The notes below the pieces were generated by a model that worked only from the letters and a program-made list of their open reading frames with translations, had not been told where the DNA came from and made no database searches. A stretch of DNA of 33,744 bases, taken from Roseateles sp. GTDB taxonomy: Bacteria > Pseudomonadota > Gammaproteobacteria > Burkholderiales > Burkholderiaceae_C. The translations under genes and the position numbers were made by a program. The DNA lies in NCBI RefSeq assembly GCF_019237615.1, contig NZ_JAFAGT010000054.1:1-33744 (forward strand). Direction: 5' to 3'. Below are positions 1 through 33,744 of this stretch, one piece after another. Position 1 is the stretch's first letter. Each line of letters opens with the position of its first letter.

Positions 1-81
1 CCTGAGCTGCTGTTCGTCCACCGTCGCCAGGTCCTCGAACAGACCGGCCGACGCATCACCTTGGTGCCTGGCATCACTCAT
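1..81 (-). CDS. Possible 5' end of an unidentified protein, cut by the window edge
   Basis: Reading the minus strand from an ATG at 81 gives 27 open codons beginning MSDARHQGDASAGLFEDLAT and running off the left edge. A GAGG lies immediately upstream of the ATG, closer than is ideal for a ribosome binding site. The composition looks like a natural protein N-terminus, but the fragment is too short to recognise. If real, it is transcribed divergently from the kynurenine operon. The same bases are also open on the plus strand, so the call is tentative. Confidence 0.35.
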   Translation of the reverse strand, partial: MSDARHQGDASAGLFEDLATVDEQQLR

Positions 82-404
82 GCCTCAGCACATGCCAGTT
101 TCGTGCCAGCAAAGGGCGGTGGAGAAAAACTCTCAGGCTCTCAGGCCAGGCTCCACTTGCGTTGTCGCCCTTGGCGCGACTTCGGCTCGGCAGCGCGCGC
201 GCCGTGCCGCGTGATGCCCTCGCCCCTCGATCGCGCTAGAGGCAGAGCGACGCGAGTGCCGTGGTCCACGGAGGTGACCCTGCCATCAACCGCGGACCCT
301 GGCAAAACGCATCCGCTGGCGGGAGCGTCGTCCGTGGACGCTGCCCAGGCGCAGATTGACAGCCAGTTGGAATTAACCGACACCATGACCGTCCAGGCAA
401 AGCT
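82..404. other. Intergenic region upstream of kynB
   Basis: These roughly 320 bases hold no convincing gene. Two adjacent copies of TCTCAGGC occur at 131-146. A perfect TTGACA lies at 356-361, 44 bases before the kynB start, but no good -10 hexamer follows at 16-18 bases, so I do not call a promoter. The kyn operon promoter and any regulator site are expected here, because kynB, kynU and kynA have no other space upstream. Confidence 0.5.
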
Positions 405-1061
405 ATGGTGCCGCCCGCCATGCCCTCCACCACCTCTCCCCGGCTCTGGGACATTTCCCCCACGGTCGCCCCCGATGCACCCATCTTCCCAGGCGACGAG
501 CCCTACGGCCTGCGCTGGACCACCCGCCTGTCGCCCGGCTGCCCGGTCAACCTCAGCGCGATCACGATGTCTCCCCATGTAGGCGCGCACGCTGACGCGC
601 CGCTGCACTACGCCAACGACGCGCCTGCCATCGACGCGGTGCCGCTGGACACCTATCTGGGCCGCTGCCGCGTCATCCACGCCCTGGGCGCCGCGCCGCT
701 GATCACCGTCGAGCACCTGAAGCACGCCGAGGCCGACCTGCCGCAGCGCGTGCTGGTGCGCTGCTGCGAGCGCGCCGACACGGTGTGGAACCCCGCCTTC
801 ACCGCCTACGCCCCCGAGGCCATCGCCTGGCTGGCCGCCCGCGGCGTACGGCTGATCGGCATCGACACGCCCAGCGTGGACCCGGCCGACTCCAAGGTGC
901 TGGACAGCCACCAGCAACTGCGCCGCCTGGACCTGCGCGTGCTGGAGAACCTGGTCCTGGACGAAGTGCCCGAGGGCGACTACGAGCTGATCGCCCTGCC
1001 CCTGAAGCTTCAAGGCGCCTGCGCTTCCCCGGTGCGCGCCATCCTCCGAGAACTTACATGA
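405..1061 (+). CDS. kynB: Kynurenine formamidase KynB
   Basis: This 218-residue protein hydrolyses N-formyl-L-kynurenine to kynurenine and formate, the second step of tryptophan breakdown by the kynurenine pathway. It belongs to the metal-dependent cyclase/KynB family. The family metal-binding pattern HxGxHxDxPxH is intact as H58, G60, H62, D64, P66 and H68, and the N-terminal LWDISP and FPGD segments are typical. The ATG at 405 has an AGG about 8 bases upstream. An ATG at 420 would remove five residues and is equally compatible with family length. The stop overlaps the kynU start as ATGA, so the two are translationally coupled. Function is secure from motif and operon context. Confidence 0.95.
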
Positions 1062-2314
1062 CCTCCAGAGAACAAGCCCTTGCGCTCGACGCGCTCGACC
1101 CGCTCGGCACCTTGCGCGAGCACTTCGCGCTGCCGCCCGGTGTCATCTACCTGGACGGCAACTCCCTCGGTGCCCTCCCCAAGGCCACGCCGGCGCGCCT
1201 CGCCCGGGCCGTGCAGCAGGAATGGGGCGACGGCCTGATCGCGAGCTGGAACAACGCCGGCTGGATCAACATGCCGCGTCGCCTGGGCGACCGCCTGGCG
1301 CCCTGGATTGGCGCGCAGCCCGGCGAGGTGCTGGTGGGCGATTCGACGTCGATCAACCTCTACAAGGTGTTGCATGCAGCGCTTCAGATGCAGCCGCCAG
1401 GGCGGCGCGTGGTGGTGAGCGAGCGCAGCAATTTCCCGACCGACCTCTACATCGCGCAGAGCGTCGTGAGCGACCATGGTGGCGAGCTGGTGCTGGCCGA
1501 CGCACCCGAGGACATTCCGGCCCTGCTCGACGCGCGCTGCGCGGTGCTGATGCTGACGCATGTGAACTACCGCAGCGGCCGCATGCACGACATGGCCGCG
1601 CTGACGCGCCTGGCCCACGAAGCCGGCGCGCTGGCGCTCTGGGATCTGTGCCACAGCGCCGGCGCCGTGCCGGTGGACCTGCGCGGCGCCGACGCCGACT
1701 TCGCCATCGGCTGCAGCTACAAATACCTGAACGGCGGCCCCGGCGCACCGGCCTTCGTGTGGATGCACCCGAGCCACGCAGGCCGTGCCCGCCAGCCGCT
1801 GACCGGCTGGCTGGGCCATGCGGCGCCGTTCGAGTTCGGCACCCACTACCGGCCGGCGGACGGCATCCAGCAGTTTCAGTGCGGCACGCCGGCGGTCCTT
1901 GCGATGACGGCACTGGACGCGTCGCTGGACGTGTTCGACTTGGCGCGCAAGCTCGGTGGCATGGCCGCGCTGCGCGCCAAGTCGCTGGCGCTGACGGAGG
2001 CCTTCATCGCCGCGGTCGACACGCACGTGCCCAGCGCCAGCCTGCAGTCGCCGCGCGAAGCGGCGCTGCGCGGCTCGCAGGTGTCCATCGCGCTGCCGGC
2101 CGAGGTTGACGGCTACGCGGTCATGCAGGCGCTCATCAGCCGCGGCGTCGTCGGCGACTTCCGCGCCGGCGAACCGGGCCTGCTTCGCTTCGGCTTCACG
2201 CCTCTGTACACGCGGCATGTGGACGTGGTGGACGCCGTCGCCCTGCTCGTCGACGTGCTGGCCACCGAGTCCTGGCGCACCCCCGAGTTCCAACGCCGCA
2301 GTGCAGTGACCTGA
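1058..2314 (+). CDS. kynU: Kynureninase KynU
   Basis: This 418-residue PLP-dependent fold-type I hydrolase cleaves L-kynurenine to anthranilate and L-alanine. The N-terminal segment [12 protein letters not shown] matches the family. The segment [11 protein letters not shown] contains the PLP lysine, K222, and FQCGTP and FGFTPLY occur near the expected C-terminal positions. The open frame extends upstream to 785, but that part overlaps kynB. The ATG at 1058 gives the normal family length and overlaps the kynB stop by four bases. The stop overlaps the kynA ATG by one base. Together with kynB and kynA it forms an anthranilate pathway operon; no anthranilate-degrading genes are seen here. Confidence 0.96.
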
Positions 2315-3141
2315 TGAACAAGATCGAACACCACGACGCCCAGCTCGACTTCTCCAAGGACATGAGCTACGGAGACTACCTCCAGCTCGACGCCATCCTG
2401 AACGCGCAGAAGCCACTCTCGCCCGACCACAACGAGATGCTCTTCATCGTGCAGCACCAGACCTCGGAGCTGTGGATGAAGCTGATGCTGCACGAGCTGC
2501 ATGCGGCCGTGGCCCATGTGGCGGACGACAAGCTGCCCGAGGCCTTCAAGATGCTGGCCCGGGTGTCGCGCATCATGGAGCAACTGGTCCATGCCTGGGA
2601 CGTGCTTGCAACGATGACGCCGCCCGAGTACAGCGCCATCCGCCCCTACCTGGCCAGGAGCAGCGGATTCCAGAGCGCGCAATACCGGCGCATCGAATTC
2701 ATGCTCGGCAACAAGAACGCCGCCATGCTCAAGCCCCATGAGCACCGGCCCGACCTGCTGGCCCAGGTGCGCGAGGCCTTCGACGCGCCGTCGCTCTACG
2801 ACGAGGTGCTGAAGCTGATGGCGCGCCGCGGCATCGCGGTGCCGGCCTCGCACCTGGAGCGCGACTGGACCCAGCCCTATGTGGCCGATGACGGCGTCAA
2901 GGACGCCTGGCTGGCCGTCTACCGCTCGCCGCAGCAGCACTGGGACCTCTACCAGATGGGCGAGGAACTGGTGGACCTGGAGGACGCCTTCCGCCTCTGG
3001 CGCTTCCGCCACGTGACAACGGTGGAGCGGGTCATCAGCTTCAAGCGCGGCACCGGCGGCACGGGCGGGGTCAGCTACCTGCGCAAGATGCTGGACGTGG
3101 TGCTGTTCCCGGAGCTGTGGGCGCTGCGAACGGACCTGTGA
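2314..3141 (+). CDS. kynA: Tryptophan 2,3-dioxygenase KynA
   Basis: This 275-residue cytoplasmic haem enzyme opens the indole ring of L-tryptophan with O2 to give N-formylkynurenine, the first committed step of the pathway. Recognisable family segments are [23 protein letters not shown] (distal H48), [14 protein letters not shown] (substrate-binding arginine region near 125) and [11 protein letters not shown] with the proximal haem ligand H233. The C-terminal [13 protein letters not shown] substrate loop is also present. Its ATG overlaps the kynU stop in TGATG, so the B-U-A genes form one tightly packed transcript even though the first enzyme is encoded last. Confidence 0.97.
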
Positions 3142-3200
3142 GCGCCTGGAAATGCAAACCTAGAATCCCCCAACCGTTTCAGCCGACAAGGTCCGCCACC

Positions 3201-5018
3201 ATGGACACCCGCACCTCCGAAACCCGCCTGCGCATCGAGCGCGTCCGCGATGCCCTGGGCGCCCATGGCGTCGATGCCGTACTCGTACCGTCCAGCGACC
3301 CGCACCTGTCGGAATACCTCCCCGAGCGCTGGCAGGGCCGGCAGTACCTGTCGGGCTTCACAGGCTCGGTTGGCAGTCTCGTCGTCACGCACGACCGGGC
3401 CGCCGTCTTCGCCGACAGCCGCTACTGGACCCAGGCCGAGGCGCAGATCGCCGGCAGCGGCATCACGCTTGAGAAGATGGCCACCGGCGCGTCGACGACC
3501 TACATCGACTGGATCGCCAGGACCCTGAAACCCGGCCAGGTGCTGGCCGTGGACGGTCAGGTGCTGGGCCTATCGCTCGCCAACGCGCTGCGCACGGCGC
3601 TGCAGCGCGCCGGCATCACGCTGCGCACCGACCTGGATCTCGTGCAGGACGCCTGGGAGGACCGACCCGGCCTGCCCGTCGAGCCCATCTACGAGCACCA
3701 GCCGCCCCAGGCCGCCGTGGCCCGCGCCGACAAGCTGGCCCGCGTGCGCGCCGCGATGGCGTCGCTGCAGGCCAGCCACCACCTCGTGTCCACCGTGGAC
3801 GACGTGGCATGGCTGCTCAACCTGCGCGGCTCGGACGTGGAGTGCAACCCCGTCTTCATCGCCCACCTGCTGCTGGACGCGAGCGGCGGCCGCCTCTTCG
3901 TCGCCGATGGCAAGGTGCCGGCCGACGTCGCCGCCCGCCTCGCGGCCGACGGCATCCAGCTCGCGCCTTACGCGCAGGCCGCCGGCGCTCTGGCCGCCCT
4001 GCCCGCCGCAGCCAGGCTGCTGCTCGACCCCAGGCGCGTGACGCTGGGCCTGCGCGAAGCCGTGCCGGCCACCGTGGCCGTCGTCGAGCAGATCAACCCC
4101 AGCACGCTGCTGAAGAGCCGCAAGTCCGCCGCCGAGGCCGCGTTCATCCGCGAGACCATGGCCGAGGACGGCGCGGCCATGTGCGAGTTCTACGCCGAGT
4201 TCGAGGCCTCGCTGGCTCGCGGCGAGCGCTGGAGCGAGTTGGACATCGACACCCGGCTCACCGCTGCGCGCAAGCGCCGCCCTGGCTTCGTGGGCCTGTC
4301 CTTCAGCACGATTGCCGGCTGGATGGCCAACGGCGCCCTGCCCCACTACCGCGCCACGCCCGAGTCCCATGCGCAGATCGAGGGCGACGGCCTGCTGCTG
4401 ATCGACTCCGGCGGCCAGTACCTCGGCGGCACCACGGACATCACCCGTGTCTGGTCCGTGGGCAGCGTCAACGCCGCGCAGAAACGCGACTACACGCTGG
4501 TGCTCAAGGGGACCATCGCGCTGTCGCGCACCCGCTTCCCGCGCGGCACGCTCAGCCCCATGCTGGACGCCATCGCCCGCGCTCCGCTTTGGGAGCACGG
4601 TCTGGACTACGGCCATGGCACCGGCCACGGCGTGGGCTACTTCATGAACGTGCACGAAGGCCCGCAGAGCATCTCCAAGGCCGTCGCCGAGCCGGCCATG
4701 GCCATGGAGCCCGGCATGATCACCTCCATCGAGCCAGGTCTGTACCGGCCGGGCCTGTGGGGCGTGCGCATCGAGAACCTGGTGCTCAACGTCGCCATCG
4801 ACACGCCGGAGAACAACGCCTTCGGCGAGATGCTGGCGTTTGAGACGCTGACACTGTGCCCCATCGCCACGGACTGCATCGACACCGGCCTGCTACGCGC
4901 CGACGAGATCGCCTGGCTGAACGACTATCACGCCACCGTGCGCAAGCGCCTGGCGCCCAAGCTTGGCGGCGCGGCTCTGGCCTGGCTGATGGCGCGCACC
5001 GAGCCGCTGGTGGCCTGA
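3201..5018 (+). CDS. Xaa-Pro aminopeptidase, M24B family (long form)
   Basis: This 605-residue cytosolic metallopeptidase should remove N-terminal residues preceding proline. It has the three-domain form seen in eukaryotic XPNPEP1 rather than the roughly 440-residue E. coli PepP: two creatinase-like N-terminal domains (about 10-330), a pita-bread catalytic domain (about 335-550) and a C-terminal extension. The five metal ligands are visible as D402, D413, H476, E511 and E525, in IDSGG, TTDITRVW, GTGHGVGYF, SIEPGLY and RIENLVL. The ATG at 3201 is preferred over upstream in-frame starts because ETRLRIERVRDAL matches family N-termini and an AAGG lies upstream. It is 59 bases after kynA and could be read through from that operon. 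It converges on the MFS gene with a 24-base gap. Confidence 0.92.
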   Translation: MDTRTSETRLRIERVRDALGAHGVDAVLVPSSDPHLSEYLPERWQGRQYLSGFTGSVGSLVVTHDRAAVFADSRYWTQAEAQIAGSGITLEKMATGASTTYIDWIARTLKPGQVLAVDGQVLGLSLANALRTALQRAGITLRTDLDLVQDAWEDRPGLPVEPIYEHQPPQAAVARADKLARVRAAMASLQASHHLVSTVDDVAWLLNLRGSDVECNPVFIAHLLLDASGGRLFVADGKVPADVAARLAADGIQLAPYAQAAGALAALPAAARLLLDPRRVTLGLREAVPATVAVVEQINPSTLLKSRKSAAEAAFIRETMAEDGAAMCEFYAEFEASLARGERWSELDIDTRLTAARKRRPGFVGLSFSTIAGWMANGALPHYRATPESHAQIEGDGLLLIDSGGQYLGGTTDITRVWSVGSVNAAQKRDYTLVLKGTIALSRTRFPRGTLSPMLDAIARAPLWEHGLDYGHGTGHGVGYFMNVHEGPQSISKAVAEPAMAMEPGMITSIEPGLYRPGLWGVRIENLVLNVAIDTPENNAFGEMLAFETLTLCPIATDCIDTGLLRADEIAWLNDYHATVRKRLAPKLGGAALAWLMARTEPLVA

Positions 5019-5042
5019 CATGTCCCGCAGCGGCCCGGCGAG

Positions 5043-6236
5043 CTAGCGGCCGCCCGCCGGCGGCACGGCCGGATAGCGCCACACCAGGGCGGCGCTGGCC
5101 AGCAGCATCAGCAGCAGGCCGCCGAACAGCGGGACGGCGCTGTCGGCCCGGTCCAGAAAGGGCGCGACGAGTTGCGTGCCTATCGCACCCGCTGCCAGCA
5201 GGGCCAGCACCAACAGCGCCGTCGCCCGGCCCATCTGCGCCGGCGGCAGGGCCAGCGCATCGCCGAAGGTGGCCGGCCCGCGGATGGCCAGCGCCCCGCA
5301 GAAGCAGACCCAGTAGGCCGCGACGGCCGCAAACGGCAGCGCCTGCCCCGCCAGCGCGGTGCCCAGCGCCAGCGCACAGGCGACGATCTGGATCGCGCTG
5401 CCCCATTGCACGACGCGGGCATGTCCCAGCCGCGCCGCCCAGCGCCCTGACTGCGACGCCCCCAGCATGAAGGCGCCGACGCCCAGCACCTGCAGCGCCG
5501 AGAACGCCGCCGCGCCCAGGCCGAGTGCGTTCTGCAGCAACTGCGGCGCGCTGGCCAGGAAGCTCAGCAGCGCGCCTATGCACAGCGCATGCGAGGCGGC
5601 CAGGCGCAGGAAGCGGCGGTTGCGCAGGATGCCGAGATAGCCGGCGTCCTGAGCGAGGTCCAGCCCCGGCAGGCGGCGCGGCGCGATCTTCACCACCCAG
5701 GGCAGCACCAACAGGGCCAGCACGGCCAGCACCCAGAAGCAACCGCGCCAGTCCACGACGCGCAGCAGCAGCGCACCCAGTACCGGCCCTGCCGCGGGCA
5801 CGATGGCCTCGACCATGGAGATGGCGGCGATGCCGCGCACGACGTCGGCATCGCCCAGCGTGGCGCGCACGACGCTGGGTGCGACGACAGTGGCCGCCGC
5901 GGCCGCCACACCCTGCAGCAGGCGCAGCACCAGCAGCACCTCGATGCCGGGTGACAGCGCACAGCCCAGGCTGGTCAGCGCCAGCAGCGCGAGGCCCAGC
6001 TCCAGGCAGCGCCGCGGGCCCAGGCGGTTCAGCAGCTCTCCCCACAAGAGCTGCGCGCCGGCCAGGCCGGCGAGATAGACGGCGATGGTGGCCTGGGCCA
6101 GCGGCACGCCGATGCCCAGGCCGGCCTGCAGCGCCGGCACGGCGGGCAGGTAGAGATCCATCGCGGCCATGCTGACGCCGGTGACGAAGGCCAGCGGCAG
6201 GATGGTGCGTATTGATGCGGACGTAGACGGATGCAA
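5043..6236 (-). CDS. MFS multidrug efflux transporter, Bcr/CflA-like
   Basis: This 397-residue inner membrane protein has about 12 hydrophobic segments. TM1 runs into MDLYLPAVPALQ, close to the IDMYLPALP signature of the Bcr/CflA drug:H+ antiporters, and RLGPRRCLELG resembles motif A between TM2 and TM3. The substrate cannot be told. The start is a TTG at 6236: AAGAGG lies five bases before it, and starting later would cut TM1. That Shine-Dalgarno lies in a predicted hairpin (see 6239-6262). The gene converges on the aminopeptidase and diverges from the FAD oxidoreductase at 6391. Confidence 0.85.
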   Translation of the reverse strand: MHPSTSASIRTILPLAFVTGVSMAAMDLYLPAVPALQAGLGIGVPLAQATIAVYLAGLAGAQLLWGELLNRLGPRRCLELGLALLALTSLGCALSPGIEVLLVLRLLQGVAAAAATVVAPSVVRATLGDADVVRGIAAISMVEAIVPAAGPVLGALLLRVVDWRGCFWVLAVLALLVLPWVVKIAPRRLPGLDLAQDAGYLGILRNRRFLRLAASHALCIGALLSFLASAPQLLQNALGLGAAAFSALQVLGVGAFMLGASQSGRWAARLGHARVVQWGSAIQIVACALALGTALAGQALPFAAVAAYWVCFCGALAIRGPATFGDALALPPAQMGRATALLVLALLAAGAIGTQLVAPFLDRADSAVPLFGGLLLMLLASAALVWRYPAVPPAGGR

Positions 6237-6238
6237 GA

Positions 6239-6262
6239 GCGCCTCTTCTTCACAGAGGGCGC
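6239..6262 (-). promoter_or_regulatory. Hairpin over the ribosome binding site of the MFS gene
   Basis: On the transcript of the minus-strand MFS gene, GCGCCCTCT can pair with AGAGGCGC across a seven-base loop. This gives eight pairs with a single bulged C. The 3' arm contains the AGAGG Shine-Dalgarno and ends two bases before the TTG start, so the folded form would hide the ribosome site. The structure is seen in the sequence; any regulatory role is inference. Confidence 0.4.
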
Positions 6263-6270
6263 CCTTGTAC

Positions 6271-6278
6271 TGACGTCA
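6271..6278. promoter_or_regulatory. TGACGTCA palindrome in a divergent promoter region
   Basis: A perfect eight-base palindrome, TGACGTCA, lies in the 154-base gap between the MFS gene and the FAD oxidoreductase. It could be an operator shared by both promoters. An eight-base palindrome is expected by chance now and then, so this is only a candidate. Confidence 0.2.
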
Positions 6279-6390
6279 TCACCGAGCGTGGCGGAAGCGT
6301 CCCGGCCTCCGTCGCAGCACCCCTCGGCAGGACGGCACCGCGGGACCAGCCGCGGCGCGGCCCGCATTCTAGGCAAGGCACACTGCGGGC

Positions 6391-7503
6391 ATGGAAGAGG
6401 TGGAAGTCGCCGTCATCGGCGCCGGGGTCGTGGGGCTCGCAGTGGCCCGCGAGCTGGCGCAGCGCGGGCACGAGGTCGTCGTCATCGAGGCGGCGGGCGC
6501 CATCGGCACGGGCATCTCCGCACGCAACAGCGAGGTCATCCATGCCGGGCTCTACTACCCCGCGGGCAGCCTGAAGGCGCGACTGTGCTTGCGCGGCCGG
6601 CGGCTGCTCTACGATTACTGCGAGGCGCGCGGCATCGCGCACCGACGCTGCGGCAAACTGGTCGTCGCAACGCGCGCGGCCGACCTGCCGCGGCTGCAGG
6701 CATTGGCCGCCCAGGGCGCCGCCAACGGCGTCGACGATCTCGAACTGCTGGACCGCGCGACGCTGCAGGCACTGGAACCGGCGCTGCGGGCCGAGGGCGC
6801 GCTGTCGTCGCCGTCCACCGGCATCGTCGACAGCCACGGGCTGATGACAACCCTGCTGGGCGACGCCGAGCGGGCCGGCGCCGTGCTGGCCCTGGCCAGC
6901 ACGGTGGGCGGCGGTGCGCGCGTTGGCGATGGCTGGCGGCTGCGGGTGGAGGATTTCGAGCTGGGCGCGCGCCGGGTCGTGAACTGCGCCGGCCTGTTCG
7001 CCGGCCAGGTGGCCGAATCGCTGGGCATCGCGGCACCACCGCTGCGCTTTGCGCGCGGCCACTATCTCGCGCTGGCCGGCCGCGCGCCATTCTCGCGGCT
7101 GGTCTATCCACTGCCCGTCGATGGAGGCCTGGGCGTGCACCTGACGCTGGACCTGGGCGGCCAGGCCCGCTTCGGCCCCGACGTGCAGTGGCTGCCGGAC
7201 ACCGACCCGGCCACGCTGGACTACGCCATCGACCCGTCTCTGGCCTCAGCGTTCGAGGCCGAGGTGCGCCACTACTGGCCCGACCTGCCGGCGGGTGCGC
7301 TGGCGCCGGCCTATGCCGGCATCCGCCCCAAGCTGAGCGGCCCGGGCGAGCCGGCGACGGACTTCCGCATCGACGTGCGGCCCGGCCTCGTCAGCCTGTT
7401 GGGCATCGAGTCGCCGGGGCTGACGGCGTCGCTGGCCCTCGCCGAGGTCGTCGCAGAGGTCGTCGCCGGGCGACTCAACCCCGGGCCGACTGCTTCGCGA
7501 TGA
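6391..7503 (+). CDS. lhgO: FAD-dependent L-2-hydroxyglutarate dehydrogenase-like oxidoreductase (LhgO family)
   Basis: This 370-residue DAO-fold flavoprotein begins with a Rossmann FAD motif, [24 protein letters not shown] at about 10-33. It then shows the segment [15 protein letters not shown], the hallmark of the L2HGDH/LhgO family. [18 protein letters not shown] and the C-terminal [10 protein letters not shown] and [13 protein letters not shown] also fit. Family members oxidise L-2-hydroxyglutarate to 2-oxoglutarate and pass electrons to the quinone pool. The exact substrate is inferred, since related 2-hydroxyacid or amine oxidases look alike. The 3' end overlaps the convergent emrA-like gene by 29 bases. 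Confidence 0.85.
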
Positions 7504-8641
7504 TGGCGTCTGCCGCCTGCTCGGCCTGCTGCAGCGGCTGGCTCAGCGCCTGCGTGCTGTAGGCCGCGCTGGCAGGCGCCGGCGCGCCCAGCATGGGGCC
7601 GCCGGTGTCGTGCGTGTCGACGCTCACGTTCATCGACAGGCCCACGCGCAGCGGGTGTTCGCGCAGCTCGGCCGGGTCCAGCGCGATGCGCACCGGCACG
7701 CGCTGCACGACCTTGATCCAGTTGCCCGTCGCGTTCTGCGCCGGCAGCAGCGAGAACGCGCTGCCCGTGCCGGGCGACAGGCCCAGCACCTTGCCGTGGT
7801 ACTCGACCTTGCCGCCGTAGGTGTCGGCTTCCAGCGCGGCCGGCTGGCCGACGCGCAGGTTGCGCAGCTCCGACTCCTTGAAGTTCGCCTCCACCCACAG
7901 CTGCTCCAGCGGCACGATGGACATCAGCGCCGTGCCCGGGATCACGCGGCTGCCCACCTGCACGCTGCGCTTGCCGACATAGCCGGACACCGGCGACACC
8001 ACCGCGTTGCGGCGCAGCGCCAGCCACGCCTGCACATAGTCGGCGCGTGCGGCCAGCACGCTGGGGTGCTGGGCCAGCGCCACGCCCTGCACGCCGGCGC
8101 GGGCGGCATCGAGCTGGCGCAGCGCCACGTCCAGCGCGGCCTGCGCGGTCTTGACGGCCTGGCGCGCGTGGGCGATCTCCTCGGCCGGCAGCGTGTCGTC
8201 GGCCGCCAGCGGCTGGCGGCGGGCCAGGTCGTCCTGGGCGCGCTTCAGGTCTAGCCGGCGCAGCTCGACGCCGGCCTCGTACTGCGGCACGCCGGCATAG
8301 CGCTCGCGCAGCTGGCGCACGGCGCCGCCCAGGCGGGCCTCGGCCTGTGCCAGCACGACCTCGGCGTCGACCGGGTCCAGCTTCACCAGCTCGGCGCCGG
8401 CCTGCACCAGCTGGGTCTCGTCGGCACGGATCTCGGCGACGTTGCCGCTGACCTGCGAGGACAGCGTGACCATATTGCCGCCGACGTAGGCGTTGTCGGT
8501 GGTCTCGCGCTTGGACAGCACCAGCGCGGCATAGACGGCATACAGCAGGCCGGCGACGACGAACAGCGTCGTGATGCCGACGAGGGCCCGGCGGCGCTTG
8601 CGCTCGAGCGGGGGTGACGTGGGGGCTTCGGTCGTGGACAT
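7475..8641 (-). CDS. emrA: EmrA/HlyD-type membrane fusion protein of a tripartite efflux pump
   Basis: This 388-residue periplasmic adaptor has a short cytoplasmic N-terminus, one transmembrane helix at about 19-42, then the [10 protein letters not shown] segment typical of EmrA. A first half-lipoyl segment, a long alpha-helical hairpin (about 90-200) and a second lipoyl segment with [20 protein letters not shown] follow, then the beta-barrel region with [12 protein letters not shown]. It links the inner membrane EmrB-like pump to the outer membrane factor. The ATG at 8641 is three bases after the outer membrane factor stop, so it is the last gene of the marR-emrB-OMF-emrA operon. The Ala/Gln-rich tail after about 350 is variable in the family. 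Confidence 0.92.
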
Positions 8642-8644
8642 GAT

Positions 8645-10123
8645 TCAGTTCCGCGTGATCTGGAGGGGCGCCTGGGCACTGGCCTCGGCATGGAAGCCGC
8701 CGCCCAGGGCTTGTGTGAGGGTCACTTCGGTCTGCAGGCGCTCCCTGGCCAGCTGCAGCTCGGCCTGATGGGCGCGCAGCACGGCCAGGTCCGCCTGCAC
8801 CGTGGTGGCGCGGTCGGCCAGGCCCTGGCGCCGGCGGGCCTCACTGCTGCGCTGCTGGGCCTCGGTCAGCGCTGCGGCCTCGTGCTGCGCGCCAGCCTGC
8901 TCCGCCAGGCCCTGCAGCGCGCTGGCGGCCTGGGCCACGTCGCGCACGGCGTCCAGCACGCGCTGGTCGTAGTCGGCGATCAGCTCGTCGCGTGCGCTGC
9001 GCGCGCCGCCGAGCTGGCCCTTCAGCGTGCCGGTGTTGAACAGCGGCAGCGCCAGCGAGGGGCCCAGCAAGAAGGTGCGGCTGGCGGTTTTCAGCAGGCC
9101 GGGCAGTGTCAGCGAGTCCAGGCCGATGGAGCCGGCAAGGTTGATGTCGGGATAGAAGGCCGCCTTGGCCGCGTCGACGCGGTTCATGGACGCCTCGACG
9201 CGCCAGCGCGCGGCCTGCAGGTCGGGCCGACGGGCCAGCAGCTCGTAGCCGAGGTGCGCCGGCAGCGTAGCCCGGCCGGCGGGCAGCGGCCGCGCCCGCA
9301 GCGCCGCCACTGCGTCCTCGCCCGGGCCCAGCAGCGCGCGCAGCGCCTCGCGCTGGCCGATGGCAGCGCTCCCGGCCTCGGCGATGCGCCCGCGCAGCTC
9401 GGCCAGCCGGGCGGCCTCGGTGCGCGGCTCATCGGCGGCGGCCAGGCCATGCGCGACGCGGCGGGCGCGGTCGTCCACCAGTTGCTGCTGCGCCGCGGCC
9501 TGCTCGCGCAAGTTGGCAGCCAGCGCCCACAGGCTTTGCAGCTCAAAGTAGCTGCGCGCCACCGAGCCGGCCAGGGCCTGGCGCACCTGGGCGGCCTCGG
9601 CGCGGCGCGCAAAAGCCTCGCCGGCGGCCGCGGCGACCTGGGCGCGTTGGCGGCCCCACAGATCGAAGTCGTAGCGGGCCTGCAGCCCGACGCTGAAGTC
9701 GTTGAACGTGCCGCCGCCTATGGGCGCAGGGAAGAGGCCGTTGGCCGAGTAGCGCTGGCGGTTGACGTCGGCCGTCGCGCCGGACTCGACCCCGGCGGCG
9801 GCGCGGCTGACAACCAGGGCCGACAGGGCCGCGTCGACGCGGGCGGCCGCGGCGGCCAGCGTCGGGCTGTCCTGCAGCGCGTGGTCGACGAGGGCGTCGA
9901 GCTGGGCGTCGCCGTAGCGCGTCCACCAGCGGTCGCCGGGCCAGGCCCGGTCACCGGCAAGGCGGATGTCGTCGGGCAGTTCGGCGCCGACGGCATCGGG
10001 CTGCGCCACGGCATGCGGCTCGGGCGGGACGCTGACGCAGCCGCCCAGCGTCGCGGCCGACAGCGAGGCCAGCAGCGCCGTCAGCGCGAAGGAATGCCGC
10101 AGGGGATGGGGGCGGGGCAGCAT
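8645..10123 (-). CDS. NodT/OprM-type outer membrane efflux lipoprotein
   Basis: This 492-residue outer membrane factor is the exit channel of the efflux system. It begins with a lipoprotein signal peptide whose lipobox, LGGC, ends in C29, the predicted lipid-attachment residue. The repeated TolC-type halves follow: WWTRYGDAQLDALVDHAL and later LLARRPDLQAARWRVEASMNRVDAAKAAFYPDINL, both family signatures. The frame stays open upstream to 11788, but that part lies under emrB. The ATG at 10123 follows GGAGTGAGC and gives the signal peptide, so it is the real start. The emrB stop is two bases upstream. Confidence 0.93.
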   Translation of the reverse strand: MLPRPHPLRHSFALTALLASLSAATLGGCVSVPPEPHAVAQPDAVGAELPDDIRLAGDRAWPGDRWWTRYGDAQLDALVDHALQDSPTLAAAAARVDAALSALVVSRAAAGVESGATADVNRQRYSANGLFPAPIGGGTFNDFSVGLQARYDFDLWGRQRAQVAAAAGEAFARRAEAAQVRQALAGSVARSYFELQSLWALAANLREQAAAQQQLVDDRARRVAHGLAAADEPRTEAARLAELRGRIAEAGSAAIGQREALRALLGPGEDAVAALRARPLPAGRATLPAHLGYELLARRPDLQAARWRVEASMNRVDAAKAAFYPDINLAGSIGLDSLTLPGLLKTASRTFLLGPSLALPLFNTGTLKGQLGGARSARDELIADYDQRVLDAVRDVAQAASALQGLAEQAGAQHEAAALTEAQQRSSEARRRQGLADRATTVQADLAVLRAHQAELQLARERLQTEVTLTQALGGGFHAEASAQAPLQITRN

Positions 10124-10125
10124 GC

Positions 10126-11688
10126 TCACTCCATGGCCGCGTGTTGGGCGGCCGGGTCGGGTTGGGCCCGGGACGGGCGGATCAGCAGCAGCAGCGGGAT
10201 GACGGCCAGCGTGACGAGGAACATCATCCAGAAGTCGTCGATGTAGGCCAGCATCGTGGCCTGGCGCGTGATCTCGGCGTTCAGCAGCGTCGCGCCGGCG
10301 ACGCCGCCCGAGCCGTAGACGGCCGTCACCGTCGGGTCCTGCAGCGTGGGGTTGGCGATGTTGATGTGCTCGGTGAGGGACGCATGCGCCACCTGCACGT
10401 TGCGCGTCAGGAAGGCCTGCACCAGCGCAATGCCCACGCTGCTGCCGATATTGCGCACCAGGCTGTAGATGGCCGTGCCGGCGGCGCGCATCTCGGGCGC
10501 CAGCGTCGTGAACGCGGCCGTGCTCAGCGGCACGAACACCAGGCCCAGGCCTATGCCCTGGATGATGCCGGGCCAGACGATGTCGCTGCGCGACAGCACC
10601 AGCGTGTACTGACTCATCTGCCACAGCGAGAAGGCGGTGAGCGAGAAGCCCACGGTCAGCAGCACACGCACGTCCACGCGGCCGACCAGCTTGCCGACGA
10701 CCAGCATGGACAGCATGGTGCCGAAGCCGCTGGGCGCCGTGACCAGGCCTGCGATGGTGGCCGGATAGCCCATCAGGCCCTGCAGCATGGACGGCGTCAG
10801 CGCCCGCGTCGCGAACAGCACCATGCCCACGATGGCGGCGAATAGCAGGCCGCTCACGTAGTTGGCGTTCTTCAGCAGCCGGTAGTCGAAGAAGGACTTG
10901 CCGGCCGGGCGCAGCGCCGTGTGCGCGACCAGGTAGGCCACGCTGATGGCCAGCAGCACGGCCTCGACCCAGGTCTCGGTCGACGCGAACCAGTCGTTCT
11001 GCTCGCCACGGTCCAGCAGCATCTGCAGCGCGCCTATGGCCAGCGACAGCGTCGCGAAGCCGAACACGTCGAAGCGCATGCTGCGCGCGGCCCGGGCGCC
11101 GGGAATGAACTTCCAGATGCCGTACAGCGCCAGGGCGCCTATGGGCACGTTGATGAAAAACACCCAGCGCCAGTCGTAGGCGTCGGTCAGCCAGCCGCCC
11201 AGCGTAGGCCCGAGGATGGGGCCGATCATGACGCCCATGCCCCAGACGGCCATGGCCTGGCCATGCTTCTCGCGCGGGTTGATGTCCAGCAGCACGGCCT
11301 GCGACAGCGGCACCAGCGCGGCGCCGAACACGCCCTGGAGGAAGCGCGCCAACACGATCTCGGTGAGCGAACCGGACAGGCCGCACAGCACCGATGCGAG
11401 CGTGAAGCCGCCCACCGAGACGAGGAAGATGTTCTTCTGGCCGAAGCGGTCGCACAGCCAGCCGGTCAGCGGCATCGTGATCGCCGAGGCGACGATGAAC
11501 GAGGTCAGCACCCAGGTGATCTGGTCCTGCGACGCCGACAGGTTGCCCTGCATGTGCGGCAGCGCGACGTTGGCGATGGTGCCGTCCAGCGCCTGGATGG
11601 TGGTCGCCAGCATGATCGACAAGGTGATCATGACGCGGTTGAGATCGGGCGCCGGCCGCGCGGCGCCCGGCATGGCGGCGGTGGTCAC
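10126..11688 (-). CDS. emrB: EmrB/QacA-type MFS drug efflux transporter (DHA2 family)
   Basis: This 520-residue inner membrane proton antiporter has about 14 hydrophobic helices. Diagnostic segments are LDGTIANVALPHMQGNL in TM1, LCDRFGQKNIFLVSVGGF (motif A), and GPILGPTLGGWLTDAYDWRWVFFINVPIG (motif C and the following loop), all characteristic of EmrB. The GTG at 11688 overlaps the marR stop as GTGA, giving translational coupling; an internal ATG at 11673 is the alternative start. It works with the adaptor and outer membrane factor downstream. The substrate is unknown, and hydrophobic drugs or uncouplers are usual for the family. Confidence 0.94.
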   Translation of the reverse strand: MTTAAMPGAARPAPDLNRVMITLSIMLATTIQALDGTIANVALPHMQGNLSASQDQITWVLTSFIVASAITMPLTGWLCDRFGQKNIFLVSVGGFTLASVLCGLSGSLTEIVLARFLQGVFGAALVPLSQAVLLDINPREKHGQAMAVWGMGVMIGPILGPTLGGWLTDAYDWRWVFFINVPIGALALYGIWKFIPGARAARSMRFDVFGFATLSLAIGALQMLLDRGEQNDWFASTETWVEAVLLAISVAYLVAHTALRPAGKSFFDYRLLKNANYVSGLLFAAIVGMVLFATRALTPSMLQGLMGYPATIAGLVTAPSGFGTMLSMLVVGKLVGRVDVRVLLTVGFSLTAFSLWQMSQYTLVLSRSDIVWPGIIQGIGLGLVFVPLSTAAFTTLAPEMRAAGTAIYSLVRNIGSSVGIALVQAFLTRNVQVAHASLTEHINIANPTLQDPTVTAVYGSGGVAGATLLNAEITRQATMLAYIDDFWMMFLVTLAVIPLLLLIRPSRAQPDPAAQHAAME

Positions 11689-12119
11689 AGGCTGGCCTCG
11701 ACCTTGGACTGCAACTCCTCCAGCAGCGCCGTGGCGGCCTGCAGGCGCTCGCGGTCGATGCCGGCCAGCAGTTCCTTGCGATAGCCATCGGCCGCCGTGC
11801 GCACCTTGGCGTAGAGCTGCTGGCCAGCCTCGGTCAGCACCACATGCTTGATGCGGCGGTCAGTCTCGGACGGCACGCGTCCGACCAGCCCCAGCTTGAC
11901 GAGCCGGTCCACCAGGCTGACGACCGACGGCCCTTCGACGCCCAGGCGGTTGGCAAGCTCGATCTGCGACAGCGGCTCGCGGGACTTGGCGATGTTGGCA
12001 ATGGCCATCCAGCCGGCCTGGCCCACGCCCTGGTCCTTCAACCTGCGATCGATGGCCTGGCGCCAGATGCGGGCGGTGTTATGCAGCGCCAACGAGAAGC
12101 GCTCTTCGGTGGAAGGCAT
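11685..12119 (-). CDS. MarR-family repressor of the efflux operon
   Basis: This 144-residue winged-helix regulator has the recognition region LSQIELANRLGVEGPSVVSLVDRLVKLGLVGR at about 50-82 and the wing segment SETDRRIKHVVLTEAG at about 84-99. It is the first gene of the efflux operon and its stop overlaps the emrB GTG. By analogy with other MarR-emrAB operons it probably represses its own promoter until a phenolic or drug ligand binds. A 13-base palindrome 25 bases before its ATG is the likely operator. The ligand cannot be deduced. Confidence 0.92.
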   Translation of the reverse strand: MPSTEERFSLALHNTARIWRQAIDRRLKDQGVGQAGWMAIANIAKSREPLSQIELANRLGVEGPSVVSLVDRLVKLGLVGRVPSETDRRIKHVVLTEAGQQLYAKVRTAADGYRKELLAGIDRERLQAATALLEELQSKVEASL

Positions 12120-12143
12120 GGTTTGTCGCCTACTTGTTTCTCA

Positions 12144-12156
12144 GCTAATCATTAGC
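12144..12156. promoter_or_regulatory. Candidate MarR operator
   Basis: GCTAATCATTAGC is a perfect odd-length palindrome with six-base arms around a central C, 25 bases upstream of the marR ATG. It lies in an unusually AT-rich patch for this window, at 12131-12173. MarR proteins commonly bind such dyads over their own promoters. Binding by this MarR protein is inferred from position. Confidence 0.55.
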
Positions 12157-12192
12157 CTTCTATTTAATTCTAGGATGAGCGACGCCGGAAAG

Positions 12193-12217
12193 CAAAAGAC
12201 CCCGCCGGAGCGGGGCC
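12193..12217 (-). terminator. Intrinsic terminator of the desulfurase fusion gene
   Basis: Read on the minus strand, a stem GGCCCCGC / GCGGGGTC with loop TCCG is followed at once by TTTTGCTTT. This GC stem and T-rich tail lies about 25 bases beyond the fusion gene stop, so it should end that transcript before the marR promoter. Confidence 0.75.
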
Positions 12218-12238
12218 TTGGGCCGGCGAGGCGGGCGC

Positions 12239-14494
12239 TCAGATCGCGCAGGCGGCATCCGCGCCCGCCGGCGGCCTCGGCCACAGCGCCAGGCCGCCGC
12301 CCAGGCTCCAGGCCTGCCCATGGCCCAGGCGGCGCAGCGCCTGGGCCGCCTGGGCGCTGCGGTTGCCGCTGCGGCAGAAGAACACCACCGGCGTGCCGGC
12401 CGGCAGCGCCAGCCAGCGGCCCAGCGCATCGGGCAGGCCGGACAGCGCCACGGCCTCGCGCCGCACTGCGCCGCCCAACTCGGGTGCCTGGCCCAGGCGC
12501 TGCTCGTAGGGCTCGCGCACGTCGACGAGCAGCAGGTCCGGATGCCCGCCCAGCAGGTTGCGCAGGCCTTCCGGGCTGAGTTCGCTGGCCACCAGCGGGC
12601 AGCCGCTGTCGATGCGCGCGCCGCAGGCGACGGTCTGGTACTCGGTCAGCGCCAGGCCCTGCTCCAGCCGCGCCTTGGCGGCAGCGAAGCCGGCGTCGTC
12701 CAGGCGGCCCGCCAGCACGTCGGCCAGCAGCGGCTGGGCCGCGCATTCGACGGCCAGCGTGGTGGCGAAGCGGTCGTCGTAGTCGTGACCGGGCAGCAGC
12801 AGGAGCTGCGGGCCGACGGCCTGCGCCAGCCGGCGCAGCGACGCGCCATAGGCCCGCGGCGCGCTCTGCGCGAAGTCACTGCGCCCAAGCGCACCGGGCA
12901 TCACCGTGTCGCCGACGAAGGCCAGGCGCGGGCCGCCGCCCGGCTTGCCTTCGTCTTGCAGCAGATAGGCCGTCGAGTCCTGCGTATGGCCAGGCAAGGC
13001 CAGGCGCGTCAGCCGCAAGGCGCCCAGCTCGACGGCATCGGCGCCGTGCGGCCAGCCGAGCGCGTCCACGTCGCCACGGGCCTTCTCGACCGCCGCCACC
13101 AGCGCCGGTGCCGACGAGGCATGGTCGCCATGGCTGTGCGTGTCCAGCACGGCGGCGAGTTCGTAGTCCTGGCAGCGCAGCCACTGGGCCAGTCGCCCGG
13201 TCAGCTCGGGCAGCGGGTCGATGACGACGGCGCGGCGGCTTGCGGCATCGGCCAGCAGGTAGCAGCAGGCGCCATCCACGATGAAACGCGTCAGGCCATC
13301 GGCCGGCAGGGCCTGGCCGGGGGCGCTTGGATCGAGGCAGCTCTCGCGCAGCGATTCGCCGCAGACGCGGATGCGCGCACAGGCCTCGTCGATGAAGGCA
13401 CGGTCCGCCACCGGGCCGAAGGACAGGCGCACGGCCGAAGCCGTCTGCCAGCCAGGCAGGCCCATGGCCTCCAGAACGTAGCTGGGCTGGGCCTTGGATG
13501 CGCTGCAGGCCGAGCCGCCGCTGACACGCAGCTCAGCCGCGTCGAACAGGTCCAGCAGCAGCTTGGAGCTCAGGCCCGGCACGGCGAAGTTCAGCGTGGT
13601 CGGCAGGCAGGCCTCGGGCGGCGCGTTGAAGACCATGCCAGGGAAGGCCTTCTGCAGCGCGGCCGCCAACTGGCCACGGTAGGCGACGAGGGTGGCGTGG
13701 TCGCGGAAACTGCCGCCCTCCTCCAGCGCGGCCAGCACGGCGCCCAGCGCGGCAATGCCGGACATGTTCTCCGTACCCGCGCGCAGCGCGCCCTCCTGGC
13801 CGCCGCCGGCCAGCAGCGCCGTGAATGGCGCGCCGTCGCGCACGTACAGCAGGCCTATGCCCTTGGGCGCATAGAGCTTGTGGCCGGAGAAAGGCGCGTA
13901 GTCGATGCGTCGCTCGGCCAGCCGCAGCGGCAGCTTGCCCAGCGCCTGCACGCCGTCCACCATCCACAGCGCGGTACTGCCGGCCAGTGCTGCCGCGATG
14001 CCGTCCAGGTCGCTGATGACGCCGGTCTCGTTGTTGGCCGCCATCGTGCAGACCAGGCCCGCGCGCGGCGCATGCTCGCGCAGCCAGGCCAGGTCATGGC
14101 GGCCGTCGCGGCCGACGGGAATGGCCAGCACCTGCAGGTTCAGCCCCAGCAGCGCGTTCCAGTGCCGGATCGCCTCCGGCACGGCCTTGTGCTCGGTCGC
14201 GCCGTACAGCAGCAGCTCTGGCCGCTCGGCATGGTCGCGCAGCGCGCTCAGGGCCGACAGCACCGCCGTCTGTATACCCTCGGTCGCGCCGCTGAGGAAC
14301 AGCAGCCGGCCGCCATCCGCGCCCAGCACGCGGCGCGCGCGGGCGCGCACGCCGTCCATCAGCGCCCTCGCCTTCAGGCCGGTGCTGTGGATGCTGCTGG
14401 GGTTGCCGAAGTCTTCGGCCATCGCGGCCAGAGCAGCCTCGCGGGCCTGCGGTAGCACCGGCGTGGTGGCATTGGCGTCGAGATAGATTTCCAT
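12239..14494 (-). CDS. Three-domain fusion: cysteine desulfurase, ETHE1-like persulfide dioxygenase, rhodanese
   Basis: This 751-residue protein joins three sulfur enzymes. Residues 1-385 are a NifS/IscS-type PLP cysteine desulfurase, with YLDANATTPV at the start, the PLP lysine K206 in FSGHKLYAPKG, and catalytic C330 in SGGSACSASKAQPSY. Residues about 400-630 are a metallo-beta-lactamase fold of the ETHE1/persulfide dioxygenase type: THSHGDH (H453, H455, D457, H458), PGHT (H503), GDT (D529), GRSDF, and LPGHDYDD (H570). H453, H503 and D529 match the iron ligands of ETHE1. Residues about 635-745 are a rhodanese with active loop CRSGNRS (C707). The predicted path is cysteine to enzyme persulfide, then low-molecular-weight persulfide, then sulfite and thiosulfate. 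The start is the ATG at 14494, matching family N-termini; no good ribosome site is visible. An ATG at 14533 would add 13 residues. A DecR-like regulator is divergent. Confidence 0.9.
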   Translation of the reverse strand: MEIYLDANATTPVLPQAREAALAAMAEDFGNPSSIHSTGLKARALMDGVRARARRVLGADGGRLLFLSGATEGIQTAVLSALSALRDHAERPELLLYGATEHKAVPEAIRHWNALLGLNLQVLAIPVGRDGRHDLAWLREHAPRAGLVCTMAANNETGVISDLDGIAAALAGSTALWMVDGVQALGKLPLRLAERRIDYAPFSGHKLYAPKGIGLLYVRDGAPFTALLAGGGQEGALRAGTENMSGIAALGAVLAALEEGGSFRDHATLVAYRGQLAAALQKAFPGMVFNAPPEACLPTTLNFAVPGLSSKLLLDLFDAAELRVSGGSACSASKAQPSYVLEAMGLPGWQTASAVRLSFGPVADRAFIDEACARIRVCGESLRESCLDPSAPGQALPADGLTRFIVDGACCYLLADAASRRAVVIDPLPELTGRLAQWLRCQDYELAAVLDTHSHGDHASSAPALVAAVEKARGDVDALGWPHGADAVELGALRLTRLALPGHTQDSTAYLLQDEGKPGGGPRLAFVGDTVMPGALGRSDFAQSAPRAYGASLRRLAQAVGPQLLLLPGHDYDDRFATTLAVECAAQPLLADVLAGRLDDAGFAAAKARLEQGLALTEYQTVACGARIDSGCPLVASELSPEGLRNLLGGHPDLLLVDVREPYEQRLGQAPELGGAVRREAVALSGLPDALGRWLALPAGTPVVFFCRSGNRSAQAAQALRRLGHGQAWSLGGGLALWPRPPAGADAACAI

Positions 14495-14614
14495 GGTGCG
14501 AGGAGCGGCGGCGGGGAAAGCGGTGTGGTGCATTCTGGCAAGTCGCGCACGAAAACCGATTGCGAAATCCGGCTCGCGTCGCCACAACGTGAGCAACAGA
14601 TGCCTCACATAATT

Positions 14615-14634
14615 GAATCCATGAAATTGGATTC
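14615..14634. promoter_or_regulatory. Inverted repeat at the regulator start, possible operator
   Basis: GAATCC at 14615-14620 and GGATTC at 14629-14634 are exact inverted repeats eight bases apart, spanning the ATG of the Lrp/DecR-like gene. The position suits autoregulation, and the divergent desulfurase promoter lies nearby. A second weaker dyad, GATT-GCGA-AATC, lies at 14558-14569. Function is inferred. Confidence 0.35.
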
Positions 14635-15088
14635 CATAGACATACGGATTCTAGAAATCCTGCAGCAGGACGCAGAACTGCAGGTCGCCGAGGTCGCGCA
14701 GCGCGTGGGCCTGTCCACGACGCCCTGTTGGCGGCGTATCCAGCGGCTGAAGGAGACCGGCGTCATCACGCGCCAGGTGGCGCTGCTGGACGCGCAGAAG
14801 GTCAACGTCGGCGTCACCGTATTCGTCTCCGTGCGCACGAGCACGCACAGCCAGGAGTGGTTCGACACCTTCAAGGCCACGGTGCAGGCCATTCCCGAGG
14901 TCGTCGAGTTCTACCGCATGAGCGGTGATGTGGACTACCTTCTGCGCGTGGTGGTGCCCGACATTGCTGCGTACGATCGTGTCTACAAGCGCCTCATCGC
15001 CGGCACGCAACTGCACGACGTCAGCTCCAGCTTCGCCATGGAAGAACTCAAGCTGACGACCGCGCTGCCACTGAGCTACGTGGCCTGA
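14621..15088 (+). CDS. Lrp/AsnC regulator resembling the cysteine sensor DecR/CyuR
   Basis: This 155-residue regulator has an N-terminal winged HTH (about 1-60) and a C-terminal RAM ligand-binding domain. It resembles E. coli DecR (YbaO/CyuR) along its length: STTPCWRRIQRLKETGVI, QVALLDAQKVNVGVTVFV, HSQEWFDTF, YRMSGDVDYLLRV, YKRLI, and SSFAMEELKLTTALPL all have close counterparts as I remember that protein. DecR activates cysteine detoxification genes in response to cysteine. That fits the divergent cysteine desulfurase fusion, which I take to be its target. The ATG at 14621 gives the family length; an ATG at 14600 would add seven residues. Neither has a strong ribosome site. Confidence 0.88.
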   Translation: MKLDSIDIRILEILQQDAELQVAEVAQRVGLSTTPCWRRIQRLKETGVITRQVALLDAQKVNVGVTVFVSVRTSTHSQEWFDTFKATVQAIPEVVEFYRMSGDVDYLLRVVVPDIAAYDRVYKRLIAGTQLHDVSSSFAMEELKLTTALPLSYVA

Positions 15089-15225
15089 GGCCGCCCCTGC
15101 GGTCAGCCCTCGGAAACCGCAACTCGTCCGGCTCCGGCGTCAATCCGTCGCGCGGGGCTCGCAGGGTCGGCCGCGCGCGGCGACATTCCCGTCACCGCCA
15201 CGCTCCCTGACGACCGGAACCCATC

Positions 15226-15438
15226 ATGAACGCCGCCGCACAGACCTTCGCCATCGCCCTGGCCTCCGTGGTCGCGGCCGCCGCCATCGGTATCGGCCTG
15301 GCCGACAGCATGGCCGCGCCCACGGCGCAGGTGATGCAGGTGACGGTGGTCCGGCTGCCGCGCGTAGTCATCGAGCAACCACGGGCCGCGTCGCCCGCCG
15401 TGACGCTGGCGCAGGCCCGGCCTGCAAGGACGCTCTGA
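15226..15438 (+). CDS. Small hypothetical exported or membrane-anchored protein
   Basis: This 70-residue frame has a hydrophobic N-terminal segment (about 6-27, Ala/Val/Ile rich) that could be a signal peptide or a single transmembrane helix. A short tail containing VVRLPRVVIEQ follows. I do not recognise a family, though small proteins with a hydrophobic start and an LPRVV-like segment occur in related Burkholderiales. The ATG at 15226 lacks a clear Shine-Dalgarno. It lies alone between the DecR-like gene and the vapB remnant. It could be spurious. Confidence 0.45.
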   Translation: MNAAAQTFAIALASVVAAAAIGIGLADSMAAPTAQVMQVTVVRLPRVVIEQPRAASPAVTLAQARPARTL

Positions 15439-15677
15439 CCCCAGCCGCACCTGCCCAAGTCCATTCAGGAGCACCCAGGCTACACGCCTCGCGCACCGCG
15501 CCTGCCGGCAGCGGCTCACCGCTTACGAGTATTCTCCAGCGCGCAGGATTGCCCGGCCCGCACGCCGCCAGATACGCCAATCAGGCTGACCTCGCTGCAC
15601 GCACCCGAAGCCGTTCAAGCGGACGTTCACCGCCTGCCGCCAGCATGCTTACTCACCAATCGGCGGGCACGCCCGAG

Positions 15678-15696
15678 GCATATGCTTCTGCCATAT
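15678..15696. promoter_or_regulatory. ATAT-containing repeats before vapB, possible operator
   Basis: A GCATATGC palindrome at 15678-15685 is followed at 15691-15696 by CCATAT, 20-38 bases before the vapB start. VapB antitoxins often bind short AT-core repeats at their own promoters. This is only a positional guess. Confidence 0.25.
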
Positions 15697-15715
15697 CCAA
15701 CACCCATACCCCCCC

Positions 15716-15949
15716 GTGAGCATCACTTCCGTCTTCACCAGCAACCGCTCCCAGGCCGTGTGCCTGCCGGCAGATGTGCGCCTGCAAGAAGGCGTGAAGA
15801 ACGTGCAGGTTCGCGCCCGCGGCGCGGACCGAATCATTTCGCCCGTAGGTCACACCTGGGATGAGTTCTTCCCGAGTGGGCCGCAGGCAACGGGCGACTT
15901 CATGGTGAGCCGCGCCGCGCAGCAGCTAGCCGAGCGCAAATCCCTCTGA
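15716..15949 (+). CDS. vapB: VapB-type antitoxin
   Basis: This 77-residue protein matches the AbrB/SpoVT-fold VapB antitoxins. The N-terminal half has the signature FTSNRSQAVCLPADVRLQEG, compared with the usual FxNGRSQAVRLPKEF pattern, followed by VQVRARGADRIISPVG and a WDEFF segment that corresponds to the toxin-binding region. The start is a GTG at 15716 with no visible Shine-Dalgarno. It sits directly before a broken vapC, so the pair was a type II toxin-antitoxin system. With the toxin disabled, the antitoxin may be a relic. Confidence 0.8.
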   Translation: MSITSVFTSNRSQAVCLPADVRLQEGVKNVQVRARGADRIISPVGHTWDEFFPSGPQATGDFMVSRAAQQLAERKSL

Positions 15950-15962
15950 CGCCGTCCACGCG

Positions 15963-16406
15963 ACGCTGAAGCAGCTTCTCGACACCAGCATCGTCATCTA
16001 CGCCATCAAGCGGCGACCGTTGGAGCTGGGCGTGTTCAACGATAACGCCGGCCGCATGGCCATCTCGCCCATCACCCTGAGCGAACTCTTTCACGTCGCC
16101 GAGAAGAGCGCAAAGGTGGCGCACAACCTGGCTGTTGCGCAGGAGTTCGCCCGTCTGCTCGAGGTGCTACCCTACTCAGTCAAAGTGTGTCGGCACTACG
16201 GCGCCATCCGAGCGGCTCTCTAGCAAGCGGGGCGCCCCATCGGCGTCAATGACGTGCACATCGCCGCCCACGCCTGCAGCGAGCGGCTGACACTGGTCAC
16301 CAACAGCCTCGCTGAATTCGAACGCGTGCCCGGCCTGCCGACGGAGAACTGGGCTGGCTCTGCTGGCTGGCGGGATGAACAAGCTGGCGCACGGCGATTC
16401 GACTGA
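15963..16406 (+). pseudogene. vapC: vapC toxin, broken by a lost start and an in-frame stop
   Basis: Translating from 15963 gives a PIN-domain VapC: LKQLLDTSIVIYAIKRRP with the first catalytic Asp, AISPITLSELFHVAEKSAKVA with the Glu, then a TAG at 16221-16223 after IRAAL. The same frame continues QAGRPIGVNDVHIAAHACSE, which carries the third acidic residue, then LVTNSLAEFERVPGL, to a TGA at 16404. The stop interrupts a block that is continuous in homologues (IRAALExxGxPIG), so it looks like a single-base nonsense change. The expected initiator ATG before CTGAAG reads ACG here. The nearest in-frame alternatives, a CTG at 15966 or a TTG at 16020, are poor or would drop the first catalytic Asp. 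Both lesions suggest an inactive toxin. Confidence 0.8.
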
Positions 16407-16439
16407 CTAAGCTCCATCCGCATACCCTTAACTTCACCC

Positions 16440-17780
16440 ATGAACATACATCCCCTGCGTCCACACGACGACGAGGACGCCGTCGGCGTGGCCATCACCT
16501 GGCTGGCGGAACGACATCGGAAGGGCTGGCGCAGTGCCTTCGGGGCCCTGCTGGACCAGTGGCGGCCGGAAGGCCCCGAAGACGGTTGGCAACTCGACGA
16601 AGACGGCATGACCATGGTGTCGATCAATGCCGGCGAGTGGTTGATCGCGCGCGGCGAGATCCACGCCCGCGGCGGTCTGCGCGAAATCAACGCCTACCTG
16701 CTCAGCCGCGATGGCCCTTTCCTCACGCCGGGCCAGCGTGACTGGATCGCACAGTTGCGCGCGCGGCCGCTGCGCCTGCACCGGGTAACAGACGTCCGTC
16801 CTGGAGAAGGCATGACGCTGGTCGACGAGCTCGACCTAGATGCCGAGCCAAGGCACGTCCGCGAGATAAGCGGCAGTCGCACCGCCACGCCGGGCATTCT
16901 GCTGGGTGCTCGCATCATGCAGGTGCCGGGCAGAGCCGGCACGGATGCCCACTGGGAACTTTCCGGCGCCCTCTATCCATTCTCGAAATTGCGTGAGGCG
17001 TCCGCGTTGACCCATGTCCGACATGTGCTGGCCGGTGCGGCAGAGTTGAAGTTGCACGACGAGAACCAGCGCGACCTCATGGAGATGGAGATCGCCCGGT
17101 CATGGCTGGATCAGTGGTTCGGGCCCATACCGCTGCCGCGGATTCACGATGCGTCGACCGGTGAACCGCTGCTCCTGGTGACCGACCATTACCGCGTACG
17201 AGATGCGGCGGCGCTCGCCGGGGCTTTGGCGGCGCAGGTCGATGTCGAGGGCGATGCCCGGCAAGGCTGGAGTCGCGTGATTGAGGGCGGCGACGGGGCG
17301 CGGCGCAGCCTGACCTCCATCAACCCTGGACACGAGGCTGACCGCATCGAGGTCTTTCACCGCACGCAACGACTAGCCGACGAGGGGCGCGCCTGGTTCG
17401 AGACCCTGGCCGGGCTGGCTGTGCATCACCTCACGCGTGAGATCACCGATCCGGTGGGCGACCTGACGAGAAGCGGCAACGCTGGCGCGCCCCCTGCGCC
17501 GCAGGGTGACTCAGCCAACACTCAATCGCTGACACCCGAGGCGATGGCGCAGGTGATCGAACAAGTCCTCCATCGGCACTACGCCAACTGGTCCGACGAG
17601 GCGATTCCCGCGCTGGGCGGGTTGACGCCGCGCAAGGCAATCACGACGCCGGCCGGGTTGGAGCGTGTCAAGGGCCTGCTGCGCGAATACGAGGATGGCG
17701 AACGGCTGCAGTCCGACGCACAGGGTCGGCCAGCGGTGTCCTTCCAGTTCCTGTGGGATGCACTGGGGATCGTGCGGTGA
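16440..17780 (+). CDS. Hypothetical protein, 446 residues
   Basis: I do not recognise a family for most of this protein. It is acidic and soluble, with no signal peptide or membrane helix. The N-terminal part (about 1-110) contains WLAERHRKGWRSAF and an EWLIARGEI segment. A linker rich in Gly, Ala and Pro at about 345-365 precedes a C-terminal region, MAQVIEQVLHRHYANWSDEAIPALGGLTPRKA and on. Segments of the type HYxxWxDxxxPALGGxTPRxA, followed by LLREYE, are found at the ends of various uncharacterised bacterial proteins, some with SEC-C or antitoxin-like annotation. No Shine-Dalgarno is evident before the ATG. The stop overlaps the GTG of the next gene by four bases (GTGA), so the two are coupled and probably functionally linked. 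Confidence 0.7.
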   Translation: MNIHPLRPHDDEDAVGVAITWLAERHRKGWRSAFGALLDQWRPEGPEDGWQLDEDGMTMVSINAGEWLIARGEIHARGGLREINAYLLSRDGPFLTPGQRDWIAQLRARPLRLHRVTDVRPGEGMTLVDELDLDAEPRHVREISGSRTATPGILLGARIMQVPGRAGTDAHWELSGALYPFSKLREASALTHVRHVLAGAAELKLHDENQRDLMEMEIARSWLDQWFGPIPLPRIHDASTGEPLLLVTDHYRVRDAAALAGALAAQVDVEGDARQGWSRVIEGGDGARRSLTSINPGHEADRIEVFHRTQRLADEGRAWFETLAGLAVHHLTREITDPVGDLTRSGNAGAPPAPQGDSANTQSLTPEAMAQVIEQVLHRHYANWSDEAIPALGGLTPRKAITTPAGLERVKGLLREYEDGERLQSDAQGRPAVSFQFLWDALGIVR

Positions 17781-18268
17781 ACCCGAGCGTCAGCCTGCCG
17801 GACCGCGACGATTTCGCGGCCCGACGGCTGACCATCGACCTGGACGAGCTCATCTGGGCGCTGAATTCTCACGACGCGCTCGGCGAATACAGCCACTGGT
17901 TGAACCTCGAGTCCGGCGAATTGTTGTACCACTGCGGCTTCGACGCCGAAGACGAAGCCGACGAGTCCCCCCGCGACAGCGGTCAATGGCTGCGCGTCGA
18001 GCCGGTCGAGTCTTCGCAGGCCTTCGAGATCATGGACGACTTCACCAGGCGATGCCGTGACGCCCGCCTGGCCCAGGCGCTGGCGCGGACCCTGCAACAG
18101 CGAAAACCTTTCCGCCGCTTCAAGGACACTCTCGCCGCATTCCCTGAGCAGCGCGACGCATGGTTTGCCTTCGAGCGTGAAGCGATGGAGGTGATCGCTC
18201 GGCGCTGGTGCGAAGACCACGGCATCTCGCCCCGCTGGAGCTCGCAGCAGAGAACACCTCCGGGTTGA
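17777..18268 (+). CDS. UPF0158-family protein of unknown function
   Basis: This 163-residue acidic protein resembles the UPF0158 family (Pfam PF03682 as I recall). LTIDLDELIWALNS at the start, a central LNLESGELLYHCGFDAEDEADE, and the C-terminal RRFKDTLAAFPEQRDAWFAFEREAMEVIARRWCEDHGI correspond to the family's conserved FxxxL...P..r..WfxF segment. Function is not established. The GTG at 17777 overlaps the stop of the 446-residue gene, which indicates translational coupling; the frame itself opens further upstream. It is the last gene before a poorly coding stretch. Confidence 0.75.
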   Translation: MNPSVSLPDRDDFAARRLTIDLDELIWALNSHDALGEYSHWLNLESGELLYHCGFDAEDEADESPRDSGQWLRVEPVESSQAFEIMDDFTRRCRDARLAQALARTLQQRKPFRRFKDTLAAFPEQRDAWFAFEREAMEVIARRWCEDHGISPRWSSQQRTPPG

Positions 18269-18750
18269 GCCAGGATGTTCCCGCCGCAGGATGCGCGGAG
18301 ACTCGCACGCTGATGGGATCCGCCAGAATCTTCCGCCACCGAGGAACTTGCCGGTCCTTCAGCGCGCCGAGTCGCCTCAGATCAGCGAAGTCCTTCCGCC
18401 GCGGCGCGACCCTGCGCTCGTAGCTTGCCTGATTCCTGCCGCACGCCAGCGCATGCCGTCGCCGAGCATCGACCCCTGCGTACCCACCTGGCCAACGCCG
18501 CCGCCGGTGCCCGCTCCAGCACCGCAAACCAAGTAAGCCATCCGGTGGGCGATGAAGACTGATTCACGCGGTCACGTCGCAGGCCGAGAGCTGACGATGT
18601 TCAGAAAACCAGCGTTCTGGTTGAGTCTGCGACAGACGGTCAACGCTTGTCGCGTGTAGCGGCTGTTGTTCATGAAGATCGTCGCATCGGCTAGTCTGGG
18701 CCGCGCGACTCCCGCAGCGGTAGCTACCCAACGGCGGCCGGATGTCTCGA
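18269..18750. other. Stretch with no clear gene
   Basis: I see no convincing complete gene in these 482 bases. Frames of 60-135 residues exist on both strands but are rich in Arg, Pro and Ala without family signatures. One minus-strand piece at 18572-18673 reads like natural protein, ending in RYTRQALTVCRRLNQNAGFL and a few more residues. It has no ribosome site and may be a gene remnant. The stretch separates the accessory block from the end of the sensor kinase and may hold its terminator, though I find no classic stem with a T-run. Confidence 0.45.
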
Positions 18751-20172
18751 TCAGGCGGTCGGCCCCGCCGGCCAGCGCATCACAAACGCGATTCGCCCGC
18801 GTTCTCGCAGCGTCGCTTCGACCGTTCCGCCGTGCAGGGTCAGGATGGCGCGCACCAGGGCCAGGCCCAGGCCGCTGCCGGCACCTTCGCGCGAGGCGTC
18901 AGCGCGGTAGAAGCGGTCGAAGAGCCTTGGCAGCACCTCGGCCGGCAAGGGCGCGCCGTCGTTTGTCACCGCCAGCACCGTGACCGGTCCGGCGCTGCCA
19001 GCCTCGCGATGGGCCGACAGCACGATGTCGCTGCCCGGCCGGGCGTGCCGCACCGCGTTGGCCACCAGGTTGGCCAGGGCCCGCCTCAGCATGGCCGGCT
19101 CGGCCCAGAGCGGTGCGTCGCCCTCGCAGCGTAGGTGCAGCCCCCGCTCCTCGGCCAGGTCAGCGAAGTAGTCGGCCTGTCGTGCCAGCTCGGTCGCCGC
19201 CGAAAGCGGCTGACGCGGCAGGCGACCGATCAGTGCCTCGTGCTCGCTGCGGGCCAGGAAGAGCAGGCTGTCGACCATGCGATTGAGCCGCTCCAGCTCT
19301 TGAAGCTGTGCCTCCAGCACCTGGGCGTAATCGGCAGGATCGCGCACGCGGCTGAGCGTGACCTGGGTCTGGCCGGTCAGCGTGGCCAGCGGCGTGCGCA
19401 GCTCGTGCGCAAGGTCGGCCGAGAACTGGTTGAGCTGGGCATAGCCCTGCTCCAGCCGCGCGAGCATGGTGTTGACGTCGTCCACCAGGGGCTTCACCTC
19501 GCCGGGCACATCCGCCGCCTCCAGCCGCCGCGACAAGCTCTGCGGCCCGATGCCGGCGGTCTGCTCCCTCAGCCGGCGTAGCGGCGCCAGGCCCCTCCAC
19601 ACCAGGGCCAGTACCAGCGCGGCGGCCACGCCGCCCGCGGCCAGGCTGCTGCCGGCGATGCGCCAGCGGTACTCGGCCAGCAGCGTGCTGCGCTCGGGGT
19701 AGAGCCGCGCCAGTCGGATCTCCACGCGCTGAGCGCCCAGCTCGGCCCACGCATTCAGCCCCGCGGCGGGCACGCCGGCCGGCGTGGTCCAGTGGGTGAG
19801 GTGCTCCGGGCGAGGCTCCTGCCGCAACGGCAGCGGCGGTGCCTCCAGCAACGGCAGGTGCAACGGGTTGATGGCGAGCAGCACGGCGCTGCCCGCGGCC
19901 GCATCGGCGCGGATCTCGATCAGCGCATTGCTCTCGCCGCTCATGGTGTCGCGCAGGTAGTCGGCTTGCGAGCGCAGCAGCTCGGGCGTGCCGCTATGGC
20001 CCAGCAGCTGGCGCAACTGCCGCAGCTTGCCCAGCAGCTGCACGTCGTCGCGGCGCAGCAACTGCTGCTCGAAGGAACGGTACAGGCAGGCGCCCAGCAG
20101 CGCGCTGGCCAGCGCCGCCACCAGCGCAACCGACACCCCGAGCCGCCAGCCCAGCGACGTTGACCGGTTCAC
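18751..20172 (-). CDS. Heavy-metal/redox sensor histidine kinase (CusS/HprS type)
   Basis: This 473-residue inner membrane sensor has TM1 at about 11-30, a periplasmic sensing domain of about 140 residues, TM2 at about 172-193 and a HAMP linker with [16 protein letters not shown]. The kinase core has the phospho-acceptor H256 in [13 protein letters not shown], an N-box [13 protein letters not shown], and G-boxes VTNDGAPLP and [14 protein letters not shown]. This organisation is that of the CusS/IrlS/HprS group, which sense copper, silver or oxidants in the periplasm. The GTG at 20172 overlaps the regulator stop as GTGA. The open frame extends upstream, but that part lies inside the regulator gene. 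The divergent hydroxyisourate hydrolase makes an HprS-like role attractive. Confidence 0.92.
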
Positions 20173-20849
20173 GGGCGAAGCTCGCACACATAGCCCATGC
20201 CGCGCACCGCGTGGATGAGGCGGCCGGGCACGGGATCGTTGAGGCGCAGCCGCAGGCGGCGGATGGCCACGTCCACCACATTGGTGTCGCTGTCGAAGTT
20301 CATGTCCCACACCTGCGACGCGATCTCGCTGCGCGACAGCACCTCGCCCTGGCGGCGCATCAGCAGGTGCAGCAAGTTGAACTCGCGGGCGCTCAAGTTC
20401 AGCCTCTGGCCCGCCCGCGTGGCGGTGCGAGCGGGCACGTTCAGGCGCAGGTCGCCCAGCGTGAGCAGGTCGTCTTCGCGCGGAGGCCCGCGGCGCAGCA
20501 GGGTACGCACGCGCGCCAGCAGTTCCGCAAACGCGAAGGGTTTGACGAGGTAGTCGTCCGCGCCCAGCTCCAGGCCGTGCACGCGGTCGGCCAGCGCATC
20601 ACGCGCGCTGAGGAAGAGCACCGGGACCTGCCGCCCCACGCCCGTTAGCCTCAACCGGCGCAGCACCGTCCAGCCGTCCAGGCCGGGCAGCATGACGTCA
20701 AGCACGATCAGGTCGTAGGCCTGCTCCAAGGCCAGGTGCAGGCCGGTGTGGCCATCGCGCGCCACATCCACCACGAAGCCGGCCTCGGTGAGCCCCTGCT
20801 TCAGGTAGTCGCCCGCACGGGCCTCGTCCTCCACCACCAGGATGCGCAA
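20169..20849 (-). CDS. OmpR-family response regulator (CusR/HprR type)
   Basis: This 226-residue regulator has a receiver domain (1-115) with D8, the phosphorylated D51 in [15 protein letters not shown]81 and K103 in [11 protein letters not shown] winged-helix domain follows, with [47 protein letters not shown] and [15 protein letters not shown]. The segment [20 protein letters not shown] is characteristic of the CusR/CopR/HprR heavy-metal group. The start is a TTG at 20849, preceded at six bases by GAGGGG, and begins exactly at the usual MRILVVEDE. It is coupled to the kinase gene downstream. Its likely target is the CusR-box-like dyad at 20908-20923. Confidence 0.95.
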
Positions 20850-20907
20850 GCTGATCCCCTCGTCATTGGCAAGACCGCAAGCATGCCGCAGCCGCCCAAA
20901 GCGCTCG

Positions 20908-20923
20908 ATGGCAAAGATGTCAT
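20908..20923. promoter_or_regulatory. CusR-box-like dyad in a divergent promoter region
   Basis: ATGGCAAAGATGTCAT matches the E. coli CusR box core ATGACAANNTTGTCAT at 12 of 14 defined positions and extends by one base each side (G...C). It lies 58 bases from the regulator start and 45 bases from the start of the GlcG-like gene, the expected place for a shared site. The match is by eye. Confidence 0.6.
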
Positions 20924-20968
20924 CAAATGGTCAGCGAGCCGGCGGTGGCTGGTTTTTAGAGTGATGGC

Positions 20969-21463
20969 ATGCGCTCTCTATTCATCACTTCCCTGCTGAC
21001 CACCGTCGTCGTTGCGCACGCTGAGCCTGCCTCCGACGCGGCGCTTGCCACCGCCGAGCACCTGGCCAGCGCGGCCCGAGCCGCCTGCCGGGCTCTTGGC
21101 CGCGAGGTGGCCGTGGCGGTGGTGGACGCCAGCGGCCAGACGCTGCTGATGTCTCGCTCGGCCAGCGTCGGCCCGCACAACCTCGAGGCAGCGCGACGCA
21201 AGGCCTACACAGCCCTGTCCACCCGCCTAGCGACGCTCACCCTGGGCCGCCAGGTCCGCAGCCAGCCCGATACCGCCGCCCTGCAATACCTGCCGGAGCT
21301 GCTGCTCCTGGGTGGCGGCGTGCCGTGGCGCGCCGCGGGGGGCGATGTGGCCGGCGCGGGGGGCGATGTGGCCGGCGCGGTGGGCGTGGCCGGCGGTGGC
21401 GGCCCCGAGAACGACGACGCCTGCGCCCGCACTGCGGTGGACAGCCTGCGGCACCACCCCTGA
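20969..21463 (+). CDS. Secreted GlcG/HbpS-family protein
   Basis: This 164-residue protein has an N-terminal signal peptide (about 1-18, ending VVAHA) and a GlcG/HbpS (haem-degrading, PF03928) domain. It is recognised by AACRALGREVAVAVVDASGQTLLMSR, ARRKAYTAL, LPELLLLGGGVPWRAAGGDVAGA and ENDDACARTAVDSL. Relatives bind haem or act in redox sensing with two-component systems (HbpS in Streptomyces), or are uncharacterised glycolate-locus proteins. An exact 21-base tandem duplication lengthens the loop near residue 123. It precedes the hydroxyisourate hydrolase by 27 bases in a probable operon opposite the sensor system. Confidence 0.82.
   Translation: MRSLFITSLLTTVVVAHAEPASDAALATAEHLASAARAACRALGREVAVAVVDASGQTLLMSRSASVGPHNLEAARRKAYTALSTRLATLTLGRQVRSQPDTAALQYLPELLLLGGGVPWRAAGGDVAGAGGDVAGAVGVAGGGGPENDDACARTAVDSLRHHP
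21335..21376 (+). repeat. Perfect 21-base tandem duplication inside the GlcG-like gene
   Basis: Positions 21335-21355 and 21356-21376 are identical and in frame, each encoding AGGDVAG. A decayed third copy (AVGVAG) follows. Family members normally have one such turn before VGVAG, so this looks like a recent slippage or duplication event that adds seven residues to a loop. Confidence 0.9.
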
Positions 21464-21490
21464 TCTCAACCCCTCGCCTGGAGTCAACCC

Positions 21491-21919
21491 ATGTCGCTTC
21501 GTTCCCTGTCCCTGGCCACTCTGGCCGTCTCGTTCGCCCTCGCCGGCCTGCCTGTCCACGCCGCGGACACCAACCCGCTGAGCGTGCATGTGCTCAACCT
21601 GCAGACCGGCGAACCCAGCGCCGGCATCCGCGTCGACCTCGAACGCCGAGTCGGCACCGACCGCTGGCAGCCCCTGGGCAGTGGCGTCACCAACGCGCAG
21701 GGCCGCATCCCGGCCCTGGTGCCAGCCGCTGCGCTGGCCGGCTGGAGCGCGGGCGAGTACCGCGTCGTCTTCCGCACCGGCGAGTTCTACGCCCATCAAA
21801 AGCAGCCCAGCTTCTTTCCCGAGATCCCGGTCGTCATCCGCGTGGACAGCGCCGAGCAGCACTACCACGTACCGCTGCTGCTGAGCCCGTTCGGCTTCTC
21901 CACCTACCGGGGCAACTGA
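21491..21919 (+). CDS. uraH: Periplasmic 5-hydroxyisourate hydrolase (transthyretin-like)
   Basis: This 142-residue protein has a signal peptide (about 1-25, ending VHAAD), placing it in the periplasm. The transthyretin-related fold follows. The three catalytic residues known from the family appear as H33 (LSVHVLNLQTGEPSAG), R72 (NAQGRIPAL) and H126 (YHVPLLLSPFGFSTYRGN). It should hydrolyse 5-hydroxyisourate to OHCU in urate breakdown. The C-terminal signature is YRGN instead of the usual YRGS. In E. coli the periplasmic hiuH is next to, and regulated by, the HprRS/CusRS systems. The same partnership is seen here. GGAG lies upstream of the ATG. Confidence 0.92.
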   Translation: MSLRSLSLATLAVSFALAGLPVHAADTNPLSVHVLNLQTGEPSAGIRVDLERRVGTDRWQPLGSGVTNAQGRIPALVPAAALAGWSAGEYRVVFRTGEFYAHQKQPSFFPEIPVVIRVDSAEQHYHVPLLLSPFGFSTYRGN

Positions 21920-22052
21920 ATTGCCCCAGCTTTCGTACAGGCCAGTGGAGGCGATGGCCTCGTAGCATGCCAGCTTGGCCGTGACAGCCTGCGGCATCCC
22001 ACCCCTCTATCCATGGATCAGGCAGCCGCTGAGACCGCAAAACCGATGGGCA

Positions 22053-22069
22053 TGAGCAGATGTTGCTCA
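22053..22069. terminator. Small hairpin between convergent genes
   Basis: TGAGCA and TGCTCA form a perfect six-base stem around a five-base loop. It lies 133 bases beyond the hydroxyisourate hydrolase and just before a much longer hairpin. No T-run follows, so a terminator role is a guess from its position between convergent genes. Confidence 0.3.
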
Positions 22070-22081
22070 GGCTCCCGCACC

Positions 22082-22118
22082 ATGGCAATGCTCGCCCCAA
22101 AGGGGTGAGCGCTGCCAT
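22082..22118. terminator. Long hairpin between convergent genes
   Basis: Positions 22082-22098 can pair with 22102-22118: 16 of 17 positions pair (two as G-T), with one A-C mismatch and an AAA loop. The arms begin ATGGCA and end TGCCAT. It lies between the hydroxyisourate hydrolase (plus strand) and the TonB receptor (minus strand). No T-run follows on either strand, so it may be a bidirectional transcript-end structure or something else. Confidence 0.55.
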
Positions 22119-22187
22119 CGCACCGACAAGCGCCTGGGCTTGCACGCTGGCCAACACCGTGAGACCGGGGTCAGGCTTAGCCGCTGG

Positions 22188-24959
22188 TCAGAACTTGTAC
22201 TGGGCGTTCACATAGAAGCTGCGGCCACGCGGGTCGCCGTAGGTCGGGTCCCAGGTGACCTGGAAATAACGCGACTGGTTGGTGAACGGCGGCGCGCTGT
22301 CGGCCACGTTGAGGATGCCGGCGCGCAGGCGCAGCGCAGGCGTGAAGCGGTAGCTGGCCGCCACATCCCACAGTGAATAAGCCTTCACGTCGCGGTCGTT
22401 CCACTCCGGAACGGCCAGGCCGGGCGTGTTCTGGTCACGGTAGCCGGACATGTAGTTGTTCGTCACGGTCAGGCCGAAGTCACCAAGGTCCCAGTCCACC
22501 GTCAGCTTGTGGCGCCAGCGCTGGACAGCCTTGTCGTCGCGGAACTTGCCTAGGCCATCAACCATGCCGGAGCGCGGATCGGTGTTGAACTTGTATTCGG
22601 TCACCAACGTGCCGCCCAGGCTCGCGCCGAAACGGCCGTAGGCCGTGGGCTCGCCGCGCCAGGTCAGCGACACGTCCACGCCCGCCGTGTTGAGCTTGCC
22701 GCGGTTCTCCTTCTTGACGGTCACGAAGTCGACGGAGCCGTCGGAGAAGCGTTTCACGATGGCCGGGTCGTTGTAATAGACCGGGTTGGTGAAGATGGTT
22801 TCCTCGCCGATCTCCGAAATGATGTCGGTCTTGCGGATAGCCCAGTAGTCGATGCTCCCGTTCCAGTTGCGAGACGGCTCGAACACCACGCCGAGGTTGA
22901 ACTGCTTGGACTTCTCTGGCTTGAGGTTGGGGTTGGCGTAGCGGTCCACCGCCATCTGCGCCACCTCACCCGAGACCGGATCTTTGACGAAGCTGGCCGT
23001 GATACCGGAGCGCAGCGGACGAAACAGCTCCGACACTGTAGGCGCGCGGAAGCCTGTGCCATAGGAGGCGCGTGCCAGCAGCGCGCGGTCGGGGCGGAAG
23101 CTCAGGCCGATCTTGGGGTTGGTCGTGTTGAGCTTAGGTGAGGTGATCCTGGTGGCCTCGTCGTAGATGCCGTCATAGCGGTCGTGACGGATCGCGAACT
23201 GCCCCTCCCACTGTTTGGTGAATGGCGCGCTCAGCTCGGCGAAGGCGCCCATCACATTGCGTTGATGGTTCGTGTCCGCCAGCAATGGGCCGGAACTGGA
23301 TCGGTCGTTATTGACGTCGTTGCTCTTCAAGGCATCGGTGGCGCCGAACCTCAGCTTCTCGCGGCGCAGCTCGGCGCCCACGGCCAGCATCAGATCGCCG
23401 CCGCCGAGTGCAGCCAGCGCGCGCGTCAGCTTGCCGTCGACACTGGTGCTGCTGCCTTCGGCCATCCGAGCAGCGCCGTCGATGCGGATGGAGTTCATGA
23501 AGGCGCGGCCGGCGCTGGAATCATTGGCCCGCTGGAAGGGGTTGTACTGCCCCGCCTTGATGCCGGCCTCCAGCCTGCTCAGCGACACCCAGCCATCGAG
23601 ATCGGTGTCGGTGGCCTTGTTCACGCTGTGGTTCAGCGCGGCGTCGTAGTCCCATTCGCCGAAGCGGCCAACCGCGCCAGCCACGACACGCGTCGCCGCG
23701 CTCTCCACTCGACTGACGCGCTTGCCTGCGTCCTCCAGGCGGAAACGGAAATCCACCGGGCCGGTGACGCCTGTCACGGCTTGCAGTGAGGCCGGCAGCG
23801 TGATGCCCGAAGCAGTGCGGAATCGCGCCGTGGCCGGTGAAGCTGAATAGTCGGTGTCAGTCTTGGCAAACAGCGCCTCGAGGAAGACCTGATGGTCTTC
23901 GCTCACCTGGAACGTTGCGCGGCCGATGACGCTGGCTTTGTCGGAGGCGGGGTAGATCTCGGAGCCCGCGACATAGTCATAGGAGCAGCCCTCGCGCCCT
24001 CCCAGGCCGAGCGACTGCACCGAGTTCGGGTTGAGGCCACCTGTGCAGGACGCCTTGCCGAAGTTCACGCGGCGCGAGCCGGAGTTGGCGCCGCCCGGAT
24101 TCCAGGTGCCGTTGGCGTTGGAGCCCTTCAACGCCGTGGCGGGGTTGGCCAGCACGAAGGCGTTCAATGCCGCCAGCTGAGCGGCGGTGAGGTCGACGTT
24201 GGCTGGAAAGCTGTTGCTGGAGGTCTGCGCGGGCAGGCGGCCAGGCAGGTCGTTGTCCTGGATGAACTTGCGCTGGCTGGCATCCAGCGCGTCGAGCTTC
24301 TGCACGTCCACCGCGGCGAACACGTTGAAGCGGTCCTTGGCGAGGTCTCCCCATCCGCCCGAGACGCTGAACGTCGTCTTGCCCGCACCGCCATCTTCGG
24401 TGCGCAGTGCATAGACGCTGAGGTCGGCGCCTGCATAGTCCTTGCGCGTGATGAAGTTGATCACACCGCCCATCGCGTCGGTGCCGTAGATGGCGGAGGC
24501 ACCGTCTTTCAACACCTCCACGCGCTGGATGGCGCCAGCGGGAATGTTGTTCAGGTCCACACCCGCGTTGTCGCCGGGACTGGCGAAATTGGCCAAGCGA
24601 CGGCCGTTCAGCAGCACCAGCGTGCTGGACACACCCAGGCCGCGCAGGTTGGCGCCGTTGAAGCCACGCTGCGCGCCCGACTGGTCGGTGATGCTGGCGC
24701 CATCGGTCAGGCCGCCAACGTTGGACGTGATCTTTTGCAGCAGTTCGGCCGCGGTCGTCACGCCAGCCTTGTCGATGTCCTGGCGCTTGATGATGTCCAC
24801 CGGTAGCGCAGCCTCGCCGTCAAGACGCTTGATGCTGGAGCCGGTGATCTCCACGCGCTCGAGCTTCTGCTCCTGTGCATGGGCTGTCGGCATGGACGCG
24901 ACGCTCAGCAGCGCGGCATGCGCCAGCACGGTGAGCGTGAAGGAACGGGTTGTTGTCAT
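22188..24959 (-). CDS. TonB-dependent outer membrane receptor
   Basis: This 923-residue protein has a signal peptide (about 1-27, cleaved after AHA). A TonB-box-like LERVEITGS is followed by a plug domain (LPVDIIKRQDIDKAG, LRGLGVSSTLVLLNGRRLANF, IQRVEVLKDGASAIYGTDAMGGVINFITRK). A 22-strand barrel ends in FYVNAQYKF, the usual terminal aromatic. The ATG at 24959 has GAGG six bases upstream and gives the signal peptide; the frame extends further but without a signal. It belongs to the large receptor group used by gammaproteobacteria and betaproteobacteria for peptides, sugars and siderophores. It diverges from the cyanophycinase operon, so import of cyanophycin fragments is a reasonable inference. 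Iron or metal chelates remain possible. Confidence 0.9.
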   Translation of the reverse strand: MTTTRSFTLTVLAHAALLSVASMPTAHAQEQKLERVEITGSSIKRLDGEAALPVDIIKRQDIDKAGVTTAAELLQKITSNVGGLTDGASITDQSGAQRGFNGANLRGLGVSSTLVLLNGRRLANFASPGDNAGVDLNNIPAGAIQRVEVLKDGASAIYGTDAMGGVINFITRKDYAGADLSVYALRTEDGGAGKTTFSVSGGWGDLAKDRFNVFAAVDVQKLDALDASQRKFIQDNDLPGRLPAQTSSNSFPANVDLTAAQLAALNAFVLANPATALKGSNANGTWNPGGANSGSRRVNFGKASCTGGLNPNSVQSLGLGGREGCSYDYVAGSEIYPASDKASVIGRATFQVSEDHQVFLEALFAKTDTDYSASPATARFRTASGITLPASLQAVTGVTGPVDFRFRLEDAGKRVSRVESAATRVVAGAVGRFGEWDYDAALNHSVNKATDTDLDGWVSLSRLEAGIKAGQYNPFQRANDSSAGRAFMNSIRIDGAARMAEGSSTSVDGKLTRALAALGGGDLMLAVGAELRREKLRFGATDALKSNDVNNDRSSSGPLLADTNHQRNVMGAFAELSAPFTKQWEGQFAIRHDRYDGIYDEATRITSPKLNTTNPKIGLSFRPDRALLARASYGTGFRAPTVSELFRPLRSGITASFVKDPVSGEVAQMAVDRYANPNLKPEKSKQFNLGVVFEPSRNWNGSIDYWAIRKTDIISEIGEETIFTNPVYYNDPAIVKRFSDGSVDFVTVKKENRGKLNTAGVDVSLTWRGEPTAYGRFGASLGGTLVTEYKFNTDPRSGMVDGLGKFRDDKAVQRWRHKLTVDWDLGDFGLTVTNNYMSGYRDQNTPGLAVPEWNDRDVKAYSLWDVAASYRFTPALRLRAGILNVADSAPPFTNQSRYFQVTWDPTYGDPRGRSFYVNAQYKF

Positions 24960-25054
24960 GAAGACCTCGGGTAAATGGCGGATAGGCGGCGAACGAACGA
25001 CCGCCTTGCGATTCACTCTAGGGAGGGCTTCGGGACCTTGCCTATGGGGTTTCG

Positions 25055-25075
25055 GCGTGCAAGTCGCTTGCACGC
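25055..25075. promoter_or_regulatory. Perfect dyad between the TonB receptor and cyanophycinase
   Basis: GCGTGCAAG and CTTGCACGC are exact nine-base inverted repeats separated by TCG. The dyad is 95 bases upstream of the receptor ATG and 149 bases upstream of the cyanophycinase ATG. Related CGCTTG pieces recur at about 25086 and 25103. A regulator site shared by both promoters is likely; which regulator binds is unknown. Confidence 0.5.
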
Positions 25076-25224
25076 AAATGCGCGTCGCTTGGCCGCAATC
25101 GCGCTTGGCGCGTGCACCACGGCCTCACCTTCTTCTTGCGCAGATGCGACATGGAATTGCGTGCGCTGACCCGTCGACGTGCAACCCGCTGTCATGCGGC
25201 AAGGGGCGCTGACAAGATGACTTC

Positions 25225-26460
25225 ATGCGAAGTTTCCTCTCCACCTGCCTCGCCGCCACGGTGCTGGCTCTTACCGTCCCCGCGCAGGCCCAGGGCACGG
25301 CCATCGTCATCGGCGGCGCGCTGAACCTCGACAACGACGCCGTCTGGCAGCGCATCGTCGACGAAGCTGGTGGTGCCGGCGCACGCATCGCCGTGTTCGC
25401 GACGGCCGCCGCCAACCCGGAACGCAGCGCCGCACAGATCGTGGCCGCCCTGAACCGACGCGGCGCCCGCGCCGAGGCCGTACCGGTCGCACCTCGCCTG
25501 AAGCAGGCAGACCTGCAGGACAACCTGAACAACCCGGCGCTGATCGCCCAGGTCGCCGCCTCACGCGGCGTCTTCTTCTCAGGCGGCGCCCAGGAACTCA
25601 TCGTCGACACGCTGCAGCCGAAAGGCGAACCCACCGCCATGCTGAAGGCGATCCGCCAGGTGCTCGCCGGCGGCGGCGTCATTGCCGGCACCAGCGCAGG
25701 GGCTGCAGTGATGAGCCGCATGATGTTCCGCGACGCGCAGGACAACCTGCAAATCCTCAAGGGCCGCTGGCGCGAGGGCCAGGAGTACGACCGCGGCCTC
25801 GGCTTCGTTGGCCCCGACCTCTTCATCGACCAGCACTTCCTGAAGCGAGGCCGCATCGGCCGCATGTTGCCAGCCATGCGCGCCCTGGGCTTCACGCGAG
25901 GCCTGGGCATCGAAGAAAACTCAGCGGCCGTCATTAAGGGCTCGGCGGTCGAGATCATCGGCGCCCGCGGCGCGCTGCTGGTGGACCTGAGCCAGGCCAG
26001 CAGCGACGCGCGCCAGCCTCACTTCAACCTGCGCGGAGCCCTACTCAGCTACCTCGACCGCGGTGACCGCCACGACCTCGCCAGCGGCGTGACGACCCCA
26101 GCACCGCACAAGGTGCGCGAGGCCCGCATCGACCCAACGGCCACCGACTACAAGCCTTACCTGTCGAGCGACGGCTATGTGCTGGACATCCTCGGCGACG
26201 GCACCATCGTCAGTGCCATGGCCCAGTTGCTTGATAGCCCAGCGCCAGAAGTTCGCGGCCTGGCCTACCGCGTGCGCGCCCGCGCAGACGACACGGCGCC
26301 CGACATTGGCTTTGAGTTCCGCCTCTACAAGGGCCCGGGCCTGGTGGGCTGGTTCAGCGGCGCCCTGGGCGGCGAGGACTACACCGTGCTGGGGGCGCGC
26401 CTGGACGTGACGCCCGTGCGCGTCGCCAGCCCCTTGTACACGCCGCTTCCAGTGAATTGA
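25225..26460 (+). CDS. cphE: Secreted cyanophycinase
   Basis: This 411-residue peptidase has a signal peptide (about 1-22, ending AQAQ) and an S51-type cyanophycinase domain. VIGGALNLDNDAVW, FFSGGAQ at 118-123, and AGTSAGAAVMS with the nucleophile S157 match CphB/CphE. DQHFLKRGRIGRMLPAM and LGIEENSAAVI also fit the family. Cyanophycinase releases beta-Asp-Arg dipeptides from cyanophycin, and the signal peptide points to digestion of external polymer rather than an internal store. No cyanophycin synthetase is seen in the window. A C-terminal extension of about 120 residues after the catalytic core looks like a beta-rich domain. It starts a run of seven closely spaced genes. Confidence 0.92.
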   Translation: MRSFLSTCLAATVLALTVPAQAQGTAIVIGGALNLDNDAVWQRIVDEAGGAGARIAVFATAAANPERSAAQIVAALNRRGARAEAVPVAPRLKQADLQDNLNNPALIAQVAASRGVFFSGGAQELIVDTLQPKGEPTAMLKAIRQVLAGGGVIAGTSAGAAVMSRMMFRDAQDNLQILKGRWREGQEYDRGLGFVGPDLFIDQHFLKRGRIGRMLPAMRALGFTRGLGIEENSAAVIKGSAVEIIGARGALLVDLSQASSDARQPHFNLRGALLSYLDRGDRHDLASGVTTPAPHKVREARIDPTATDYKPYLSSDGYVLDILGDGTIVSAMAQLLDSPAPEVRGLAYRVRARADDTAPDIGFEFRLYKGPGLVGWFSGALGGEDYTVLGARLDVTPVRVASPLYTPLPVN

Positions 26461-26477
26461 TTCACTCCATTGTCTCC

Positions 26478-27596
26478 ATGCAAACCCAGTTCCATGACCT
26501 GCCGGCCGCCAGCGCCGGCACTTTCCGACGTCTGCGCAGCCTGCACTTCGGCCGCGGCGCTTCCGGCCGCAAGGCCTATCTTCAGGCCGCCCTGCATGCG
26601 GACGAAGTCCCGCCCCTGCTCGTTGCCCAAAAGCTGGCAACACGCCTCGCGGCGCTTGACGACGCCGGCGCCATCATGGGCGAGATCGTCCTCGTGCCCA
26701 TGGCCAATCCCATCGGCCTCGCGCAGGACCTGCAGGGTTCGTTGCTCGGCCGCTTCGACCTCGGCAGCGGTGTCAACTTCAATCGACAGTTCCGGCACCT
26801 GACCCCAGCACTGATCGCCCGCCTGTCCGGCCGGCTCAGCCCGGACGCGAAGCAAAACACGCGCACCATCCGGGCCTGCAGCCACGAGCTGCTGACGGAA
26901 TGGCTGCCCACCTCCGAAACCGAGGCGCTCAAGCACCTGCTGCAGACGCTCGCCCACGATGCCGACCTTGTGCTGGACCTGCATTGCGACAACCAGGCCG
27001 TCGTGCACCTCTACACCGGCACCGCCCAGGCCGAGGCCTTCGCGCCGCTGGCCGCCTACCTCAGCGCCCAAGCGCTGCTGACCAGCGAGGTTTCGGGCGA
27101 CGAGCCCTTTGACGAATCGGCCAGCCGCATCTGGTGGGAGCTATCGGCTCATTTCGGCGAGCACTTCCCGATCGACCCACACAGTTGCCTGGCCGCCACC
27201 GTGGAGCTGCGCGGCGAGACCGACGTCAGCCACGAGCTGGCCGAACAGGATGCCGAGGCGCTGCTGAACTTCCTGCGGCATCTGGGCCACATCGACGGCG
27301 CTGCCCCTGCACTGCCCCCCTCATGCCCAGCCACGCCACTGGAAGGCGTCGAACCGGTGACAGCGCCGGCGCCCGGCATCGTCGTCTTCGCCAAGGCGCC
27401 GGGCGACTGGGTGGAAGCGGGCGAACTGGTGGCCGAGATCATCGACCCGCTCACCGACGCCCGAACCGCGCTCCACGCCAGCGTCAGCGGCCGCTGCTTC
27501 GCACGCAGCGCACGCCGCTACGCCACGCGGGGCATGCGCCTGGCCAAGATCGCGGGCGCCAAGCCCTTCCGCAGCGGCAAGCTGCTGTCGATGTGA
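26478..27596 (+). CDS. cphZ: CphZ-type cyanophycin dipeptide hydrolase (M14/AstE-AspA family)
   Basis: This 372-residue cytoplasmic protein has the succinylglutamate desuccinylase/aspartoacylase zinc site: H40 and E43 in ALHADEVPP, and H169 in VLDLHCD. VNFNRQF and a likely catalytic glutamate in VELRGETD (243-247) also fit. Its C-terminal part, with PAPGIVVFAKAPGDWVEAGE, forms a lipoyl-like barrel. Proteins of this type, including AotO of the Pseudomonas aot-argR operon, have been described as CphZ, which splits beta-Asp-Arg into aspartate and arginine. The place directly after cyanophycinase (17-base gap) and before argR supports this strongly. A generic AstE/aspartoacylase role is the alternative. 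Confidence 0.87.
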   Translation: MQTQFHDLPAASAGTFRRLRSLHFGRGASGRKAYLQAALHADEVPPLLVAQKLATRLAALDDAGAIMGEIVLVPMANPIGLAQDLQGSLLGRFDLGSGVNFNRQFRHLTPALIARLSGRLSPDAKQNTRTIRACSHELLTEWLPTSETEALKHLLQTLAHDADLVLDLHCDNQAVVHLYTGTAQAEAFAPLAAYLSAQALLTSEVSGDEPFDESASRIWWELSAHFGEHFPIDPHSCLAATVELRGETDVSHELAEQDAEALLNFLRHLGHIDGAAPALPPSCPATPLEGVEPVTAPAPGIVVFAKAPGDWVEAGELVAEIIDPLTDARTALHASVSGRCFARSARRYATRGMRLAKIAGAKPFRSGKLLSM

Positions 27597-27603
27597 GGCA
27601 GCC

Positions 27604-28992
27604 ATGAAGCTGCGCTTGCCCAATACCTATGTGCTGCTGGCCTCGCTGCTGGCGCTGATCGCGCTGGCCACGTGGTGGGTGCCCGGCGGCCGGTTCGAGA
27701 CGGCGCTCGTTGACGGCAAGTCGGTCGTTGTCGCCGGCAGTTACCACGTCGTCGAGTCGCGCCCCCAGGGCATCACCGCACTGCTGACCGCACCGATCAG
27801 GGGCTTCGTCGAGGCCGCGCTCATCATCGGCTTTGTCCTCATCGTCGGCGGCTCTTTCGCGGTGCTGCAAAAGACCGAGGCCGTCGATTCGATGATCAAG
27901 TCCGTGGCCCGCGCGCACAGCCGCTCGGCCCTGGTGCGCGCCATCGCCATCCCAGTCTTTGTCGCACTGTTCTCGCTGGGCGGCGCCACCTTCGGCATGG
28001 CTGAGGAAGCCATTCCCTTCGTGCTGATCTTCATCCCGCTGGCTCTGGCGCTGCGGCTGGACACGCTGACCGGTATGGCCATCCCGTTCGTCGGCTCGCA
28101 GATCGGCTTTGCCACGGCCTTCTTCAACCCCTTCAATGTCGGCGTCGCGCAGGGCATCGCCGGCGTGCCCCTGTTCTCGGGCGTGGGCTATCGGGCGCTG
28201 TGCTGGCTCATCGCCACCGGCATCACCATCGCCTTCCTGCAATGGTGGGCCTCGCGCATCCGCCGCTGCCCCGAACTGAGCCCCACCTACGAGCTGGATC
28301 AACAGCGCCGCCAGACGCTGGATCTCGCCAGCTTCGAGAGCTTCGTGGGCATGACGCGTCGCCATCGCCTGGTGCTGTGGCTTTTCGCCTCCACGCTGGC
28401 AGGCATGATCTTCGGCGTCGTCCGCTTTGGCTGGTACATCGAGGAGATCGCCGCCCTGTTCCTCGTGATGGCGGTGGCCGTAGGCTTCGTTGCGCGGCTA
28501 TCGGCGGACGAGTTCATGGCCGCCTTCCTGAACGGCGCCAAGGATCTCATCGGCACTGCTCTGGTCATCGCGCTGGCCAAGGGCACTGTCATCCTGATGC
28601 GCGATGGCCAGATCATCGACGCGATGCTGAATGCGCTGGCGCCGCTGGTGGCGTCCGACAGCCCGGTGTTCGCCGCACAGAAGATGTTCGCCATCCAATC
28701 GGCCATCAACTTCTTCATCCACTCCGGCACCGGCCAGGCGGCACTGACCATGCCGTTGATGGCGCCGCTGGCCGACCTTGTCGGCATCAGTCGCCAGACG
28801 GCCATCCTGGCCTTCCAATTCGGCGAGCTGACGACGCCCATCATCCCCACCTCCGGCATCACCGTCGGTGTGCTCGCCCTGGCCGGCGTGCGCTTCGGCA
28901 CCTGGGTGCGCTGGATGCTGCCGCTGCAGGCGCTCTACCTCGTGATGGCGCTGACCCTGCTCGCTGCGCCAGCGTTGATGCAATGGCAATGA
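27604..28992 (+). CDS. YfcC/ArcD-like inner membrane transporter
   Basis: This 462-residue protein has about 12 hydrophobic helices and the YfcC-family (DcuC/ArcD-like superfamily) segments WWVPGGRFE, FSLGGATFGMAEEAIPF, GSQIGFATAFFNPFNVGVAQGIAGVPLFSG, NFFIHSGTGQAALTMPLMAPLADLVGISRQ and TTPIIPTSGI. Relatives move basic amino acids or carboxylates. Here it lies seven bases after cphZ with GAGG before its ATG, and argR follows after 13 bases. It most probably carries beta-Asp-Arg, arginine or ornithine across the inner membrane. The direction and substrate are not shown by the sequence. Confidence 0.88.
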   Translation: MKLRLPNTYVLLASLLALIALATWWVPGGRFETALVDGKSVVVAGSYHVVESRPQGITALLTAPIRGFVEAALIIGFVLIVGGSFAVLQKTEAVDSMIKSVARAHSRSALVRAIAIPVFVALFSLGGATFGMAEEAIPFVLIFIPLALALRLDTLTGMAIPFVGSQIGFATAFFNPFNVGVAQGIAGVPLFSGVGYRALCWLIATGITIAFLQWWASRIRRCPELSPTYELDQQRRQTLDLASFESFVGMTRRHRLVLWLFASTLAGMIFGVVRFGWYIEEIAALFLVMAVAVGFVARLSADEFMAAFLNGAKDLIGTALVIALAKGTVILMRDGQIIDAMLNALAPLVASDSPVFAAQKMFAIQSAINFFIHSGTGQAALTMPLMAPLADLVGISRQTAILAFQFGELTTPIIPTSGITVGVLALAGVRFGTWVRWMLPLQALYLVMALTLLAAPALMQWQ

Positions 28993-29005
28993 GAACATCG
29001 CGGCG

Positions 29006-29998
29006 ATGAACACCGCGCCCGTCCACCACATCGGCCTGCTGCTGGTGCCAGGATTTTCGATGCTGGCACTGGGTGGGCTGCTGGACTGCCTGCAGGCGGC
29101 CAATACGCTGCAGGACGGAGCCGTCTACCGCGCCAGCTGCCTCAGCCCTGCCGGCGGCTTGGTGTCGAGCAACAGCGGCCTCGCGCTGCCGACGCAGCCC
29201 ACCACGACAGCCGGTCTGCTCGCCGTCTTCGTCATTGCAGCAGACGCCGCGCAGCCCGACGCAGCCACGCTCACCTGGCTGCGCCATTGCGCCGACAGCG
29301 GCGTCGTACTGGCCGGCGTGGACGCGGGCGCGGCCTGGCTGGCCGGTGCCGGGCTGCTGGAAGGGCTTCGTGCATGCGCCGACTGGGCGCTGCTGGACGG
29401 CTTGGCCGAGGACCATCCCGGCGTCGCCTGGGCTAACGGCCTGTGGGAGATCAGCACAGCACCACCGCGGCTGAGCTGCGCGGGCGGCACCGCCAGCGTC
29501 GACCTCTGCTGCGCCTGGCTCGCGGCGCGGCATGGCGAGCGCGTTGGTCAAGAACTGATCCATGCGCTGGGCCAGAAGGCGCTGCGCCCGCGGGACGAGC
29601 GTCAGCGCGCCGGCTACAGCGAGCGTCGCGGAGCCGGCAGCCCCAAGCTGGCCGAAGCGCTGTCGCTGATGGAGGCCAACCTCGCCGAGCCCCTGCCGAC
29701 CGACGAGGTCGCGCGGCTCGTGGGCGTATCGCGCCGCCAGCTCGAACGCCTCTTCAAGCAACACCTGGACAGCCTGCCCTCGCGCCACTACCTGGAGCTG
29801 CGTCTGGCCCGCGCGCAGCGCCTGCTGCAGCAGGGGTCGCAGTCCATTCTGCAGATCGGCCTGTCCTGCGGCTTCTCGTCGGGGCCACATTTCTCGAACG
29901 CCTACAAGGCCCATTTCGGCCATACGCCACGCGACGAACGCAGTCAGCGCGCCCAGGCCTGGCGCCGCGCCGCGACACCTCAGGGAGAACTGCCATGA
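29006..29998 (+). CDS. argR: GlxA-like AraC regulator, ArgR of arginine catabolism
   Basis: This 330-residue regulator has an N-terminal DJ-1/PfpI-like (GATase-1) domain, about 1-190, and a C-terminal AraC-type double HTH, about 215-320. The C-terminal segment LVGVSRRQLERLFKQHLDSLPSRHYLELRLARAQRLL followed by ILQIGLSCGFSSGPHFSNAYKAHFG is very like Pseudomonas ArgR, which activates arginine uptake and the succinyltransferase pathway in response to arginine. Position between the transporter and the succinyltransferase genes supports that role. Its stop overlaps the next ATG as ATGA. Confidence 0.9.
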   Translation: MNTAPVHHIGLLLVPGFSMLALGGLLDCLQAANTLQDGAVYRASCLSPAGGLVSSNSGLALPTQPTTTAGLLAVFVIAADAAQPDAATLTWLRHCADSGVVLAGVDAGAAWLAGAGLLEGLRACADWALLDGLAEDHPGVAWANGLWEISTAPPRLSCAGGTASVDLCCAWLAARHGERVGQELIHALGQKALRPRDERQRAGYSERRGAGSPKLAEALSLMEANLAEPLPTDEVARLVGVSRRQLERLFKQHLDSLPSRHYLELRLARAQRLLQQGSQSILQIGLSCGFSSGPHFSNAYKAHFGHTPRDERSQRAQAWRRAATPQGELP

Positions 29999-31011
29999 AC
30001 CCCTTGCTGCTGCGCCCGGTGGCAGCTGCCGACCTGCCTGACCTCATGCGCATGGCCGCCGCCAGCCACGACGGCATCAGCTCGCTGCCCAATGACGAAG
30101 CCAAGCTGCGCATGCGCATAGAAGCCTCGCTGCAATCCTTCGCCAGTCCAGACGATGCCAGCGGCGAGGAGACCTACCTCTTCGTGCTGGAGGACGCGGG
30201 CCGCATCGTCGGCTGCTCTGGTATCGCCGCGAGCGCAGGCTTTTTCGACCGCTTCTACAGTTACCGCAACGAGTTCGTTGTGCACGCCAGCGCCGCGCTG
30301 GAGGTCACTCAGCGCATGCACACCCTCCACCTCTGCCACGACCTAACCGGCACGACGCTGCTGACCTCTTTCTTCCTCGATCCGGCCTACGAGCGCGGCC
30401 CTGCCGCGCAGCTGCTGTCACGGGCGCGCCTGCTGTTCATCCATGCCAACGCCGCGCGCTTCTCGGGGCGCATTGCAGCCGAAAGTCCCGGCATTACCGA
30501 CGCGGCGGGCCAGAGCCCCTTCTGGGATGCCGTCGGCCGGCGCTTCTTCGGCATGGACTATCCCGAGGCCGAGGCCGTCATCGGCGGCCGCAGCCGCGCC
30601 TGCATCGCCGACTTGATGCCACCATCGCCTATCTACGTGGCCCTGCTTCCGGAAGCCGCGCAATGGGCACTGGGACAGTTGCACCCGGTGGGTGAGCTGC
30701 CCTTCTCCATCCTGCAGGATGAGGGTTTCGATGCCGACACCTACGTCGACATCTTCGACGGAGGCCCAACCGTGGAGGCGCCGCTGGCCTCGCTGCGCAG
30801 CGTGCGCCATGCGCGCGAGCTGCAGGTGCGCCCAGGCGCCGGCACCGGGCCGCGGCGCTGGCATCTGCTGGTGCGGCCGTCCCGCGCGAGCTTCGGCGCG
30901 GTACTGGCCGAGGTGGGCGAGACCCTCGGCGTCGACGACGCCGCAGCCCTCGGCGCCCGCGTCGGCGAACGCCTGCTGGCCACGCCGCTGAACCCGGGAG
31001 GCGCGGCATGA
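29995..31011 (+). CDS. astA: Arginine N-succinyltransferase, AstA/AruF-type
   Basis: This 338-residue enzyme transfers succinyl from succinyl-CoA to arginine (often also ornithine), the first step of the AST pathway. It has full family length. MNPLLLRPVAAADLPDLMRMA begins the GNAT-like core. LCHDLTGTTLLTSFFLDP, AAESPGITDAAGQSPFWDAVGRRFFGMDYPEAE, LMPPSPIYVALLP, and GFDADTYVDIFDGGPTVEA are family signatures. The ATG at 29995 overlaps the argR stop and has GGGAG upstream. The in-frame upstream extension lies inside argR. Its stop overlaps the next start by four bases. Confidence 0.93.
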   Translation: MNPLLLRPVAAADLPDLMRMAAASHDGISSLPNDEAKLRMRIEASLQSFASPDDASGEETYLFVLEDAGRIVGCSGIAASAGFFDRFYSYRNEFVVHASAALEVTQRMHTLHLCHDLTGTTLLTSFFLDPAYERGPAAQLLSRARLLFIHANAARFSGRIAAESPGITDAAGQSPFWDAVGRRFFGMDYPEAEAVIGGRSRACIADLMPPSPIYVALLPEAAQWALGQLHPVGELPFSILQDEGFDADTYVDIFDGGPTVEAPLASLRSVRHARELQVRPGAGTGPRRWHLLVRPSRASFGAVLAEVGETLGVDDAAALGARVGERLLATPLNPGGAA

Positions 31012-31667
31012 CCGAACGACTGATCATCACCCCCGAGGCCGACAGCGAGCGCCTGGCCCTGGCCGACGGCTCGGCCTCGATGCGCTTCGTGCCGCGGCTG
31101 GGGCTGAAGTTGCCGCGCTACCACTTTCACGTCGGCCGCATCGTGCACGCATCGCAGGAACTCGACCTGTTCCGCGTGCAGACGACGCTGCTGCTCGGCA
31201 ACGACCTGACCGGCAGCGCCGAGCTGAGCGACTTTCAGGCCAGGCCAGACCTTGACGACACAGCGCAGGCCGAGGCCTTCACCCGTCTCGTCAGCGCGGC
31301 GACTGCGCGTGCAGACAGCATGGCAGAGCGCGGCGACAGCCTGGTCGCCGAACTGCCAGGCTGGCATGATGCGCGAGGACAGTCGCCGTTCTGGCATGCC
31401 CTTGGCGCTCGCTTCTATCGCGGAGACCCGGCCACGGCACAGCTGCGCCTGGGCGAGGCATGGCGCAGCCACCTGGCTGCGCTGCTACCGCGCCAAACCA
31501 TCTACTTGTCGTTTCTCGGTGGTGAAGCCGAGGCACGCCTCGGTCAGCCCGACACATCGGCAGCCACCATCGCGGCGGCGTTGGCCGCCTGCGGCTTCAA
31601 GGCATCGTGCCATGTGCGCATCAATGATGGTGGGCCTGTGCTCCGTCGACGGCTGTCCGACGGGTGA
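31008..31667 (+). CDS. Shortened AstA-related second subunit
   Basis: This 219-residue protein aligns by eye only to the middle of AstA: RYHFHVGRIVHASQELDLFRVQTTLLLGNDLTG, GQSPFWHALGARFYRGD, LPRQTIYLSFL and INDGGP correspond to AstA blocks in the same order. About 85 residues are missing at the N-terminus and about 90 at the C-terminus. In pseudomonads the two subunits (AruF, AruG) are both about 340 residues. Here the second copy is a mini-form, coupled to astA by an ATGA overlap, with no stop or frameshift within. It may be a regulatory or structural partner of AstA. No astB, astD or astE follows, which is unusual for an AST operon. Confidence 0.75.
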   Translation: MTERLIITPEADSERLALADGSASMRFVPRLGLKLPRYHFHVGRIVHASQELDLFRVQTTLLLGNDLTGSAELSDFQARPDLDDTAQAEAFTRLVSAATARADSMAERGDSLVAELPGWHDARGQSPFWHALGARFYRGDPATAQLRLGEAWRSHLAALLPRQTIYLSFLGGEAEARLGQPDTSAATIAAALAACGFKASCHVRINDGGPVLRRRLSDG

Positions 31668-31848
31668 TGGCCGAGTCAGGGCCCGCCCTCGATCCAACCT
31701 GACCGCAGCCAGGCCTTGCTGACCCGCCTGACGCCTTCTGGGCGATGCGGTTCTGGCCGCCGCAGATGGTCTGAATGACGCGCAACGGCTATCGAAAGTC
31801 CAAGCCTTTGCTTGATGGCCCAAGCCGTTGCTGAGCCAACGGACAGGC

Positions 31849-32274
31849 TCATCCCAGCTTGTAGCTTTGCAGGTGGATGGAGGTTTCCGTGCCGGCGATG
31901 CCTTTGATGAGCCGAACGCGCTCCAGCACGTCGGCCAGCTCCTGCAGGCTGCCGCTGCGGATCTCGGCGAGCAGGTCCCAACGGCCGTTGGTGTCGAACA
32001 AGCCGGTGATGCCCGGCTCCCCCAGCAGCATGGACACCACCTCCCGCGTGCGGTTGCCCTCCACGGTGATGCTCATCCAGGCCACGATTTCATCGGGCAC
32101 CGAGTCAGGCCGCAGGCGCACCGTGTACCCGGTGATGACACCGTCGTCCTCCAACCGCGCGATGCGGTTGGTGACCGTACCACGTGACACCTTGAGCTTG
32201 GTCGCTAGCGTGGCGATGCTCGCACGCGCGTCGGTGCGAAGTAGGGCAAGGAGTTGCTGGTCAAGGGCGTCCAT
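31849..32274 (-). CDS. Lrp/AsnC-family regulator, divergent from ornithine cyclodeaminase
   Basis: This 141-residue regulator has an N-terminal HTH (ALDQQLLALLRTDARASIATLATKLKVSRGTVTNRIARLEDDG, about 3-46) and a C-terminal RAM domain (TREVVSMLLGEPGITGLFDTNGRWDLLAEI). The ATG at 32274 begins in the usual family register. It converges on the short AstA-like gene and diverges from ornithine cyclodeaminase across 133 bases rich in inverted repeats. Regulation of the arginase/ornithine cyclodeaminase genes in response to arginine, ornithine or proline is the likely role. It is clearly different from the DecR-like protein at 14621. Confidence 0.9.
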   Translation of the reverse strand: MDALDQQLLALLRTDARASIATLATKLKVSRGTVTNRIARLEDDGVITGYTVRLRPDSVPDEIVAWMSITVEGNRTREVVSMLLGEPGITGLFDTNGRWDLLAEIRSGSLQELADVLERVRLIKGIAGTETSIHLQSYKLG

Positions 32275-32275
32275 T

Positions 32276-32326
32276 TAATGCATTTCGTCAATCGTCATTT
32301 GCATTTTGACAAATCAATATGCATTA
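32276..32326. promoter_or_regulatory. Inverted repeats in the lrp-ocd promoter region
   Basis: TAATGCAT at 32276-32283 and ATGCATTA at 32319-32326 are exact inverted repeats. Between them lie GTCAA (32287-32291) and TTGAC (32306-32310), also inverted, and a TTGACA (32306-32311) that could be a -35 element. The region is AT-rich compared with its surroundings. Nested dyads like these fit binding by an Lrp-type multimer. Confidence 0.5.
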
Positions 32327-32407
32327 CCGATCAGGAGTTGACCTTCTGCTTGGCGCGTGGCTTCGGAAGAATCAATTTCAGGCCTTTCGAAATCACCGGA
32401 GACATCA

Positions 32408-33445
32408 ATGACCACCATCCTCACCCCCCAAGACGTCACCCGCATCGTGCAGCGCGTGGGACTGCCCGATCTCATGCGCCGCATGGTCGGCTACCTGGAG
32501 GCCGATTACCTGCGCTGGGCCGAGTTCGACAAGACACCGCGCGTGGCGGCCCATTCGCCGGAGGGAGTCATCGAGCTGATGCCCATCGCCGACGACCGCC
32601 TCTACAGCTTCAAGTACGTCAACGGCCACCCCAAAAACCATCGCTTCGGCCTGCCGACGGTGATGGCTTTCGGCGTCCTCGCGGACGTCGCCACTGGTGC
32701 CCCGGTGCTGCTGTCCGAGCTGACGCTGACGACCGCAATGCGCACGGCAGCCACATCGGTGATGGTGGCAAAGCATCTGGCCCGCCCCGACAGCCGCGTG
32801 ATGGCCCTGATCGGCAATGGCGCACAAAGCGAGTTCCAGGCGTTGGCCTTCCACCACTTGCTCGGCATCCACGAGCTGCGCCTTTACGACATTGACGCCG
32901 CGGCAACCGCCAAGCTCGTGGGCCACCTCAAAGGCACGCCGGGCCTCACGCTGACCCTCTGCAACTCCATCGCCGAGGCAGTGCGTGGCGCAGACATCGT
33001 CACCACCGTCACAGCGGACAAGAGCAACGCCACGATCCTGACGCCGGAGATGATCGAGCCTGGGATGCACGTCAATGGCGTCGGTGGTGACTGCCCGGGC
33101 AAGACCGAGCTGCACCGGGGCGTACTGGAGATGGCACGGGTCGTTTGCGAGTTCGAGCCGCAGTCGCGCATCGAGGGCGACATGCAGCAAATGCCGGCCG
33201 ACTTCGCCGTGACCGAATTCTGGCGCGTGCTGTCCGGCGAGCTAGCAGGCCGCGAGTCGCCAGAGCAGGTGACTGTGTTCGACTCGGTCGGATTCGCGCT
33301 GGAGGACTTCTCCGCACTGCGCCTGTTGCACGACGTCAGCCGTCAGCTGTGCCTGGGCGCCCCGCTGAAACTGATCCCTGACTTGGATGATCCCAAAGAC
33401 TTGTTCGGGGAACTTCGTCTGTCAGGACAAATGCAAGCCGCCTGA
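32408..33445 (+). CDS. ocd: Ornithine cyclodeaminase
   Basis: This 345-residue NAD+-dependent enzyme of the ornithine cyclodeaminase/mu-crystallin family turns L-ornithine into L-proline and ammonia. FKYVNGHPKNHRFGLPTVMAFGVL and LTTAMRTAATSVMVAKHLARPDSRVMALIGNGAQSEFQ (dinucleotide fold with GNGAQSE) are typical. VNGVGGDCPGKTEL carries D228, the same number as the catalytic aspartate of the Pseudomonas putida enzyme as I recall it. The ATG at 32408 has GGAG upstream; in-frame codons before it lie in the operator region. With the arginase downstream it forms a two-step arginine to proline route. Confidence 0.95.
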   Translation: MTTILTPQDVTRIVQRVGLPDLMRRMVGYLEADYLRWAEFDKTPRVAAHSPEGVIELMPIADDRLYSFKYVNGHPKNHRFGLPTVMAFGVLADVATGAPVLLSELTLTTAMRTAATSVMVAKHLARPDSRVMALIGNGAQSEFQALAFHHLLGIHELRLYDIDAAATAKLVGHLKGTPGLTLTLCNSIAEAVRGADIVTTVTADKSNATILTPEMIEPGMHVNGVGGDCPGKTELHRGVLEMARVVCEFEPQSRIEGDMQQMPADFAVTEFWRVLSGELAGRESPEQVTVFDSVGFALEDFSALRLLHDVSRQLCLGAPLKLIPDLDDPKDLFGELRLSGQMQAA

Positions 33446-33580
33446 TCCGTCGTCGTCAATTGCCAACCGTCGATCTTCGGCGGTTCGGCATGGCTGAGTG
33501 CGGCTGCCGCCATGAAGCATGGCCTGGCCACGATGCAATGCCAGCTGCGCTCTCCCGCGCTCCTCTATCCAGCACACTGA

Positions 33581-33744
33581 ATGACCCAGCAAAAAATCGT
33601 CTCCCTCATCGGCGCCCCCACCGACATCGGCGCCGGCGCGCGCGGTGCCAGCATGGGCCCCGAGGCCATGCGCGTGGCCGGCCTCGCCGAGGCGCTGCGC
33701 GCGCGCGGCGTGGACGTGCTCGACCGCGGCAACCTGGCCGGCCC
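33581..33744 (+). CDS. rocF: Arginase, N-terminal part, cut by the window edge
   Basis: Fifty-four codons are visible from the ATG at 33581. IGAPTDIGAGARGASMGPEAMRVAGLAEALRARGVDVLDRG is the N-terminal block of bacterial arginases of the ureohydrolase family, which split arginine into ornithine and urea. The manganese site lies beyond the window. It is 135 bases after ornithine cyclodeaminase; that gap shows no gene, terminator or clear promoter, so co-transcription is plausible. Confidence 0.9.
   Translation, partial: MTQQKIVSLIGAPTDIGAGARGASMGPEAMRVAGLAEALRARGVDVLDRGNLAG

What the first reader, a model, noticed from the sequence alone, without database searches (positions are those of the whole stretch)
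12239..14494. Cysteine desulfurase, persulfide dioxygenase and rhodanese in one polypeptide
All three active sites are intact by eye: PLP K206 and C330; H453, H503, D529 and H570; and C707 in CRSGNRS. Persulfide dioxygenase-rhodanese fusions are established, but I know of no characterised protein with a cysteine desulfurase fused in front of them. The order suggests channelling: cysteine gives a persulfide, which the middle domain oxidises to sulfite, and the rhodanese makes or uses thiosulfate. This would let one protein dispose of excess cysteine without releasing H2S.
Basis: partly seen in the sequence, partly recalled or inferred. Interest (0 to 1): 0.8.

Follow-up and report, generated by a model that had tools for sequence, protein, structure and literature searches.

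The report
Cysteine-degrading enzyme with three fused domains
One bacterial protein joins an enzyme that pulls sulfur off cysteine to two enzymes that carry and probably oxidise that sulfur, next to a regulator of the cysteine-sensing kind, which suggests a self-contained way to get rid of excess cysteine, although the sulfur-oxidising part has apparently been lost repeatedly in its relatives.

Summary
It is no artefact: 19 of 20 genomes of the genus carry it, and full-length relatives occur in Variovorax, Comamonas, Acidovorax and Pseudoalteromonas. My searches listed no paper on this three-domain protein, but a two-domain CD-Rhd relative is characterised (Selles 2022): without its Rhd cysteine, CD kcat falls tenfold with GSH, and the authors propose a persulfide relay. 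So the likelier order is CD to Rhd to glutathione to PDO, not CD to PDO to Rhd. New here: (1) a divergent Lrp-family neighbour, the best DecR match of 10 in this genome, has a homologue in the same position at 69 of 118 loci; DecR/CcdR control cysteine-inducible cysteine degradation. (2) CD and Rhd active-site residues are kept in 118 of 118 homologues, but the PDO is degenerate in 25 and absent in 24, in separate lineages. Best reading: a regulated cysteine-disposal enzyme with a CD-Rhd core and an optional O2-dependent PDO route to sulfite. Activities are inferred.

The parts
12239..14494 (-). CDS of the 751-aa fusion protein: cysteine desulfurase, persulfide dioxygenase, rhodanese
   Evidence: Open frame from ATG to stop; Pfam domains; conserved frame in relatives
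13343..14494 (-). Cysteine desulfurase domain, residues 1-384; PLP lysine K206 (13877-13879), catalytic C330 (13505-13507) in a loop that aligns without gap to the long loop of NFS1
   Evidence: Aminotran_5 E 1e-51; NFS1/NifS alignments; K206 and C330 in 118 of 118 homologues
12680..13303 (-). ETHE1-type persulfide dioxygenase domain, about residues 398-605; Fe ligands H453, H503, D529; T452, H455, D457, H458, R538, D540, H570, Y572 also kept
   Evidence: Alignment to ETHE1 and BpPRF; residues tested by mutagenesis in AcPDO (PMC6060420 passages); fold search of the C-terminal model
12275..12577 (-). Rhodanese domain, about residues 640-740; catalytic C707 (12374-12376) in CRSGNRS
   Evidence: Rhodanese E 3.3e-10; C707 and R712 in 118 of 118 homologues
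14621..15088 (+). Divergent Lrp/AsnC-family regulator, DecR-like (start taken at the ATG of MKLDS; the listed frame runs from 14525)
   Evidence: HTH_AsnC and AsnC_trans_reg; 48.7% identity to E. coli DecR against 36.5% to E. coli Lrp; best of 10 DecR matches in this genome, 158 against 115 bits for the next; homologue divergent and adjacent at 69 of 118 loci
14589..14607 (-). Imperfect palindrome TGAGGCATCTGTTGCTCAC (TGAG...CTCA) in the divergent intergenic region; candidate operator of the Lrp-like regulator
   Evidence: Lies at the offset where relatives have TTGAGAA-N5-TTCTCAA: best match at offset 10 or 11 in 36 of 67 intergenic regions, at most 8 in 100 shuffles; the window's copy matches only 8 of 14 positions; pattern chosen after seeing the data

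Best explanation
A cysteine-disposal enzyme, probably switched on by excess cysteine through the divergent DecR-like Lrp regulator. The CD domain (a PLP dimer by homology) converts L-cysteine to alanine and leaves a persulfide on C330. The mobile C330 loop hands the sulfur to C707 of the rhodanese, which passes it to glutathione as GSSH. The Fe(II) PDO domain oxidises GSSH with O2 to sulfite and GSH, and sulfite is removed by other enzymes (this genome has a protein with a sulfite-oxidase-type Mo-co_dimer domain). Net: cysteine + O2 gives alanine + sulfite with little free H2S. The rhodanese could also use or form thiosulfate. Where the PDO has decayed, the same CD-Rhd core would hand persulfide or H2S to other acceptors. 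Shown: gene, domains, residues, conservation, neighbour, PDO presence and absence. Proposed from experiment for a relative: CD to Rhd relay. Inferred: cysteine induction, PDO activity of this domain, the order of transfer, net sulfite.
For: All catalytic residues of the three domains present. Eleven residues discussed in the AcPDO mutagenesis paper have their counterpart here (passages; mapped through the ETHE1 alignments, AcPDO itself not aligned). The two-domain relative CD-Rhd has both activities, and changing its Rhd cysteine cuts CD kcat about tenfold with GSH or beta-mercaptoethanol (PMC8931425). CD and Rhd active-site residues invariant in 118 of 118. A homologue of the DecR-like neighbour is divergent and adjacent at 69 of 118 loci (44 of 68 intact, 20 of 24 without PDO, 4 of 24 degenerate, plus L061), on the same strand at 5 more. 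DecR/CcdR/YbaO mediate cysteine-inducible cysteine degradation, with ccdR adjacent to ccdA in Pantoea (PMC5423876, passages). Middle domain under purifying selection in the window's clade, median dN/dS 0.22. C-terminal model's six best PDB matches are BpPRF chains, then a bacterial MBL-rhodanese protein and ETHE1. Possible sulfite sink: one Mo-co_dimer protein over cut-off (found in 2 of 14 control genomes). Two TauE proteins are no evidence by themselves: all 14 controls have one.
Against: No activity or regulation was measured for any three-domain member that I know of. The PDO is degenerate in 25 and absent in 24 of 118 homologues, so sulfite cannot be the obligatory product of the family. 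With DTT as acceptor, the Rhd-cysteine variant of CD-Rhd kept its CD catalytic efficiency. The regulator was not found within 2.5 kb upstream of 19 of 68 intact loci (three of these, L040, L086 and L147, have a homologue on the 3' side), nor within about 6 kb of any of the five distant gammaproteobacterial members. The neighbours were counted by similarity to the window's regulator (51% identity or more), not each tested as DecR-like. The candidate operator is poorly matched in the window itself (8 of 14 positions). Genomes with PDO-less fusions have a stand-alone PDO of the one type searched less often, not more often (4 of 10 degenerate and 11 of 24 without, against 32 of 35). The genome also has two further proteins that read as stand-alone PDOs, so the fused PDO is probably not the cell's only one. 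Cysteines and further GSH-binding residues found important in AcPDO were not compared.
Confidence: 0.6

Rival explanations
1. One reading: the CD persulfide goes straight to the PDO, is oxidised to sulfite, and the rhodanese then combines sulfite with a second persulfide into thiosulfate.
For: Domain order in the chain. Rhodaneses can run in that direction (recalled, no call). The rhodanese loop CRSGNRS resembles CRAGGRS of BpPRF.
Against: For the two-domain relative the Rhd is proposed as direct acceptor of the CD, and its Cys-to-Ser change costs tenfold in kcat with GSH; the CD-Rhd pair persists in 24 of 118 homologues that have no PDO at all, so the CD-Rhd hand-over does not need the PDO. 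PDOs act on GSSH, a small diffusible persulfide.
Confidence: 0.15
2. A sulfur-supply enzyme: a very active CD-Rhd that delivers persulfide for thiolation, Fe-S clusters or protein persulfidation; the PDO only removes excess persulfide.
For: The two-domain relative drives transpersulfidation of roGFP2 from cysteine. CD and Rhd are invariant and the PDO is dispensable. A TusA-family gene lies near the Pseudoalteromonas THAF3 locus.
Against: The only widely conserved neighbour that I found is the DecR-like regulator; most other neighbour clusters were lineage-limited and were not identified, so an acceptor gene is not excluded. The genome has another cysteine desulfurase-like match elsewhere (G000:C29, 32% identity). 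At E 1e-90 or better only 61 of 399 genomes of the family have a relative, so it is not a housekeeping supplier.
Confidence: 0.2
3. Thiosulfate use: the Rhd makes GSSH from thiosulfate and the PDO oxidises it, as proposed for BpPRF in sulfur assimilation (title seen in reference lists; details recalled); the CD merely adds a second persulfide source.
For: Residues 410-739 match BpPRF as one stretch and the C-terminal model's top PDB hits are BpPRF. The relative CD-Rhd has thiosulfate sulfurtransferase activity.
Against: That activity was about eightfold lower than its CD activity, and thiosulfate hardly served transpersulfidation. The conserved neighbour is of the DecR type, and DecR-type regulators respond to cysteine. 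Neighbour genes were not annotated well enough to exclude a thiosulfate gene.
Confidence: 0.1
4. The middle domain is mainly structural (a spacer or docking domain) even where its residues look intact.
For: In 25 homologues it has lost most motifs, yet in four of the seven degenerate groups measured its dN/dS is 0.14-0.24 (0.31-0.82 in the other three; one to three pairs each), and it often keeps a CC motif (19 of 25) and GWP (20 of 25).
Against: In 69 homologues the ligands are kept, including distant members at 34-43% identity in this domain (of these L153 has lost H458); the count is partly by construction, since the class was defined by motifs. A structural role alone does not need H453, H503, D529, R538 and Y572.
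Confidence: 0.1

Closest known systems
CD-Rhd fusion of Pseudorhodoferax sp. Leaf274 (WP_056898193.1; Selles 2022, PMC8931425; later used in the CyReB cysteine sensor, PMC12319549, passages)
   Same: Same CD and Rhd domains in the same order. Loci L124, L126, L127 and L148, with the published cysteine numbers 334 and 466, have CD domains 77-78% identical to the window's and a divergent homologue of the window's regulator.
   Different: It has no persulfide dioxygenase domain. On the CD tree this class (L124, L127, L129) groups with an intact three-domain protein (support 96/89), so it looks like a derived form that lost the middle domain. I did not hold the published sequence itself.
Persulfide dioxygenase-rhodanese fusion BpPRF (PDB 5ve3-5ve5; Motl 2017, title seen in reference lists only; the paper is not held)
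   Same: PDO then Rhd, aligned as one stretch over residues 410-739; best fold matches of the C-terminal half.
   Different: BpPRF has no CD domain. Here the PDO has THSHGDH in place of TH-hydrophobic-HADH, and a GWP motif and a CC pair that the aligned ETHE1 and PRF sequences lack; only 26-27% identity in the fold alignment, where the RMSD over both domains is large (16 A).
Cysteine-inducible cysteine degradation by DecR/CcdR with CcdA/CdsH or YhaM (PMC5423876, passages)
   Same: A DecR-type Lrp-family regulator controlling, and in Pantoea adjacent to, a cysteine-degrading enzyme.
   Different: Those enzymes release H2S, pyruvate and ammonium. This one would release alanine and sulfite (or persulfide). 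Induction not tested here.
Sulfurtransferase/dioxygenase Blh (NCBIfam NF040641) and CstB-type PDO-rhodanese proteins
   Same: PDO and rhodanese domains in one chain (CstB recalled).
   Different: NF040641 scores 27.7 bits against a cut-off of 625; no CD domain in them (recalled).

Membership tests
Cysteine desulfurase, group I (NifS/IscS-like) | Aminotransferase class V fold with PLP lysine and catalytic cysteine | tested here: met
   PF00266 176.5 bits over cut-off 21.5; K206 and C330 in 118 of 118; best fold matches NFS1 and NifS-like proteins
Cysteine desulfurase, group I (NifS/IscS-like) | Long mobile catalytic loop | tested here: met
   Loop GGSACSASKAQPSYVL aligns without gap to NFS1 SGSACTSASLEPSYVL; residues 329-335 have pLDDT under 50
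Cysteine desulfurase NifS or IscS equivalog | Score over NCBIfam equivalog cut-off | tested here: not met
   TIGR03402 261.8 against 530.75; TIGR02006 185 against 643.2
Persulfide dioxygenase (ETHE1-type) | 2-His-1-carboxylate iron ligands and the surrounding essential residues | tested here: met
   T452, H453, H455, D457, H458, H503, D529, R538, D540, H570 and Y572 correspond to AcPDO T56, H57, H59, D61, H62, H113, D130, R139, D141, H171 and Y173 (through ETHE1, AcPDO not aligned). Its cysteines and other GSH-binding residues were not compared.
Persulfide dioxygenase (ETHE1-type) | Motif T-H-hydrophobic-H-A-D-H as given for types I and II | tested here: inconclusive
   Window has THSHGDH: all His and Asp kept, hydrophobic and Ala positions changed; distant members L143, L144 and L152 have THGHADH
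Persulfide dioxygenase (ETHE1-type) | Oxidises GSSH to sulfite with O2 | not testable with these tools
   Needs purified protein
Active rhodanese | Catalytic cysteine in the active-site loop | tested here: met
   PF00581 40.7 bits over 22.2; CRSGNRS, C707 in 118 of 118
PDO-rhodanese fusion (BpPRF-like) | PDO followed by rhodanese in one chain | tested here: met
   but only as the C-terminal half of a larger protein
CD-Rhd fusion (Pseudorhodoferax type) | CD followed directly by Rhd | tested here: not met
   A PDO domain lies between them
DecR/CcdR regulators (the neighbour) | Lrp/AsnC architecture and closest relation to DecR | tested here: met
   best of 10 in the genome. Tested for the window's regulator only, by similarity; no tree made.
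DecR/CcdR regulators (the neighbour) | Cysteine-responsive control of the adjacent gene | not testable with these tools
   Only position, conservation and a candidate palindrome

The most novel reading that the evidence does not exclude
A third class of DecR-type cysteine-resistance enzyme: one protein that turns cysteine and O2 into alanine and sulfite by an internal relay from CD to Rhd to PDO, so that excess cysteine is cleared without an H2S burst. Its PDO module has been switched off many times, leaving catalytically dead but in part still constrained pseudo-PDO domains and, at the end of that path, the two-domain CD-Rhd enzymes already known.
Probability: 0.45. Interest if true: 0.68.

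Novelty: new variant of a known kind. Interest (0 to 1): 0.55.

Why it matters
It would be a natural example of coupling a persulfide-making and a persulfide-burning enzyme in one chain, and it suggests a physiological role for the CD-Rhd enzyme, whose authors worked without known partners (PMC8931425): DecR-type regulated cysteine detoxification. It also gives a set of natural variants with intact, dead and missing PDO domains in close relatives, so the contribution of sulfur oxidation to cysteine tolerance can be tested directly. The one annotated full-length homologue that I saw is labelled only as an aminotransferase class V-fold PLP-dependent enzyme, so the PDO and rhodanese parts are easily missed.

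Tried and rejected
Sequencing artefact or chance frame: rejected, since 19 of 20 genomes of the genus carry the frame and 61 of 399 genomes of the family hold a relative at E 1e-90 or better.

Glyoxalase II or beta-lactamase identity for the middle domain: rejected. It carries GRSDF and GHDY as ETHE1 does, not GCGRLF and HEY as a protein of this genome that reads as GloB, and fold matches to PDOs rank above glyoxalase II.

Compensation of PDO loss by a stand-alone PDO: tested with one stand-alone PDO-like protein of this genome as query over 70 genomes at E 1e-40; the result went the other way. Only one PDO type was searched, the 'full-length' genomes were taken by match span, and the genomes are related, so this is a weak negative.

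Conserved operon partners: clustering of neighbouring frames over 118 loci gave no widely conserved partner except the regulator and frames that by position are its shadows. The other clusters were lineage-limited and were not identified.

The structure models come without coordinates in the Python box, so distances between the three active sites were not measured and channelling was not tested. The whole-model fold search listed only CD-type hits in its first 50 rows, so the C-terminal half was modelled apart.

Classes of the middle domain: a first regex version was too strict and was replaced. L061 falls in the degenerate class by motif though its metal ligands are kept. L087 (cut by a contig end) was counted as 'none' in the first tree and left out of the counts and of the second tree; L079 (gene in two frames) was left out of the trees and counts. 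One search used several mislabelled positions; the counts quoted are those. Eight loci with identical proteins were dropped as duplicates. A first dN/dS script failed after its first group, where other domain borders gave 0.12, 0.18 and 0.23 for CD, middle and Rhd; one search replaced it, without the group L096-L098.
Full report
WHAT IS THERE. The stretch 12239-14494 on the minus strand encodes a 751-aa protein. Pfam finds Aminotran_5 (3-366), Lactamase_B (411-468) and Rhodanese (641-738), each over its curated cut-off. Against PDB sequences, residues 1-360 match NifS-, IscS- and NFS1-type chains (best E 3.8e-51), residues 410-739 match the PDO-rhodanese fusion BpPRF as one stretch (7.3e-21) and 410-591 match ETHE1-type proteins (alignments). 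Of the 25 NCBIfam models shown (29 matched) none reaches its cut-off (NifS 261.8 of 530.75; Blh 27.7 of 625), so none of these names the fusion. H453, H503 and D529 are the iron ligands; H570 matches a second-sphere histidine. Of the PDO residues discussed in the mutagenesis paper on AcPDO (PMC6060420, passages seen) I compared eleven: T56, H57, H59, D61, H62, H113, D130, R139, D141, H171, Y173. All eleven have their counterpart here, mapped through the ETHE1 alignments; the cysteines and the type-specific GSH-binding residues were not compared.

STRUCTURE MODELS. AlphaFold2 on 44 family sequences gives mean pLDDT 85.9 and pTM 0.84; the catalytic loop of the CD (329-335) is below 50, as expected for a mobile loop. 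The C-terminal half alone (37 sequences) gives 88.4 and 0.89, and its six best PDB matches are BpPRF chains, followed by two chains of an Alicyclobacillus MBL-rhodanese protein and by ETHE1 proteins. RMSD over both domains to BpPRF is large (16 A), so the two domains are placed differently or the placing is unsure; the best ETHE1 matches have RMSD 3.5-3.8 A.

WHO HAS IT. In a search of the window's genome and 99 relatives, 19 of 20 genomes of the genus have a full-length match (79-100% identity in 17, 72% in G017, 68% in G012; the exception, G011, is 83% complete). Named relatives include Roseateles and Pelomonas (88-89%, so the window is probably of this group), Variovorax, Comamonas, Acidovorax, Ramlibacter, Ideonella, Inhella, Rubrivivax and Aquabacterium (80 best loci kept of 411). 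In an even draw of the family, 61 of 399 genomes (25 of 141 genera) hold a relative at E 1e-90 or better: by match span, 27 full-length, 11 with a broken middle, 24 CD plus Rhd without a middle (my count over 62 places; G120 has two, and G275 is split into two rows). The 11 and the 24 were then checked on the fetched proteins. An even draw of the class gave none but the window itself in 369 genomes at E 1e-70; one of the phylum gave 4 others in 299 at E 1e-65, 48-54% identity. Three Pseudoalteromonas plasmids of 0.8-1.3 Mb carry it at 44-47%.

THE MIDDLE DOMAIN IS OPTIONAL. I examined 118 proteins (120 non-identical ones less L079, interrupted, and L087, cut by a contig end). Most were chosen as best matches, so the proportions are not prevalences. 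K206, C330, H102, D180, Q183, R660, C707 and R712 are kept in 118 of 118. By motif, 69 have an intact or nearly intact PDO, 25 a degenerate one and 24 none. In the degenerate class H453 is kept in 5 of 25, H503 in 3, D529 in 7, Y572 in 0; in the intact class in 69, 69, 69 and 66 of 69 (the last is partly by construction because the class was defined by motifs). On a tree of the CD domain, rooted on distant gammaproteobacterial members, the labels need 16 changes over 119 rows in a quick tree (four labels, L087 still counted as 'none' there) and 12 over 86 rows and three labels in a careful one with long branches and near-copies left out (bootstrap not quite settled). The five distant members have the middle domain (L153 in part decayed), and pairwise distances in CD and middle domains correlate (r 0.94 over 69 proteins). 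So inheritance of all three parts together with repeated loss is the simplest account. The root and the direction are inferred, though, and the deepest Burkholderiales branches are PDO-less with an unresolved order. The class with cysteines at 334 and 466, the numbers published for the Pseudorhodoferax CD-Rhd, groups with an intact Inhella protein (96/89).

SELECTION. Nei-Gojobori dN/dS medians in the window's clade (11 proteins, 55 pairs) are 0.12 for CD, 0.22 for the middle and 0.14 for Rhd; the middle gives 0.19, 0.17 and 0.26 in three other intact groups. In seven degenerate groups the middle gives 0.14, 0.24, 0.17, 0.15, 0.49, 0.82 and 0.31 (one to three pairs each), so some dead domains look constrained and some relaxed. 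The motif GWP is in 68 of 69 intact and 20 of 25 degenerate middle domains, and a CC pair (C410-C411 in the window) in 64 of 69 and 19 of 25. I saw neither in the aligned ETHE1 and PRF sequences. They may mark contacts with the other domains.

THE NEIGHBOUR. Divergent from the gene, 126 bp away, lies an Lrp/AsnC-family regulator. It is 48.7% identical to E. coli DecR and 36.5% to E. coli Lrp. Of 10 matches to DecR in this genome it is the best by far (158 bits, next 115). Within 2.5 kb upstream, a homologue (51% identity or more to the window's) is divergent and adjacent at 69 of 118 loci (44 of 68 intact, 4 of 24 degenerate, 20 of 24 PDO-less, plus L061), on the same strand at 5, not found at 41, and not decidable at 3 with short upstream sequence. 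Of the 41, L040, L086 and L147 have one on the 3' side. It is the only widely conserved neighbour that I found. In 67 intergenic regions a palindrome TTGAGAA-N5-TTCTCAA, perfect in three Variovorax, scores above mononucleotide shuffles (mean best match 8.97 of 14 against 7.76, SD 0.09), and its best match sits at the same offset in 36 of 67 (shuffles: mean 2.9, maximum 8 in 100). The pattern was chosen from the same data and relatives are not independent. The window's copy (14589-14607) matches 8 of 14 positions. DecR, CcdR and YbaO mediate cysteine induction of cysteine-degrading enzymes in enterobacteria, with ccdR next to ccdA in Pantoea (PMC5423876, passages).

HOW IT PROBABLY WORKS. For the two-domain relative, Selles 2022 (PMC8931425, passages and one section) report CD activity 20-600 times that of other desulfurases, thiosulfate sulfurtransferase activity, and a tenfold fall of CD kcat with GSH or beta-mercaptoethanol when the Rhd cysteine is changed (with DTT the CD activity was not significantly altered), and propose the Rhd as a persulfide relay. 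PDOs use GSSH. So the relay CD (C330) to Rhd (C707) to GSH to PDO (Fe) to sulfite needs no new chemistry. A review notes that a PDO speeds the rhodanese TSTD1 by consuming its GSSH (PMC10135228, passage). The genome holds a protein with a sulfite-oxidase-type Mo-co_dimer domain near a PDO-like protein and a TauE protein on contig C70 (TauE is in all 14 control genomes, so it says little). All of this is inference for the present protein.

AGAINST. PDO loss or decay in 49 of 118 means that sulfite cannot be the family's obligatory product. Loss is not made good by a stand-alone PDO of the type searched: 32 of 35 genomes with a full-length fusion have one, 4 of 10 with a degenerate and 11 of 24 without the domain; G120, which has both forms, has none. 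Degenerate forms mostly lack the adjacent regulator (17 of 24 not found, 2 undecidable).

NOVELTY. Searches of the open library listed no paper on a CD-PDO-Rhd protein; some searches showed only the top of longer lists. I read passages of three reviews on these families and saw listings or abstract starts for the rest, so absence from print is not proved; most subscription papers are not held. The CD-Rhd and PDO-Rhd halves are each known. Verdict: a new variant of a known kind, well conserved, with a plausible physiological role that is directly testable.

Noticed in passing
window 7475-12119 (-): MarR-family regulator, MFS transporter, outer-membrane efflux protein and HlyD/CusB-type adaptor in a row on the minus strand, just downstream: looks like a tripartite efflux operon under a MarR regulator.
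   Followed up: no
window 788-3138 (+): Kynureninase (itself a class V aminotransferase) and tryptophan 2,3-dioxygenase in adjoining frames.
   Followed up: no
window 25225-33442: Peptidase S51, AstE/AspA-type protein, DcuC carrier, AraC regulator, two AstA-type frames, a second Lrp/AsnC regulator (31852-32274 minus) and ornithine cyclodeaminase: probably an arginine/ornithine degradation region.
   Followed up: no
L061, L080, L082, L083, L085, L088-L092, L095-L100, L106, L112, L114-L118, L120, L145: The 25 middle domains classed degenerate: most PDO ligands lost (not in L061), yet some groups show dN/dS 0.14-0.24 and many keep the CC and GWP motifs: candidate pseudo-enzyme domains of unknown role.
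   Followed up: partly
L035 and L091; L072 and L083: Roseateles toxinivorans DSM 16998 and Ramlibacter sp. WS9 each carry two copies, one with an intact and one with a degenerate PDO.
   Followed up: no
G000 contig C70, about 24125-30890: A Mo-co_dimer (sulfite-oxidase-type) protein, a stand-alone PDO-like protein and a TauE-family protein lie within about 7 kb in the window's genome.
   Followed up: no
L153, 4448-4666: A TusA-family sulfurtransferase gene lies two genes upstream of the fusion in Pseudoalteromonas sp. THAF3.
   Followed up: no
L079: In Variovorax sp. E3 the fusion gene lies in two frames (CD residues 1-130 apart from the rest): a frameshift or an assembly error.
   Followed up: no
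family alignment, window residues 372 and 378: Two cysteines in the last helix of the CD domain, C372 (115 of 118) and C378 (113 of 118), are nearly invariant in all three architectures; role unknown.
   Followed up: no
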